A stretch of 64,000 bases of DNA from Hellea sp. (GTDB lineage Bacteria > Pseudomonadota > Alphaproteobacteria > Caulobacterales > Maricaulaceae), in assembly GCA_020628425.1 (NCBI GenBank), contig JAHDEZ010000092.1, positions 1-64,000 of the forward strand, written 5' to 3'. The notes below the pieces were generated by a model that saw only the letters and a program-made list of their open reading frames with translations, was not told the origin of the DNA and made no database searches. This document shows, one piece after another, positions 1 through 64,000 of the stretch (its first letter is position 1; the number at the start of each line of letters is the position of its first letter). Both the position numbers and the translations under genes were made by a program.

Positions 1-2
1 AG

Positions 3-575
<573 letters not shown>

Positions 576-718
576 CATTAATAAATATTACTAATTGGTG
601 CCGTAACAGGGAAAATGTGTAAGAGTACTAACCTGCTCCCTTTAACCCCCTCCATTCATAGTTAGATTTTACGGTTTATTTTTCTGATAGGAGAGGAGAA
701 GAACCGATGAAGTCTAAT

Positions 719-738
719 GTGCTTACTATGTGATTACT
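719..738 (+). promoter_or_regulatory. Candidate integrase arm-type site pair outside attL (GTGCTTACT-AT-GTGATTACT)
   Basis: One mismatch from the 20-bp motif at 967-986 and 62738-62757. Confidence 0.6.
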
Positions 739-800
739 GAGTGTGATCACGTAAACAAAATTGTAGGTGGAAGAAATATATGATATTATTTTACTTGCAT

Positions 801-848
801 AAATGGTGCCGCGAGGGAGAATTGAACTCCCGACCTCATCATTACCAA
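801..848. repeat. attL: 48-bp direct repeat, displaced 3' fragment of tRNA-Thr
   Basis: aaatggtgccgcgagggagaattgaactcccgacctcatcattaccaa, identical to 62820-62867; homology stops at the anticodon loop. Confidence 0.95.
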
Positions 849-872
849 CTGGATATGAGAGGTTTTCTGTAA

Positions 873-941
873 TTTCCTCTAGTTTCCTTATTTGGTATAA
901 CTAGTTGTTTTTATTATATTATTCTTTCCTCTCATTTCCTT
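873..941 (+). promoter_or_regulatory. Second class of paired repeats in left end (TTTCCTCT-N2-TTTCCTT at 873-889 and 925-941)
   Basis: Two 17-bp copies differing only in the 2-nt spacer, each an internal tandem repeat. Confidence 0.5.
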
Positions 942-966
942 GAGTGAGTTGTGAGTTCCTGTCGCC

Positions 967-986
967 GTGCTTACTATGTGCTTACT
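967..986 (+). promoter_or_regulatory. Candidate integrase arm-type site pair, left end (GTGCTTACT-AT-GTGCTTACT)
   Basis: Identical 20-mer at 62738-62757 near the right end; tandem 9-mers with 11-bp period. Confidence 0.65.
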
Positions 987-1017
987 GGCGACAATATGGA
1001 TTTGGAAAGGACAGAGG

Positions 1018-2187
1018 ATGAAAATCACAAAAAGAGTCATAGATGCCAGTCTGCCCGAGAGCAAGACGAAATACTTATGGGATAGCGAACTTGGTGGTTT
1101 CGGGGTGAAAATATTACCCTCAGGGCGAAAAACATTTATTGTACAATACCGGATGGGGGGACGCGGCAGTCGAACCCGCCGTGTGACTATAGGTGTTCAT
1201 GGAAGCATTTCCGCAGATCAGGCGCGGTCTGCCGCTAAAAAGATATTGGCAATGGTTGCAATCGGTACTGATCCCTTAGCCGAAAGGGATGAAGAACGTG
1301 CTGCTTTAAAAGTATCGGATGTCATAGAGATTTTCACGAAAGAGCATGTTGAAGCCAAGCTTTCGGACAATACTATTTTTGCGTACGAGGCGATAGCGCG
1401 GCTTCACCTATCTGATGAATTCAAAAAGATGAATATTCGTGATGTGACCCGCCAAGATGTTGCACGGCTTCATTTCAGTCTTCGGAAAAGTCATACAATG
1501 GCCAACAAGACTTTGGCCTATCTATCAAAGCTTTTTAATTGGGCAGAGAAATTTGGGTACAGAGATGACCACACAAATCCCTGTCGCCACATAGATAAGT
1601 TCAAAGAGAACAAAAGAGAACGATTTCTTTCGTCTGAGGAACAAGAGCGCCTCTGGAATGTTCTAGATCGAGCTGAAAAGGAAAATCTTACGACGCTCTA
1701 CCATGTCGGGGCACTACGGGTCATCATCCTTACCGGAGCGAGGTTAAGAGAAATCCTGCACTTGAAATGGGAGTATGCGAATTTGGAACGTGGTGTAATC
1801 CGGCTCCCAAAGTCGAAAACTGGAGCGAAGAACATTTACCTCAATCAGACCGCAATTGATGTGATTAAGTCCATGCCGAAGCAACTTGGAAATCCATATG
1901 TGTTTTGTGGTCTTGTGCCTGGTCAGCCTATTCACGAAATGCAAAAAGCTTGGCAACGTATTCGCAAGCTGGCGAAAATTGAAGACGTTCGAATTCATGA
2001 CCTAAGGCACACATTTGCAAGTGTTGCTGTTATGAACGGAATGTCTCTTCCAATGGTTGGTGCGCTTTTGGGACACAGTCAGCCGCGAACAACAGCGAGA
2101 TATGCGCACTTAGCCGTTGATCCGTTATTAGATGCGGCCGAATTGGTTGGAGAAAAGTTGTTGGAGAGGAAACAATCTGCGCCATGA
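1018..2187 (+). CDS. int: Tyrosine recombinase/integrase (P4-like, DUF4102 N-terminus)
   Basis: MKITKRVIDASLPESKTKYLWDSELGGFGVKILPSGRKTFIVQYR N-terminus; catalytic HDLRHTFAS ... LLGHSQPRTTARYAH; start set at ATG 1018 with RBS rather than 967. Confidence 0.95.
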   Translation: MKITKRVIDASLPESKTKYLWDSELGGFGVKILPSGRKTFIVQYRMGGRGSRTRRVTIGVHGSISADQARSAAKKILAMVAIGTDPLAERDEERAALKVSDVIEIFTKEHVEAKLSDNTIFAYEAIARLHLSDEFKKMNIRDVTRQDVARLHFSLRKSHTMANKTLAYLSKLFNWAEKFGYRDDHTNPCRHIDKFKENKRERFLSSEEQERLWNVLDRAEKENLTTLYHVGALRVIILTGARLREILHLKWEYANLERGVIRLPKSKTGAKNIYLNQTAIDVIKSMPKQLGNPYVFCGLVPGQPIHEMQKAWQRIRKLAKIEDVRIHDLRHTFASVAVMNGMSLPMVGALLGHSQPRTTARYAHLAVDPLLDAAELVGEKLLERKQSAP

Positions 2188-2406
2188 TGGACAATGCAGA
2201 CCATACAATAAAAGCAATCACGTAGCTGGTTCATTGTTTAAGTTAGACTTGGCTATGTTTGTGCAGGGCGTCATGCCGCTGCGCTCCTGACGCTAAGCGG
2301 AAATTTTCGTACTTGGGTCAAAAGCGGAGTTATTCAACACTATCGGGGCTTTCCGGACACTAGAATATCATCGATATAAAGCGTAGTTCAGCTATGACGA
2401 AGCTAA

Positions 2407-3087
2407 TTATAGTCGGCGTTCACCTTCTTTTACGACATCTATCAGACGTTGCCGATCCAGAATTTCCAGTTTTCCGTAGCCAACCTCAATCAGTTTTTTG
2501 CTCGAGAGCGATTTTATTCCTTTTCCTATTGAGACGCGGGAGACGCCGAGCGAGTGGGCGATGTCAACCTGACGTACATTGATGACGTCTGCGTTGTTTA
2601 CACTCGCGCTAACACTCAATATCTGTTTTGCGACACGAGCATCAAGCGGCATGCCCAAAGTGTCGCCAATGTGAGACAGCGTCGTCTGAATGCGCATACA
2701 GGCAACAGAAACCAAAGCCTTTGAAAAAACTAGGGATTCGGACATGAGCTTGTCGACTACGGAGCGACTGAGTTTCAAAAGGACCACTTCACTTTCGGTA
2801 TTTGCATCGTGAATGACTGGGTGATCAAGGAAAAAGGCTGTTTCTCCAAAGGTATGACCAGGTCCCAGACGGGTTAAATTGAAACGCGAGCCATCTATTC
2901 CGTTAATTCCCAATTGCACAAGCCCTGACTCTATCAAGTAAAAATGGTTAGCAGGTTCACCTCGCGTTTCGATTGATTTACCTTTTTTAAACACTACGCG
3001 TTCGGCAAGATCCGCGATCCTATCTTGGGTTTCCAAGTCTATGAAGGAGGTAAACTTCGAAATTGAATAGTCGATCGGATTTAACAT
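2407..3087 (-). CDS. Crp/Fnr family transcriptional regulator
   Basis: Cyclic-nucleotide-binding fold (GHTFGETAFF) plus C-terminal HTH (VDIAHSLGVSRVSIGKGIKSL); divergent from the TonB receptor. Confidence 0.88.
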   Translation of the reverse strand: MLNPIDYSISKFTSFIDLETQDRIADLAERVVFKKGKSIETRGEPANHFYLIESGLVQLGINGIDGSRFNLTRLGPGHTFGETAFFLDHPVIHDANTESEVVLLKLSRSVVDKLMSESLVFSKALVSVACMRIQTTLSHIGDTLGMPLDARVAKQILSVSASVNNADVINVRQVDIAHSLGVSRVSIGKGIKSLSSKKLIEVGYGKLEILDRQRLIDVVKEGERRL

Positions 3088-3177
3088 GAGTGAAATGTAA
3101 ACTAATTAGCTTTTGTTGACCAGCCCACTCATTATTATTTCGATCAACGGATCAAAGAAATTGCAAAGGGGAATTCC

Positions 3178-5745
3178 ATGAAAAAAAGTCTGCTTTCAGT
3201 AAGTGTTATTAGTTTACTTACTGCATATTCTTCAACAGCTAACGCACAGCAAGTCGAAGACGAAATAATTGTCACGGCTACCAAAAGGGCTCAGTCAATA
3301 CAAGACGTTCCGATCGCCGTAACAGCTATCTCGCCTCAGCAATTAGATGATCAGGGTGTCGTAAATATTCAAAATCTGACGAGTGTAGCCCCAAGTTTTT
3401 CGACTTCGAATGCACAAACTTCATCCGGTACCGTTGTTCTTCGAATTCGTGGCGTCGGGACAACATCGAATAATATTGGATTTGAGTCAGCCGTTGGTGT
3501 CTTTATTGATGGTGTTTATCAATCACGCCCCGGTGTCGCTCTTGGTGAATTTGTTGATGTGGAACAGGTTGAAGTTTTACGTGGCCCTCAAGGCACTTTG
3601 TTTGGTCGTAATACCTCGGCAGGTGCACTAAATATAACAAATGTTCGCCCAGACCTGGATGAGACCGGGGGGTTTGTAAACGCTAGCTACGGAAACTACG
3701 ATCATTTGAGCGTGCAAGGCGCCGTCAACATTCCTTTGGTCGAAGGAAAAGTTGCAGCCCGTTTGACCGGCGCGATGCGAAACCGCGATGGATTTATCGA
3801 TTTGCTTGACCGAAATGGGGACGAAATAGGTTCGACGAATGAAATTGATCAACATTTGTTGCGGGCTCAAATTGGATTCGAGGGAGATAGTGGAATTCGC
3901 GGCCGTGTTATTGCCGACTATACGAGCAGTGATGCATCCTGCTGTGGTGCCATAGAAATCCTCCGCTCCCCTGTTGAAACTGCCGGATTGTTTGGTGTTG
4001 TTGGATTAGGTGCTAGAGGAGGGATGTCCGGACCCGTTGTGGCGGTAAGTCCAACCGACAATGCCACAGCGGAAGAGGCTGTAGAAAACCTGATCGGAAC
4101 CTCAAATCAAGTTCCTCAAAGCAGCATGGATCAATGGGGAATCGTTGCAGAGGTTGAAATTCCGATTTCAGACGCTGTCGATGGAACCTATATCGGATCA
4201 TATCGCGATTATGAGGCCAATAATTCCTACGACTCTGCGTTTTCTGGCTTGGATCTGTTTAATGTTCTCCCGGGCGGCAGTACCAATATTGACACCATGA
4301 CACATGAATTGCGGTTCAACGGAACGGCTATGGATGACCGCCTTGATTGGCTTGTGGGTGGTTATTATTCGGATGAAGACATTGGGCAAACTGTACCGTT
4401 TGGTCTTGGGGCAGATTATAGCCGTTTTATTGATGCTCTGCTATTAGCAGGTACACGAGGGGCATTCCCAAGCGCGCCTATTCTGGGTGCCGGGGGAACG
4501 TTACCTGTTTTGTCAGGAGGAGGAAATCCTGCGGGCATCCGAACAACAAACGCATACACACAAAACAGTAAAAGTTGGTCACTATTTACGCATAATATCT
4601 TTGACGTTACTGATGATCTCAGCCTTACGGTCGGATTGCGCTATTCAGATGAAAGTAAAACGGGCGGATTTGAACAGCCATTGGCCAATAATGATGTCTG
4701 CACAGGGCTTTTGAGCACATTTAATGTCACAGCTAATGGTCCGGCGTTTGGGGCAACCCCATCCAGCCTGTTCCCGACATTATTGGCTACAGGATGTTTG
4801 GCCTTTACTGCACCGGCTGATCATCCTTTGTCTGCAGCTTTACCGTTGCCCCGGACATTTGACGGTGAATTCAAGGATGATGAGTTGATATATACAGGAA
4901 AGCTGTCCTATGAGTTCGGCGATAGCGCGACGGCTTACGCCAGCTTTACCCATGGATATAAATCCGGCGGTTTTAATCTGGATTCGACAGCGGCAGCGGG
5001 CGGCGCGGACCCGCGATTTGATTCAGAGGAAGTAGACGCCTATGAATTAGGATTGAAAACGAAGCTCTTTGACAATCGTGTTGCGCTCAATGTCGCTGCA
5101 TTCCATCAAGAGTTTACCGATTTTCAGGTGCTTGAGTTTACAGGTGCCCAATTCCAGACATTTAACGTGCCAAAAGCAGAGACCCAGGGGGTCGAGATTG
5201 AGGCTTCAGGTCAATTGACAGACAGCCTGAGTTTTAACGGCGGCTTGACTTTGCTGGACGCGCAATACCCGGATGATTGCGCGACCTCTGCAGATCCCGT
5301 CCGTGTTCAAAATTTATGTGGATTCGAGCTAACAAATGCGCCGAAAACCGTAGGAATATTAGGCGCAAAATATGAAGGAAATTTGGGTTCTAATCTCGAT
5401 TTCTTTCTTGCGGGACAGTTAAGATATGAAGGGGACCGTAGAACGTCTACCCAAGGGCGTCTCGTTCCAAATGCAGCAGCTATTGCAAATGCGGGTAGTG
5501 TCGATGCCGCAATTGCCGCCTCTCCGCTGAATCCCCTGGACGTTCAGGAAAGCAACATGAAGATTAATTTACGGGCAGGCATTGGGAATAGTGATGACGG
5601 TTGGGGCTTAGAGGCCTGGGCTACTAATTTGACGAATGAAGTCACAAGAGGCGTCACATTTAATACGGTATTACGTTCAGGTTCCAGGTCTGCTTTTCCT
5701 CAGGAACCTCGGATGTATGGTGTGACTGCTCGGAAAAAGTTCTAA
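3178..5745 (+). CDS. TonB-dependent outer-membrane receptor
   Basis: Signal peptide, TonB-box-like DEIIVTATKR, plug domain (VEVLRGPQGTLFGRNTSAGALNI), C-terminal aromatic RKKF. Confidence 0.95.
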   Translation: MKKSLLSVSVISLLTAYSSTANAQQVEDEIIVTATKRAQSIQDVPIAVTAISPQQLDDQGVVNIQNLTSVAPSFSTSNAQTSSGTVVLRIRGVGTTSNNIGFESAVGVFIDGVYQSRPGVALGEFVDVEQVEVLRGPQGTLFGRNTSAGALNITNVRPDLDETGGFVNASYGNYDHLSVQGAVNIPLVEGKVAARLTGAMRNRDGFIDLLDRNGDEIGSTNEIDQHLLRAQIGFEGDSGIRGRVIADYTSSDASCCGAIEILRSPVETAGLFGVVGLGARGGMSGPVVAVSPTDNATAEEAVENLIGTSNQVPQSSMDQWGIVAEVEIPISDAVDGTYIGSYRDYEANNSYDSAFSGLDLFNVLPGGSTNIDTMTHELRFNGTAMDDRLDWLVGGYYSDEDIGQTVPFGLGADYSRFIDALLLAGTRGAFPSAPILGAGGTLPVLSGGGNPAGIRTTNAYTQNSKSWSLFTHNIFDVTDDLSLTVGLRYSDESKTGGFEQPLANNDVCTGLLSTFNVTANGPAFGATPSSLFPTLLATGCLAFTAPADHPLSAALPLPRTFDGEFKDDELIYTGKLSYEFGDSATAYASFTHGYKSGGFNLDSTAAAGGADPRFDSEEVDAYELGLKTKLFDNRVALNVAAFHQEFTDFQVLEFTGAQFQTFNVPKAETQGVEIEASGQLTDSLSFNGGLTLLDAQYPDDCATSADPVRVQNLCGFELTNAPKTVGILGAKYEGNLGSNLDFFLAGQLRYEGDRRTSTQGRLVPNAAAIANAGSVDAAIAASPLNPLDVQESNMKINLRAGIGNSDDGWGLEAWATNLTNEVTRGVTFNTVLRSGSRSAFPQEPRMYGVTARKKF

Positions 5746-5766
5746 GCAGTCCATCTTCCCTGAACT

Positions 5767-5792
5767 ACGGTGGCTTTGCCACCGTTTTTTTT
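5767..5792 (+). terminator. Rho-independent terminator after TonB receptor
   Basis: acggtggctttgccaccgttttttttgg: perfect stem followed by T-run. Confidence 0.85.
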
Positions 5793-5913
5793 GGTCTGAA
5801 CACGTTGTGGAATGCATGTTTCTTATCGTCGGCGTACCGAATGCAAACCACTTTGCTTTTTTACGTTAGGACGGACTGTTAAGAGTAAGAACCAAGTCAG
5901 TTTAACTAAATTT

Positions 5914-8256
5914 ATGAAAAAAATAGGAAATATTCCCGTTATAATCGGAGTTGGCCAATGCGTTGACCATTGGACCGGCGAGGATGTTTCATCCGCACCG
6001 CACCCTGTTTCAATCGTCAAAGAGGCGATAGAGCAGGCCGAGCGCGATAGTGGATTAAAGAACCTTTTGCCTTCAATTGATTGCGCCGCATTCATTCGTA
6101 CATTTTCAGACTCTTTAAGGCGCCCCTTTGACCCATTTGGAAAGGTCAAAAATTTCCCGCATGCTGTCTTAAATGAGTGCGGAATAACGCCGTCCAAAGT
6201 AATTTATTCAAGCGCCGGCGGTGAGCAACCGCAGGTACTTGTCGCGGAGCTTTGTGAAAAACTTACAGATGGAGAAATAGAAGTCGGTTTAATCGCCGGG
6301 GGCGAGGTTACTGGCGCAGTCAAAGCAGCCTTGAAAAATCGGTTAAAATTGGATTGGGCGGTTGAAGTTGTTGGGGATATCGATGACCGCGGAGCAAAGA
6401 CTGACTTTATATCTGATTATGAAATCAAAAATGGACTCGGATTACCGCCACAAACCTATGCGGCTATGGATCAGGCTTTACGCGCGCGCCTTGGATTGTC
6501 GAAACAGGAATATTTGCAATATTTCGGGCAGGTCTATGCACGTCTCTCGGCAATAGCAGCCCAAAACCCCTATGCACAATTCCCGGCCAAACGAAGCGCC
6601 GAATTCCTCGCATCGCCTTCCAAAGAAAATTATCCGGTTTTTGACCCATACCTCAAATGGCATATTGCCCAGGATGCCGTAAATCAGGCTGCAGCGCTTA
6701 TTCTGACAACAACGCAAAAAGCCCGCGAATTAGGGGTTCCGGAAGAAAAGTGGGTTTATGTGCACGGGCATGCACAAGTAAATGATGCTTTGGTTTCAAA
6801 ACGTCCGGATTTATCCAGATCAGAAGCAATTGATTTCGTCATTGAGTCAGCGATTCAACAAGCCAACGTTAAAGCAGACGATATCAAATTTAGAGATATA
6901 TATAGCTGCTTTCCGATCGTGCTTCAGATCGGCGCTGAAGCCTTGGGGCTCAATCCGCTAAAAGACGAACTTTCAATTACGGGCGGTCTTTCCTTTTTTG
7001 GCGGGGCGGGAAACAATTATTCAACACATGCGATCGCAAGTATGGTTGAAGCACTCAGGAAAGAGAGGGATGCCTACGGATTGGTCCTGGCAAATGGCGG
7101 TTTCATGAGTAAAGAAGCGGCCGGAATTTATTCGTGCCGCGCTCCTGAGACATCTAACTTAGACTTTGATTGTTCGCTCCAGACGAAAATTGACGAGCGG
7201 GTCGATGTTCCCCTGCTTGAAAAAAATTGCACGGCCAGCATTGAAGCCTATTGCGTCAAACATGGGCGCCAGGGTCCTGAATCCGGCTATATCATTGCGC
7301 GAAATGAAAACGGGCGCGTCATCGCAAAGATCAAAGAAGGCCACAAAGCAACCCTAACAGCGCTATCTACGGCCGACGATGTTGTAGGGACCGAGGTCAA
7401 TATCGTTCACAAAAACGGCCAAAACTTTGTTCAAAATCCAAACCATTTAGGACTCCCAATGACCGAAAGTATTTTTGCCCGCTATTTTAAATATGTTTCC
7501 GTATCAAGGGACGGAAATATATTGCTTGTGACATTAAACCGGCCTGAATCTTACAATGCGTTGTTCAGCGCGGCACATTTCGAACTTGCAGAGATATTTG
7601 ACGAATTTGAAGCGGATAAAGATCTCTGGGTCGCGATCATCACGGGCAGTGGTGATAAGGCTTTCTGCAGTGGTAATGACCTCAAAGTAACCGCCAAGGG
7701 CGGAGATATGTCCACGCCAAGTTCAGGGTTTGCTGGCCTGTGCTCTCGGACCAACAGAGAAAAACCGGTCATAGCAGCAGTGAATGGAGTCGCCATGGGC
7801 GGTGGTCTGGAAATTGTTCTTTCATGTGACATCGCTATCGCTGATCCGCGTGCGACGTTCGCGTTGCCGGAGGTCAAGGTTGGCCTGTTTGCAGCTGCTG
7901 GAGGTGTGCAGCGCTTAACCAGACAAATCGGCGAAAAAGCCGCTATGGAGCTCATTCTGACAGGCCGAAAAATAGACGCCACCGAAGCATCGGCTCTCGG
8001 CATTGTAAATACTGTGTCGGAGCCAGGCAATGTTTTGGATGAAGCCTGGACACTTGCCAGAACCATCGCTGAAAATTCACCTACATCCATTCGCGCGTCC
8101 AAGCGCGTTCTCAATCAGGTCGATCAAATGGGTGATTGGGATAAAGCTTTGGAGCTCAGCAAAAAAGAAATTGTTTCGCTCCTTCAGACAAAAGACGCCC
8201 GTGAGGGTGTCACGGCATTTGCCGAAAAACGAAAACCAAAATGGGTTAATGGGTAA
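5914..8256 (+). CDS. Thiolase-like (acetyl-CoA acetyltransferase/SCP-x-like) fused to C-terminal enoyl-CoA hydratase (crotonase) domain
   Basis: N-terminal half thiolase-like (VYVHGHAQVND..., GGLSFFGGAGNNYSTHAIASMVEALR); C-terminal crotonase (NRPESYNALFSAAHFELAEIF, AAVNGVAMGGGLEIVLSCDIAIADPRATFALPEVKVGLFAAAGG). Confidence 0.88.
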   Translation: MKKIGNIPVIIGVGQCVDHWTGEDVSSAPHPVSIVKEAIEQAERDSGLKNLLPSIDCAAFIRTFSDSLRRPFDPFGKVKNFPHAVLNECGITPSKVIYSSAGGEQPQVLVAELCEKLTDGEIEVGLIAGGEVTGAVKAALKNRLKLDWAVEVVGDIDDRGAKTDFISDYEIKNGLGLPPQTYAAMDQALRARLGLSKQEYLQYFGQVYARLSAIAAQNPYAQFPAKRSAEFLASPSKENYPVFDPYLKWHIAQDAVNQAAALILTTTQKARELGVPEEKWVYVHGHAQVNDALVSKRPDLSRSEAIDFVIESAIQQANVKADDIKFRDIYSCFPIVLQIGAEALGLNPLKDELSITGGLSFFGGAGNNYSTHAIASMVEALRKERDAYGLVLANGGFMSKEAAGIYSCRAPETSNLDFDCSLQTKIDERVDVPLLEKNCTASIEAYCVKHGRQGPESGYIIARNENGRVIAKIKEGHKATLTALSTADDVVGTEVNIVHKNGQNFVQNPNHLGLPMTESIFARYFKYVSVSRDGNILLVTLNRPESYNALFSAAHFELAEIFDEFEADKDLWVAIITGSGDKAFCSGNDLKVTAKGGDMSTPSSGFAGLCSRTNREKPVIAAVNGVAMGGGLEIVLSCDIAIADPRATFALPEVKVGLFAAAGGVQRLTRQIGEKAAMELILTGRKIDATEASALGIVNTVSEPGNVLDEAWTLARTIAENSPTSIRASKRVLNQVDQMGDWDKALELSKKEIVSLLQTKDAREGVTAFAEKRKPKWVNG

Positions 8257-8259
8257 ATT

Positions 8260-9369
8260 ATGACGGACTTTAGCGAAGAAGACCGTGAGGCCATATGCGA
8301 TATGTTCCGTCGGCTTTTGGCGGATCAGGCTTCCGAAGAGAAACTCCGGGAAATCATTGAGACGCCGTCTGGACTCGACAAAGCGCTGTGGCAACAAATG
8401 GCCGAGCTCGGCTTAACCGGTATAATGATTCCGGCTGAACTGGGCGGCATTGGTGGTTCCATAGAAGAAGTTGAAGCCCTTATGGAGGTCGCCGGGGCCA
8501 GTCTTTACAACGGACCCTTTATTTCAACCTCTGTGATTGCACCAATATTGCTGTCAGCAGCAACGAACACTGAATTCGTCTCTGCGTTGTTAGAGGATAT
8601 TGCTTCCGGCGAAAAGATTATAGCAATTGCCGGATGCGGGCGGTCAGGAGACTGGACGAAATCACCGGAAGTGAGCGCAAAACAGAATGGCTCTGAATGG
8701 ATTCTTAGTGGTAGCGCGTGCTTCGTTCAGCATGCCCGAAATGCAGATGCATTTTTGGTCGCAACTGCACAGGAAGGGAATGTAGCCGTATTCTATATTC
8801 CCAAAAATGCACCGGGTCTGGACATTGTTGAACACGATACTGATGACAAAACCCTTCGCTTGTCGACTGTTGATTTTGATAAAGCCCAAGGGATTTTGTT
8901 GGAAGGAGTTGGTGAAGAACAATTTAAGTCTGCGACGCAAAGTGCGATTGTCGCTCTGGCGGGAGAGCAAGCCGGTGCGACGCGTCAAATTTTTGATCTG
9001 ACGATTGAATACCTCAACACGCGTTTTCAATTCGGGCAGCCTATTGGACGGTTTCAGGCGCTCAAACATATGGCGGCCGATTTATTGATCGAGGTCGAGT
9101 CAGCCTCAAGTTCGGCTCGCCATGCGGCAAGGGCCTTGGCGTCCAAGGCGCCAAATGCTTCAATGTTGGCTTATCTCGCGAAATTCACATGCGCCGACAA
9201 CTTCAGAAAAGTGTCAGCAGACGCCATCCAATTGCATGGCGGTATTGCATATACAGTGGAGCATCCAGCCCATCTCTATTGGCGACGTGCACAAACAGGA
9301 CAATGGCTATTTGGTTCCTCCGACCGGTTTCGAGACCTTTATCTTTCGGAAATGGAGACCGCGCCATGA
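8260..9369 (+). CDS. Acyl-CoA dehydrogenase family protein (subunit 1)
   Basis: ACAD fold: LGLTGIMIPAELGGIGGS, QFGQPIGRFQALKHMAADL, QLHGGIAYTVEHPAHLYWRR. Confidence 0.9.
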   Translation: MTDFSEEDREAICDMFRRLLADQASEEKLREIIETPSGLDKALWQQMAELGLTGIMIPAELGGIGGSIEEVEALMEVAGASLYNGPFISTSVIAPILLSAATNTEFVSALLEDIASGEKIIAIAGCGRSGDWTKSPEVSAKQNGSEWILSGSACFVQHARNADAFLVATAQEGNVAVFYIPKNAPGLDIVEHDTDDKTLRLSTVDFDKAQGILLEGVGEEQFKSATQSAIVALAGEQAGATRQIFDLTIEYLNTRFQFGQPIGRFQALKHMAADLLIEVESASSSARHAARALASKAPNASMLAYLAKFTCADNFRKVSADAIQLHGGIAYTVEHPAHLYWRRAQTGQWLFGSSDRFRDLYLSEMETAP

Positions 9370-10535
9370 CTGCTGACCTGAAAAATGAAGTCGAGGTGTG
9401 GCTAACAGAACACTGGGACCCAGAGGCAGAATGCGAGCTTGGCAAAGGCGAGTATGATGAAAAAAGCTGGCTGAAAAAGGTCGTGGATGCGGGCTATGCA
9501 GTCCCGACCTGGCCGGAAAAATGGTTTGGGCGCGGTTTGTCGCCAAAAGATGCGCGGGTCATTGAAAACGCTTTTCAAAAGCATAAGGCAAAGGGTTGGG
9601 GACGCGACCGTTTTCATCTCGGTGCAATTACAATTTACAAGCTGGGGAGCGATGCCCTCAAGTCTGAGCTTCTTTATGATTTACTGACGGGTCCGATCTG
9701 CTGTCTGCTTTACTCCGAACCCGGGGCCGGTTCAGACCTCGCCGGCGTTCGTACCCGCGCTGTGCGTGACGGTGACGATTTTATTATCAATGGACAGAAG
9801 GTCTGGACGTCCAATGCGGTTGAGGCCGAATATGGCATGTTGCTGACCCGCACGGATATTGACGTGCCAAAGCATCAGGGCATTACATTTTTTATCTTTC
9901 CAATGAAGCAGGAAGGCGTTGAAGTCCGGCCAATCAACCAGATAACTGGTGAAGACGAATTCAACGAAGTTTTCATTTCGGATGCGCGCGTGCCGGCCAG
10001 GTTCATTATCGGTGAACTCAATAAAGGTTGGTTTTCGTTTCAGACGGCGATTGCATCTGAACGTCTCATTATGGGCCAGGGGATTACGTCTCGTCTGAGA
10101 GGAGCTGCAGGCAAAACCCCTGCTTTATTAAAGCTGGCTCACGATCATGATAAACTGAATGACCCGGTATTGCGACAGGAGATTGCGCAAGCCTTGGCAT
10201 ATCGGCAGTTGAACACGTTGAATATGTTGCGAGCCAAGGAAGAGGTTGCCAAAAACGGCTCATCATCTTTGGCCTCGCTTGGAAAGCTGGCCATGTCCCG
10301 CATTCAGCATGGTGAAGCCCGCATATCAGCGAAAATCATAGGGCCGCAGGTACTCATCAACGAAACAGAGGATTCCCGCAATGCCAATTTTGATGCGGCC
10401 AAAGCCTATATGAATTCAATCGGCGGCGGTACTGATCAAATTCAGAAGAATATTATCGCGGAACGGGTTTTAAGCCTTCCAAAGTCAACAGATGTGAGCC
10501 GCGATATTCCGTTTAAAGACGTTAAATCGAGTTAA
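9366..10535 (+). CDS. Acyl-CoA dehydrogenase family protein (subunit 2)
   Basis: ATGA overlap with previous gene; YSEPGAGSDLAGVRTRAVRDGDDFIINGQKVWTSNA flavin/substrate motif. Confidence 0.92.
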   Translation: MTADLKNEVEVWLTEHWDPEAECELGKGEYDEKSWLKKVVDAGYAVPTWPEKWFGRGLSPKDARVIENAFQKHKAKGWGRDRFHLGAITIYKLGSDALKSELLYDLLTGPICCLLYSEPGAGSDLAGVRTRAVRDGDDFIINGQKVWTSNAVEAEYGMLLTRTDIDVPKHQGITFFIFPMKQEGVEVRPINQITGEDEFNEVFISDARVPARFIIGELNKGWFSFQTAIASERLIMGQGITSRLRGAAGKTPALLKLAHDHDKLNDPVLRQEIAQALAYRQLNTLNMLRAKEEVAKNGSSSLASLGKLAMSRIQHGEARISAKIIGPQVLINETEDSRNANFDAAKAYMNSIGGGTDQIQKNIIAERVLSLPKSTDVSRDIPFKDVKSS

Positions 10536-10538
10536 ATT

Positions 10539-11825
10539 ATGCCATTGCTCAAAACCATTATACTCGTTGTAAGTATTGGAGCGCTCTCAGCTTGTTCGGG
10601 TCAAAACGATGTCGACAAGGCAGGTGAGGGAATTGCGAGCCCTGAAACAGTAGACGTGCTAACAGGACCTATATCGCGCATTGTGCGCGGAGATGGGGGC
10701 GTATCGGATTTCTATCAATACAATTCTGACCTTCCGGCCGATCCTGGCGTTATTTTGCGTCAGGAACCTCTTAACGCCAATCAATCCGTTCCGGGTGCGG
10801 CAACTAATTTGCGCCTGCTATACACGTCAACGGATGGTATTGACGGAAAAACGCAAATTGCCGTTTCCGGGAGTTTGTTTCTCCCGGAAGGATCCCCGCC
10901 AGAAGATGGTTGGCCTTTAATCGCCTGGACACATGGGACAGTCGGCATTGCGGACATATGCGCCCCGAGTTGGACCGGATATGTGCCGTTCCATAATGAA
11001 TATTTGAAGCAATGGCTGGATCAGGGATATGCAATTGTCGCCTCTGATTACCAAGGATTGGGAACCCCTGGCACCCATCCTTATCTCGCAACGAAACCCG
11101 CATCCTTTAATAATCTAGACATTATTCGCGCAGTTCAAAATGCGGACTTTCCGCTAAGTCAGTCAGTTGTTCTGATTGGGCAGTCGCAAGGCGCTGCGGC
11201 GGCTTTCGCGACTGCGGGATACGCGCCCGATTACGCCCCGGAACTGGATATTCGCGGCGTGGTCGCAACGGGAATACCGTTCTTCACCCCGCGTACGCTT
11301 GAAATCATTGCAGAAACCCGACCAAATGATGTGGTTGATCCGATGCTGGGATACAATTTCCTCGCCCTGACGCTCGTTGAGCAAATGGATCCGGATTTTC
11401 GCCCCTCGGATTATGTCTCAGACGAAGCGCTGCCGACAGCGCAATCCGTCGATACGACCTGTCACCGGGATGTAAAAACTTTGGTGACGGAGCGCGAACT
11501 GACCTACGACAGATCTTTTAAGGCCTCACCCAATGACGCATTGAATATTGCTTTTGCGCAAATGGGTTATCCTCGCTTAGACATCAATGTCCCGGCCTAT
11601 ATCGGTAGCGGAGTTGATGACCGGGATACGCCGCTGCGCATGCAGGCCAATCTGATTAAGCAAGCCTGTAATGCCGGTGCCGTTATTCAATCCAATATTT
11701 ATCCCGATAAAGATCATCTGACGGTTCTCAACCATTCAACAGTCGATTCAATTCCCTTTGTGAAGAAGGCCTTTGGAGGTCAGCCAATCACAGGGAATTG
11801 TGACAGCTTACCCTTTGAAAAATAA
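10539..11825 (+). CDS. Secretory lipase-like alpha/beta hydrolase, probable lipoprotein
   Basis: Lipobox-like ALSACSGQ; GQSQG nucleophile elbow; AYIGSGVDDRDTPLRMQANL. Confidence 0.75.
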   Translation: MPLLKTIILVVSIGALSACSGQNDVDKAGEGIASPETVDVLTGPISRIVRGDGGVSDFYQYNSDLPADPGVILRQEPLNANQSVPGAATNLRLLYTSTDGIDGKTQIAVSGSLFLPEGSPPEDGWPLIAWTHGTVGIADICAPSWTGYVPFHNEYLKQWLDQGYAIVASDYQGLGTPGTHPYLATKPASFNNLDIIRAVQNADFPLSQSVVLIGQSQGAAAAFATAGYAPDYAPELDIRGVVATGIPFFTPRTLEIIAETRPNDVVDPMLGYNFLALTLVEQMDPDFRPSDYVSDEALPTAQSVDTTCHRDVKTLVTERELTYDRSFKASPNDALNIAFAQMGYPRLDINVPAYIGSGVDDRDTPLRMQANLIKQACNAGAVIQSNIYPDKDHLTVLNHSTVDSIPFVKKAFGGQPITGNCDSLPFEK

Positions 11826-11876
11826 ACAGATCGACACATTGCTCGGTCTTCAAAAAATGCAGAAGGAATATTTGAC

Positions 11877-12656
11877 ATGCAACTCAACAACAATATTGCC
11901 GCGGTTATCACAGGAGGTGCCTCCGGTCTTGGTGAAGCAACAGCCCGCAAACTCGCCGAACACGGTGTGAAAGTCGGCATAATGGACCTCAATTCGGAAA
12001 AAGGGGAAGCCCTTGCCAAGGAAATCGGGGGCGCTTTTGCAAAAGTAGATGTCACCTCTGATGAAAGCGTTCAGAATGGTTTTGAAACTTTGAGAGCGGT
12101 CAACGGGCAGGAACGCCTACTGATAAACTGTGCCGGAACAGGTGATGCCGTAAAAACTGCATCAAGGGATCGAAAAACTGGTGATATCGTGCCGCATCCG
12201 ATGAGCCGTTTTCAGCGCATTTTGGATATCAATTTGTCGGGAACCTTTCGCTGTATAGCACACTCCGCCGCTGGCATGATGACGCTTGATCCGATCGACG
12301 GTGAGCGCGGTGCGATTGTTAACACGGCGTCAGCCGCTGCCGAAGATGGGCAAGTGGGGCAGGCGGCCTATGCGGCATCAAAGGCAGGCGTGGTGGGGAT
12401 GACGCTTCCCATAGCCCGGGATCTTTCTAGAGAGAATATTCGCGTGAACACAATACTTCCTGGAATTTTTGATACGCCGCTGCTCGCGGCTGCCCCGGAA
12501 CCTGTGAAACAAGCACTCGGCGCAATGGTGCCTCATCCGGCAAGGCTCGGCCTTCCGGGTGAGTTTGCGTCCCTGGCGCTTGAGATGTGCCGTAACAGCT
12601 ATTTTAACGGCGAAGATGTCCGCCTTGACGGTGCAATTCGAATGGCTCCGAAATAG
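11877..12656 (+). CDS. SDR family oxidoreductase (3-hydroxyacyl-CoA dehydrogenase type-2-like)
   Basis: ITGGASGLGEATARKLAEHG; YAASKAG active site; AARDLSRENIRVNTILPGIFDTPLL-like segment. Confidence 0.9.
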   Translation: MQLNNNIAAVITGGASGLGEATARKLAEHGVKVGIMDLNSEKGEALAKEIGGAFAKVDVTSDESVQNGFETLRAVNGQERLLINCAGTGDAVKTASRDRKTGDIVPHPMSRFQRILDINLSGTFRCIAHSAAGMMTLDPIDGERGAIVNTASAAAEDGQVGQAAYAASKAGVVGMTLPIARDLSRENIRVNTILPGIFDTPLLAAAPEPVKQALGAMVPHPARLGLPGEFASLALEMCRNSYFNGEDVRLDGAIRMAPK

Positions 12657-12664
12657 GATGTCCG

Positions 12665-13906
12665 ATGACTGATGCGTATATTATCGATGCCTGCCGCACG
12701 CCACGCGGGATTGGAAAGGTTGGGAAAGGCGCGCTAGCCCATTTGCACCCTCAGCATCTCGCGGCAACAGTTCTCAATGCGCTTGCTGAAAGAAACAATC
12801 TCAACACAGAAGATGTGGATGACATAATCTGGGGAACCAGCACACAAATTGCCAAACAGGGCTGCGATCTTGGACGGATGGCGGCTTTGGATGCCGGATA
12901 CTCCATCAAAGCATCGGGCGTGACTTTGGATCGGTTTTGCGGCTCCGGAATTACCAGTGTGAATCTCGCGGCCGCGCAGGTCATGTCCGGCATGGAGGAT
13001 GTTGTTATAGCCGGCGGTACGGAGATGATGAGTTACACCTCGTCAATTGCTGATCCCAAAACGCCACCGATGTTGGACGGGGGTAATATGTCACTTCGGG
13101 ACAAGCACCCTCAATCACAACAGGGCGTTTGCGCCGATGCCATAGCGACACTGGAGGGCATAGATCGTCATGCATTAGACGAACTTGCGGTCAAGTCTCA
13201 GCAAAACGCCACCCGGGCGATTGCGGAGGGTCGTTTTGCCAAATCAATTATTCCTGTAAGAAATCTCGACGGTTCGCTTGCATTAGACAAGGAAGAGTTT
13301 CCACGTCCGGGTACTTCAGTTGAAAATCTGGCGGGCCTCAAGCCCGTATTTTCCATGTGGCGGGACATCGTGGTTGATAAGACGGGACGTACCTATGGTC
13401 AACTCATTCAGAGCAAATATCCTGAACTTAAGGAATTTAATCATGTTCATCATGCGGGCAATAGTTCGGGAGTAGTAGACGGCGCGGCCGCTTTATTGAT
13501 CACCTCAAAAGAATACGCCGAAAAAAACAGGCAGAAGCCACGAGCTCGAATTATTGCAACAGCAAATATGGGAGATTGTCCAACTTTGATGCTCAACGCG
13601 CCTGTACCGGCTGCACGCAAGGTACTGCAAAAGGCCGGCTTAAGCGTTGACGACATCGACGTATGGGAAATCAATGAGGCGTTTGCGGTTGTTGCCGAGA
13701 AATTCATCCGCGATCTCAATCTGGACCGCCAGAAGGTCAATATTAACGGTGGCGCAATGGCGCTTGGGCACCCCATTGGCGCAACGGGCTCCATATTGAT
13801 CGGCACAGCCTTGGACGAGCTTGAGCGCAGTGGAGGCCGGTACGGCTTGGTGACGATGTGCGCCGCCGGCGGCATGGCACCGGCGATTATTATCGAAAGA
13901 GTGTAA
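12665..13906 (+). CDS. Acetyl-CoA C-acyltransferase (thiolase)
   Basis: RFCGSGITSVNLAAAQVMSG (active Cys), NINGGAMALGHPIGATGS, GLVTMCAAGGMAPAIIIER. Confidence 0.95.
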   Translation: MTDAYIIDACRTPRGIGKVGKGALAHLHPQHLAATVLNALAERNNLNTEDVDDIIWGTSTQIAKQGCDLGRMAALDAGYSIKASGVTLDRFCGSGITSVNLAAAQVMSGMEDVVIAGGTEMMSYTSSIADPKTPPMLDGGNMSLRDKHPQSQQGVCADAIATLEGIDRHALDELAVKSQQNATRAIAEGRFAKSIIPVRNLDGSLALDKEEFPRPGTSVENLAGLKPVFSMWRDIVVDKTGRTYGQLIQSKYPELKEFNHVHHAGNSSGVVDGAAALLITSKEYAEKNRQKPRARIIATANMGDCPTLMLNAPVPAARKVLQKAGLSVDDIDVWEINEAFAVVAEKFIRDLNLDRQKVNINGGAMALGHPIGATGSILIGTALDELERSGGRYGLVTMCAAGGMAPAIIIERV

Positions 13907-13908
13907 AA

Positions 13909-15072
13909 ATGAGTATTTTGGGCGTGACAGATCCTGATTTCATGCAGGACGAAGAGATTTCACTTTTCCGTGATGCAGTAGGCAAGTTTTTTGAAGACCG
14001 GGCAACGCCGGAGCGCGTCGCGAAATGGCGTGCGGACGGAATGGTCGAACCAGCGTTCTGGCGCGAAGCGGGGGAAATGGGATTGTTAGGCGTGAGCGTG
14101 CCGGAGGCGTATGGCGGTCACGGCGGTGACCTACGGCATGATCTTGTGGTCATTGAACAAACTCAAAAGCACCGTGTCGAGGGATTTGCGGCGAGCTTAC
14201 ACAATGGGATTGTCATTCCTTACGTGCTCGCGCACGGCACTGACGCGCAAAAGAAAAAATGGTTGCCGGGTCTCGTTACGGGTGAACGGATCGCTGCGAT
14301 CGCCATGAGTGAACCGGGCGCCGGATCAGACCTTCAATCGATCCGCACGTCTGCAACAAAAGACGGGAAAGGATATAGGATCAACGGGTCAAAGGTCTGG
14401 ATATCAAACGGACAAATTAGCAACTTCATTATCGTTGTCGCCAAAACGGACCCTGAGGAGGGGGCAAAGGGCATATCATTGTTTATCGTTGAAACCGACA
14501 AGGTACAGGGTTTCTGGCGTGGTAAAAACCTGGATAAAATCGGATTGGCTGCACAGGATACGTCCGAGTTATTCTTTGATGATGTCTGGGTACCCGAAGA
14601 ATGCCTATTAGGCGGCGTCGAGGGACGGGGATTTCTTCAATTGATGGCCGAGCTTCCCAAGGAGCGTTTGATTATCGCGTTTGCCGGCGTGATAACAATG
14701 GAAGCGGCGCTTGCAACAACCATTGAATATACTAAAAACCGGAAAGTTTTTGGGCAATCGCTTATCGAATTCCAGAACACACAATTCAAGCTCGCGGAGG
14801 TCAAAGCGCGAGCGACTGTGGCAAAAGTTTTTATGAATCACTGCGTCGAGCAGCTTCTCAAAGGTGAACTGGACTTAACCACAGCTGCAATTGCCAAACT
14901 TTGGATCACTGAAAACGAGTTTGATATCGTCAATGAATGCCTGCAACTGCACGGGGGGTACGGATATGTGAATGAGTACCCAATAGCGCACATGTTTCGA
15001 AATTCGAGGGTCCAAACGATCTATGGCGGTTCAAGTGAAATCATGAAAGTTTTGATCGCGCGGTCATTATAG
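13909..15072 (+). CDS. Acyl-CoA dehydrogenase
   Basis: AMSEPGAGSDLQSIRTSATKDGKGYRINGSKVWISNGQ; QLHGGYGYVNEYPIAHMFRNSRVQTIYGGSSEIMK. Confidence 0.95.
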   Translation: MSILGVTDPDFMQDEEISLFRDAVGKFFEDRATPERVAKWRADGMVEPAFWREAGEMGLLGVSVPEAYGGHGGDLRHDLVVIEQTQKHRVEGFAASLHNGIVIPYVLAHGTDAQKKKWLPGLVTGERIAAIAMSEPGAGSDLQSIRTSATKDGKGYRINGSKVWISNGQISNFIIVVAKTDPEEGAKGISLFIVETDKVQGFWRGKNLDKIGLAAQDTSELFFDDVWVPEECLLGGVEGRGFLQLMAELPKERLIIAFAGVITMEAALATTIEYTKNRKVFGQSLIEFQNTQFKLAEVKARATVAKVFMNHCVEQLLKGELDLTTAAIAKLWITENEFDIVNECLQLHGGYGYVNEYPIAHMFRNSRVQTIYGGSSEIMKVLIARSL

Positions 15073-15095
15073 AGCGCTATTTCAGGGAGTAGACA

Positions 15096-15866
15096 ATGAA
15101 TAACGGATTCGACTTATCGGGACGGACAATATTAGTAACCGGAGCGTCCTCAGGCATTGGGGCTCGATTTGGGCGCACCCTATCTGCGTCTGGGGCGAAA
15201 GTCATTTTAGCGGCGAGGCGCAGAGATAAATTAGAAGCTTTACAAACCGAAATTACCGAGGTCGGCGGGCAAGCTCTTGCCGTATCCATGGATGTGGCTG
15301 ACGAAGGCTCGGTCATTGCCGCCTTTGAAGAAGCTGAAGCTGAATGGGGGCCTATTGACGGTGTCATCGCCAATGCGGGTCGCAACGCAAACGGTCATTC
15401 ATTGGAACTCAGTGTTGAAGACTTCGACGGCCTGATGGCAGTCAATCTTCGGGGGGTGTTTCTGACCGTTCGGGAAGGGGCACGCCGAATGATTAAAAAC
15501 CAGGACCCACAAAAGAAATCTGGCCGGATTGTTATCGTATCCTCGATAACAGCAAAGAAGGTCACGCCGGGCATTCCAGCCTACTCGGCGTCAAAAGCGG
15601 CAGTGGTGCAGATGGGAAAAGTAATGGCGTTAGAATGGGCCAAATTTGGGATCAATGTGAATATGCTTCTGCCCGGTTATATCGAAACCGACTTGACGGC
15701 CGATTCCTTTAAAACCGACTCCGGGAAAATGTTCTTAAACAGTTTCCCACGCCGCCGATTGGTTGAATTATCTGAACTCGATGGCATCATTAATTATCTG
15801 TGCGCAGACGCTTCCAGTGCGATTACAGGCGCCGAGTTTGTTGTTGACGATGGGCAGAGTATCTGA
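15096..15866 (+). CDS. SDR family oxidoreductase
   Basis: VTGASSGIGARFGRTLSASGAKV; YSASKAAVVQMGK; C-terminal FVVDDGQSI. Confidence 0.92.
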   Translation: MNNGFDLSGRTILVTGASSGIGARFGRTLSASGAKVILAARRRDKLEALQTEITEVGGQALAVSMDVADEGSVIAAFEEAEAEWGPIDGVIANAGRNANGHSLELSVEDFDGLMAVNLRGVFLTVREGARRMIKNQDPQKKSGRIVIVSSITAKKVTPGIPAYSASKAAVVQMGKVMALEWAKFGINVNMLLPGYIETDLTADSFKTDSGKMFLNSFPRRRLVELSELDGIINYLCADASSAITGAEFVVDDGQSI

Positions 15867-15878
15867 AGCGGGATTGCG

Positions 15879-16670
15879 CTAGTAGAAGTCGCCAAGAGAT
15901 CGCCGAAAAATACCTGGATTTCGGTAAACAAGCTTGCGTAATCCAGATGTATCAAACGGGCGCCACTCCCCTTCACGTTGCGCCAGTCGGTTAGCCAAAA
16001 TGTACATCACCAGGGGATTAGTTCCCATCCCGAGATGGCTTGCCGGAACGCGAATGTTCTCTGCCTGCTTCGCTTGACTTTGTAAGGCACCGTGCCAATG
16101 AACTATGCCGTCGGTTTTCGAATAAATGGCCGTCGTGGGCACCGGGGGCGGCACATGCATCTGATCAATCCGGGCCTCGGTATCGGGTTCAGGTTGGCCG
16201 TTTAAAAGTTCAAATAATGGCCTCGCTAAGGCCGCATGCCGTGCGCCGGTAATCGGACTGCCAAGCGAAATCACATTGCGAATAATTTCTGGATGAATAC
16301 GGGCAATTTCACGGGCAAAAACGCCACCAAGACTCCAGCCGATCAAAGAAACTTTTTGACCGCTATCTTTTGCTCGATCAGCGACCATTTTTTGCATCTT
16401 TTCTTCAATCTCTGCACTGAACCGCAAATTGCGGCCCATGCCCCAGTCGTGAACGTCGTAACCCAAATCACCTAGCAAGCGACGCATATGACGGGTCGAA
16501 ATTTTGCTGGTCATAAACCCTGGAAAAACAATAACGGAATGCCCGTCCCCTCTGGGAAGTTTTTTTAATAACGGACGCGTGGCGTAATGAGCGCCCATCT
16601 CAATTATCCAACGTCCTTCAAGGGCCGTGTAAAGGGGGTTTGGCGCGCGATGCTTATATTTATGCGTCAT
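15879..16670 (-). CDS. Alpha/beta hydrolase (lipase-like)
   Basis: VIVFPGFMTSKISTRHMRRLLGDLGYDVHDWGMGRN; GWSLGG nucleophile elbow. Confidence 0.8.
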   Translation of the reverse strand: MTHKYKHRAPNPLYTALEGRWIIEMGAHYATRPLLKKLPRGDGHSVIVFPGFMTSKISTRHMRRLLGDLGYDVHDWGMGRNLRFSAEIEEKMQKMVADRAKDSGQKVSLIGWSLGGVFAREIARIHPEIIRNVISLGSPITGARHAALARPLFELLNGQPEPDTEARIDQMHVPPPVPTTAIYSKTDGIVHWHGALQSQAKQAENIRVPASHLGMGTNPLVMYILANRLAQREGEWRPFDTSGLRKLVYRNPGIFRRSLGDFY

Positions 16671-18192
16671 GAAGCTTCTTATCTTTGCCTGTCGGTTTTA
16701 AGTCGACGACTTTGTTGGATGTCTGTTGCTTCCCGGAAACGGACCTTTTTGTGTGTTTGTCTTGGCTTTTATGCAAATTCTTAAACGCTTTTCTGTGATC
16801 TTCAAAACTAGCCTTCAGACATTCGTCATAAAACTCCGGATCCGGCATGGCTTCCCGGCAGGCCGTAAATGACACCGTAACATCATCCATGAAAGTATGA
16901 ACAATATGCCCCAAGCGAATGCCGTCAATCAAACACAGCATGCCATAGACACAAACAGCCCTGGCACCTGCCGAGTATAACGGAATAGGGGGCCCAGGCA
17001 CATTGGTGACGACTGTGTTGATTAGAGGTTTTGTACGATCGGCTAGCTTTAGGCGATGAAACAGATTTGAACCGGTGACCATGGCCGCCGCTGGGGCCAG
17101 TTTGGCAATGTCAGAAATTTGTCGGGCCCCTAGAGCATTTGTCAGTTTCTTTGCTTTACCGGTTTCTTCAACGACATATTTAAGGCGTTCATTGACACTC
17201 TCAATATGAGATCCCAGCGGCACATACATCGCGGCGATCTGATTGCCCATAGTATTGCGCTCTTCTTCGGTTCTAACTGAAATTGGAGCCATGGCCGTCA
17301 AAGAGGTATCGGGTAATTCTTCCTTGGCCTCAAGATATTTTCGAAGTGCGCCCCCGCAAACAGACAACATGATGTCATTCATTTTTGCGCCTTCGCAAAG
17401 GGCCCGCATGCTGTTTATTTCCTTGAGGCTAAATGATTGTCCGCCAAACACCCTGTGCGGAGAAATGCTGCCATTGAACCGGGTTTTGGGTGTCTGCCAC
17501 AGCGCCTTAAAATCATAGTCCTTTTTTAAAAATCCTTGGGCGGCTTTTAGGGCACCGGGCGTTGTCTGCCAAAGCGCTGTCGCCTGCCGAACTGGCAGGG
17601 TCAAGGCTTTCATATATCCCCGTGCAAGAAGACCAATCTGACTGGGGTCTGGATCCGGACGCCATTTGTCAGGCGTCGACAATGGTTCTTCATCGGGACG
17701 GAGAGTATGAGTGGCATGCATAAGGTCGACACCGGAAATGCCGTCGATCGCCATATGGTGGACTTTTGCCAACAGCGCGTAAGAGCCCTTTGGCACGCCT
17801 TCAATATTGTCCAGACCTTCTATGACTGTGATTTCCCAAGGCGGGCGAGATAAATCCAAAGGCCGGGCGAAAATCCTGGCTGCGAGGATGCATAATTGCC
17901 GCCAGTCTCCCGGTTTTGGGAGGGCGACATGACGCAGATGATATTCCAGATCAAATCCTGCGTCTTCAACCCAATAGGGATAGTCAACATTGAATGGAAC
18001 TTTGACCATTTTCCGGCGCAAAGATTTCGATAACTGAAGCCGATTTTCAATAAAACCAATAATGTCCTTAAAGCGCACGAAACCATCTGGTGCGGTGCTC
18101 GGGTCATAGATGAAAATAGAACCGACATGTACGGGTGCTTTGGGTTGCTCGAGGGCGGCAAATGCCGCGTCCAGTCCTTGCATTTGTTCCAT
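16660..18192 (-). CDS. Wax ester synthase/diacylglycerol acyltransferase (WS/DGAT)
   Basis: HHMAIDG acyltransferase motif; LDAAFAALEQPKAPVHVGSIFIYD N-terminus; NTVVTNVPGPPIPLYSAGA. Confidence 0.92.
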   Translation of the reverse strand: MEQMQGLDAAFAALEQPKAPVHVGSIFIYDPSTAPDGFVRFKDIIGFIENRLQLSKSLRRKMVKVPFNVDYPYWVEDAGFDLEYHLRHVALPKPGDWRQLCILAARIFARPLDLSRPPWEITVIEGLDNIEGVPKGSYALLAKVHHMAIDGISGVDLMHATHTLRPDEEPLSTPDKWRPDPDPSQIGLLARGYMKALTLPVRQATALWQTTPGALKAAQGFLKKDYDFKALWQTPKTRFNGSISPHRVFGGQSFSLKEINSMRALCEGAKMNDIMLSVCGGALRKYLEAKEELPDTSLTAMAPISVRTEEERNTMGNQIAAMYVPLGSHIESVNERLKYVVEETGKAKKLTNALGARQISDIAKLAPAAAMVTGSNLFHRLKLADRTKPLINTVVTNVPGPPIPLYSAGARAVCVYGMLCLIDGIRLGHIVHTFMDDVTVSFTACREAMPDPEFYDECLKASFEDHRKAFKNLHKSQDKHTKRSVSGKQQTSNKVVDLKPTGKDKKLHDA

Positions 18193-18292
18193 GGTTTCAA
18201 CTCACTTCTTGGTTCATTTCAATGTGGCAACATAAGGCGCAGGCATTACACACAAAAGCAAACCGGTTTGCATTTGATGTTTTAAGTGCCGA

Positions 18293-19378
18293 TTATGACC
18301 AGCTTTCCAAGGCCGACTCTAATGCAATTGGACTATGTTTTTTGCGTTCAAATGAACTTATGTGGCTTGCAAATTTAGGGGCAGGAGCTGCTTCGATCTG
18401 CCCATTAAAAGTCAGATAATTTTGACGGGAACTCATATGCGGGTGTTCACTTGCTTCCCGTGGGTTTAGAACGGGCGCAAAACAAACATCTGTCCCTTCC
18501 AATACATTACACCAGTCTCTGCGGGATTTGGATTTGATGAGGCTCGCCAGCTTTCGTTTCTGTTCCGGCCATTTGCTTTGATCAAACTGAGACGTGAAGT
18601 CTGGGTCATTTTCAAGTCCTAATTTGGTCAGCAGCAGGGCATAAAACTGTGGCTCCAAAGAACCAATCGTAATGAATTTACCGTCTTTACACTCATATGT
18701 TTCAAACCAGTGAGGGCCATCCAATAAGCTTGCACCTCGTTTTTCACTCACAAGTCCGGACGACTGAGCAGAAAGCAACAAATTCATCATATGAGCAGAG
18801 CCGTCGACCATTGCCGCATCCACAACTTCGCCTATCCCTGTTTTCTCAGCTTGGTGAATGGCGGCCAACATGCCAATGGTCAAATATAATGCGCCGCCGG
18901 CAACATCACCAATGAGGGTTGGCGGGGCAACAGGTGTTTGACCAGATTTGCCAGCATACCAAAGGGCTCCAGACAGGGCGATGTAGTTATTGTCATGACC
19001 TGCCGCCTGCGACAATGGTCCAGTTTGGCCCCATCCTGTCACACGTCCATATACAAGTTTCGGGTTAATCGCGTGACAGGTCTCAGGCCCCAATCTCAAT
19101 CTTTCCATGACACCGGGGCGCATGCCTTCAATAAGGCCATCGGCATTGAGAATTAAAGATTTAACTGCGTCCGCACCTTCTTTTGTTTTAAGGTCTAAAC
19201 TTATTACCCGCTTGCCTCTTTTTAAGACTGAACCTGCATCATCCGTTGTAGCCCGCTGGCCTCGCGGGCGTTCGACCAGAATGACATCCGCCCCCATATC
19301 CGCAAGGTGCATCCCGCAAAACGGGGCCGGGCCGATCCCTTCAATTTCAAGTATTTTCAGGCCGGAAAGTATGCCCAT
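18293..19378 (-). CDS. CaiB/BaiF family, alpha-methylacyl-CoA racemase-like
   Basis: GIGPAPFCGMHLADMGADVILVERPRGQ; YGRVTGWGQTGPLSQAAGHDNNYIALSGAL; VVDAAMVDGSAHMM. Confidence 0.88.
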   Translation of the reverse strand: MGILSGLKILEIEGIGPAPFCGMHLADMGADVILVERPRGQRATTDDAGSVLKRGKRVISLDLKTKEGADAVKSLILNADGLIEGMRPGVMERLRLGPETCHAINPKLVYGRVTGWGQTGPLSQAAGHDNNYIALSGALWYAGKSGQTPVAPPTLIGDVAGGALYLTIGMLAAIHQAEKTGIGEVVDAAMVDGSAHMMNLLLSAQSSGLVSEKRGASLLDGPHWFETYECKDGKFITIGSLEPQFYALLLTKLGLENDPDFTSQFDQSKWPEQKRKLASLIKSKSRRDWCNVLEGTDVCFAPVLNPREASEHPHMSSRQNYLTFNGQIEAAPAPKFASHISSFERKKHSPIALESALESWS

Positions 19379-21027
19379 TATTTGGTAATTCCGAGATCAT
19401 CCAAAGCAATAGTTTTTGCCGTTTTATAATCTGCCTTTCCATTGTCCGCTCGCGGCACTGTTTCTGTGATCACGTAATGACGCGGCGCCTTATAGTCTGC
19501 AAGTAATGTACGGACATGGGATTTGACGTCATCGGGATCAAGTGAGGCCTGATCAGCCACAGACATGACAGCCGTTACACATTCTCCAAAACGCTCATCC
19601 GGCACGCCAACCACCAGGCAGTCATAAACCAGCGGATGGGATTTGACCGCTTCTTCAACTTCTTCTGGGTAAATCTTTTCACCGCCACTGTTAATACAGG
19701 TCGATCCCCGACCCAAAAGCGTGATGGTGCCGTCCGCTTCAAGGCGGGCGTAATCGCCAGGGACAGAATATCTAACGCCGTTGAACACCCGAAATGTTTC
19801 GGCGCTCTTGGCTTCGTCCTTGTAATATCCGATCGGAACCATTCCACCATTGCAAAGCAGGCCCACCTCGCCCGATCCGGGTTTGATTTCACGCCCGTCT
19901 TCGGTCATCACTTTTGATGTGGCAGATAATTGGAATTTTGCCGTTTTGTCGGTTTTTATGGACTCACGATTTACAATTGAAACCCCTATGCTACCTTCTG
20001 TCGATCCCATACTGTCGAAAATCGTGACGTCGATGTGGTCCAAAATGGCTTTTTTTGCATCTGATGAGAACATGACACCAGAGGAATTAACCATACGCAG
20101 TGAGGACACATCATAGGGTTTTCCTGACTCTTTCGCGGCGGACAATGATTTGGCGAGCGGCTTGGCAAAAACGTCACCAACAATCACAACTTCCTGTGCT
20201 TTTTCATTTTCGATGAGTTGAAGTAAATTGTCGGGATCGAACTTCTTATTGTCAAATAATATGGCTGTGCCCCCCAGTGAGTGAGGAATGACGACGCCGA
20301 CCCACATCCCTGTGCCGTGCATAAGGGGACAGGCGGGAATGCAACGAGGTGACAAGCCCTTAGCCGCCAATGCCGCAACGACTGGCCCCACATCTGCTGG
20401 TTTCTCAGGAATCGGTAAACCACGCAATTCCATAGCTTTCGTTATGAGCGATTTGGAGAAAGTCTTATGGTCATACATAACTCCTTTTGGCAGTCCTGTC
20501 GTGCCACCTGTATAGAGCATATAGATGTCGTCATCCGATCGCTCGATCCGCGGCATTGGTTCGGCGTTTTGAATGGCGTCAAAATATGAGAGGGCGCCCT
20601 CAAGATGCTCGCCACTGCCATCATCGATTTCCAGAAACAACTTAACTGATTTCAGTTGATCATGAATTGCAGCCAGACGCGGTGCAAAACCTGCTTGATA
20701 GACAATGGCTTCACTGTCGCTGTTATTGATCACATGGGCTAATTCGGTTTCAAGATATCGGTAGTTTACATTGATGGGACACATACGGGCTTTAAATGCC
20801 CCAAATTGGGCGATGAGATATTCAGGGCTGTTGTAGGAATAAATCGATATTTTAGCGCCTTGCGGAAGATTATGGTCTATGAAAACCTGGGCTACTCGAG
20901 CGGCTTGATTTTCGTAATCTTTCCAGGAAAGGCGGCGGTCCTCAAATGTAACGGCCTCTGAGTTTGGGATCGCATCCGAAACATGCTCCCAAATGTCAGC
21001 CATATGCCAAATTGCAGTGTCAGCCAT
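19378..21027 (-). CDS. AMP-dependent acyl-CoA synthetase (FadD-like)
   Basis: YMLYTGGTTGLPKGVMYDH; LLGRGSTCINSGGEKIYPEEVEEAVKSHPLVYDCLVVGVPDERFGE. Confidence 0.95.
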   Translation of the reverse strand: MADTAIWHMADIWEHVSDAIPNSEAVTFEDRRLSWKDYENQAARVAQVFIDHNLPQGAKISIYSYNSPEYLIAQFGAFKARMCPINVNYRYLETELAHVINNSDSEAIVYQAGFAPRLAAIHDQLKSVKLFLEIDDGSGEHLEGALSYFDAIQNAEPMPRIERSDDDIYMLYTGGTTGLPKGVMYDHKTFSKSLITKAMELRGLPIPEKPADVGPVVAALAAKGLSPRCIPACPLMHGTGMWVGVVIPHSLGGTAILFDNKKFDPDNLLQLIENEKAQEVVIVGDVFAKPLAKSLSAAKESGKPYDVSSLRMVNSSGVMFSSDAKKAILDHIDVTIFDSMGSTEGSIGVSIVNRESIKTDKTAKFQLSATSKVMTEDGREIKPGSGEVGLLCNGGMVPIGYYKDEAKSAETFRVFNGVRYSVPGDYARLEADGTITLLGRGSTCINSGGEKIYPEEVEEAVKSHPLVYDCLVVGVPDERFGECVTAVMSVADQASLDPDDVKSHVRTLLADYKAPRHYVITETVPRADNGKADYKTAKTIALDDLGITK

Positions 21028-21339
21028 GATTTGCCCTCAGATCTATTTTCGATAAACACGATCATAGGGGATGTGGTGACATTAAAAAGCAAAGGTGTTT
21101 GCATTTCATGCGGTACAAAGAGAAAACGCCCTGATTTTACAATTATGTTTTGACGTTTAAGTTTATCAAAAGCTTCAATCAGAATGAACGATTTCTTGGT
21201 TTTTGATATTTATAATTTGCGCGCACCCGCCGCGTGACGGCGGGTCAGGCTTCTTTAATGCAACCCTGTCAAGTGCCCAAGTGAATATGGTCCGACAAGT
21301 ATTGCGGAAGCTAATATAGACACTCAGTTTGGGTTCGAC

Positions 21340-21614
21340 TCTTTTGTATAATATGTGTCGTCCAATGGCAGGTATCATGCTTCTTTACGAGATCAGCACC
21401 GGCACGCGCAGCCTGTCTAATGGGTGCTCTCCCAAGATACTTTCCATTCAAAGAGTGATGTGGAGCCAGCTCGCATGTACGTCATCAAACTGTAAGTTCG
21501 CGACGAGCCCGACCCACGCTCTCACATCGTCTCTTCCCGTCCTGCCGGACGACCTCAGACCGCAAGGGTCGAGGTTCTAAAACCGCAGAGTAAGTGGTAT
21601 AACTCGTTTTCTCC
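21340..21614 (-). ncRNA. Candidate structured non-coding end of the IS110-type element (possible bridge RNA region)
   Basis: No convincing ORF; consecutive hairpins cgtcc-tgcc-ggacg (21539-21552) and acctc...gaggt (about 21552-21575); adjacent to transposase 3' end. Confidence 0.3.
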
Positions 21615-22658
21615 CTATGCTGCTATTGCATGTGAAGCAGAATTTTCTCCGTGTTGGAATGTTGTCCCGTCTCGCCAGATGGCTATCATGATAACTGCCA
21701 ACCTTCGGGACACGGCCACACAAGCCCGTTTGCGAGACCCTCGTTCGGCTATTTTGAGACCCCAAGATTTTAAGGGTGTGCTTCCTGTGTATCGCCCCAT
21801 TAATGAGTTTGCGGCTTCAAACAAATGCTGGCGAACAAAAGGGTCGCCGCATTTTGTAATACGGCCATCATAATCGGTTTCACCAGATGCGTATTTTCTC
21901 GGTGTCAGGCCAAGGGCCGCGCCAACACTACGAGCTTTTTTAAACCGCTCATGCCGATCAACAAATGTTTTAAAGGCTAATGATGTTAGTGGTCCAATGC
22001 CAGGAATGGTCATCAAACGTCGGCAGACATCATCTTGGCGAACATAGCGAAGAATGATTTTTTCCAAGGCCTTATATTGTATAATTAATTGACGCCGAAC
22101 CTCAAGCATAGGTTCGATATAAGAACGTAAAATCGGATCGTCTTGTGTAAGTTCCATGATACGGCTCTCATACCGAAACTCTGTTGTGCGTCCAACTTTT
22201 AGACCAAATACTTTAATGGTACCTCGTATTTGTGCATCCAGATCGCAACGCGTGTCGAGAAGAAAACGGCGGTTCTTTAATAGTATCCGTAATCTATGGC
22301 TTTCGCGGCTTTTAACATGCACTTCCTTATACCAACCCGTTCGCATGATATGCGCCAGACCCCGTGCATCATTACGATCGGTTTTCACCTGCTGAGCCGA
22401 TAAAGCTGCTTTGGCATGCCGCGTTTCGATACAGATGGCTGGCCAACCAAGTCGCAGCAATTCCTGACAGACCCACGGCGTTAGTGAGCTGGCTTCAATA
22501 CCGGCTCGCTCAATAGGCAGTTCCAATTTTTGAAAAAACACATTTATGGCCTCAGGATCGGTAAGAGTTTCGCCTTCTTTTATGATGTCACCATTTTGAT
22601 TGACCACACAGATAGATGTGTTTTTTAGCGATATGTCCAAGCCGCAGTAATATTTCAT
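21615..22658 (-). CDS. IS110 family transposase (DEDD recombinase)
   Basis: MKYYCGLDISLKNTSICVVNQNG; ETRHAKAALSAQQVKTDRNDARGLAHIMRTGWYKEVHVKS; LMTIPGIGPLTSLAF ... GLTPRKYASGETDYDGRITKCGDPFVRQHLFEAA. Confidence 0.95.
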   Translation of the reverse strand: MKYYCGLDISLKNTSICVVNQNGDIIKEGETLTDPEAINVFFQKLELPIERAGIEASSLTPWVCQELLRLGWPAICIETRHAKAALSAQQVKTDRNDARGLAHIMRTGWYKEVHVKSRESHRLRILLKNRRFLLDTRCDLDAQIRGTIKVFGLKVGRTTEFRYESRIMELTQDDPILRSYIEPMLEVRRQLIIQYKALEKIILRYVRQDDVCRRLMTIPGIGPLTSLAFKTFVDRHERFKKARSVGAALGLTPRKYASGETDYDGRITKCGDPFVRQHLFEAANSLMGRYTGSTPLKSWGLKIAERGSRKRACVAVSRRLAVIMIAIWRDGTTFQHGENSASHAIAA

Positions 22659-22726
22659 GAGAACCTCCAGAGATGAATTTAATGAGGTCAAAGTAATTAT
22701 CATCGACCGTTGCATTATGGTATCTC

Positions 22727-22889
22727 GCGTAAACGGAACCCGCTAGCGGTTTACGCCTATCGGCTTTGATCCTTGGCGCATTGTTTTCCTGGCATTCGTT
22801 TGCGCAGGTCGCGCAAACTATTCCTTCGGCTTAAGACTTCAGGGCCCGCCCTTTACCACTGCGCCGGCCGTGACCGGCCTTTGGCGCAG
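22727..22889. repeat. Cluster of three perfect inverted repeats (potential ssDNA/RNA hairpins)
   Basis: GCGTAAAC/GTTTACGC (22727-22756) enclosing CCGCTAGCGG; GTTTGCGC-AGGTC-GCGCAAAC (22798-22818); CTGCGCC-GGCCG-TGAC-CGGCC-TTT-GGCGCAG (22859-22889). Confidence 0.7.
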
Positions 22890-23384
22890 AGGCGCGCGGG
22901 CGAATGCGCCGCAAGCGCTTCCCAATTCACTACTCGCTTCGCTTACGCTTCATAGGGGTCGCTTGCGCTCGGCGTGAATAGTCGATTCTGTAGGTTTGCG
23001 AACTTAGTAGCCTTTTGTGACTTATGTGTTTGTGTCGTGATGCTCCCTCCTCGGTGGTCGGGGGTGGGCGGTCGGCCAGTCTGGCGCCGGGCAGACCCTG
23101 CACCAGAGCTTTGGCTGAGTGTTCGTCTGGTTCGTCTTTGTTCTCCTACCAAAACTCTGGTCCACCGGCGCTGACGCGCCTGGGTCTTATTACCCGTCGC
23201 CTGTCTGGCCTCTTTGCCGCCCACCCCCGCCCACCTGCGGGGGGAACGTGCTGCGTTTGATTGGCAAGAGGCAAGGAGCGGGCTTGGCCCGCGACAGGGA
23301 CTCTAAAACTGGCGGGACTTCCCGCCGGAACCTGATTGAGACGTGGCGCGCCCGAACAAGGGAGCGGCGACAGGAGACAAAACC

Positions 23385-24008
23385 ATGAGCCAGACACAAG
23401 ACCCGTTTCAGACAAAGGATGGACAAACGTCAGCCCCTAAAATCCCGCCATTGGCCTTGCCAGACCTGACGGATAGGGCGGAGCCTGATGCCCCATCAGA
23501 CCCCATTCGTGTCTATGTGGCCTGTCTGGCCTCTTACAATAACGGCATATTGCATGGCCGCTGGATTGATGTGAGCGACGAGGACGCAATCTGGGAAGAG
23601 GTTCAAGACATGCTCAAAGCCTCACCGCTGGATGAGATTTGCGAAGAATGGGCCATACATGACTATGAGGGTTTTGAGGGGGCATATATTGGCGAATATT
23701 ATTCTTTTGGCCGTATTGTTGAACTGGCCGATTTTATCCGAGAACATGGCGAGTTAGGCGCGGACGTCCTGAATTACTATGGCGGGGAACTTAAAGACGC
23801 GCTTGAAGCCTTCGAGAATTATAGCGGCGAATATGAAAGCCTCGCCGATTTCGCTTTTGAACTGACCGAGCAGAGCGGCGTTGAGATTCCAAAATCCGTC
23901 AAAGACTATATCGATTATGAGGCCATGGCAGGAGATATGAGCCTGTCGGGGGACATTCTCACCTTTGAGACAGGCCCGACTTCGGTTCATGTTTTTTGGT
24001 CGCACTAA
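23385..24008 (+). CDS. ardA: Antirestriction protein ArdA
   Basis: RVYVACLASYNNGILHGRWIDVSDEDAIWEEVQDML ... EEWAIHDYEGF; acidic DNA-mimic composition. Confidence 0.93.
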   Translation: MSQTQDPFQTKDGQTSAPKIPPLALPDLTDRAEPDAPSDPIRVYVACLASYNNGILHGRWIDVSDEDAIWEEVQDMLKASPLDEICEEWAIHDYEGFEGAYIGEYYSFGRIVELADFIREHGELGADVLNYYGGELKDALEAFENYSGEYESLADFAFELTEQSGVEIPKSVKDYIDYEAMAGDMSLSGDILTFETGPTSVHVFWSH

Positions 24009-24265
24009 TGGCGCTCTATGATTTCCCTGTCGCCGCCAAAGGCGGCTCCACGCCTCTTGTTCAAGTGAAGCGCGCCGAGAATGGGCGTGGTCCGTATCGC
24101 TGGGCGCATGTGGTCAAATCCCCAGCTGGAGATTTTCGGCAGGGTAGTATCTACCGACAGCTTGGCGACGACCTTGGCCCCGACGAAGTCAAGACCCTCA
24201 CGCGACTTTGCGGGCGCGAAGGCTTTGACCTGCGATGCGTCAAATCCATTACTTCCCAATTTTAA
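24008..24265 (+). CDS. Hypothetical small protein translationally coupled to ardA
   Basis: ATG overlaps ardA stop (taatg); MALYDFPVAAKGGSTPLVQVKRAENGRGPYRWAHVVKSPAGDFRQGS. Confidence 0.6.
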   Translation: MALYDFPVAAKGGSTPLVQVKRAENGRGPYRWAHVVKSPAGDFRQGSIYRQLGDDLGPDEVKTLTRLCGREGFDLRCVKSITSQF

Positions 24266-24288
24266 ACCCCAGTAGGAGACTAACCCCA

Positions 24289-26055
24289 ATGAAAAACAAA
24301 ATGAAACTCAATGACATACCTCTCACGCAATTATCCATTTCAAAGCTCAATATGAGGGCCAAGGATAAAGACCCTGATATATCGGATATCTTGCCCAGCA
24401 TCCGACAACATGGCGTTCATCAGACCCTGCTGGTCAGACCCGAAGGCGAGGGTTACGGTATTCTTGCGGGTCGTCGCCGCTTCCATGCGCTTTTGAAAGT
24501 CGCCGAGGAAACCGGTGAAAAACTGACCGCCCCTTGCGGCGTTTTGGAGACAGACGAGGACGCCGTGGCCATAGAGGCCTCACTGATTGAGAACCTCGCC
24601 CGACTGCCCGCGACAGAATTGGAGCAGTTCTCGGCGTTTAAGAAGCTCAAAATCAAAGGCCGAAGCATAAGCGAGATTGCGGATTATTTTGGTGTGACCG
24701 AACTCAAGGTAAAACGCATATTAGCCTTGGCCAGCCTTAAACCCGCCATTCTTAAAATGTATGAGCAGGAAGAAATAAACGTCCCGACTATCAGGCTTTT
24801 GACCATGGCCAGTCCGACCCAACAGGCAGAGTGGCTCAAACTGGCTGGGGACGAAACGCAGGAGACGCCGACAGGGCACTGGCTTAAAACATGGCTTGTG
24901 GGTGAGCAGAAAATTACCACAGAGGCCGCGCTATTTGACGTCAAAGACTATAAAGGCGCAATCCTCACAGACCTGTTTGGCGAGACGGGATATTTTGCCG
25001 ACCCCGATCTGTTCTGGGAACTCCAAAACGCGAAAATTTCTGACATGGTCAGCGCCTATCAAGTCGACGGATGGACGGTGGAGCTATTAGAACGGGGTCA
25101 GCGTTTCCATGACTGGAACTATGTCAAACGCGCGAAGGAAGCAGGCGGTAAAGTATTCTTATCTGTGGGCACTGATGGTCATGTCAAAGCCCATGAAGGC
25201 TATCTTACCGCCGAAGATGCCAAGAAAATACAAGCTATTCTGACGGGCGCGGGGGCTAACCCCGATAAAACTAAGGCAACGGCTAAGCCTGAAATGAGCG
25301 GCCCATTAGTTGAGTATGTCAATCTTCACCGTCACGGCGCTATTCGGGCCAGCCTTTTGGCCCGTCCCGACATCGCGCTTCGCTTGAGCGTCGCGCATAT
25401 GCTGGTCGGCTCCGCGCTTTGGTCGATTGCGCCGCAAAAGACCCGCGCCCGTAAAGATGCGACAACCGAAAGCGTGGCGGCAAGTCAGGGCGCAACCGCG
25501 TTTGAAAAGGAGCGCGAGGCTATTTATCAGCTTTTGGACATCATCCAATTTGATAGCCCTTACAGCCCCCATAAGCGTCTGGCCGAAGGTGATGTTGTTG
25601 AGATTTTTGTGAAAGTATTAGCGCTTAATGATGCTACCGTTATGCGCATTCTCACCTTCGCCATGGCTGAAAGCCTTGAGGCGGGGAGTGATATTATGGA
25701 AGCCACTGCGCAAACCATCGATGTGGATATGGCGTCTCTCTGGGAGCCAGATGACGCGTTCTTTGATATCCTGCGGGATAAAAAAGTCATTAATACCATA
25801 GTCGGTGAGATAGCAGGAGAGCGCACAGCCAAGGCCCATTTGACAGACACAGGAGCCAAGCAAAAGCAGATTATCCGAAACCGTATAGCGGGGCATGGAT
25901 GCGAGGCGGATAAGGCTTGGCGACCCCGATGGATGCAAACGATCCCTAGCCATTATTTGGATATTGAGACGACGCCGCCCGCTGGCGCGGCCAAGCGGAT
26001 GAAGGCAAAGCTGGGTAAGCTATTGGCAAAACCCGCCAAGAAGAAGGCCGCTTAG
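24289..26055 (+). CDS. ParB/RepB/Spo0J-type nuclease domain protein
   Basis: LSISKLNMRAKDKDPDISDILPSIRQHGVHQTLLVRPEGEGYGILAGRRRFHAL; ASLIENLARLPATELEQFSAFKKL; HTH ISEIADYFGVTELKVKRILAL. Confidence 0.9.
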   Translation: MKNKMKLNDIPLTQLSISKLNMRAKDKDPDISDILPSIRQHGVHQTLLVRPEGEGYGILAGRRRFHALLKVAEETGEKLTAPCGVLETDEDAVAIEASLIENLARLPATELEQFSAFKKLKIKGRSISEIADYFGVTELKVKRILALASLKPAILKMYEQEEINVPTIRLLTMASPTQQAEWLKLAGDETQETPTGHWLKTWLVGEQKITTEAALFDVKDYKGAILTDLFGETGYFADPDLFWELQNAKISDMVSAYQVDGWTVELLERGQRFHDWNYVKRAKEAGGKVFLSVGTDGHVKAHEGYLTAEDAKKIQAILTGAGANPDKTKATAKPEMSGPLVEYVNLHRHGAIRASLLARPDIALRLSVAHMLVGSALWSIAPQKTRARKDATTESVAASQGATAFEKEREAIYQLLDIIQFDSPYSPHKRLAEGDVVEIFVKVLALNDATVMRILTFAMAESLEAGSDIMEATAQTIDVDMASLWEPDDAFFDILRDKKVINTIVGEIAGERTAKAHLTDTGAKQKQIIRNRIAGHGCEADKAWRPRWMQTIPSHYLDIETTPPAGAAKRMKAKLGKLLAKPAKKKAA

Positions 26056-26108
26056 AACTGGTTGAAACTGACTAGCTTTGCCCTCGCAGTCTCCGTGAGG
26101 GCCATGAG

Positions 26109-26142
26109 CCGCTATGCCTGACGGGCATGGCGGTTTTATTTT
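26109..26142 (+). terminator. Rho-independent terminator after parB-like gene
   Basis: ccgctatgcctgacgggcatggcggttttatttt. Confidence 0.75.
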
Positions 26143-26149
26143 GACCTCA

Positions 26150-26510
26150 AAAAGCATGTCTCACTTTGTCAGCAAGACGGGTCTCAAGGCCTTTGGGGAT
26201 TAACTCAGCAGGTTCAAAAGGCTCGCAAACTTATCTTTGTTCGTGCCATTGGCTTGTTGCAGATTGTTGAGACTTTGAGCGAACCAATCATAGGATGAAC
26301 CAGAGTGAGGGTGCGTAAGAGTCAAGACCGGAGGACTTGCCCGACCACGTCCAGCCCCCACCAATCTCATGGCCATCGGCTGGTGAGGACCCAAAAGACC
26401 AGGCCTAGTTCTCCGCTCACTAATTGACATCCGGACGCTTTCGGTACCATGTGAGGAAGGGTCCAGACCGAACTGACAGGGGTCAAAATTTCCGACAGAT
26501 GCCAGCTTGC
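26150..26510 (-). pseudogene. Decayed inverted copy of the DUF736 gene and its downstream terminator region
   Basis: Reverse complement aligns with 26838-27215, e.g. ccctcactctggttcatcctatgattggttcgc vs ccctcactctggcccaccctatgattggtccgc and acccgtcttgctgacaaagtgag vs acccgtctcactgacaaagtgag. Confidence 0.8.
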
Positions 26511-26837
26511 GCCACACACCCAAATACTCATGCCAGAGATTAAGCCGTCACAAATTTCTCAATTTAAAGAATGCGACCCAATTCCCCGTCTGTCTAACCG
26601 GATGCGCTTTACGACAATTCCGGCTGGGCGCTGTATAGGGGCTCAGCCCACTTTTTTCCTCTGGTGCTCGCTTCGCTCACCCCATTCAATCGCGAAACAA
26701 AAAAGAGGTCTGATCCCCTATCTCCACTGCGTTGCGCTCGCTGAAGGCTCGACAGCTGGCCGGTTTGCCGTGTGAGCGCTTTTGTCAGACGGGAGATTGG
26801 CTCCCATAATCAAACTGACAATTTGGAGACTAAAACC

Positions 26838-27161
26838 ATGGCACAAGCACTTGGATATGTAACACAAACTGAAGACGGAAACTTTGTCGGTAAGCTCGGT
26901 ATGGGCCTGAACACCCGGATTGATATCGTCGCAAATGACAATAAGCAGACGGACAAGCAGCCCGATTTTCGGGTCTATGCAGCGGATGGCGGCGAGATTG
27001 GCGGCGGCTGGACCCGCACGGGCAAGACCTCTGGTAAGGATTATATTTCCCTCACTCTGGCCCACCCTATGATTGGTCCGCGTAAAGTCTACGCCAATTT
27101 GGGACAAGCAAGCGGCGGAAGCAAAGACGAATTTGCAATCCTCTGGAACCCGCTGGGCTAA
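26838..27161 (+). CDS. DUF736 family protein
   Basis: ALGYVTQTEDGNFVGKLGMGLNTRIDIVANDNKQTDKQPDFRVYAADGGEIGGGWTRTGKTSGKDYISLTLAHP. Confidence 0.92.
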   Translation: MAQALGYVTQTEDGNFVGKLGMGLNTRIDIVANDNKQTDKQPDFRVYAADGGEIGGGWTRTGKTSGKDYISLTLAHPMIGPRKVYANLGQASGGSKDEFAILWNPLG

Positions 27162-27180
27162 TCCCAACAACGCCCGAAAG

Positions 27181-27215
27181 ACCCGTCTCACTGACAAAGT
27201 GAGGCGGGTTTTTTC
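27181..27215 (+). terminator. Rho-independent terminator after DUF736 gene
   Basis: acccgtctcactgacaaagtgaggcgggttttttc. Confidence 0.85.
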
Positions 27216-27269
27216 ATGTCAAAATCAACCTTTTTCTAACTGTGGATATTATTTGTATATTAAAAATAT

Positions 27270-28127
27270 TTGAGTAGTAGCCACCAAAAATACGATTTGG
27301 GGATGAGTTGGGGCATGCGAAGATTGTTGAATTCGACCGGGTTACGGTGGCCGAATGCTGTCTGGGCGTGGGAATTTTTAAGGCGCAATCAGGATTATAT
27401 TGCCGATTATCTACGCTTTCATGAGGCGGGTCCTAAGGTCTTTGCGCTGAAGTCAGGATCACATTTGGTGATAGGAGAGCAGCGCTATGAAGAAGCGCGG
27501 AAATGGGGATTGCTATTTTTCGCCGACCCGTCCAAGCGCGCCGAGGATGCCGCCGTCTTTTGGAAGCCTTCTGTCTTTCCGGCCACCATTCCGGTGGCGC
27601 TTCGTAATCCGGAGCGGGAAAAAGAAAGGGAGCGGCTCGATAACTGGGACGAGGCCGACATGGTCATTCTGTCCGAGCTTTGTTGTAACCGTTATATATT
27701 TGAAAGCGTCAATCAGTCCCGTCATGTGGTTCTGGCCCCGCGTCGTTACTGGCTCCAGCTCTATTGCGATAGTACACATCCGCTCGATGATCGGGCGCTT
27801 ATCTCCTTTCGGATTGATGGGGCGCGTCACGCCAATAAGCGCATCGAAAGTGTAAGGCAACTCCTGACCCTGCACCGATCTTCCGGCCGGAAACTCAGTT
27901 CTATCTCCAGACGGCGCGGCACAGAAACACTCGCCCAGGCCATTACTGCGCTCGATATCCGAGAGAGAGGCGGGTCTTATAAAGACATAGCCCGCCATAT
28001 TTTTGGTGAAGCCCTCGTAAATAAGAGCTGGAGCGGCGGACATTCGCCGCTCAAACAAAAGGCGCGCCGGGCTTTTGAACGGGGCCAACAATATCGTGAC
28101 GGGAAGTATTTGGAGCTACTGTCCTGA
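27270..28127 (+). CDS. DUF6499-DUF2285 fusion protein (ICE transfer/excision regulator-like)
   Basis: N-terminal GLRWPNAVWAWEFLRRNQDYIADY; C-terminal LDIRERGGSYKDIARHIFGEALVNKSWSGGHSPLKQKARRAFERGQQYRDGKYLELL; TTG start. Confidence 0.8.
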   Translation: MSSSHQKYDLGMSWGMRRLLNSTGLRWPNAVWAWEFLRRNQDYIADYLRFHEAGPKVFALKSGSHLVIGEQRYEEARKWGLLFFADPSKRAEDAAVFWKPSVFPATIPVALRNPEREKERERLDNWDEADMVILSELCCNRYIFESVNQSRHVVLAPRRYWLQLYCDSTHPLDDRALISFRIDGARHANKRIESVRQLLTLHRSSGRKLSSISRRRGTETLAQAITALDIRERGGSYKDIARHIFGEALVNKSWSGGHSPLKQKARRAFERGQQYRDGKYLELLS

Positions 28128-28150
28128 CGCGCGAAAATTAACCAAGAAAA

Positions 28151-28190
28151 ACTGGTGTCGTTTTCGTGCATGTCAAAAAACGACACTAGT
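28151..28190. promoter_or_regulatory. Inverted repeat ACTGGTGTCGTTTT-N12-AAAACGACACTAGT, candidate operator
   Basis: 10-bp perfect inner arms, 14-bp arms with one mismatch; just upstream of HTH gene 28241. Confidence 0.55.
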
Positions 28191-28240
28191 GAGAGCCGTT
28201 TTTCTATGCTTGCCTTTGCCTCAAGAGAGAGGAGGCGATC

Positions 28241-28450
28241 ATGAAAAAAATGCCAAAAAGCCCGTTTCTAACGTCTGCGGAAGCCGCTCATATACTCCGA
28301 CTGACACCTCAGACATTAGCCAATATGCGTCACAAAGGCTATGGTCCCAGATACCGAAAACATGGCCGTAAAATCATTTATGTCAAAAAAGATATAGACA
28401 ATTGGTCCGAGCAAAGAGGTCAGGAGCCTACACCTAAAACGGGGTCATGA
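28241..28450 (+). CDS. Small HTH DNA-binding protein (AlpA/excisionase-like)
   Basis: FLTSAEAAHILRLTPQTLANMRHKGYGPRYRKHGRKIIYVKKDIDNW. Confidence 0.85.
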   Translation: MKKMPKSPFLTSAEAAHILRLTPQTLANMRHKGYGPRYRKHGRKIIYVKKDIDNWSEQRGQEPTPKTGS

Positions 28451-28451
28451 C

Positions 28452-28898
28452 ATGAGCGTATTTACCCTTGTCGAAACCATCAAGCTCCGCGGACATTGTA
28501 ACCATAGACTACGTTTTGGTCAGCCCTTGGAAGAGATAAAACTGGACGAAAATAAGAGCCTTGCGGCTTTTAGAGCGGGTCAAATCTTTGGCTATATCCG
28601 CTGGTCGCGCAATGCTTTCGGGACGAGAAACTGGCAGTCTTTTGTGGTCCGATCGGTGAGTAAGGGGCGTGTGACACGTATCCCCGGCGTCTATCCGGGC
28701 GGGGAATTACTACTCAGAACACGGGGTGTTGTCGCGACACAAAAAGCATTAAGCTGGCTGGATAAGACCGAAAAATCCATACCGTTTTTACTCTCAGATT
28801 TCCCGGAAAGTTACTGGCGATTAGCAGAAAACGAGCTGTTCACAGATCATCAATTGCCGAATCTGTCGTCTAAAATCATGGAAAACTCTCATGCTTAG
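28452..28898 (+). CDS. DUF2840-type protein
   Basis: FRAGQIFGYIRWSRNAFGTRNWQSFVVRS...; ICE context between HTH and traF. Confidence 0.7.
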   Translation: MSVFTLVETIKLRGHCNHRLRFGQPLEEIKLDENKSLAAFRAGQIFGYIRWSRNAFGTRNWQSFVVRSVSKGRVTRIPGVYPGGELLLRTRGVVATQKALSWLDKTEKSIPFLLSDFPESYWRLAENELFTDHQLPNLSSKIMENSHA

Positions 28899-29433
28899 AA
28901 ATGCTTTAATCGGCGGTGTGGCGACGATTTTTGTGATCGCAAGCGCTGCCGAAATTACCTTCCCCCCGCGCCCCGTCTGGCTTTATAATCCCAGCGCCAG
29001 TGCGCCTGTGGGGTGGTATAAGTTAGCGGGAAGAGATGAGTTTAAAGCTGGCGATCAGGTTGCCGCTTACGCCCCGAACTGGGCGCGAGAGCTGGCTCAT
29101 GAGAGAGATTATCTGCCTTTTAAATACCCGCTTATCAAAACCATTTGGGCTATAGCTGGTGAGACTATTTGCTATGAAAAGGGTGAGCTTCGCGTGGCGG
29201 GGCGGCCTGTTTTGCAAATCCTTGAACAGGACGGCTTGGGACGCGAGCTTCCAAGGATAGAAGGTTGTCTCATCTTAGGAGAGGATGAATATCTTCTGAT
29301 CTCCCCGGATGTGAAGACCGCCTTTGATGGCCGCTATTTTGGTCCTGTGAATATGGGAAATATTCTGGGACGGGTGAACTACCTTGGAGAGACGGTCGGT
29401 GAGGGCCTTGGTAGCCTGAATAGACAAGAATAG
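28891..29433 (+). CDS. traF: S26 family signal peptidase / conjugative transfer peptidase TraF
   Basis: NPSASAPVGWYKLAGRDEFKAGDQVAAYAP ... PLIKTIWAIAGETICYEKGELRVAGRPV ... DGRYFGPVNMGNILGRV. Confidence 0.88.
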   Translation: MLRNALIGGVATIFVIASAAEITFPPRPVWLYNPSASAPVGWYKLAGRDEFKAGDQVAAYAPNWARELAHERDYLPFKYPLIKTIWAIAGETICYEKGELRVAGRPVLQILEQDGLGRELPRIEGCLILGEDEYLLISPDVKTAFDGRYFGPVNMGNILGRVNYLGETVGEGLGSLNRQE

Positions 29434-29478
29434 GGGGTGGAGTAGGAGTATGGGAGTAAGGGCAAGATAAAAGGGACC

Positions 29479-29629
29479 GGGCCACCTTGTGGCTAAGTCA
29501 TTGTCTGCACATCGTTTTTTGGGGTCACCTGAATTGGAGGTGGCCCAGAGGTAAGTGAGGTTTTGTAATGTTTTCAATAGGTTAGGCTGGGCCACCCTTT
29601 GAAAATACCATTGAATACAATAGGTTAGG
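29479..29629. other. Candidate oriT / operator region upstream of relaxase
   Basis: GGGCCACCT (29479-29487), inverted AGGTGGCCC (29538-29546), third GGGCCACC (29589-29596); 12-bp direct repeat CAATAGGTTAGG at 29575-29586 and 29618-29629. Confidence 0.4.
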
Positions 29630-29633
29630 TGAT

Positions 29634-31556
29634 TTGAGCGCTGAGGACACATTTAGGATTAGATTGGGGCGGATAAGCGCGCCAGATGGGTCGCGCCGGC
29701 TGACCGGCTTTGCTGGGAAGGTGCGGCGCCGGGTTAATCGCTTAGGGCGCTCCGGCAGTGTTCGAAAGGTAGCGGCCCGCTCACCTCAGCGGGCCATGTT
29801 TACCCGCCGGGTCATGGTCAAATTTAGTTATGTCAAAATGGGAGGCCAAGGCCTCTCCGCCCTTAAGCTTCATACGGATTATATCCAGAGAGACGGTGCC
29901 GGGTTAGACGCGAAGAAAGGACTTCTATACAGCGCCGATGAGACAGACATCAGTCCCGATAATTTCCTGAATGATTGCCAGAATGATCGACATCATTTTC
30001 GGATTATCGTCTCCGCCGAAGATAGTCGTGACCTCGTGAGCCTGATCGACACGACCCGGGGTCTCATGCGCCTGATGGAACAGGATTTGGAAACGCGGCT
30101 CGGTTGGGTGGCCGTCAATCATTACGACACCGCGACGCCCCATACCCATATTGTCCTGCGAGGCGTGAAAGATGACGGGAAAGATCTGGTCATCCCCCGA
30201 AAATATATCGCCTACGGTCTGCGCTCGCGAGCCGAAGAACTGGTCACACTTGAGCTGGGTCCTATGCAGATCAAAGAGGCCTCGCTCAAACTGGCAAGAC
30301 AAGTCACACAGGAACGCTTTACGGATCTGGACCGCTGCTTTGTCAGAAACATGTCTGATAACATCATTGATCTGGGCGCGCGGCCCGAGCAAGGCAGTGA
30401 GTGGTCACGGCGCCTGGATATTGCCAGGCTTAAACATTTAAGCCGTTGGGGCTTGGCCGAAAAACTCTCGAGCTTTCAATGGCGGCTTGCGCCGGACTTT
30501 GAGCGCGTGTTGCGTTCTATGGGTGAGCGGGGCGACATCATCCGGACTTACCAAAAGGCGTTAAAGGCTCATGGCATTCAGCGCTCGAGCTGGGGCAATC
30601 AAATTTATGATCCGCTAGGAGACAAAGCCGAGCCATTATTAGGCAAAGTTCTCGCCATCGGTGTTCGCGATGATGTGAATGACAAATCCTATATGGTTGT
30701 CGATAGCAGCAAGGGTGATGCGCTTTATGTGGATATGGGCGGGACCGACAACATCGCTAACGTAAAAACAGGCGATATTGTTTTTGTCGAGCCTGTGACC
30801 GTCGGTCCGAAGGCATCTGATCTGACCATTGCCGACATTGCAGCAAGGCGAGGGCAGAGCTACAGCCCGGCCTTCCACGCCAGCGAAGACCCCAGTTCCA
30901 GCCCGGAATATATTCAAGCCCATGTGAGACGGTTGGAGGCCCTAAGACGCGCAGGACAAGTCACAAGAAACAAAGACGGGAGCTGGAGACTTCCGGGCGA
31001 TTATCTTGAGCGCGCCAAAGCATATGAGCGAGGGCGGGCACAGAGAAATCCCGTACGGCTTCGTCAGCTCACGCGAGGCTCCCTACAGGCTTACGCTCAG
31101 ACCATGGGCCGCTCCTGGCTTGATGAGGAGCTGGCGGGTCCGTCAGGCCTTGTGAACGACAAAGGTTACGGGCGCGTGATAAATTCGGCGCTTGAAAAAC
31201 GCAGAGCGTATTTGGCTAAAGAGAATTTAATACCAAGCCAGGATGCGCCCGTGACAAACAAGGTTTTGAAAGAGTTAGAACGCCGGGACCTTGAAAGAGC
31301 GGGGAAGCAACTCGCCCAGGACATCGGCAAGCCTTATTCAGAGATGCCCGCCTCAGGGACAATATCAGGTGTCGTGCGAGATCACATCCGACGTCCCAGC
31401 GGAAAATATGCCGTTCTGGAACGAGCGAAAGATTTTACCCTCGCGCCGTGGCGGGATGTATTGGAACAAAGACGGGGCTTGGATATCAGCGGCCAGATCA
31501 GAAACGGACAGATAAACTGGCAGCTGGGGCGCAAAAGAGGATTGGATATCAGTTGA
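29634..31556 (+). CDS. Relaxase/mobilization nuclease (VirD2-like, DUF3363/RlxS type)
   Basis: RVMVKFSYVKMGGQGLSALKLHTDYIQRDGAG; HHFRIIVSAEDS; HYDTATPHTHIVLRGV (HxH motif); TTG start inferred. Confidence 0.92.
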   Translation: MSAEDTFRIRLGRISAPDGSRRLTGFAGKVRRRVNRLGRSGSVRKVAARSPQRAMFTRRVMVKFSYVKMGGQGLSALKLHTDYIQRDGAGLDAKKGLLYSADETDISPDNFLNDCQNDRHHFRIIVSAEDSRDLVSLIDTTRGLMRLMEQDLETRLGWVAVNHYDTATPHTHIVLRGVKDDGKDLVIPRKYIAYGLRSRAEELVTLELGPMQIKEASLKLARQVTQERFTDLDRCFVRNMSDNIIDLGARPEQGSEWSRRLDIARLKHLSRWGLAEKLSSFQWRLAPDFERVLRSMGERGDIIRTYQKALKAHGIQRSSWGNQIYDPLGDKAEPLLGKVLAIGVRDDVNDKSYMVVDSSKGDALYVDMGGTDNIANVKTGDIVFVEPVTVGPKASDLTIADIAARRGQSYSPAFHASEDPSSSPEYIQAHVRRLEALRRAGQVTRNKDGSWRLPGDYLERAKAYERGRAQRNPVRLRQLTRGSLQAYAQTMGRSWLDEELAGPSGLVNDKGYGRVINSALEKRRAYLAKENLIPSQDAPVTNKVLKELERRDLERAGKQLAQDIGKPYSEMPASGTISGVVRDHIRRPSGKYAVLERAKDFTLAPWRDVLEQRRGLDISGQIRNGQINWQLGRKRGLDIS

Positions 31557-31610
31557 TCTTGCCAATGGTATGATTGTTAGAATGTATGGAAAGCATGAAG
31601 GAAGACAAAG

Positions 31611-32420
31611 ATGAGTGACAAGAGATTGAGCGAGTTGGGAGACATAACGTCATTGGCCTCACAACGTATTTTTGAGATCAGAGGTCAGCGCGTCATTCTC
31701 GACGCAGACATTGCGGCGTTTTTCTGGCGGAATACCAAGGCGATTAATCAGCAACGCAGCCGTAACAAAGATCATTTCCCCGACCATTATGCGTTTCAGC
31801 TGACAAAAGATGAATGGGCCGAGTTGAAGTCTCAATTTGTGACCTCAAGTGAGCATGGTGGTCGTCGTCATCCGCCATGGGCCTTTACGGAACATGGGTT
31901 TGCCATGTTGTGTACACGCTTGCGCGGTGAACAGGCCGCGCAGATTTCCAGAATAATTATTGATACATTTGTGAGCTACCGAAAAGGGACCTTGCCAAAA
32001 GAGCGAATAATCAGCCTCGGCAAAAATGGAGGCCGAAGAAAACGTTTGCAGGAAGCCATCTATCAACAAATGGAAGCTTTGCTGCAGATGGAGCTGCCGA
32101 CCGGCCAGAATACTACTACCGAATTAAAGGATCTGACGGCCAAGGCTATTCAACGCGTAAAGGCCGTACTTGATGCTCCGGTTTTAAAGAATGAGCAGAT
32201 CACGGCCGAAATCGGAAAGCTGCAGGCCGAAACCGCAAAACTATATGCCGATGCTCAAAAGCTAAGTGCAGAGACTGCAAACATCTGGGCCGATACATTT
32301 CAGAAGCGATTGCAGATTATAACTCAACTCCGAGAGATAGCAGTTCAATTGGAGCGAGACGATGTTTTGGAGAGCTTAGACCAGGCATTTGGGAAAATCG
32401 AGGGGAAGAAATCACAATAG
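31611..32420 (+). CDS. ORF6N domain-containing DNA-binding protein
   Basis: IFEIRGQRVILDADIAAFFWRNTKAINQQRSRNKDHFPDHYAFQLTKDEW...PPWAFTEHGFAMLCTRLRGEQA. Confidence 0.88.
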   Translation: MSDKRLSELGDITSLASQRIFEIRGQRVILDADIAAFFWRNTKAINQQRSRNKDHFPDHYAFQLTKDEWAELKSQFVTSSEHGGRRHPPWAFTEHGFAMLCTRLRGEQAAQISRIIIDTFVSYRKGTLPKERIISLGKNGGRRKRLQEAIYQQMEALLQMELPTGQNTTTELKDLTAKAIQRVKAVLDAPVLKNEQITAEIGKLQAETAKLYADAQKLSAETANIWADTFQKRLQIITQLREIAVQLERDDVLESLDQAFGKIEGKKSQ

Positions 32421-32600
32421 ACTCTTGAGGTCACATTTTGTGACTTCAAGTATTTCTTACCTCGATATTCCGTAGTCGGACGTCTTGACGAACATATTGG
32501 ATGCGTACTGTGGGGGCATTGCGGACATAAGAACCATAGTCTCATTGCATCAAAGTTTCCTAATGTAGTCTTTGAAGCCTTTTGATATTCAGTTTTGGAA

Positions 32601-32636
32601 TTTGCAGAATGCAAATCCATTTGCGCAAAATGCAAT
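32601..32636. promoter_or_regulatory. Two candidate enhancer (UAS) sites upstream of H-NOX operon
   Basis: TTTGCA-GAA-TGCAAA (32601-32615) and TGCGCA-AAA-TGCAAT (32622-32636), centres 21 bp apart. Confidence 0.6.
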
Positions 32637-32675
32637 GAATAGCCGCTAAATCAGTGTAAAACCGCCTTAAAAACA

Positions 32676-32692
32676 CGGCATCGGCTTTGCAA
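32676..32692 (+). promoter_or_regulatory. Sigma54 (-24/-12) promoter for H-NOX operon
   Basis: cGGCATcggctTTGCaa, GG-N10-GC spacing. Confidence 0.7.
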
Positions 32693-32722
32693 CACTCCTT
32701 TTGAATATTGAAAGGAATGGCC

Positions 32723-33268
32723 ATGAAGGGTGTAGTGTTCACTGAATTTTATGAATTTGTCGAAGAGGCATTTTCGCCCCTGTTTTTGCAGGAAATTATT
32801 AATGCATCTAATCTGAAATCTGAAGGCGTTTACACAGCAACAGGGACTTATCCATTTTGTGAAATGGGCACTTTGGTCACTCAAGTGGCAGCAAAAAGTG
32901 GTGAAGATGTACCAAAGCTCTTAAAGGGATTCGGGCATCATCTCTTCTGTTATTTCTCTAAGAGCAGCCCGCAGCATTTTGAGGGTATTGATAACAGCTT
33001 TGACTTTCTCAATCATGTGGAAAGCCATATTCATAAGGATGTCAGAAAACTATATCCCGATGCGGAACTCCCCCGGTTTGATTGTTTGGAACATAGTGAC
33101 CGACGATATGTCATGATTTACAAATCCGCTCGCGGATTAGGAGATTTATGTGAAGGCCTGATTGAGGGCTGTCTTCAGTTCTTTGGAGAAACGGCCACAA
33201 TCGAACGCGAACTATTAGCCGCAGAACCGGTCACCGAAATACGATTTGCGATCCAAAAGCTGTCATGA
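32723..33268 (+). CDS. H-NOX (heme NO/oxygen-binding) sensor protein
   Basis: MKGVVFTEFYEFVEEAF N-terminus; proximal-His region HIHKDVRKLYPDAELPRF; YxSxR motif YKSARGLGDLCEGLIEG. Confidence 0.93.
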   Translation: MKGVVFTEFYEFVEEAFSPLFLQEIINASNLKSEGVYTATGTYPFCEMGTLVTQVAAKSGEDVPKLLKGFGHHLFCYFSKSSPQHFEGIDNSFDFLNHVESHIHKDVRKLYPDAELPRFDCLEHSDRRYVMIYKSARGLGDLCEGLIEGCLQFFGETATIERELLAAEPVTEIRFAIQKLS

Positions 33269-34587
33269 CCGATAGCACAACCCTATATCGACAAATTGCC
33301 GAGCGTGAACGTAAATCCAGAAAGGCTGCGGAACGCCTGCTTGAGGAAAAGAGCTTAGTTTTAAGCGAACAAGTCTGTGCGTTTGAAAAGCAGGTAGAGG
33401 AATATGGCGCATTAAATTCCATTCTGTCTAATGTCATGCTTGCCTCGCCGGACAGTATTATTACTTGCGGACCAGACTTTCGGATTTCTGGCATGAATAA
33501 AACCGCCGAAGATTGGTTTGGAGACACTGAAGCGGCCTTAGTCGGTGCGCCAATCAGCACACTGCTACCAATCGAGGATATCTTAGAAACATGGCCGTCT
33601 CCGGGTGAAGTCTACATTGAACGTATTGAGCTCAAGCCAAATAACAGGCCAGAATTCCCAGTCGAAATTCGTGGTAACATTGGTATGCGCGGAGATGAAC
33701 GTTGCCATGTGGTTCTGTTCATTCATGACATCACCCGCCGTGAAAAAAATCAAAAAGAACGAGAGCAACTTTTGTCTCGGGTCAATGAATCACGTCGGTT
33801 GGAGGCGATAGGCACTCTATCATCGGGCATTGCTCATGAAATTAACACGCCACTGCAATTTATTGGTGATAACGTACAATTTGTAGCTTCAGCCCTCTCC
33901 AAACTGCATATATCGTACAAAGATCACCTAGATGTTACGTCGAAGCTTAGGACGTATCCAGAATTTAGCGAATCATTCAAACACTCGGATTTACCCCCAG
34001 AAAGCGAAAATCATGACGAAACCATCGGCGATATTCGAGAGGCTCTACGAGATACAATAGCCGGCATCAAAGAGGTCAAAGACATCATTCATGTCATGCG
34101 GGATTTTGTGCATACAGGAAAGCGAAAAGAAAATGGCGTTGATATAAATGAGCTCATTTCAAACGCATTAAAACTTTGCCGCAACCGGTTTAAAGATGAG
34201 GCCAATCTCATATGGACGCCTTCTGAAAATCTACCAGAAATCGGTTGCTACCGAGGGCAAATTCAACAGGTTTTTGTCAATATCATCGTCAATGCCTTAG
34301 ATGCGCTTGAAGAATATCAACCTGAAAACCCGTCAATTAAGATTTTCACAGAAGTCGACTTTGAACATCTCCATGTGATCATCGCAGATAATGGCCCTGG
34401 AATTCCTCCGCATATTCAAGAGAAAATATTCGATCCTTTTTTCACTTCCAAAAAGGTCGGAAAGGGCACCGGACAGGGGCTGGCCCTCGCTAAAGACATC
34501 ATTGTTAATCACTCGAATGGCAGTTTGGAAATCACTGAAATTGAAGGATTTAAGACGGCCTTCAAAATCTCTCTCCCCATTTATTAA
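33265..34587 (+). CDS. PAS-domain sensor histidine kinase (H-NOX-associated)
   Basis: ATGA overlap with H-NOX gene; PAS; SSGIAHEINTPLQFI H-box; DNGPGIPPHIQEKIFDPFFTSKKVGKGTGQGLALA. Confidence 0.93.
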   Translation: MTDSTTLYRQIAERERKSRKAAERLLEEKSLVLSEQVCAFEKQVEEYGALNSILSNVMLASPDSIITCGPDFRISGMNKTAEDWFGDTEAALVGAPISTLLPIEDILETWPSPGEVYIERIELKPNNRPEFPVEIRGNIGMRGDERCHVVLFIHDITRREKNQKEREQLLSRVNESRRLEAIGTLSSGIAHEINTPLQFIGDNVQFVASALSKLHISYKDHLDVTSKLRTYPEFSESFKHSDLPPESENHDETIGDIREALRDTIAGIKEVKDIIHVMRDFVHTGKRKENGVDINELISNALKLCRNRFKDEANLIWTPSENLPEIGCYRGQIQQVFVNIIVNALDALEEYQPENPSIKIFTEVDFEHLHVIIADNGPGIPPHIQEKIFDPFFTSKKVGKGTGQGLALAKDIIVNHSNGSLEITEIEGFKTAFKISLPIY

Positions 34588-34601
34588 AAAGGAAAAATAA
34601 A

Positions 34602-35732
34602 ATGACTTTAAGAAAAATATTATTCGTCGATGATGACCCGCGAATATTGTCGGCCATGAGACGTCGATTTGCCAATGATTTTAATCTCGTAACATTTGAA
34701 AAAGGCCATGAAGCCGTCACTTATATAAGGTCCAATAACGATATCTCAGTTTTGGTTGCCGATATGCGAATGCCGGGAATGGATGGTTTGGAACTTCTCA
34801 AGCACAGCCAGGAAATTCGTCCGGATTTAAAGCGAATAATGCTAACCGGAAATTCAGATCAAAAAACAGCCGTTGATGCTATTAACGAAGGCCGGGTCTT
34901 TCGCTTCCTAAAGAAACCCTGTGACGCATCGGAGGTTAAAGCCGCAATCAAATTAGCCATAGAAGAGTCAGATTTTTCAAAAGCTGATATTGGGCAAATT
35001 CAGGAACAGATGGTTTCTAATTCCAAAGATACCGATCAGCAGGGACTCTTCCTGTCCGTTATGAGCGAAGAGCTTCGTACGCCTTTGTCGCAAGTCATAT
35101 CAATCTCAGATACGCTGAATAAACAGGAGCTTCTGATTAATGAGCGGGCCCGCGCGCGAATGCTTCGGCAAATCGGTGAGGCCGGGAAGAATGCCTTGTC
35201 TAGAGTGGACCGAATTTTGACTTTTGTAAAACTGCAATCAGCTGTGCCAGGTAAAGGTAATTCCGAGGTTAGGCTGGATTTAATAGCAGCTGAGGAAATC
35301 GCCCGTTTCAGAGCCCGTGCCAGCGAAAGAAATGTGACAATTTCTTTTGAATCAAATCTGGTTCCTGTGGTCGTTAGATCTAGCGAAGAAAGCCTTCGTG
35401 TCGGGATACGGGAGTCCTTGGATAACGCCGTGAAATTTAATCAAGACAACGGACATATTAGCGTTCAAATCAAAGCCAATAAGGAAAAAGCGGCCATTAG
35501 AATTTCGAACACAGGCTCAAATATGTCAGAGCATTCGTCGTCTTCGGATAATGTATTCAAGCCTGCGGATGCTGGGCTCAGCCGCGAAAATTATGGAATG
35601 GGCCTTGGGGTGTCACTTATCAATGCAGCGGCTATTTCAGGTGGATATAATTATGACATCTGGCCTCGCAAAGATGGCGGTGCCTGGGTTACATTTGTGT
35701 TTGAAACCTGCTCGGAAGAGGAACAGCCTTAG
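34602..35732 (+). CDS. Response regulator receiver domain fused to degenerate histidine-kinase-like domains
   Basis: REC: ILFVDDDPRILSAM...VLVADMRMPGMDGLELL; kinase-like VMSEELRTPLSQV (His replaced by Glu) and NTGSN/GMGLGVSL. Confidence 0.88.
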   Translation: MTLRKILFVDDDPRILSAMRRRFANDFNLVTFEKGHEAVTYIRSNNDISVLVADMRMPGMDGLELLKHSQEIRPDLKRIMLTGNSDQKTAVDAINEGRVFRFLKKPCDASEVKAAIKLAIEESDFSKADIGQIQEQMVSNSKDTDQQGLFLSVMSEELRTPLSQVISISDTLNKQELLINERARARMLRQIGEAGKNALSRVDRILTFVKLQSAVPGKGNSEVRLDLIAAEEIARFRARASERNVTISFESNLVPVVVRSSEESLRVGIRESLDNAVKFNQDNGHISVQIKANKEKAAIRISNTGSNMSEHSSSSDNVFKPADAGLSRENYGMGLGVSLINAAAISGGYNYDIWPRKDGGAWVTFVFETCSEEEQP

Positions 35733-35817
35733 ATAGTTTTAAAGGCATTATTAACCATGTTGCACGACTGAATATTAAACCCTTTATGAGATATTTGTTC
35801 CCTATCGGGAGCGAATA

Positions 35818-37833
35818 GTGGACAGTTATTTAATAGGAATAAGTGCCGCTGTTTTCTCATTTTGCCTAGGTTACGGCTTTCGTCGTTTAAACTTGAAATG
35901 GGAACAACAGGCCAAAAAAGCAGAACGGCAAGCGAATATGCATGCCGAGCAACTGCAAGCTACTGTTTCGGCGTCTCTAGATGGAATTATCGTTATCAAC
36001 TCAAATGGTGAAGTCGTAGATTTTAGCGATTCCGCCGAACGGATATTCGGCTATAAACGGGCCGATATTCTTGGTCTTCCTATGGAGGAACTGATTGTTC
36101 CGAAGCGGTATCGAGACGCCCACAACGCCGGAATGAAAAGGATGCGTGATACGGGTAAAAGTAAAATTCTGGGACAGCGGATTGAGATTGAAGCCATGCG
36201 AGCCGACGGGACCGAATTCATGTCTGAACTCGCCATATCAAGAAGCCCGAGTGAAAAAGGCGACATTTTTATAGCCTATATTCGTGATATTTCTGAACGA
36301 ATTGCGGCGCAAAATGAGCTTGTAAAAGCAAAAGAAGACGCCGAGGCCGCAAGCGAAGCAAAATCGCGCTTTCTGGCAACGATGAGCCATGAAATTCGAA
36401 CACCATTTAATGCTGTTTTGGGTCTTCTCGACGCAATCGGCGAAACCAAGTTAAGTGCCGAGCAACTCCACTTAGTCAAAACCGCTGAAGTGTCATCGAT
36501 TGCTTTGCTGAGAATTATTAATGACGTCCTCGACTATGCCCGATTGTCTTCTGATCAGGTCAGTATTGCTGCCCACTCGTTCCAGGTTAGTTCTGTCTTT
36601 GATGATGTATTGCAATTATTTAGACATCAAGCGGCGGATAAGGGATTAGCCATCGAACTGATTGCTGACCCTGATTTAGAGGAAATTTATCTTGAAGGAG
36701 ATCTAGGCCGAATTCGCCAAATTCTGGTTAATTTCATCGGTAACGCGATTAAGTTTACAGACAAAGGCAAAATTACTCTAACCGTGAAATCTCTACGCCG
36801 GGATGATGGGCTTTATGAACTATTCTGTTCGGTGGAAGATACTGGTATTGGAATCGAGACGAAGAACCTCGATATGCTTTTCAACGAATTTTATATGACC
36901 GACAGTTCTGAAACACGAGAATTCGGAGGAACCGGATTGGGGTTGGCTATATCAAAAGAGTTAGCTGAGTTGATGGGAGGAAAGATCGGCTGCGACAGCA
37001 TTGTGGGCAAAGGATCAACATTTTGGGTCAAATTTTTTCTTCCTAAATCTTCTCCGCAGAAAACAAATGTCAGATATAAGAAACATGACATCAAAATGGA
37101 AAACTGCCGGATATTGGTAGCCGAAGATAATCTGACTAATCAGATGGTTATTCGGCATTCTTTGGAAAAGCGATGCGGTAAACTTGTTGTTGTTGATAAT
37201 GGGATGGAAGTCTTAGATGTTTTGAAACACGAAGAGTTTGACTTAATCCTCATGGATATCTTCATGCCCAAAATGAATGGAAAGGAAGCGACCCAAATTA
37301 TTCGCGCCTCAAATCACAGCTTTCAGAATATTCCAATAATAGCTTTAACTGCCATGGGGAGTTTCCAAGACTTAGAAGAATTGAAGGCTGTTGGGATTGA
37401 TGAGGTTGTCACAAAGCCTTTCAAAAAAGAAGACCTGTTTTCTGCAATCGGCAGTCTTTTGGGCAATAGATCAAAACCCAAATCTCATGAAAATCTTGAA
37501 TTCGGTGGATTTGCAAATCAACTGGATGCTGATGAAATTTCCGTTTTTTGTGAACAACTTCGCACAGATCTGACGGAAATTCACAAAATGTACTTAGAGG
37601 CTTTCGAGAGAAAAACATGGGAAAAGCTAGCAAGACCAAGCCACACTTTAAAAGGGCTTTCCGGGACCTATGGTATGACAGCTCTGTCCGAAATGGCCGA
37701 GCAAATGAATGATATAGTCTTATCAGAGGCTTATCAAAAATGCCCCGAACTGGCCGAAAGCATAATAAAGTCATTGTCGCATTATTTGAGTAGTCTTGAT
37801 GGCCTTTTTGAGGACGTTAAAAAGGCGGCATAA
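35818..37833 (+). CDS. Hybrid sensor histidine kinase: PAS-HisKA-HATPase-REC-Hpt
   Basis: PAS; ATMSHEIRTPFNAVLGLLDA; DTGIGIETKNLDMLF; REC LILMDIFMPKMNGKEA; Hpt SHTLKGLSGTYGM. Confidence 0.93.
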   Translation: MDSYLIGISAAVFSFCLGYGFRRLNLKWEQQAKKAERQANMHAEQLQATVSASLDGIIVINSNGEVVDFSDSAERIFGYKRADILGLPMEELIVPKRYRDAHNAGMKRMRDTGKSKILGQRIEIEAMRADGTEFMSELAISRSPSEKGDIFIAYIRDISERIAAQNELVKAKEDAEAASEAKSRFLATMSHEIRTPFNAVLGLLDAIGETKLSAEQLHLVKTAEVSSIALLRIINDVLDYARLSSDQVSIAAHSFQVSSVFDDVLQLFRHQAADKGLAIELIADPDLEEIYLEGDLGRIRQILVNFIGNAIKFTDKGKITLTVKSLRRDDGLYELFCSVEDTGIGIETKNLDMLFNEFYMTDSSETREFGGTGLGLAISKELAELMGGKIGCDSIVGKGSTFWVKFFLPKSSPQKTNVRYKKHDIKMENCRILVAEDNLTNQMVIRHSLEKRCGKLVVVDNGMEVLDVLKHEEFDLILMDIFMPKMNGKEATQIIRASNHSFQNIPIIALTAMGSFQDLEELKAVGIDEVVTKPFKKEDLFSAIGSLLGNRSKPKSHENLEFGGFANQLDADEISVFCEQLRTDLTEIHKMYLEAFERKTWEKLARPSHTLKGLSGTYGMTALSEMAEQMNDIVLSEAYQKCPELAESIIKSLSHYLSSLDGLFEDVKKAA

Positions 37834-37855
37834 GCGGGAATAAGGGGAGCCAAAA

Positions 37856-39292
37856 ATGGCCGGAAAAAATAAAATATTGATCGTGGAAGATACGCTTTCC
37901 ATGGCGCTCATGTACGAGAAAATGCTCAAACGAGAAGGCATTCGTTCTGAGCTTTGTCAAAATGGAAGGACTGCGCTTGAAATGTTGAAAACTGGCGAGT
38001 TTTCAACGGTATTATTAGATCTGCAGTTACCAGAATTGAGCGGGATCGAAATCCTGCAGGAAATGCATACTTCGCCTCATGAAGTGACGTTCATTGTCAT
38101 CACGGCGAATGGTTCTATTTGCGCCGCCGTGGATGCCATGCGTTTGGGGGCTTATGATTTTTTAATTAAACCCTTCACCGAAGAACGCATGCTGACATCT
38201 GTTAAAAACGGATTGGAACGAGCTAAACTGAGACGTGATGTTCAAAAACTGTCCAAAAATGCGGCAGGCAACCTTCCTGGATTTATTGGAAGATCTGATG
38301 TCATGAAGTCGGTTTATTCGACCATTACCAGCCTGGCCAATTCTAAAGCTCCTGTTTTCATTACAGGCGAGTCAGGTACGGGGAAAGAAGTAACGGCACG
38401 GGCTCTCCATGAAACTGGAGAGCGTAGAAAGAAACCATTTATCGCCATCAATTGTGCGGCTATTCCAGACAACCTGATGGAGTCCGAGATTTTCGGCCAT
38501 GTCAAAGGAGCTTTTACGGGCGCTAATGAGGCCCGAAAAGGGGCGGCCAGTATGGCGAATGGCGGGACTTTGTTTCTTGATGAAATTTGCGAAATGGATA
38601 TCGGGCTGCAGGCCAAACTCTTGCGTTTTTTGCAGACTGGACAGATCAAACGGGTCGGAAGTGACTGGCAAGAAGATGTGGACGTTCGTGTCGTTTGCGC
38701 AACCAATCGTGACCCTATGGTGGAGGTTGCAGAAAAGCGGTTCCGCGAAGATTTGTTATATCGTCTAAATGTTCTGACAATAGACTTGCCGCCGCTGCGC
38801 GCCCGAGATGAAGATATTGTATTGCTTGCTGATAATTTCTTGCAAAAATATGCGGATGAGGAAGGTAAATCTTTTAACACTATTGCATTGGAGGCCAAGG
38901 ATCTTTTGCTCGGTCATGATTGGCCGGGTAATGTAAGAGAGCTTCAAAATACCATGCGTAAAGTGGCTGTTTTGTTTGATGGTCCTATATTGAACGCAGA
39001 CATGCTCCAACTTCAAAAACGAATTGTTAGCAATCCGGCAGATTTCGAATTGATCCAATCCGTTGAACCTGCTGTCATAGCCAGTCAAGCAGCGAATAGT
39101 TTGGCGATTAATCTGGAACAACCCTTTGCAGATATTGAACGCGAAATTATCGAGGCCGCGATAGAGCTTAGTGGCGGCAGTATTCCAAGGGCAGCTGATA
39201 TGCTTTCTTTGAGCCCGTCAACGATATACCGAAAAAAAGAAGGCTGGACCGAACATGATAAGCCCGCAACGGCCGAAGCCATCGCGGTCTAG
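37856..39292 (+). CDS. Sigma54-dependent response regulator (NtrC family)
   Basis: REC LLDLQLPELSG; AAA+ GESGTGKE, GAFTGA motif; C-terminal Fis-type HTH AADMLSLSPSTIYRKK. Confidence 0.96.
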   Translation: MAGKNKILIVEDTLSMALMYEKMLKREGIRSELCQNGRTALEMLKTGEFSTVLLDLQLPELSGIEILQEMHTSPHEVTFIVITANGSICAAVDAMRLGAYDFLIKPFTEERMLTSVKNGLERAKLRRDVQKLSKNAAGNLPGFIGRSDVMKSVYSTITSLANSKAPVFITGESGTGKEVTARALHETGERRKKPFIAINCAAIPDNLMESEIFGHVKGAFTGANEARKGAASMANGGTLFLDEICEMDIGLQAKLLRFLQTGQIKRVGSDWQEDVDVRVVCATNRDPMVEVAEKRFREDLLYRLNVLTIDLPPLRARDEDIVLLADNFLQKYADEEGKSFNTIALEAKDLLLGHDWPGNVRELQNTMRKVAVLFDGPILNADMLQLQKRIVSNPADFELIQSVEPAVIASQAANSLAINLEQPFADIEREIIEAAIELSGGSIPRAADMLSLSPSTIYRKKEGWTEHDKPATAEAIAV

Positions 39293-39315
39293 CTTCCCAG
39301 CCTTAGGCGCCTAGT

Positions 39316-40740
39316 TTATATTTCGCAGGCCTTCATTACCCCTAGACTTTGGGCCAGGCGGGCTTCGCCCGCTTTGAGTTCAGCCCGGGCTATTCCCTCA
39401 CGCAGCACAGACAGCTCGCGCAATAATTCTTCTTTGATAAGATATATCTCGCGGTTCGCTCCCGCTTTAACGTCCGCATCAAGCTTTCCTGTAATGCCAG
39501 CCTGTAAATCCTTAGCCTTCCACGCCAAGTCCATCTCGGCATTCAGGTTGTTTACATTTTCCAAAGCCAAAGCGACTTGTGCCATGATTGAGGTTGCGAT
39601 CAAATCTAACTCGTTTTGCTCAAGAGACAAGCGAGCCTTTCCCTGACGTTTAGTCTGTCCGATTTTCAAAAGGCCAATGACATCCCAAGACAGATTTACG
39701 CCGGCTGAAAGGAAGTCCTTATTGAGGGCAAAGCTATTGGTGTCATTATTGGCTGACATGAAGACATTCAGGCCTGGAAGACGCCGCAATATGCCCTGCT
39801 CATTTTCAAGTTTGGTCTGATCAATATTATAGAGAGTCCGGCGTAGCTCTGGACGGTTCTCAAAAGCGCTGATGAACATGTCATCCAAGTCTCCTTCCAA
39901 AGATGAACCGAATTCACCGCCTTCTAGGGAGGCATTTTGATCGACGGCGAATTCGGCTCTGTGGGGGATGTTTATTAGTTTTTTCAAGTCGGACTCAGCA
40001 GAAGCCAGGCCGCGATACATGCTTTCATACCAACGTTTTATATCTATCAATTCACGTTGATACATCCACTCAGGGAGTTCTTGCTCGGCGCTTTTGGAGG
40101 CCTCCAGATTTGACAATTCCAGGCCATAATTAATACGGTCATTGAGCCATTTCCGCTTTTCGGTGGCGCGATCATAAGCAGCCTTCCGCCAGAAGGCACG
40201 CTCAACGTCAACCATCAACTGATGACAGCCAGCCCGGTTGCTTTCCATGGCGTCATAGCCTTTAATCGACGCGCTGGCGTTTTTATGACTGGACAATGCA
40301 AGGTCCAGCATGTTCCAGGTCAGAGTAACATTTGTATTCGCGTAAGCATTGTCCTGAGCCGTATAAAAATCTTCCGGCATGGGGGTTCCGAGATCATCCA
40401 CTCTAACGCCAACGGATGCATTGGTATTATTCCGCCAGCGTCCGAAGCTATTGGTATAGATTTGCGGCAGCATGGAGCGAGCTTGCGCGTTTTCTCCATC
40501 AAGCTGAACCATCAGGCGATCCACACGTTGACGATAGTCAAGGTTGCGCGTAATCGCCATCTTACGGGCCTGTTCCAGAGTCAAGGGAGTGGTTTCGAAT
40601 CCGTCTGGCAGCGTACTGGACTGCAACAAGTCTTGGGCCACAGCGGACATGTTGTTTTCCGAATATTGGACTGGCGTGCTGGCACAAGCCGCGAAAAGAG
40701 ACGCTGACCCCGCTAAAAATGTTTTAAATAAGTTACGCAT
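39316..40740 (-). CDS. TolC-family outer membrane efflux lipoprotein
   Basis: MRNLFKTFLAGSASLFAACAS lipoprotein signal; long alpha-helical OEP-type repeats; start at 40740. Confidence 0.85.
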   Translation of the reverse strand: MRNLFKTFLAGSASLFAACASTPVQYSENNMSAVAQDLLQSSTLPDGFETTPLTLEQARKMAITRNLDYRQRVDRLMVQLDGENAQARSMLPQIYTNSFGRWRNNTNASVGVRVDDLGTPMPEDFYTAQDNAYANTNVTLTWNMLDLALSSHKNASASIKGYDAMESNRAGCHQLMVDVERAFWRKAAYDRATEKRKWLNDRINYGLELSNLEASKSAEQELPEWMYQRELIDIKRWYESMYRGLASAESDLKKLINIPHRAEFAVDQNASLEGGEFGSSLEGDLDDMFISAFENRPELRRTLYNIDQTKLENEQGILRRLPGLNVFMSANNDTNSFALNKDFLSAGVNLSWDVIGLLKIGQTKRQGKARLSLEQNELDLIATSIMAQVALALENVNNLNAEMDLAWKAKDLQAGITGKLDADVKAGANREIYLIKEELLRELSVLREGIARAELKAGEARLAQSLGVMKACEI

Positions 40741-40765
40741 GATTAATACCTTTCTTGCCTCTATA

Positions 40766-40783
40766 GTTGCAAGCAAGGGGCCA
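40766..40783 (-). promoter_or_regulatory. Sigma54 promoter for tolC-like gene
   Basis: Minus strand tGGCCCcttgcTTGCaac, GG-N10-GC. Confidence 0.6.
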
Positions 40784-40844
40784 TCTAGTGTCTTAATAAA
40801 AACAATGGTTTAGATGGTTAAAAGCCGCCTAACGCTTTCACGTC

Positions 40845-40879
40845 ATTGCGAAATGCAAAGAAAATTTGCACGATGCGAA
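40845..40879. promoter_or_regulatory. Two candidate UAS sites upstream of tolC-like gene
   Basis: ATTGCG-AAA-TGCAAA (40845-40859) and TTTGCA-CGA-TGCGAA (40865-40879), centres 20 bp apart. Confidence 0.6.
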
Positions 40880-43870
40880 TCAGCGCAAAATTTCATAGGT
40901 CATGGCATCAAAAGTTATTTGAACAGAGAGGTCCTCTATTTTGAAAGCACCTGGAATGATATGGCCAGCTTTCTGTTCGATCCCATTGACCTTTGCCAAA
41001 TCTGTTGATCCGATAATAGTTGGAAATTCTGGACGCGGAATCCGCACAATTCGTGTTTCGCCAGGTCTCAAACTTTCCTGGATGTAAAAGGGAATAGTTG
41101 CAAATTTTTCGTCCTTCGAGACCGCGATTTTCAGCTGTAATGTATTGATGATTTTTGTACCATAATTCACGATTGTAAACACGAGATCGCCGTTATCAAA
41201 ATTGGGGTTTTGTATAGCGAGAGATTTATACATATCCGGAGCGCAGACTGTTGATTGGATATTAATAGATAGATCTTTAGGATTTTCCGAAAACTCCGGC
41301 ACTGAAAACTGTTTCGGGTCATAAGCAGTATTAAAGCTTGCCTCAGAGATTTTTAGATAGCCTTCAAATTCCACAATATAAGGAGACGTCTCTCCAGGCA
41401 AAAGGCGATGAGCACCAAGCCTCCCCATATTTTGACTGACCATAACTTCCCCGTCCGCCGCCATTGCATTGGCTCGCAATTGAACACAGGCGGGGAAGGG
41501 TGATGTATTGGTCAACTGGCCCGTGACAAAGAAACGTTCTCCGTCTTTATATAAGTAAGCTTTTGTTGCAGAAATTCGTGGTCGTTGCAGTTTAGCGACT
41601 TTTTCCTGACCGGGCCTGACAATATTTCGGCTGGTTTGATCAAGGAAATCGTTCTGCGAGTCTTGAATAACAATGTTTTGGCTAAACTGTGGAGCAGGGC
41701 TTTCATAGACGATTTTGTTGTCAACTACCAAATGAGTTTTCAAGATATCTTTATAACCAATGGCTGTTAGATATTTAAGTTTTGTGGTAATGAGAGTATT
41801 GTTTTGACTGTATACCTCGGCTCCGATTAACTTACCATAGGATGGCAATAGCCCGCCTCTTAGGCGCTGATCTCTTAAATAGTCGGCATATGTTATATCC
41901 GTGTCCAATAAGCCGAAGGCCTGGTCATATTCTCGAAAATCCAGATGCCCATAATATTTCACTATAAGATCTTGGTCCGATAACGGTCTGGATTTGGAAT
42001 TAAAAATTTGAACATATAAAGTCACGAATACCGCGATCAATAAAAAGGGTAGAGTTCGAACGGCCCAAATCATGCCTTTTGAGACCAAACTATTTTCAGG
42101 CGTATATGGCCGTAGAAATCCCTGATGGCTTTGTGAAATCAACTTACCCTTCGCCGCTAACAGCAATAAAGACAAAAAGGCCAGACTTAGACCTGTAATT
42201 GGAACGATACCCCACCAATAAACCTGATAAGCCGGGAGTTCTCGTTTAGGCCGTATATCAGGGAGAGGCGGAATATTGGCCTTCTCCCAAACCATCAGTC
42301 CATTGCTGAGACGAACGACGGGATTCCAGCCAGTATAATGTAAAAGCGGATCATAGTATTCGTCATTTGAGAAAACATATTTGAGGTGAAACTTGTCAGC
42401 ATTCGTCAAAAACTGATTCAGAGAGGCCAACCCCGGCACGCCTGCATATTTGGAGTTTTCCAGCCGCTCAACGGCGTAATTAGTCAGGGACGGCAGACGG
42501 CGGGCGGAATTGTAGTTTCCGTCAACCGACTCCGCGTTGATCAGCGCGCTATGATAAGCAAACTGATCGCCCAGCCCCAATGTCAGATATCTCCATTGAT
42601 TATGGCCATCCTCATCCATGAACTTAACGATGGGCGCCGGGTCGACAAAATCCGGTTGCGTCGGCCGAACCTTAGGTAACATGGCCACGGCGACAGGACC
42701 AATGGCATAGATGGCAAAAACGAACACGAGTAGGAGTCTTGCGCCCAGCTCACCAAATGCATTGTTCAAAACTGATCTGGCGCGCCCCTGCAGCAAGGAC
42801 AAAGCCAGAAGTCCCGCGAAAGGGAGGATCAAAAGTGTTGCCCAGAAAGTGAAACGATCCAAAGTGAGGATATCGAATGCGCCGCCCAGAATGATTTTCG
42901 GTATGGGCGTTGTCCCGCCTGTCCCTAAAACGAGCGCAAATAATATGGTTGCGCCAAGAGGCCAAGGGGCGGTCCGGAGTTTGAGGACGACATAAGGCAA
43001 AACAAAAATCAAAAGTCCCCAAGGAATAGCGAAAAACATCAAACCCAGATTAGGTTTTTCAATAAAATTCTCGCGGCTTCCATGGGGAATGCTGACTTGA
43101 GTGATCGGATCTGTGATGGACCAGTACCAATAGGGAAAGACTATTCCGACAATGAGCATAAGCATACATACCCCAAGCACAATGCCCCGAGTTGGCGCAG
43201 TTAACCATCGCGCTAATTCTGATTTTGAAAATGTGATTTTCTCATTTGGTGCGGAAGTCTTTAGATGAGCGATCCATGCGGCGAGCCCTATTGGTGCCAC
43301 AAAGAAGATGGTACCAAACAAAGGAGTAACATGATGCGCAGAAGTCGCCCCGGCGGTAAAACAGAGCGCGAAACAGAGTTGCTGCCAACCACCCTTTTCG
43401 ACCCATCGGGCCATATGGGGCATAGCATTTAAGAAAAGTGCGATAGAAAATATGGTTGGAAGTTGTCCAAATAGATGAACGGTTTCGGCGATGGATGTGG
43501 AAAAAACCGTTAAAAATGCGGCAATGGCGGCCGCCTGCTGCGAGACCCAGATTTGACTGAAACGATAAATGCCAATGGTCAACAGAACAATGGCCCCGGT
43601 CATAACAGTGACAAAGGCAGCTCGCATATCCATAAAATTCATGAGAATAGCCACGGACTGGTGGCTGCCAGGCGGGTAGGCCGTTACCGTAAACCCAGTG
43701 TACCAACGGGTTTCCCACGGGTCGAACCACTGCCGATGATAATGGTCCGCGAAAAACATATGAATATAGGCGTCATAGGTTTGACTATAGGTAAACGGCA
43801 GCAAAGCTCCATGAAGGAGCAATGCCAGTACAATTGCCAAATAGGCTAGATTTCGCGCTTGCCAGGTCAT
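40880..43870 (-). CDS. Large polytopic membrane protein (6-pyruvoyl-tetrahydropterin synthase-related / glycosyltransferase-like)
   Basis: Multiple TM segments, FTYSQTYDAYIHMFFADHYHRQWFDPWETRWYTGFTVTAYPPGSHQ; soluble C-terminal domains. Confidence 0.7.
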   Translation of the reverse strand: MTWQARNLAYLAIVLALLLHGALLPFTYSQTYDAYIHMFFADHYHRQWFDPWETRWYTGFTVTAYPPGSHQSVAILMNFMDMRAAFVTVMTGAIVLLTIGIYRFSQIWVSQQAAAIAAFLTVFSTSIAETVHLFGQLPTIFSIALFLNAMPHMARWVEKGGWQQLCFALCFTAGATSAHHVTPLFGTIFFVAPIGLAAWIAHLKTSAPNEKITFSKSELARWLTAPTRGIVLGVCMLMLIVGIVFPYWYWSITDPITQVSIPHGSRENFIEKPNLGLMFFAIPWGLLIFVLPYVVLKLRTAPWPLGATILFALVLGTGGTTPIPKIILGGAFDILTLDRFTFWATLLILPFAGLLALSLLQGRARSVLNNAFGELGARLLLVFVFAIYAIGPVAVAMLPKVRPTQPDFVDPAPIVKFMDEDGHNQWRYLTLGLGDQFAYHSALINAESVDGNYNSARRLPSLTNYAVERLENSKYAGVPGLASLNQFLTNADKFHLKYVFSNDEYYDPLLHYTGWNPVVRLSNGLMVWEKANIPPLPDIRPKRELPAYQVYWWGIVPITGLSLAFLSLLLLAAKGKLISQSHQGFLRPYTPENSLVSKGMIWAVRTLPFLLIAVFVTLYVQIFNSKSRPLSDQDLIVKYYGHLDFREYDQAFGLLDTDITYADYLRDQRLRGGLLPSYGKLIGAEVYSQNNTLITTKLKYLTAIGYKDILKTHLVVDNKIVYESPAPQFSQNIVIQDSQNDFLDQTSRNIVRPGQEKVAKLQRPRISATKAYLYKDGERFFVTGQLTNTSPFPACVQLRANAMAADGEVMVSQNMGRLGAHRLLPGETSPYIVEFEGYLKISEASFNTAYDPKQFSVPEFSENPKDLSINIQSTVCAPDMYKSLAIQNPNFDNGDLVFTIVNYGTKIINTLQLKIAVSKDEKFATIPFYIQESLRPGETRIVRIPRPEFPTIIGSTDLAKVNGIEQKAGHIIPGAFKIEDLSVQITFDAMTYEILR

Positions 43871-43877
43871 GGAACTA

Positions 43878-45125
43878 TCAGCGTACTCGCCTCAATAAAT
43901 ATAGTCCAACGCCTGCCAGCCCTAAGCCAAAAACCAGAAGTTTTACCTGCAAGAGCGAACCATAGCTGAGCGCCGGGTTCAAACAGATCATAAATGAAAC
44001 GCCCAAATAATAGATTAAAGCAAGACCAATCAAAATAGCCGGTGCCCCTTTATGTCCTCTGGCCAGTAATGCGACCACAGCCAGTTGCACACCGACCATG
44101 GACGCGCCGATGGCACCCGCAATGACAACCATGGGCGCGAGATCTATATAATTATGGCCCAAAAACAGACTGACAAAAAAGTCGGGTTTTACGCCAATCA
44201 CCAACAGGGCCAGACCGCTCAAAATAATCATAACCATAAGGAGTTTCATCAAAGCCTTTAGAGCGATTTTCTCTGACGCGGCCTGCCCGATGACAAATGG
44301 CTGCAAGACTGTGGCAAAGGACAAAAATGCAAAGAAAAATATTCTCTGGATCAATAATAAACCAGCAGCCCCGCCTGCAACCGTATCTGAGAACATGGCC
44401 TTCGCAATGAAAATATCGCCGTCAAGTGCCAACACTTGCGCGAGAAATATAAGACCATAGGGCCATGTTGTTTCAAAAATCGAAATACTGGTTTGTTTCG
44501 ACGATTTTAAGGCCTCAAAATCGTAACGATCCATGGTAAAAATGAGGCCTGCCAAAACCGATAAAATCAAGGCGATGGTTATTCCCGTCATTCCAAAGCC
44601 TGCATTCCACATCAACCAGCAACCGAACAGACGGATAATCCACTCCGCTTGAAACGAGCCGACCATTTTTGGCAAATGGGTTTGCCCCTGCGCTAAGCCT
44701 CTGTAGATGATCATGGGGAGAAAAAGCGGTATGGCGAGAAAAAGGCTGATCAAAGACAGAATATTTTCGAAATTTAGCAAGGCGGCAATCCACTCTACTG
44801 CCATGATCAAAACAAAGCATAGGGGCACGGTAATAAAGAGACTGCGTCTCGATAGGCTTGCGGATAACACCCGTGCTTTTATGGGGTCTGTTTTGGCGCT
44901 GACTTCCGATACACCAAATTGTAACGCTGAAAATATTGATAGAAGGCCGAGTTTTATTGACATAAGCAAAGTCAAATCCGCGAACTCAGCGGGACTCATC
45001 AAACGCGCAAAAATCATATTGAAAGCTAGATTTGCAACATTTGCGATATTTGCTGATATGAAGATGACAAGCGCTGGTCCTAAAAAACTTCGGTGCTGGG
45101 TAAATCTTGATGCGAGGCGCGACAT
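43878..45125 (-). CDS. Oligosaccharide flippase-like (MOP superfamily) membrane protein
   Basis: ANIANVANLAFNMIFARLMSPAEFADLTLLMS; multiple TM helices. Confidence 0.8.
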   Translation of the reverse strand: MSRLASRFTQHRSFLGPALVIFISANIANVANLAFNMIFARLMSPAEFADLTLLMSIKLGLLSIFSALQFGVSEVSAKTDPIKARVLSASLSRRSLFITVPLCFVLIMAVEWIAALLNFENILSLISLFLAIPLFLPMIIYRGLAQGQTHLPKMVGSFQAEWIIRLFGCWLMWNAGFGMTGITIALILSVLAGLIFTMDRYDFEALKSSKQTSISIFETTWPYGLIFLAQVLALDGDIFIAKAMFSDTVAGGAAGLLLIQRIFFFAFLSFATVLQPFVIGQAASEKIALKALMKLLMVMIILSGLALLVIGVKPDFFVSLFLGHNYIDLAPMVVIAGAIGASMVGVQLAVVALLARGHKGAPAILIGLALIYYLGVSFMICLNPALSYGSLLQVKLLVFGLGLAGVGLYLLRRVR

Positions 45126-46283
45126 TTAAACCTCCACCGCATCAAAAAGCGCATTTTCGCCGACTTTGCCTGGGGCACCTTTGACGTTCGTGCAGTCAAC
45201 GGTAGCAATAAGCCCGGTGTTTTTAGCTGCTTGAAGGACAGTCTCATGTTCAGGAAGTCTTATTTTGATATGGACGCCTTCAAGCTTCAACCTATCACAG
45301 GCTCCCGCCAGAGCCGTAAAAACGGATGGGTCAAATGTTTCGACTGCGCACAAATCCAGAATAACGCCGGGAGCTAAAAAATCCACGAATGCCGGAAGAT
45401 CATCAATTAAAGCAAAGGATAAGTGTTTTCCCGCGCGCAAAGTTTGATAGTCTTTAATAGCATGATCGTCGCGGCGGCGTGAATAATGTTCCCGGATCTT
45501 CCATTGATTTGCAATCAATCCCAGCATTTTAAAACCGCTTTTGACAACGTCGGAGGTTTTAATTTTCGACCCAGCGATCTCAGTCCATTCAATGACGGGA
45601 AATTCGAAAAATTTGTTCCGTTTCTTTTTATCGGGATCCGAAATACGAAGGAATAGTTCGACATCAAATAACCAGCCAGCGGTAAAAGGGTTTTCCAGAG
45701 CCCGCCAAAAAGCCGGAGTGTTTCTAAAAAGCTTAGCGCCGCATTGCGTATCACTAATCGGCAAGCCAGTGGCAAGACGCCCCAATGTTGCGCAGACTCG
45801 GGAAATAATTTTTCGGTGGAGCTCACGATAAACCCTGTGACCAAGCCCGCCTTTCCGAGAGCCGAAGACGACGTCAATTTCCGGCATGCGATCCGCGACA
45901 GAGGCGAAATCCAGAACGGCATCAATCGGCGTGGCTAGATCTGCGTCCAAAAAGGCAATATATTCATGGCCCCGTTTGGCTGCAAATTTTAGTCCTTGTC
46001 TGACCGCCTCGGCTTTGCCGCCATTTTGTTTCATAACCAGCGCATCAATTTTATCGGGTAATGCCGCGATGGCACCGCATAACAGGCTAATGGTTTGATC
46101 TTTGGAGCCGTCATCGACAAATATCAGACGCAAATCATCGGTTTGACGGGCAAATTCTACGAACGCGTCCAAAGCAAGGCGCTGGGCTTCGTTATAACAG
46201 GGAATAATAACTGCAATCTTTTCGGGTCTCCAAGGCTGGATCTGATTGGCTTGCATCATTTTTTTTGTGGCAGTTGCTAACAT
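45126..46283 (-). CDS. Family 2 glycosyltransferase (dolichol-phosphate-mannose-synthase-like) with C-terminal STAS-like domain
   Basis: VIIPCYNEAQRLALDAFVEF...FVDDGSKDQT...LDADLATP; C-term GVILDLCAVETFDPSVFTALAGACDRLKLEGVHIKIRLPEHETVLQAAKNTGL; start set at 46283. Confidence 0.82.
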   Translation of the reverse strand: MLATATKKMMQANQIQPWRPEKIAVIIPCYNEAQRLALDAFVEFARQTDDLRLIFVDDGSKDQTISLLCGAIAALPDKIDALVMKQNGGKAEAVRQGLKFAAKRGHEYIAFLDADLATPIDAVLDFASVADRMPEIDVVFGSRKGGLGHRVYRELHRKIISRVCATLGRLATGLPISDTQCGAKLFRNTPAFWRALENPFTAGWLFDVELFLRISDPDKKKRNKFFEFPVIEWTEIAGSKIKTSDVVKSGFKMLGLIANQWKIREHYSRRRDDHAIKDYQTLRAGKHLSFALIDDLPAFVDFLAPGVILDLCAVETFDPSVFTALAGACDRLKLEGVHIKIRLPEHETVLQAAKNTGLIATVDCTNVKGAPGKVGENALFDAVEV

Positions 46284-46310
46284 GGCAAAATCTCCTTTGC
46301 CCTCACTGTC

Positions 46311-46325
46311 GCAAAAAGCAGGCCT
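46311..46325 (-). promoter_or_regulatory. Sigma54 promoter for glycosyltransferase operon (minus strand)
   Basis: Minus strand aGGCCTgctttTTGCg, GG-N10-GC. Confidence 0.5.
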
Positions 46326-46374
46326 GAAATTTCGCCGTGTTTTGGCCGGTTTTCTTCGCAGGCCGCGAATCTCG

Positions 46375-46389
46375 TTTGCATTTTGCAAT
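46375..46389. promoter_or_regulatory. Shared UAS in divergent intergenic region
   Basis: TTTGCA-TTT-TGCAAT; about 70 bp from both divergent -12 elements. Confidence 0.6.
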
Positions 46390-46439
46390 AACATTTTTTG
46401 TATTTTCGGAGTTTTGAGCAAAAATGCTTTAAAAAAACC

Positions 46440-46456
46440 GGGCACAGGCTTTGCAA
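46440..46456 (+). promoter_or_regulatory. Sigma54 promoter for 46481-49879 operon
   Basis: gGGCACaggctTTGCaa, GG-N10-GC. Confidence 0.75.
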
Positions 46457-46480
46457 CTCTTCTGGCGAAAGGAAATCGCC

Positions 46481-47158
46481 ATGAAGACTATGCCCGTTTA
46501 TATTATTATGTCGCTTTTGGGCTCTGTGCCCCAGCCATCATTTGCTCAAAATAATTGTTTGATTGAGCCACATAAAGCCATTTGTAAGACCGAGAATATA
46601 AATCTCTATGTCGGACCTCAATCCGTCGAACCTGGCGAAGATATCTTCATCGCCGTCGAAACATTGACCGGTTCGCTGGAAAGCAGTCCTGCCACCAGCG
46701 TCACCATAATCGATGCGGATTCAGGCCGACAATATCAGGCTGAAGTTGAGCAAGGCCTGGCCTATATCGAAATAAAGGCGCCAACCCAATCAGGGCGTCT
46801 GGTGTTTACCGCCCAAACAGGCGACGTGAAGTCTGGGCCTGCTGAGGTTCTTGTTCATCCCGCGCCGGCGCGTTCATTTGCGCTGTTTATCGAAAAAAAC
46901 AAAGGTCAAATTTTTGTCTCATCTTCAATAATCGCTGATGCTTTCGGAAACTTTATTGATGACGGCCAAAGTGTTTCTATCGAGCTTCTGAATAAGTCAG
47001 AGGTCTACGGTACCTGGCAAACAAGAACTGAAAATGGTCGAATGGGCCTTCATATAGATTGTGATAGTGTCCGGGATACTGAGTCCCGTTTACGCGCTCG
47101 GATAGGTCAAATCACGAGTGAACTTCCCATTCCTGCCTTTATTTGCGGACAGTCCTGA
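46481..47158 (+). CDS. Secreted hypothetical protein (Ig-like composition)
   Basis: Signal peptide MKTMPVYIIMSLLGSVPQPSFAQ; beta-rich sequence. Confidence 0.7.
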   Translation: MKTMPVYIIMSLLGSVPQPSFAQNNCLIEPHKAICKTENINLYVGPQSVEPGEDIFIAVETLTGSLESSPATSVTIIDADSGRQYQAEVEQGLAYIEIKAPTQSGRLVFTAQTGDVKSGPAEVLVHPAPARSFALFIEKNKGQIFVSSSIIADAFGNFIDDGQSVSIELLNKSEVYGTWQTRTENGRMGLHIDCDSVRDTESRLRARIGQITSELPIPAFICGQS

Positions 47159-47160
47159 TC

Positions 47161-48636
47161 ATGCGCCGGCGTCATCTATTTCCCGCTATGTTGCTTGGTG
47201 CCTCTGCGCTTTGGTCTATGGCCGCCGTTTCTTTCAGCGCGCCGTCTCAAAGCTATGACTATCTCGACGCTCTTGTTGTCGACGAGCGCTATGCGCACGG
47301 AACAATTTGGGAGGATGTCGATATTGCCCATGCCCATAAATTGTCCGACCAAGATGAACTTCTTTTTATTAAAATGCTGGAAGCTTTTGATGGACCATCA
47401 CAAGGCAATCCTTCAAGGCCTCTTTTTCTTGACCAGGCGAAATCATCGTTAGAGCAAAAAAAATGTCAACGCTTTGCAGAGCCTTGTGAGGTCAAAATTC
47501 ATCTTAACAGAACCGTTAAGCCGAGTTTGATTCACGGCGATTTAAGATTGGTGCAGTTGCGGGAGACGTCCATTGTTCAAGAAGTATCTCTGTACGAAAA
47601 CAAGATTGAGTTTGGCGCGAAATTTGAAGAAAGCCGAAATATTCGGTTTATGCTGACTGAACGTGGTTGGGTGATCAAATCGGGCGAACACGTTGCCAAT
47701 GATCCATTTGAACTCAGTCCCGCCGAGAGCCTGGATACAGGGAAAATGATCGGGCTGAATTACTACCCACAGAGCGCGCCTTGGGACCAGTTTTGGCCAG
47801 AATTCCCGGTCGCTGACATTGAAAACGACCTGGATATGGTCACAGGTCTTGGTGCCAATGCCTTGCGCATATTTATCCAACACGACTATTTTGCCAATTT
47901 GGACACGCAAAAAGACGGCCTCACCAAACTTCGAAGGTTTCTGGATTTATGCGAAGACCGCGAAATCAAAGTCATTGTCACATTGTTTGATTTGCGCGCA
48001 GATTACCGTTTGCAAAATTGGAGCCGTGACTCTGTCCATATGAAGACCATACTCAATGCTATTCATGAGCATCCCGCTCTTCTGGCGGTTGATTTGAAAA
48101 ATCAGCCTGATTTGGATTTTGAAGGGGCAGGACAAAATCTTGTAACGGCCTGGCTCGACGCTATGATTGCAAGCGCTCAGCAAAATCATTCGGATATACC
48201 GCTGACGATTGGTTGGTCGGATCCTAGTAAAGCCACTCTTTTATCAGAGAAACTCAATCTGGTTTCTTTTCATGATTATAGTCATCCCAGCGGGCTTTCG
48301 TCGCGTCTCCATGCCGTCCAGCAAAGTGCAGGAGACAAACCGGTATTTGTTACAGAAATCGGACACAGCCGCTGGAGCCTGTTCGGCGAAAATTCGGACA
48401 AACAGGCTGCGCGCCTTTCCGAGCAACTAGAAGAACTCGCCAATGCTGATGGGGTCTTTGTGTGGACCCTGCATGATTTCGACGAAATCGGCGCAAATAT
48501 AGTCGGGTATCGCCCCTGGCGCAAAGCTCAGCAAAAAGCCTACGGCATCCTCACAAGCGAGGGCGATAGGCGCCCTGCGGCTGAAGCGCTTTACACCTTC
48601 AATCAAACTTTTCTTTCGACCCCTAAAGGAGACTAA
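47161..48636 (+). CDS. Exported protein with glycoside-hydrolase-like (TIM-barrel, GH5/GH-A-like) region
   Basis: GLNYYPQSAPWDQFWPEFPVADIENDLDMVTGLGANALRIFIQHD; LNLVSFHDYSHPSG; KPVFVTEIGHS; DGVFVWTLHDFDEIG. Confidence 0.7.
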   Translation: MRRRHLFPAMLLGASALWSMAAVSFSAPSQSYDYLDALVVDERYAHGTIWEDVDIAHAHKLSDQDELLFIKMLEAFDGPSQGNPSRPLFLDQAKSSLEQKKCQRFAEPCEVKIHLNRTVKPSLIHGDLRLVQLRETSIVQEVSLYENKIEFGAKFEESRNIRFMLTERGWVIKSGEHVANDPFELSPAESLDTGKMIGLNYYPQSAPWDQFWPEFPVADIENDLDMVTGLGANALRIFIQHDYFANLDTQKDGLTKLRRFLDLCEDREIKVIVTLFDLRADYRLQNWSRDSVHMKTILNAIHEHPALLAVDLKNQPDLDFEGAGQNLVTAWLDAMIASAQQNHSDIPLTIGWSDPSKATLLSEKLNLVSFHDYSHPSGLSSRLHAVQQSAGDKPVFVTEIGHSRWSLFGENSDKQAARLSEQLEELANADGVFVWTLHDFDEIGANIVGYRPWRKAQQKAYGILTSEGDRRPAAEALYTFNQTFLSTPKGD

Positions 48637-48637
48637 A

Positions 48638-49879
48638 ATGACCACACTTGCTCTAATTTCTGCTTTTCTGCCTGCCAGAAATTCTCTTAATGAATATGGC
48701 TTTCATTTGGCCAAAGCTTTTGCCCGCCGTGATGATATCGAGCGTATTGTTATAATTGCCGATAAGGTGGATGAACTTGAACCGGAACTGCAAATCCATC
48801 CGAAAATCGAAGTGCGTCGTGTTTGGCGATTTAACAAAATTTCAGCGGCGCTGGATATTGTAAAGGCCCTGAAAGAAGTTAGCCCTCATTATGCACTTTT
48901 TAATCTGCAAACGGCATCTTTTGGCGACAAGGAAATTCCAGCGGCGTTGGGTTTGTTTGCGCCAATGTTAAGTCAAAAAGCCAAAATCCCAACGGGCGTC
49001 ATTATGCATAATCTCATTGATGCCGTTGATCTTAATCAAACAAATTTGGCGGGACACAATTTTCGTCAAAAGATCGTATCTTTTGCAGGTACGGTTTTTA
49101 ACAAGGTCTTGCTGAGTTCAGGCTATGTGAGTGTCACGCTCGATAGTTTTCTCGAAATATTGCATCACAAATATAAGGCGGAAAATGCCTTCCTGGTGCC
49201 ACATGGCTCATTTAATTGTGAGAAAAGCGTCGATGTTCCCAAACTTTCAGCACGGCCCAACCGCATTGTGACAATGGGCAAATTTGGCACCTATAAAAAA
49301 CTCGAGCGGATGATCAGTGCGGTGCAGCGCCTAAATAAGGAAAACTATGCGGCCCGTCCAATCGAACTGGTAGTCGGAGGTTCAGACCATCCGGCAACGA
49401 ATGGGTATATGGACGAACTCCGCGCCCAACATGCCAATGATAAAAACATCGTCTTTCATGGCTATGTTGCCGAAGAGGATGTGCCAAAATTCTTCAAACA
49501 AGGACGAGTCGCCGTGTTTGATTATGACAGCACAACCGGCAGTTCAGGGGTTTTGCATCAAGCCGCTACGTTCGGTACAACACCAATTTACCCACTTATG
49601 GGAGACTTTATCGATGTCACGCAGCGCGAGGGCCTGAAAGGTTTCAATTACATCCCGCTGGATGAGGATAGTCTGATGCAGACCATAGATAAGGCTTTAT
49701 CTATGCCCGAAAAGGCCCAGCAGATCGCGGATAGTAACCTGTCGGTTTCCAAGGTCCTTTCAATGGATATCATCGCCGCCATGCATATGAGGCTATTGGA
49801 AGGCGTTGAACGCTGCCGCTTTTATAAGCTCAGAAACTCAACCAAAAGAGCTCTATGGTTACGGCCCAGGGTTCTATAG
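48638..49879 (+). CDS. Glycosyltransferase (GT4-like)
   Basis: ALISAFLPARNSLNEYGFHLAKAFARR; RIVTMGKFGTYKKLERMISAV; VAVFDYDSTTGSSGVLHQAATFG. Confidence 0.82.
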   Translation: MTTLALISAFLPARNSLNEYGFHLAKAFARRDDIERIVIIADKVDELEPELQIHPKIEVRRVWRFNKISAALDIVKALKEVSPHYALFNLQTASFGDKEIPAALGLFAPMLSQKAKIPTGVIMHNLIDAVDLNQTNLAGHNFRQKIVSFAGTVFNKVLLSSGYVSVTLDSFLEILHHKYKAENAFLVPHGSFNCEKSVDVPKLSARPNRIVTMGKFGTYKKLERMISAVQRLNKENYAARPIELVVGGSDHPATNGYMDELRAQHANDKNIVFHGYVAEEDVPKFFKQGRVAVFDYDSTTGSSGVLHQAATFGTTPIYPLMGDFIDVTQREGLKGFNYIPLDEDSLMQTIDKALSMPEKAQQIADSNLSVSKVLSMDIIAAMHMRLLEGVERCRFYKLRNSTKRALWLRPRVL

Positions 49880-50141
49880 GATTGAGATGTTTGAATTCGC
49901 TATAAAGTAGGCCAAAAGGTTATGTCCGTTTTGGGGATAAATTCAGCATTTCAAGTTTTAAGCAAAGTGTGTAACTGACTTTGCATAACTTGCCGTCCTT
50001 TGAAATAATCTGAAATAATTCCAACTCATCGATCATACTCCAAGATTTCAAACTTGGCCAAACACTGCCAAATGTGACCTAGTCAGATATAGGGTTTTTG
50101 AGCCAACCTAAGTCCATCGAATAACGAAGGACTTTAGCTTC

Positions 50142-52193
50142 ATGTCACCGCAGAACATACTTGTTGGACAGATTATTGTGGTTTTCATGACCATCGGTAT
50201 GACGACCTGGTATGCGACGCAGAATGTGGCCAGTGCTTTAGCCTACGACCCGTATCTAGGTGCGCCGTGGTTTGTTGTTGGCGATCATAATGTCTACAAG
50301 CCTTGGCAGCTGTTTATCTGGTGGTACGCTTTCGAACCTTATGCACCTGAAGTCTTTGCCAAGGGTGGCCGAATAGCAGCAGGCGGTGGATTCATAGGGG
50401 CAATATTTGCCGTCATAGGATCGGTCCTCCGCGGACGACAGACAGGTAAGCTTAATACATTCGGCTCTTCGCGCTGGGCGTCTGCCCTTCAAATGAAACG
50501 GGCAGGGCTTAATGACCCAGCAGGCGTATTTCTTGGGCGTACACAAAAAGACTATATTCGGCACGAAGGGGCGGAGCACGTCATTACGATTGCGCCCACG
50601 CGTTCTGGCAAAGGTGTCGGACTTGTTGTGCCTACGCTTTTATCCTGGACCGATAGCTCGATCATCCATGATATCAAGGGTGAGAACTGGCAGTTAACAT
50701 CAGGATGGCGCAGCACGTTTTCTCATTGCCTGCTGTTTGATCCCACCAATCCGTTGTCAGCCAAGTATAATCCCTTGCTTGAGGTGCGTCGCGGTGATGT
50801 CGAAGTCCGCGATGTCCAGAACATTGCTGACATTCTGGTTGACCCTGAAGGCATGATAGAGCGCCGTAATCACTGGGAAAAGACGGCCCATAGTCTTTTG
50901 GTCGGCGCTATTCTCCATATTCTCTACGCGGAAGAAGAAAAAACCTTGTCTCGCGTGGCTTCCTTTCTCTCTGACCCAAGCCGGGCTTTTGAAAAGACGC
51001 TGTGGGCCATGATGAACACTAATCACCTCGGCGATGAGCAGGTCGCCAAAACTCATCCAGTCGTCGCACAAGCAGCGCGCGAGCTACTCAATAAATCTGA
51101 CAATGAGCGCTCAGGTGTTTTGTCGACTGCGATGAGTTTTCTGTCTCTTTACCGCGATCCGGTTGTTGCCGAGGTGACGTCTAAATGTGATTGGCGGATA
51201 GAGGATCTGGTCTCTGTCGACAAACCTGTCTCACTTTACTTAGTTGTTCCGCCTAGCGATATATCCAGAACCAAACCGCTTATCAGACTTGTCTTAAACC
51301 AGATCGGAAGACGGCTGACAGAGAGCCTCGACACACAGACCATAAGCAAGCGTAGTAAAGTATTGTTCATGCTGGATGAGTTTCCGGCACTGGGACGGCT
51401 GGATTTTTTTGAAAGTGCGCTGGCTTTCATGGCAGGGTATGGCCTCAGAGCCTTTCTCATCGCGCAGTCGCTCAATCAAATTGAGAAGGCTTACGGTCCT
51501 AATAATGCTATTCTCGATAACTGCCATGTGCGTGTGGTGTTTGCGACCAATGATGAGCGTACGGCCAAACGGATAAGTGATGCCATAGGGTCCACAACTG
51601 AAATGCGGGCCATGCGAAATTATGCGGGTCATAGACTGGCGCCCTGGCTCGCCCATGTTATGGTTTCTCGTCAGGAGACCGCTAGGCAATTGATTACGCC
51701 GGGCGAGGTTATGCAAATGCCGCCAGATCAGGAGCTTGTGCTCTTATCCGGGTTTCCTCCGATTAAAGCTCAAAAACTCCGTTATTATGTTGATAGAAAT
51801 TTCACAGACCGCGTCCTGTCGCCCTTTGATGTGTCCCCTGATGTCAAAGGCACTTACCCAGGCGCACCCCTTCCTCCCGCTCAATGTGCCTGGGCCGGGC
51901 AGGCGCGGTCTGTGGATGACCGATTGATTGAGAAAAATGGTCTTGAAGCGCCCGATAGAGTAAAAGGAAATCGGGACAAAGATGCCACGACTAAGGATAG
52001 CGGCAAGGACCGCAAGGTGGAATTACCAGCGCCGCCTTTGGAAAATCCGTCTCGTTCAAAAGAGCCAGAACAAAGCCCTGATCAAGATGTTGCCGAAGTC
52101 AATGCTATTGAGCTGGCACGCATAAGGCCCGCACAAGCCTTGCAGGTCGCTCATGGTATTTCCGAAACCACGTCGCCGGATTTGGGAGTGTAG
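50142..52193 (+). CDS. traG: Type IV coupling protein TraG/VirD4
   Basis: HVITIAPTRSGKGVGLVVPTLLSW Walker A; LFMLDEFPALGRLDFFE Walker B. Confidence 0.97.
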   Translation: MSPQNILVGQIIVVFMTIGMTTWYATQNVASALAYDPYLGAPWFVVGDHNVYKPWQLFIWWYAFEPYAPEVFAKGGRIAAGGGFIGAIFAVIGSVLRGRQTGKLNTFGSSRWASALQMKRAGLNDPAGVFLGRTQKDYIRHEGAEHVITIAPTRSGKGVGLVVPTLLSWTDSSIIHDIKGENWQLTSGWRSTFSHCLLFDPTNPLSAKYNPLLEVRRGDVEVRDVQNIADILVDPEGMIERRNHWEKTAHSLLVGAILHILYAEEEKTLSRVASFLSDPSRAFEKTLWAMMNTNHLGDEQVAKTHPVVAQAARELLNKSDNERSGVLSTAMSFLSLYRDPVVAEVTSKCDWRIEDLVSVDKPVSLYLVVPPSDISRTKPLIRLVLNQIGRRLTESLDTQTISKRSKVLFMLDEFPALGRLDFFESALAFMAGYGLRAFLIAQSLNQIEKAYGPNNAILDNCHVRVVFATNDERTAKRISDAIGSTTEMRAMRNYAGHRLAPWLAHVMVSRQETARQLITPGEVMQMPPDQELVLLSGFPPIKAQKLRYYVDRNFTDRVLSPFDVSPDVKGTYPGAPLPPAQCAWAGQARSVDDRLIEKNGLEAPDRVKGNRDKDATTKDSGKDRKVELPAPPLENPSRSKEPEQSPDQDVAEVNAIELARIRPAQALQVAHGISETTSPDLGV

Positions 52194-52194
52194 C

Positions 52195-52746
52195 ATGCCC
52201 AGTCAGAAACCCCGTATCCGCGTGAGAATTTCCTCAGTCAATCATATCCGATTGCTCACAGAAGTTGATCATGGCCGCCTATCTCAGGCCGAAATCGTGG
52301 ACAGGGCTTTATCACGTTATTTTTACGAAACGGAAAATGAAGTCCGCGACGCGTCTCTGCTGAATCGTCTGACATTGATGAGCCGCCATGACGCCCGTCT
52401 CACGCGTGATCTGGCACTGGTGCATGAGACTTTGGCCTTGTTTGTTCAATATTTCTTTACGGTCATGCCAAGCATTGATCCGGAAGACAGCGGGGTAAGA
52501 GCCGCGCAAGGGGCAGGGCATTTTCAGCATTTTCTGGATGAATTATCCGTCCGTATGAAAGGTGGCGGTAAAACCATCAAAAACGCCTTAGAAGACGTGC
52601 TCACCACGGATAAGGACTTTTTCACGCAAGAAGAAATCGCGCGTCTTAAAAGTCTCGACGACCAAGCGTCAAATGAAAACTTGCCGGCTCTTGGAGACGC
52701 AAAGGTTATAAAACCCAGGTCTAGCCAAATAGGCACGGGGTCATGA
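52195..52746 (+). CDS. CopG/RHH-like conjugal transfer protein
   Basis: RIRVRISSVNHIRLLTEVDHGRLSQAEIVDRALSRYF; position between traG and trbB. Confidence 0.75.
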   Translation: MPSQKPRIRVRISSVNHIRLLTEVDHGRLSQAEIVDRALSRYFYETENEVRDASLLNRLTLMSRHDARLTRDLALVHETLALFVQYFFTVMPSIDPEDSGVRAAQGAGHFQHFLDELSVRMKGGGKTIKNALEDVLTTDKDFFTQEEIARLKSLDDQASNENLPALGDAKVIKPRSSQIGTGS

Positions 52747-53723
52747 GCCTTCGTCACCCAGATAGCCAGGCGCGTGCCCGTGAGATGTTGAGCTCTGCGT
52801 TTGGGGTGAAGGTGATCGCGGCCTTGTCTGATGAGAACGTTACTGAGGTGATGCTTAACCCTGATGGACGGCTTTGGACAGACCGACATGATAAGGGCCG
52901 CACGGATACGGGAACGACAATCGCCTCAAAGGACGCTGAGCGGATTATCCGGCTTGTGGCCAGTTTCAAGGGTGAGGGCGTGGATCGCCAATCACCAATT
53001 ATTTCGGCAGAATTACCGGACGGAGAACGATTTGAAGGTCTTTTGCCACCTGTGACCACAGCTCCAAGTTTTTCTATCCGAAAAGCCGGTGTCAAAATCC
53101 TGGAGCTACCCGACTATGTTCGCACCGGCACGATAAGCGGTGAGCAAGCGGATGCACTACGTAAGGCTATTTCTGCCCGGCGTAATATTTTGATCATTGG
53201 CGGAACCGGAAGCGGCAAGACGACCTTAGCCAATGCGCTTCTGGCCGAAATCGCTCGGCTGGATGATCGCGTGCTTATTCTGGAAGATACGAGAGAGCTT
53301 CGCTGCGCGGCCCCGGATGTAGTCTCGTTGCGAACCTCGGAGCAGGTTTCCATGAGTGACCTTGTCCGTTCATCGCTTCGTTTGCGTCCGGACCGTATCA
53401 TCATTGGTGAGGTGCGCGGCGGCGAAGCACTGGATCTCCTAAAAGCTTGGAATACGGGCCATCCGGGCGGAATTGCCACTGTTCATGCTAACGGGGCCTT
53501 AGAGGGCATTTCCAGGATCGAGCAGCTTATCCTTGAAGCCATTCCGGCTCTTCCGCCGGGACTGATTACCGACGCCATCGATATTCTTGTTTTTATTTCG
53601 GGCAAAGGCGGAAAACGTCGTGTCCAGACAATTGCTGAACTCTCAGGTTTTGACGGCATTACCTATCAAATCACGCCTTTAACGGCGGGTAGCAACATCT
53701 CACACCTGAAACTTGTCACATAG
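52743..53723 (+). CDS. trbB: P-type conjugative transfer ATPase TrbB (VirB11)
   Basis: IIGGTGSGKTTLANALL; LRPDRIIIGEVRGGEALDLLKAWNTGHPGGIATVHANGA. Confidence 0.97.
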   Translation: MSLRHPDSQARAREMLSSAFGVKVIAALSDENVTEVMLNPDGRLWTDRHDKGRTDTGTTIASKDAERIIRLVASFKGEGVDRQSPIISAELPDGERFEGLLPPVTTAPSFSIRKAGVKILELPDYVRTGTISGEQADALRKAISARRNILIIGGTGSGKTTLANALLAEIARLDDRVLILEDTRELRCAAPDVVSLRTSEQVSMSDLVRSSLRLRPDRIIIGEVRGGEALDLLKAWNTGHPGGIATVHANGALEGISRIEQLILEAIPALPPGLITDAIDILVFISGKGGKRRVQTIAELSGFDGITYQITPLTAGSNISHLKLVT

Positions 53724-53734
53724 GAGAATTAATC

Positions 53735-54064
53735 ATGATGACGATTTTACCCAAATATAAATATTACGCCGCGCCTTTATTGGCCATTGGGCTGGGCTTG
53801 CTGATGTCAGAACCAGCCTATGCGGCAGGGTCTAATATGCCGTGGGAAGGACCGCTCACACAAATCCTCCAGTCCATCGAAGGCCCGGTCGCCAAAATCT
53901 TCGGAACTATCGTGATTATCATGGCTGGCCTCGCTTTAGCCTTTGGCGATACAGGCGGCGGCGTGCGCAAGCTGATCCAGATCGTCTTTGGTCTTTCCAT
54001 TGCTTTCACGGCCACCAGCTTCTTCTTGTCCTTCTTCAGCTTTAGCGGCGGCGCGCTGATTTAA
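53735..54064 (+). CDS. trbC: TrbC (VirB2-type pilin)
   Basis: Signal plus two TM segments, position in trb operon. Confidence 0.92.
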   Translation: MMTILPKYKYYAAPLLAIGLGLLMSEPAYAAGSNMPWEGPLTQILQSIEGPVAKIFGTIVIIMAGLALAFGDTGGGVRKLIQIVFGLSIAFTATSFFLSFFSFSGGALI

Positions 54065-54333
54065 TGATTGCGGGCAATCATATCGAGGGCTTTGCCATCC
54101 CGGTGCGCCGGTCTTTGACTGAGCCCATATTGCTGGGCGGCGCACCCCGGAGTGTCGCTATTGTCAACGGCACTTTGGCGGCGGCCCTCGGTCTGGGCCT
54201 GCAGCTCTGGGTGGTCGGTATTCTCTACTGGCTGATCGCTCACGCGCTCGCCGTCTTCATGACCAAGCGCGACGACCAGTTCCTGGAAGTCCTCATCCGT
54301 CACATCCGCCACAAAGGATATCTCCAATGTTGA
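54064..54333 (+). CDS. trbD: TrbD (VirB3)
   Basis: FAIPVRRSLTEPILLGGAPRSVAIVNGTLAAALGLGLQ. Confidence 0.93.
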   Translation: MIAGNHIEGFAIPVRRSLTEPILLGGAPRSVAIVNGTLAAALGLGLQLWVVGILYWLIAHALAVFMTKRDDQFLEVLIRHIRHKGYLQC

Positions 54334-54340
54334 ACCTGCC

Positions 54341-56791
54341 ATGCTAAATCTATCTGAATATCAGAAACGTCCCAAAGCTCTGGCCGACTATTTGCCCTGG
54401 GCCATGCTCATTGCCCCGGGTGTTATTCTGAACAAGGACGGATCGTTTCAGAGAACGTTGGAATTCCGAGGGCCTGATCTGGGCAGCTCTACGGAAGAAG
54501 AACTGGTCGCTGTCTGCGCCAGACTTAACAACGCACTTCGGCGTTTTGATAGTGGCTGGGCCGTTTACGCCGAATGTCAGCGCATTGCGGCCGGTGAGTA
54601 TCCTTCTGTGGATATAGACAATCCGGCCGCATGGATTGTGGAACAGGAACGCAAAGCTGCTTTCGAGGAAGGTCATGCCTATTTTGAAAGCCGCTATTTT
54701 TTGACACTGGCCTTCTTGCCGCCAGCCGACAAATCCTCAAAGGCCGAAAAACTCATCATCGAGACGCCCGATAATGACAATGATATGGCGGCCAAAGACC
54801 ATCTGGCGCGCTTTATATCAGAGACAGATCGTGTGCTGGATATGCTGGCCGGGATCATGCCAGAGGCGCGTTTTCTGTCAGACTCGGAAACCCTATCCTA
54901 TCTTCACAGCACGATCTCCAATAACCGGCAGCCCATCCATGTGCCAGATGAGCCCGCCTATATCGACGCGCTGATTGGCGATTGTGATCTGACGGGCGGT
55001 CTGACACCAAGATTGGGTGATGAGACATTGCATGTCGTCACGCTCAAAGGCTTTCCGGCGGAGACAACGCCGGGGATACTCGATGAACTGAATAGTCTCG
55101 GGTTTTCCTATCGCTGGATGACGCGATTTCTGCCGCTCGGGAAATCGGACGCGACCAAGCTGATCTCCAAACAGCGCCGCCAATGGTTCGCCAAACGCAA
55201 GTCAATCGCCGCGCTTTTGAAAGAATCCCTCATGGGTGAGACCACTGCGCTTGTCGATACGGATGCCGATAATAAGGCCCTTGATGCCGATGCTGCCTTG
55301 CAGGATCTGGGGGCGGATTATGTGGGTTACGGCTATCTCACCACGTCGATTGTGGTCTCGAATACCGATCCCAAAACGTGCGAGAACCGGGTGCGCGCCA
55401 TTGAGCGTATCATAAATGGGCGCGGCTTTGTCACCATCCATGAAAGTGTCGGGGCCGTTGATGGCTGGTTAGGCAGCTTGCCGGGTAACCCCTATGCCAA
55501 TGTCCGCTTGCCATTGGTCTCATCTCTGAACCTGGCCCATATCATGCCGCTTTCAGCGGTTTGGGCAGGACCAAAGGAGAACAGGCATTTATCCGGCCCT
55601 CCATTACTGATGGCCGCCACGGATGGTCATACGCCGTTCCGTCTGGTCACTCATCAGGGTGATGTTGGACATACTCTGGTTGTCGGACCGACGGGTGCGG
55701 GTAAGTCCGTGCTCCTGTCACTCATGGCCTTGCAGTTCCAGAAATATAAGGGCGCGCAAGTTTTTATCTTTGACAAGGGTAAGTCCGCCCGCGCTGCAAC
55801 ACTGGCCATGGGCGGGGCGCATCATGATCTGGGTGTGTCGGAAGCTCTATCCTTCCAGCCTTTGCAAAACATTGACGCAGACGCATCGTGCTCCTGGGCG
55901 CTCGATTGGATATGCGGATTACTCGCCCATGAGAATGTCGATATCACACCGGACATCAAGGAGACGGTCTGGACGGCGCTTGAGAGCCTCTCCACTTCAC
56001 CAGTAGAACAGCGTACGCTGACAGGCCTGCGGGCGCTTATTCAGGATCAGAACTTACGCACGGCGCTCATGCCTTACACACTCGACGGCGCCTTTGGGCA
56101 ATTGCTGGACGGGGACGAAGAGACTTTATCGGACAATCGCGTTCAGTGCTTCGAGATGGAAACACTGATGCACCGGCCCGGACTGGTCCTGCCGGTCCTG
56201 ACCTATCTGTTTCACAGGCTGGAAGACCGCTTTGATGGTTCGCCGACATTGCTCATTCTGGATGAAGCCTGGCTGTTTCTGGATGATCCTTTGTTTGCGT
56301 CTCGCATACGGGAATGGCTGAAGACTCTGCGTAAGAAAAATGTTTCTGTGATGTTCGCCACACAGAGCCTCGCCGATATCGCCGAAAGCGATATTGCGCC
56401 AGCTCTCATCGAGAGCTGCCCGTCGCGCATATTCCTGCCAAACCCCCGCGCGCTTGAGCCGGGTCAGCAGGACTTTTACGCGCGCTTTGGCCTCAACAAA
56501 ACGCAGATGTCCATTTTGGCCGCGAGCCAGCCCAAGCGGGATTATTATTTTCAAAGCGCGAGCGGTAATCGCCTGTTTGATCTCAAGCTTGGTCCGGTTG
56601 CGCTCGCTTTTTGCGGAGCAGGGTCTGAAGAACACCATGCCCGGATGAATGAGGTTATAACAGAATATGGGCCTGATAACTTCGCGCAACATTGGCTGAC
56701 CGCCAATAATCTTACCTGGGCCTCCGCGCTCATCACCGAACAATTTGAATTAAATGAGGAGTATGTCCCATGGATCGACGCCGCAGAATAA
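54341..56791 (+). CDS. trbE: TrbE (VirB4) ATPase
   Basis: LVVGPTGAGKSVLLSLMALQF Walker A; LLILDEAWLFLDDPLFASRIREWLKTLRKKNVSVMFATQSLADI. Confidence 0.97.
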   Translation: MLNLSEYQKRPKALADYLPWAMLIAPGVILNKDGSFQRTLEFRGPDLGSSTEEELVAVCARLNNALRRFDSGWAVYAECQRIAAGEYPSVDIDNPAAWIVEQERKAAFEEGHAYFESRYFLTLAFLPPADKSSKAEKLIIETPDNDNDMAAKDHLARFISETDRVLDMLAGIMPEARFLSDSETLSYLHSTISNNRQPIHVPDEPAYIDALIGDCDLTGGLTPRLGDETLHVVTLKGFPAETTPGILDELNSLGFSYRWMTRFLPLGKSDATKLISKQRRQWFAKRKSIAALLKESLMGETTALVDTDADNKALDADAALQDLGADYVGYGYLTTSIVVSNTDPKTCENRVRAIERIINGRGFVTIHESVGAVDGWLGSLPGNPYANVRLPLVSSLNLAHIMPLSAVWAGPKENRHLSGPPLLMAATDGHTPFRLVTHQGDVGHTLVVGPTGAGKSVLLSLMALQFQKYKGAQVFIFDKGKSARAATLAMGGAHHDLGVSEALSFQPLQNIDADASCSWALDWICGLLAHENVDITPDIKETVWTALESLSTSPVEQRTLTGLRALIQDQNLRTALMPYTLDGAFGQLLDGDEETLSDNRVQCFEMETLMHRPGLVLPVLTYLFHRLEDRFDGSPTLLILDEAWLFLDDPLFASRIREWLKTLRKKNVSVMFATQSLADIAESDIAPALIESCPSRIFLPNPRALEPGQQDFYARFGLNKTQMSILAASQPKRDYYFQSASGNRLFDLKLGPVALAFCGAGSEEHHARMNEVITEYGPDNFAQHWLTANNLTWASALITEQFELNEEYVPWIDAAE

Positions 56792-57510
56792 ATCTATCAA
56801 GGGTGATTTCATCACTGTTCTTTATTTTATTGACGATTTTCTCCTCGACGACGGCCTCCGCCCAGTTTGGCGGGATCGTCTTTGACCCGAAGAATTACAT
56901 TCAGAATCTTTATTCCGCGTCGCGTTCATTGGTGCAGATTAGGCAGCAGGTGAGCCAACTTCAGAACGAAGCCCAAATGCTGGTGGGCCAGGCCAAAGAT
57001 CTCGCGAGTCTCGATTTTAACGCCCAGTCCGAGCTCATGCGTATTCTCGATGAGATTACGCGCCTCAACAACGAGGCCGAAACGGTGGCTTATGAGGTGG
57101 AAACAACGCGTATTATTTTGCAAGAGCAATTTCCGGAAGACTATTCCAAGGTCACGGAAGACGAAGCGGCGGTCATGGCCGAAAGTCAGTGGAAACTGGC
57201 ACGGGATGGCTATCACCAAAGCATGATCATGCAATCCGCGCTTGTTGAGAGCCTGGCCCATGATCGTCAGACACTGGACCGGATTGTGACTGAAAGCCAG
57301 TCAGCGACGGGCAATCTGTCCGCGACCCAATCTACCAATCAGCTTTTAGCCTTACTCATCAAGCAAAACATGGCGTGGCAGCAAATGATGGTCTCGGGTG
57401 AGCGCGCCGATGCGCTGTCTCAGGCCCGATTGATGGCCATTGAGCAGGAGTCCCGGGAAAAGCGTCTGCGCTTTGTGGGTCAGCCGGGCATCTATGAGCG
57501 GAGGAACTAA
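56770..57510 (+). CDS. trbJ: TrbJ (VirB5)
   Basis: FGGIVFDPKNYIQNLYSASRSLVQIRQQVSQLQNEAQMLV. Confidence 0.93.
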   Translation: MDRRRRINLSRVISSLFFILLTIFSSTTASAQFGGIVFDPKNYIQNLYSASRSLVQIRQQVSQLQNEAQMLVGQAKDLASLDFNAQSELMRILDEITRLNNEAETVAYEVETTRIILQEQFPEDYSKVTEDEAAVMAESQWKLARDGYHQSMIMQSALVESLAHDRQTLDRIVTESQSATGNLSATQSTNQLLALLIKQNMAWQQMMVSGERADALSQARLMAIEQESREKRLRFVGQPGIYERRN

Positions 57511-58835
57511 TGAGCGATATTGGTGTTATAGACCGCTTCGTCGAGACCTTTAGTCAGTATATTGATAGCGGCTTCGGCTTACTGGGCGCGGATGTTCATT
57601 TCCTGACGGCTGCGCTCATCGGGATCGATATCACGCTCGCCGGTCTTTACTGGGCCATGGGGCCTGATACCAATGTTATCGCCAAGTTCCTAAAAAAAGT
57701 CATGTATGTGGGTGTCTTTGCGCTCATCATCACTAACTTTGCTTTTCTTGCCAATGTCATCTTCGACAGCTTCGGAGCCTTAGGGCTCAAGGCTAGCGGC
57801 TCTTCAATTACGGCTTCTGATCTCATGCGGCCCGGCTTTGTCGCGGCGACAGGCTTTGAGGCGGCCCATCCGCTTCTTAATGAAGTGGGCGAGTTGACAG
57901 GTCCGATCAAATTCTTCACCAATTTTGTCACCATTGCCATTTTGATGCTGGCCTGGCTGATTACGCTTTTTGCCTTCTTCTTTGTCGCCATACAGCTCTT
58001 TGTCACCATTATCGAGTTCAAACTCACCACACTGGCAGGGTTTATCCTCATACCCTTTGCCCTCTGGAATAAGACATCATTCCTGGCTGAAAAGGTTCTC
58101 GGTAATGTGATTGCCTCCGGCGTCAAGCTTATGGTGCTGGCCGTCATCATCGGGATCGGCTCGACCATTTTTGGTGAAATCACCAGCACATTTGTGCCCG
58201 GTAAGGTTACACTGGAAGATGCGGCCTCCGTCATCCTCGGATCACTGGCCATTTTTGCACTCGCCATTTTCGGCCCGGGCATTGCGACAGGACTTGTGTC
58301 CGGCGCGCCGCAACTCGGCGCAGGCGCTGCGGTTGGAACAATGGCGGCTGCGGGCGCAGGAGCCTATGCAGCAGGCGCTATGGGGGCTGCTGGCGCTCGA
58401 GGTGCCGCTCGCGCAGGTGGCGGAGCTGTTAAAGCCGGCGCTTCCTTGGCTGGCGGAACGAATATGGCCTTTACCTTGGGTAAGGCGGCGTCTGGTAAGT
58501 CAGGTGCGAGTGGTAACATGGCTGGCGCGGCCGCTGTTGCTCAGGCCGCAGGTGGTGCCGTCATGAATGCCGGACGAAGCGCGGCTTCCAAAGTCACAAC
58601 GCCTGTCAGTGAAGCTTATAATGGCGGATTACGAAGCGGTCTCAATGCCTTGTCCAAGAAAGGCCTCAAGCCTCTCCCCAAAGAAACAAATGATAATGCT
58701 CCTGATTGGGCGAGGAAAGTTCAGCGGGATCAAAAACGCGCCCACGCCACCAATGCGGCCCATCATACGCTTCGCTCCGGTGACCGGCCTGGGGGAGGCG
58801 CGTCCCCAACACTCAATAACAGAGACGACGAATAG
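57510..58835 (+). CDS. trbL: TrbL (VirB6)
   Basis: Polytopic; FKLTTLAGFILIPFALWNKTSFLAEKVLGNVIASGVKLMVLAVIIGIG; Ala/Gly-rich C-terminus. Confidence 0.94.
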   Translation: MSDIGVIDRFVETFSQYIDSGFGLLGADVHFLTAALIGIDITLAGLYWAMGPDTNVIAKFLKKVMYVGVFALIITNFAFLANVIFDSFGALGLKASGSSITASDLMRPGFVAATGFEAAHPLLNEVGELTGPIKFFTNFVTIAILMLAWLITLFAFFFVAIQLFVTIIEFKLTTLAGFILIPFALWNKTSFLAEKVLGNVIASGVKLMVLAVIIGIGSTIFGEITSTFVPGKVTLEDAASVILGSLAIFALAIFGPGIATGLVSGAPQLGAGAAVGTMAAAGAGAYAAGAMGAAGARGAARAGGGAVKAGASLAGGTNMAFTLGKAASGKSGASGNMAGAAAVAQAAGGAVMNAGRSAASKVTTPVSEAYNGGLRSGLNALSKKGLKPLPKETNDNAPDWARKVQRDQKRAHATNAAHHTLRSGDRPGGGASPTLNNRDDE

Positions 58836-58844
58836 GAGAGATAC

Positions 58845-59567
58845 ATGTGGAAACGTGCGCAAAATAAATATGGCGATACGCCGGTTGCAACCACGCCTTA
58901 TCAAAAGGCGGCGCAGGTTTGGGATGAACGTATGGGCTCGGCCCGGATTCAGGCCAAAAACTGGCGATTGGCCGCGCTGATGTCCCTCGGGCTTTGCGGG
59001 ATACTTGCGGGCGGCATGATCTGGATGGGCAGCACCTCCCGGATCACGCCCTATGTGGTGGAAGTTGAAGCCAATGGGGCGGTCAAAGCCGTCGGTCCTG
59101 CGACGGGAAATTTCGCCGTCTCTGACGCGCAGATTGCGCATCAGCTGGCGGACTTCATCAAAAACACACGCTCCGTCTCCATTGACCCGGTGATTATTCG
59201 TCAGAACTGGCTCAAGGCCTATGACTTCGCCACAGATCAGGCGGCTGTGACACTGAATACTTATGCCCGCGATCACGATCCCTTTGCGGAAGTCGGCATG
59301 CGCTCAGTGACTGTCGACGTGACCAGTGTGGTGCGCGCCTCAGATGATAGTTTTGACATTCGGTGGCGGGAGACGAGTTACCGAAACGGTGCTTTACAAG
59401 GCGCTCGTGATTATACGGCAGTGCTGTCCATCATTATCAAGCCGCCCACAGATGCGGCCACGCTCCATAAAAACCCGCTCGGTCTTTACGTCCATGGCCT
59501 GAACTGGAGCCAGGACCTGATCAGCGGATCATCAACACATTCAAACTCAATCGGAGGCCTGAAATGA
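58845..59567 (+). CDS. trbF: TrbF (VirB8)
   Basis: NKYGDTPVATTPYQKAAQVWDERMGSARIQAKNWRLAAL; ITPYVVEVEANGAVKAVGPA. Confidence 0.95.
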   Translation: MWKRAQNKYGDTPVATTPYQKAAQVWDERMGSARIQAKNWRLAALMSLGLCGILAGGMIWMGSTSRITPYVVEVEANGAVKAVGPATGNFAVSDAQIAHQLADFIKNTRSVSIDPVIIRQNWLKAYDFATDQAAVTLNTYARDHDPFAEVGMRSVTVDVTSVVRASDDSFDIRWRETSYRNGALQGARDYTAVLSIIIKPPTDAATLHKNPLGLYVHGLNWSQDLISGSSTHSNSIGGLK

Positions 59568-60610
59568 AACTCAGTATGAAAACATCTTCAATCGCTATTT
59601 TGGCCCTGGCTCTAACAGGCTGCACGACACTGGAGGGCGTTTGGGCAGACTTGAGTAAAAGCAAATCTGACACGAAAATGGCTGAAGCAACTGATAATTT
59701 GTCTGATGATGAGGTTCAGGAACTGGTCGAAGCCACGGCTCTTTGGGGCGACGACGCATCGGAAATTGAATTGATCGATGCAAATTCAGCTGAGCCAGTA
59801 GCCGCTCCTGCCGTTTATTACCCCAAAGGTGAGATCGAGATTTTTCCGGTCTCCGTCGAAGATGCCCATGAGCACGCGCGCGTTGAACCAGGCGGCGGCG
59901 ATTATCTTGGCGCGCTGCAAGTATATCCATTCAAACGGGGCTCCGTCTTTCAGGTCTATACAGTGCCGGAACAGGTCACCGACATCGCGTTAGAGCCGGG
60001 TGAGGAGCTGATATCCGTCTCGGCAGGTGACACCTCCCGCTGGATGGTCGGGGACACACGCTCTGGGGCGGGCGCTAATGTTCAGGCCCATATTCTGGTT
60101 AAGCCTTTGCAAGCGGATATCTCGACCAATCTGGTCGTGCTGACGTCCAAGCGTACCTATTATATGGAGCTCCACGCCCGCGAGAGTGGCTATATGGCCG
60201 GTGTTTCCTGGAGCTATTCCGATGGACTCCGTCCGGTAGGCGATTTTGGATTGATGCAGGTAAGCGCAAAGCCATCACCACAACTGCGGGGCATATCGGG
60301 TTCGGGTTACGAAACAGTACCTGATATCGAAGCCCTGAACTTCTCTTATAAGATCAAGGGTGATCATCCGGATTGGCGGCCCGTGCGCGCCTTTGATGAC
60401 GGACGTAAAGTCTATATCCAATTTCCATTGACGATTGGCCGCTCGGAAGCCCCGCCACTCTTCGTGAAATCTGGCGGTGAAACGGCGCTTGTCAATTACC
60501 GGGTCAAAGGTCGGTATTACGTTGTTGATCGATTGTTCGAGGAAGCTGAACTGCGTCTCGGGGAAAAAGATCAGCAGGTTGTCCGCATCCTGAAAAAGGA
60601 CGCATCATGA
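59564..60610 (+). CDS. trbG: TrbG (VirB9)
   Basis: YPFKRGSVFQVYTVPEQVTDIALEPGEELISVSAGDTSRWMVGDT. Confidence 0.95.
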   Translation: MKLSMKTSSIAILALALTGCTTLEGVWADLSKSKSDTKMAEATDNLSDDEVQELVEATALWGDDASEIELIDANSAEPVAAPAVYYPKGEIEIFPVSVEDAHEHARVEPGGGDYLGALQVYPFKRGSVFQVYTVPEQVTDIALEPGEELISVSAGDTSRWMVGDTRSGAGANVQAHILVKPLQADISTNLVVLTSKRTYYMELHARESGYMAGVSWSYSDGLRPVGDFGLMQVSAKPSPQLRGISGSGYETVPDIEALNFSYKIKGDHPDWRPVRAFDDGRKVYIQFPLTIGRSEAPPLFVKSGGETALVNYRVKGRYYVVDRLFEEAELRLGEKDQQVVRILKKDAS

Positions 60611-61827
60611 GTGAGGAACTGGCCATTCGTGCAAGACCGCGCCCCGTGAAGCGGTTCTCCAAGAAAGCTTTGTTCATAGGTGCAGCCGGTATGGCGCTTG
60701 TTCTGTCGACTGCTCTGGCGTTTGCGCTGCATCCTATCGACCGCGAGGATGGTCCCAGAACGGAACTCTATAATATCACGCATAAACCCATGGCTGAAGC
60801 ATTAGAGCAATTGCCGGCGAGTTATGATGAGGTGAAACCTGCCGTGCCCGTTTTGGGTCCACCGCTACCGGGTGATCTGGGCCGCGCCTATATGGCCGGA
60901 GGCACTCAGCCAGAGGAAGTGCCGAAGGATAATCCCTTTCGCTATGAGCGGGGACAAAACGCGCCAAGGACGGCCGTTTCAATGCCCAGATCGGTTAGGC
61001 CCGCTCGACAGCCCGTTCAGACATTACCGGAAATCGATCCGCAAGACGTCGCACGGTCTTCGAGCTTGTTCTTCGAGATCGGCAATAATCAAACAAACTC
61101 GGCTCCTTCCATAACTCAACCGGCTTTCGGGGCAGGATTAGTCCAAGATCCACTATTGGCAGGCTTGGACCCGTCACTTTTGCGGCAGGTCGGTTTGGGA
61201 ACACCGCCTGCAACCGTTGCTCCTCAGCCATCATCCACGACCTTAGCTGAAATTCAGGAGCTGTCATCACCCTATACTGTCATGGCTGGTACATTGATTC
61301 CGGCGACTTTGGTGACAGGCATAAACTCCGACCTTCCGGGACAGATCATCGGGCAGGTCACAGAAAATGTTCATGACACGGTGTCAGGACGATACCTGTT
61401 AATCCCGCAAGGCTCTAAACTCATCGGCACCTATGATGCGCGGCAAAGCTATGGCGACAAGCGCGCTTTTGTAACCTGGTCGCGCTTAATCTTCCCCAAC
61501 GGGAACTCTGTCAATCTGGCCAATATGGCGAGCGTTGATGCTGGCGGCTATGCGGGGCTGCGAGATGATGTGGACAATCACACAGGTTCAATCATGAAAG
61601 CCGGGATCCTCTCATCTGTACTAGGTGTGGGAACCGAACTAGCCACTAATAATGAAGACCGGATTGTACGGGCCTTACAGGACAGCGGGCAAAGCACGGT
61701 CAATATTGCCGGTCAGCGTATGGTCGATCGCTCTCTGAATGTTCAGCCGACGATCACCATTCGGCCCGGTTGGCGGTTCTCCGTCATGGTCAGCGAAGAC
61801 CTTATTCTCAAACCTTATTCAAACTAG
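60607..61827 (+). CDS. trbI: TrbI (VirB10)
   Basis: SPYTVMAGTLIPATLVTGINSDLPGQIIGQVTENVHDTVSGRYLLIPQGSKLIGTYD. Confidence 0.96.
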   Translation: MSEELAIRARPRPVKRFSKKALFIGAAGMALVLSTALAFALHPIDREDGPRTELYNITHKPMAEALEQLPASYDEVKPAVPVLGPPLPGDLGRAYMAGGTQPEEVPKDNPFRYERGQNAPRTAVSMPRSVRPARQPVQTLPEIDPQDVARSSSLFFEIGNNQTNSAPSITQPAFGAGLVQDPLLAGLDPSLLRQVGLGTPPATVAPQPSSTTLAEIQELSSPYTVMAGTLIPATLVTGINSDLPGQIIGQVTENVHDTVSGRYLLIPQGSKLIGTYDARQSYGDKRAFVTWSRLIFPNGNSVNLANMASVDAGGYAGLRDDVDNHTGSIMKAGILSSVLGVGTELATNNEDRIVRALQDSGQSTVNIAGQRMVDRSLNVQPTITIRPGWRFSVMVSEDLILKPYSN

Positions 61828-61847
61828 TCAAAAGGAAAGGACACCAC

Positions 61848-62072
61848 ATGGTTACACCAAACCTGAAAATCGCCAAGCTCCGAGATATGACGCCGACAAA
61901 AATGTCGATCAATGTCACCCCTGACTTAAAATCTGACCTCGACATTTACGCCCGTCTTTATGAACGTGCCTATGGGGACAAACAGGACGTTACGAACCTT
62001 ATTCCGCTCATGCTGGAAGGGTTCTTAGCGTCAGACTCGGGCTTCAAGAAAGCCAAACGCGAGTTTGAATAA
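61848..62072 (+). CDS. DUF2274 family protein
   Basis: LKIAKLRDMTPTKMSINVTPDLKSDLDIYARLYERAYGD. Confidence 0.88.
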   Translation: MVTPNLKIAKLRDMTPTKMSINVTPDLKSDLDIYARLYERAYGDKQDVTNLIPLMLEGFLASDSGFKKAKREFE

Positions 62073-62113
62073 AGATACGAAATTTTCAACCACAGCCACG
62101 AAAGGATCAAAAC

Positions 62114-62431
62114 ATGGCTCACATTGGAAGCTTTAAGCAGACTGACAAAGGATATGAGGGGACGATTGCGACCCTTCATCTCAACAAAAAGGTCAAATTT
62201 GTCGCAAATGACAATAAGAAATCGGAGGGAAGTCCGGACTATTTTGTCAAAGCCGGGAAGTCAGACTTTGGCGCGGCCTGGAAAGAGACCAAGGACGGCG
62301 ACGAACCACTCAACTATCTCAGTGTGAAACTGGATTGTCCGACGTTACCAAAACCAATCAATGCCGCATTGTTTGACCGTGAGGGCGGTGCTGATCTGGT
62401 TTGGATACGCAATACATCCCAGAAAAGTTAG
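62114..62431 (+). CDS. DUF736 family protein (second intact copy)
   Basis: MAHIGSFKQTDKGYEGTIATLHLNKKVKFVANDNKKSEGSPDYFVKAGKSDFGAAWKETK. Confidence 0.9.
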   Translation: MAHIGSFKQTDKGYEGTIATLHLNKKVKFVANDNKKSEGSPDYFVKAGKSDFGAAWKETKDGDEPLNYLSVKLDCPTLPKPINAALFDREGGADLVWIRNTSQKS

Positions 62432-62445
62432 ACTGGAGGTAAAAA

Positions 62446-62658
62446 ATGTCTGAAATTGCGAGACCTACATCCACTTTAATGAGCGTAGAACAAGCCGCAG
62501 ACTACCTCGGTCTCGCAGTTTCTACACTAAACAAATGGCGCTGCATTGGAAATGGCCCGACCTATTTCAAAATGGGTAGGGCAGTTCGATATGCGGAAAA
62601 AGACCTTGAGAATTATCTTATTAGTTCCAGGGCTGAAATGACTGCAGAATATCAATAA
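62446..62658 (+). CDS. HTH DNA-binding protein (AlpA/excisionase-like), candidate RDF
   Basis: LMSVEQAADYLGLAVSTLNKWRCIGNGPTYFKMGRAVRYAEKDLENYL; adjacent to attR. Confidence 0.85.
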   Translation: MSEIARPTSTLMSVEQAADYLGLAVSTLNKWRCIGNGPTYFKMGRAVRYAEKDLENYLISSRAEMTAEYQ

Positions 62659-62679
62659 CATAGGTTCATATTGCATTAT

Positions 62680-62706
62680 CAAGGAAGGCTTCGCCTTCCT
62701 TTTTTG
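62680..62706 (+). terminator. Rho-independent terminator at right end of ICE
   Basis: aaggaaggcttcgccttccttttttg. Confidence 0.85.
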
Positions 62707-62737
62707 ATTCCGGTCTTTAGATCGTAAAATGAGCCCC

Positions 62738-62757
62738 GTGCTTACTATGTGCTTACT
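62738..62757 (+). promoter_or_regulatory. Candidate integrase arm-type site pair, right end
   Basis: GTGCTTACT-AT-GTGCTTACT, identical to 967-986. Confidence 0.65.
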
Positions 62758-62819
62758 GGAGCCATTTTTCCGAGTTGACAAAAAAGACGAACTCTGTAAC
62801 TAATTGATTTAGTTGGAAA

Positions 62820-62867
62820 AAATGGTGCCGCGAGGGAGAATTGAACTCCCGACCTCATCATTACCAA
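62820..62867. repeat. attR: 48-bp direct repeat overlapping 3' part of tRNA-Thr
   Basis: Identical to 801-848. Confidence 0.95.
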
Positions 62868-62897
62868 TGATGCGCTCTACCACTGAGCTACCGCGGC
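62823..62897 (-). tRNA. tRNA-Thr(GGT)
   Basis: GCCGCGGTAGCTCAGTGGTAGAGCGCATCATTGGTAATGATGAGGTCGGGAGTTCAATTCTCCCTCGCGGCACCA; cloverleaf folds, anticodon loop TTGGTAA, encoded CCA. Confidence 0.96.
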
Positions 62898-63064
62898 ATT
62901 CACAGGGCTGCCTCAACCCGACCTCTTTATGTGCCGCCTAAACGTCACTCAAAGACCCCGAAGCTTGACTGCGCTTCGAATTGAAACGGCTTACTATGCA
63001 AATCTTATCATACACGCAAGATATAAGCGTTCAAAATTCTGTATTTGTCGCCGACCGCTTTGAA

Positions 63065-63841
63065 CTACTTAAACTCTGCCTCTCGTTTTTCTAAAAAGGC
63101 GCGATATCCGGTTTTGAAATCGCCGGACAGGAAGGCGTTTGTGATGTCATCCTGAATTTTCTGGCTGGGCGTGAAGCCGCCGGATTCTAAATGGGACAGG
63201 ATTTTTTTGGTCACGGTGAGCGAATTGGGAGATCGTTTGGCTAGGGTTTGCGCGTAATCTATCATCGCCGTCTCTAAATCCTCTGGCGCAAAGATTTGAT
63301 TGACCAAACCCATGCGCAGCGCCTCTTTGGCTTTTAGGATGCGGGCCGAGAATAAAATATCCTTAGCCGCAGAGAGGCCGACCGTTGCAAAAAGCCGCGC
63401 AATTTCGGGGAAGGGGTAGACAATGCCCAGCTTGGCCGGCGTGATGGCAAAGAAACTGCTCTCATCGGCGAGGCGGATATCACAGGCCAGCGCCAGACCG
63501 CAGCCTCCACCCACGGCTCCGCCGCGTATCATCGCGAGTGTTGGCGTTCGGAAACTCACCAAGGCCTCAAAGGCTGCATCGACAGCCTCGGAAAAGTCCT
63601 GTGACGACTCCCACGTCCCAAAGACGGACTCAAATTCGCTTATGTCGCCACCGGAAGAGAAGTGGTCGCCTTCGCCGGACAGGATGAGGACACGTAAATC
63701 AGGATTATCGGATAAGGTTTTAAGCTGACCCGGCAGATCTTTCCACATGGCAAGCGAAAGCGCATTGCGCTTTCCGGGATTGCTAAACCGCAGCCAGGCG
63801 ATATGGGGACTGTGATATCCGGATTGGATTAAGCCGCTCAT
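63065..63841 (-). CDS. Enoyl-CoA hydratase/isomerase family protein
   Basis: [60 protein letters not shown]. Confidence 0.93.
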
Positions 63842-64000
63842 TCCATCAACTCCCGCGTCGCAGCTTCGACATCATCCTGCCGCATCAAGCTTTCGCCGAT
63901 CAGATAACCTTGCGCGCCATGTTGGGCGAGTTTGTTTATGTCGGCTTGGGTGAAGATGCCGGACTCAGCAATTAGGATAGAGTCTTTGGGCGCGAGCTGG
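63838..64000 (-). CDS. trpC: Indole-3-glycerol phosphate synthase, C-terminal part
   Basis: Minus-strand [53 protein letters not shown]; overlaps next ATG. Confidence 0.88.

Follow-up and report, generated by a model that had tools for sequence, protein, structure and literature searches.

The window, by which we mean the whole 64-kb stretch of DNA that was analysed, comes from a relative of Caulobacter and very probably carries a self-contained LuxO-type sigma54 regulon on an integrative and conjugative element (ICE), in which a hybrid kinase would act on an activator, and the activator on four promoters. The element is a predicted 62-kb ICE with both ends inside the window (Table 1). An earlier sequence-only reading of this DNA had called the regulon mobile, and a 48-bp tRNA-Thr repeat, integrase, relaxase and Trb genes do bound such an element. 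The features that define an ICE of the IncP-Trb/RlxS kind, namely an integrase, att repeats, a relaxase, a coupling protein and T4SS genes, were all found, and excision and transfer are predicted. Contig C18 was considered as a second ICE and rejected, as it is flanked by moaA and nuoC/D and gave 0 matches to the window's Trb proteins. Among the papers searched, none dealt with both H-NOX and integrative and conjugative elements.

The predicted core of the cargo, comprising the hybrid kinase, the activator, polysaccharide genes and enhancers, is conserved across Caulobacterales. Wherever the hybrid kinase and the activator were both captured, they lie next to each other, and neither a sigma70 promoter nor a terminator was found before the hybrid kinase gene. 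The 996-aa membrane protein is kept at nine homologous loci; its PF10131 match is weak (best 3e-4, in a homologue), and a profile search against solved structures gave nothing meaningful.

We describe the activator as LuxO-type, rather than as LuxO, because its score of 530 bits against the LuxO equivalog model (NCBIfam NF041946) lies under the curated cut-off of 800. Its closest solved structure is LuxO (5ep0), and it combines a REC domain, an AAA+ domain with the GAFTGA that the sequence-only reading had noted, here placed at residues 218-223, and a Fis-type HTH whose recognition helix (SPSTIYRK) is that of LuxO. Across LuxO residues 409-430, the mapped DNA-binding stretch, 15/22 positions are identical, and 8/11 residues essential for LuxO binding are kept; no other activator of the host genome has the TIYRK recognition helix. 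The host has one rpoN gene, and further sigma54-activator candidates besides this one. The NtrC-type assignment made previously is supported, although the relationship to LuxO had gone unrecognised. The Qrr small RNA targets that mark the Vibrio LuxO quorum-sensing system were not found, there being no Rfam match to Qrr or any other known RNA at E up to 1 within positions 28000-52000.

Recognition sites of the LuxO kind, TTGCAWWWTGCAA, lie upstream of -24/-12 promoters in the window. All four promoters proposed from sequence are present, each is GG-N10-GC, and they agree at 8-9/11 positions with TGGCACG-N4-TTGC. Judged by its letters, the window palindrome is the Vibrio LuxO site, with consensus TTGCAWWWTGCAA; it agrees with V. 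cholerae LuxO ChIP sites, and the core of site 3a (46376-46388, TTGCATTTTGCAA) is the same in every letter as the V. cholerae qrr3 LuxO site. The middle three bases are not A/T throughout at every window site, and site 1b has 3 mismatches against the 12 fixed palindrome bases. The palindromes were also correctly placed by the sequence-only reading, except that its 'single' site in the divergent region has a degenerate partner, 3b, whose position is kept in homologues.

Neither element is informative alone, as loose scans of both showed no excess: the palindrome with two mismatches allowed occurs 38 times in the window against 38.9 expected, and the sigma54 pattern with three mismatches allowed is likewise unenriched. 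What carries the signal, therefore, is the strong sites, where they lie and how they are conserved. When no more than one mismatch is allowed, TTGCA-N3-TGCAA has only 4 sites in the 64-kb window, each 70-102 bp upstream of one of the four promoters. The genome-wide scan proposed with the regulon gave a divided answer: taken by itself, the palindrome is about as common as chance predicts (86 sites with one mismatch or none; 4 exact, of which 2 lie away from this locus), whereas the composite TTGCR-N3-YGCAA-N45-75-GG-N8-TTGC has 4 matches in the 3.07-Mb host genome, all at this locus, and a control pattern has 0. Among 8192 motifs, TTTGC-N5-GCAAA and TTGCA-N3-TGCAA rank 1 and 2 in the window's intergenic regions, and again in homologous promoter regions, where, with the window left out, they are present in 17/17.

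Spacing from site centre to -12 element is fixed across loci, at 70/71 bp for the divergent pair (50/91 for the partner site), 82 and 102-103 for the TolC promoter, and 80-81 and 60 for the H-NOX promoter. Across the eight divergent regions that align without gaps, identity is 77-83% in the sites and promoters, as against 51% in the spacer. The TolC promoter is only 7/11 in L098, L100, L102 and L104-L106, and in L101 no TolC homologue, hence no TolC promoter, was found. An order-wide composite scan matched 130/398 genomes, mostly by scattered single matches, so that a lone match is weak evidence. Even so, following the DNA pattern alone turned up further loci that combine a hybrid kinase and glycan-type genes with an activator of the LuxO type; G128, G749 and G755, picked in this way, each have such an activator and a hybrid kinase.

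Table 1. Features of the window, in order of position; enhancer sites are predicted.
Feature	Position	Strand	Basis or remark
attL, 48-bp copy of tRNA-Thr 3' end	801..848		exact direct repeat of 62820-62867
Tyrosine integrase	967..2187	+	PF00589 7e-23; arm-binding PF13356
RlxS-type relaxase	29634..31556	+	NF041267 E=3e-187, below cut-off; PF11843
Enhancer site 1a	32601..32615		TTTGCAGAATGCAAA, exact; same spacing kept in L050
Enhancer site 1b, weak	32622..32636		21 bp from 1a; L050 also has weak partner
Sigma54 promoter, H-NOX operon	32676..32691	+	CGGCATCGGCTTTGCA; -12 to site centres 81 and 60 bp
H-NOX haem NO/O2 sensor	32723..33268	+	PF07700 1.1e-37; His102 and YxSxR present
PAS histidine kinase HK1	33265..34587	+	H-box GIAHEINTP intact
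Receiver + degenerate histidine kinase	34602..35732	+	phosphoacceptor His to Glu; Asp in L050
Hybrid kinase, PAS-HisKA-HATPase-REC-Hpt	35818..37833	+	H-box, receiver and Hpt phospho-site motifs intact
LuxO-type sigma54 activator, REC-AAA+-HTH	37856..39292	+	Pfam domains; LuxO model 530 bits
TolC-like outer-membrane protein	39316..40740	-	PF02321 8.9e-13
Sigma54 promoter, TolC-like gene	40768..40783	-	TGGCCCCTTGCTTGCA
Enhancer site 2a	40845..40859		82 bp from -12; position kept in 8 homologues
Enhancer site 2b	40865..40879		102 bp from -12; position (103) kept in 8 homologues
996-aa polytopic membrane protein, possibly GT-C-like glycosyltransferase	40880..43870	-	weak PF10131 only
Polysaccharide flippase	43878..45125	-	PF01943 3.4e-7
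GT2 glycosyltransferase	45126..46283	-	PF00535 8.5e-20
Sigma54 promoter, GT2/flippase/membrane-protein operon	46310..46325	-	AGGCCTGCTTTTTGCG; -12 to site 3a 70 bp
Enhancer site 3b, weak	46355..46369		20 bp from 3a
Enhancer site 3a	46375..46389		common to both divergent promoters
Sigma54 promoter, secreted/GH-like/GT4 operon	46440..46455	+	GGGCACAGGCTTTGCA; -12 to site 3a 71 bp
Small secreted protein	46481..47158	+	N-terminal signal-like sequence; no Pfam family
GH5-like glycoside hydrolase	47143..48636	+	PF00150 5e-4, below cut-off
GT4 glycosyltransferase	48638..49879	+	PF00534 4e-11
TraG coupling protein and TrbB, E, L, F, G, I conjugation genes	50142..61827	+	NCBIfam and Pfam models
attR within tRNA-Thr	62820..62867	tRNA -	tRNA-Thr 62823-62897

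The sites, promoters, spacing, conservation, recognition helix and ICE boundaries are read directly from the DNA; from them we infer binding, activation and phosphate flow. The hybrid kinase would pass phosphate through its receiver and Hpt domains to the activator, which, once phosphorylated, would occupy paired TTTGCA-N3-TGCAAA sites 20-21 bp apart on one helix face, and loop to sigma54 polymerase at the four -24/-12 promoters, 50-103 bp off. The TolC-like gene, the GT2/flippase/membrane-protein operon, the secreted/GH-like/GT4 operon and the H-NOX operon would thereby be switched on, the output probably being a surface or matrix polysaccharide. H-NOX and HK1 may serve as an accessory NO/O2 input, and as the H-NOX operon is itself a target, we propose that the circuit tunes its own gas sensitivity while the polysaccharide programme is on. 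The single regulon linking a gas sensor to envelope and glycan output, as first put forward, now has independent evidence for each step, apart from the direction of signalling.

Sensor identity follows from the HNOB domain, the proximal His102 and the YxSxR haem motif, and haem and NO binding are predicted on this basis. The H-NOX operon has the enhancer in two divergent genomes. Among the loci found, the H-NOX module is joined to the core only in the window's genus, which marks it as an addition whose operon came under the regulon's control; and as the more distant H-NOX loci (L021-L049) have no convincing LuxO-type sites, there is no general tie between H-NOX and this regulon. The sequence-only reading had not recognised that H-NOX is an accessory input, present in some versions only.

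How H-NOX connects to the relay can be read in other ways. It may instead be the main input, a refinement of the accessory-input explanation rather than its replacement, to which we give slightly less than an even chance: NO-bound H-NOX would inhibit HK1, which otherwise sends phosphate to the activator, via the hybrid kinase's Hpt or directly, as modelled on V. fischeri and V. harveyi, such that NO turns the polysaccharide genes off and control of the H-NOX operon closes a negative feedback loop. The parts and logic match HnoX-HahK-SypF-SypG and H-NOX-HqsK-LuxU-LuxO, HK1 adjoins H-NOX not only in the window and L050 but also at seven H-NOX loci that are further removed (L021-L027), and the enhancer recurs at the operon in both divergent genomes. 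The relay nonetheless works without H-NOX, to judge from nine genomes that have the core cluster and gave no H-NOX match; and HK1, unlike HahK, lacks a receiver domain, while a receiver with a degenerate kinase is encoded in the same operon. Since that protein's kinase-like domain has lost its phosphoacceptor His in both copies (Glu and Asp), it resembles a protein that gives an output or binds a signal, which suits a further reading that we consider possible but would not favour, in which H-NOX, HK1 and the receiver-pseudokinase make up an output branch of their own, merely co-expressed as an enhancer target and with no feedback to the activator. Two points speak against such a branch: in the versions from the window's genus, these genes and that of the LuxO-type activator are tightly linked, and in Vibrio there is precedent for H-NOX feeding LuxO or SypG.

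It is highly improbable that some other NtrC-family activator from the host binds the sites, or that these are functionless AT-rich look-alikes. The chance frequency of the palindrome alone and the additional sigma54-activator candidates would allow this, but not readily the exclusive co-location and conserved spacing, the confinement of the LuxO recognition helix to this activator, or the palindrome's presence in every homologous region.

The closest working analogues of the accessory-input circuit appear to be Vibrio H-NOX/LuxU/LuxO and V. fischeri HnoX-HahK-SypF-SypG-syp. As in Vibrio LuxO/qrr, a REC-AAA+-HTH protein with GAFTGA and a LuxO-like DNA-binding stretch is matched to paired TTGCAWWWTGCAA palindromes upstream of sigma54 promoters; here, however, the activator falls under the equivalog cut-off and sits on an alphaproteobacterial ICE, and its targets are glycan-export protein operons and a gas sensor, with no Qrr RNA detected. 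The syp system likewise has an H-NOX, an Hpt hybrid kinase, a LuxO-like sigma54 activator and polysaccharide genes, but it belongs to Vibrionaceae, its HahK has the receiver that HK1 lacks, the activator's own enhancer at the H-NOX operon is peculiar to the present circuit, and the reported SypG site, TTCTCANNNTGMDWN, differs from that of the window, which is the LuxO one. In V. harveyi and V. parahaemolyticus, H-NOX and HqsK act through LuxU on LuxO, and an H-NOX and kinase may similarly feed a LuxO-type regulator here, yet with the Hpt inside a dedicated hybrid kinase, all parts in one mobile cluster, and no quorum-sensing genes seen. Control of H-NOX gene transcription by an NO-pathway regulator, as predicted here, recalls the Shewanella HnoC loop, although HnoC is reported to be a repressor relieved by phosphorylation, rather than a sigma54 activator with LuxO-type sites. 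PEP-CTERM PrsR, also a sigma54 response regulator for glycan genes, was rejected as an identity for the activator, which scores 385.9 bits against TIGR02915 (cut-off, 502.6) and has LuxO as its best model.

More broadly, and tentatively, with confidence that stops just short of even, we suggest that, across Alphaproteobacteria, LuxO-type activators that use the Vibrio operator code govern regulons for surface polysaccharide; that the ICE moves the whole circuit (sensor, relay, activator, operators and glycan genes), needing only host sigma54; that H-NOX was captured as a regulon-controlled gas input; and that the ICE copy replaces a chromosomal copy decayed to fragments on contig C18. This would be a case of a complete two-component/sigma54 circuit and its operator code as conjugative-element cargo, and the LuxO site and the pairing of H-NOX with LuxO, both known in Vibrio, would thereby reach into Alphaproteobacteria. 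As versions that have H-NOX and versions that lack it occur naturally, one can test directly how a gas sensor is plugged into a relay that already exists, and also whether control of surface glycans passes ready-wired between bacteria. In other orders, most loci with LuxO-type activators of ~50% identity have no sites with promoters within 20 kb; such sites occur near L151, L154 and L162.

The sequence-only reading of one mobile sigma54 regulon, linking a gas sensor to envelope and glycan output, is supported and sharpened: the predicted picture is of an ICE carrying a LuxO-type, sigma54-dependent glycan regulon, to which an H-NOX input has been added. The window comprises bases 1-64000 of contig C6 (73,994 bases), from a genome of 3.07 Mb in 99 contigs. 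On inspection, the four GG-N10-GC promoters and their palindromes lie where they had been placed, and TTGCA-N3-TGCAA with at most one mismatch occurs at four sites in the whole window, all of them 70-102 bp upstream of these promoters. The composite of both elements (TTGCR-N3-YGCAA, 45-75 bases, GG-N8-TTGC) is confined to the regulon locus, which holds all four of its matches in the genome, and its reversed control has none in the genome; single elements, namely palindromes with two mismatches, sigma54-like sites with three, and the one-mismatch palindrome across the genome, stay at or close to background levels. Promoter and palindrome together thus exceed chance, whereas each element alone does not. 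As the composite was defined after the sites had been seen, independent tests weigh more.

One such measure is conservation. When all 8192 inverted repeats of five bases and gaps 0-7 were ranked, TTTGC-N5-GCAAA came first, occurring in 17/17 intergenic regions from ten other genomes (window excluded), although these regions are partly dependent, having been chosen for homology to the window promoter regions and from related genomes; TTGCA-N3-TGCAA, which is the same palindrome, ranks second. Spacing between site and promoter is rigid: at nine loci the strong site of the divergent region lies 70 bp from one -12 element and 71 bp from the other (72 in L101), and in the TolC regions, also of nine loci, sites lie 102-103 and 82 bp from -12. 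Across eight divergent regions that align without gaps, identity is 83% in the strong site, 77% in its partner, and 83% and 77% in the promoters, against 51% in the remainder.

The activator is closest in solved structure to LuxO (5ep0), and its best NCBIfam model is also LuxO, at 530 bits against a cut-off of 800, so it is not an equivalog. Alanine scanning of V. cholerae LuxO identified 11 essential residues within 409-430 (PMC11407668); the activator keeps 8 of these, and is identical at 15/22 positions of that segment. The published LuxO site is TTGCAWWWTGCAA (PMC10162802), and among those mapped by ChIP in V. cholerae is ttgcattttgcaa at qrr3 (PMC10328515), which matches window 46376-46388 in all 13 letters. 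Codons for the TIYRK helix fall within an activator only at the regulon locus; three further matches in the genome all lie in short chance frames, none in an activator. Phylogenetically, the activator and those of homologous clusters form one fully supported clade, separate from other alphaproteobacterial LuxO-type proteins.

A further independent test, an order-wide scan for the DNA pattern that was blind to genes, led to genomes G128, G749 and G755. Four regions with several or conserved hits were opened, and three (L168-L170) encode a hybrid kinase next to a LuxO-type activator that shares the recognition helix, being other Caulobacterales loci with LuxO-type sites and glycan-type genes. 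The glycosyltransferase-like and acyltransferase-like genes adjoining activator and kinase in these regions were assigned from sequence starts only. The fourth (L171, G193:C6) has a kinase and lacks a LuxO-type activator; its composite match at 6937, kept in a related genome, is closely upstream of the kinase gene at 7093.

The 996-aa membrane protein has homologues in nine other genomes among the order sampled. Contig permitting, GT4, GH-like, secreted / GT2, flippase, 996-aa protein and TolC genes are arranged alike at homologous loci, TolC being missing only at L101, and activator and hybrid kinase lie near the cluster. Between TolC and activator, five loci (L099, L100, L102-L104) carry two additional genes, one of 489 aa (an MBOAT acyltransferase in L099, the sole locus tested) and one of ~700 aa, both absent from the window and L098. 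Relatives of the 996-aa protein on Deinococcus plasmids share 41-49% identity over partial length; that of D. aquaticus pDATS01 (L174, 8785-11949) lies near glycosyltransferase, STAS, SpoIIE-phosphatase and response-regulator genes.

H-NOX had no match in any of the nine genomes with a 996-aa homologue (five in the order sample, four searched separately); the window and L050 (contig C243 of G781, same genus) are the only loci where H-NOX, HK1 (the PAS histidine kinase) and the receiver-pseudokinase are linked to the regulon. In L050 the H-NOX operon is transcribed divergently from the genes for hybrid kinase and activator, with which it is in line in the window, yet a strong and a weak site remain 80 and 60 bp from its -12. 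H-NOX therefore appears to be an added module, with a promoter that the regulon controls. The receiver-pseudokinase keeps its receiver motif, but its histidine-kinase-like C-terminus has an acidic residue in place of the phosphoacceptor His: Glu in the window copy (34602-35732), Asp in that of L050 (5946-7094). A remnant with HK1 and part of the receiver gene also survives on contig C18 of the window's own genome; the ICE copy is intact, and the chromosomal one of the host seems to have degenerated. This remnant of a second cluster copy (L108, C18:1-12000, at 3-2275) adjoins moaA and nuoC/D. It contains HK1 (67% identical), a partial receiver gene that runs into a stop, 93 bp of the 996-aa gene and a fragment of GT4.

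Mechanistically, site pairs about two helical turns apart would fit cooperative binding by activator dimers, and the bound activator would reach sigma54 polymerase by DNA looping. Phosphate probably comes from the hybrid kinase, given its H-box, receiver and Hpt motifs and its position beside the activator at every locus where both were captured. HK1 carries an H-box; the route by which an H-NOX signal might reach the activator, and its sign, are drawn from Vibrio precedents (PMC8738867, PMC12369376). The stretch between the receiver gene and the hybrid kinase yielded neither a sigma70-type promoter nor a terminator; transcription from the H-NOX promoter may therefore read through, which would allow autoregulation. 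From the flippase, GT2, GT4 and TolC families, we infer a putative polysaccharide output.

Mobility is supported by tRNA-Thr repeats, an integrase, an RlxS-type relaxase, TraG and TrbB, E, L, F, G and I, which together delimit a predicted ICE of 62 kb, presumably transferable, whose relaxase and TraG genes flank the regulon.

Boundary features of the predicted ICE
Feature	Position (window)	Detail
tRNA-Thr 3' end repeat	801-848 and 62820-62867	48 bp, exact
Integrase	967-2187	

In G716 (L098) the homologous cluster adjoins a TrbI gene, and a second mobile context is therefore likely. The left part of the ICE (3178-19378) encodes a TonB-dependent receptor, a secretory lipase/hydrolase and a CoA-transferase, and looks like a second, catabolic cargo.
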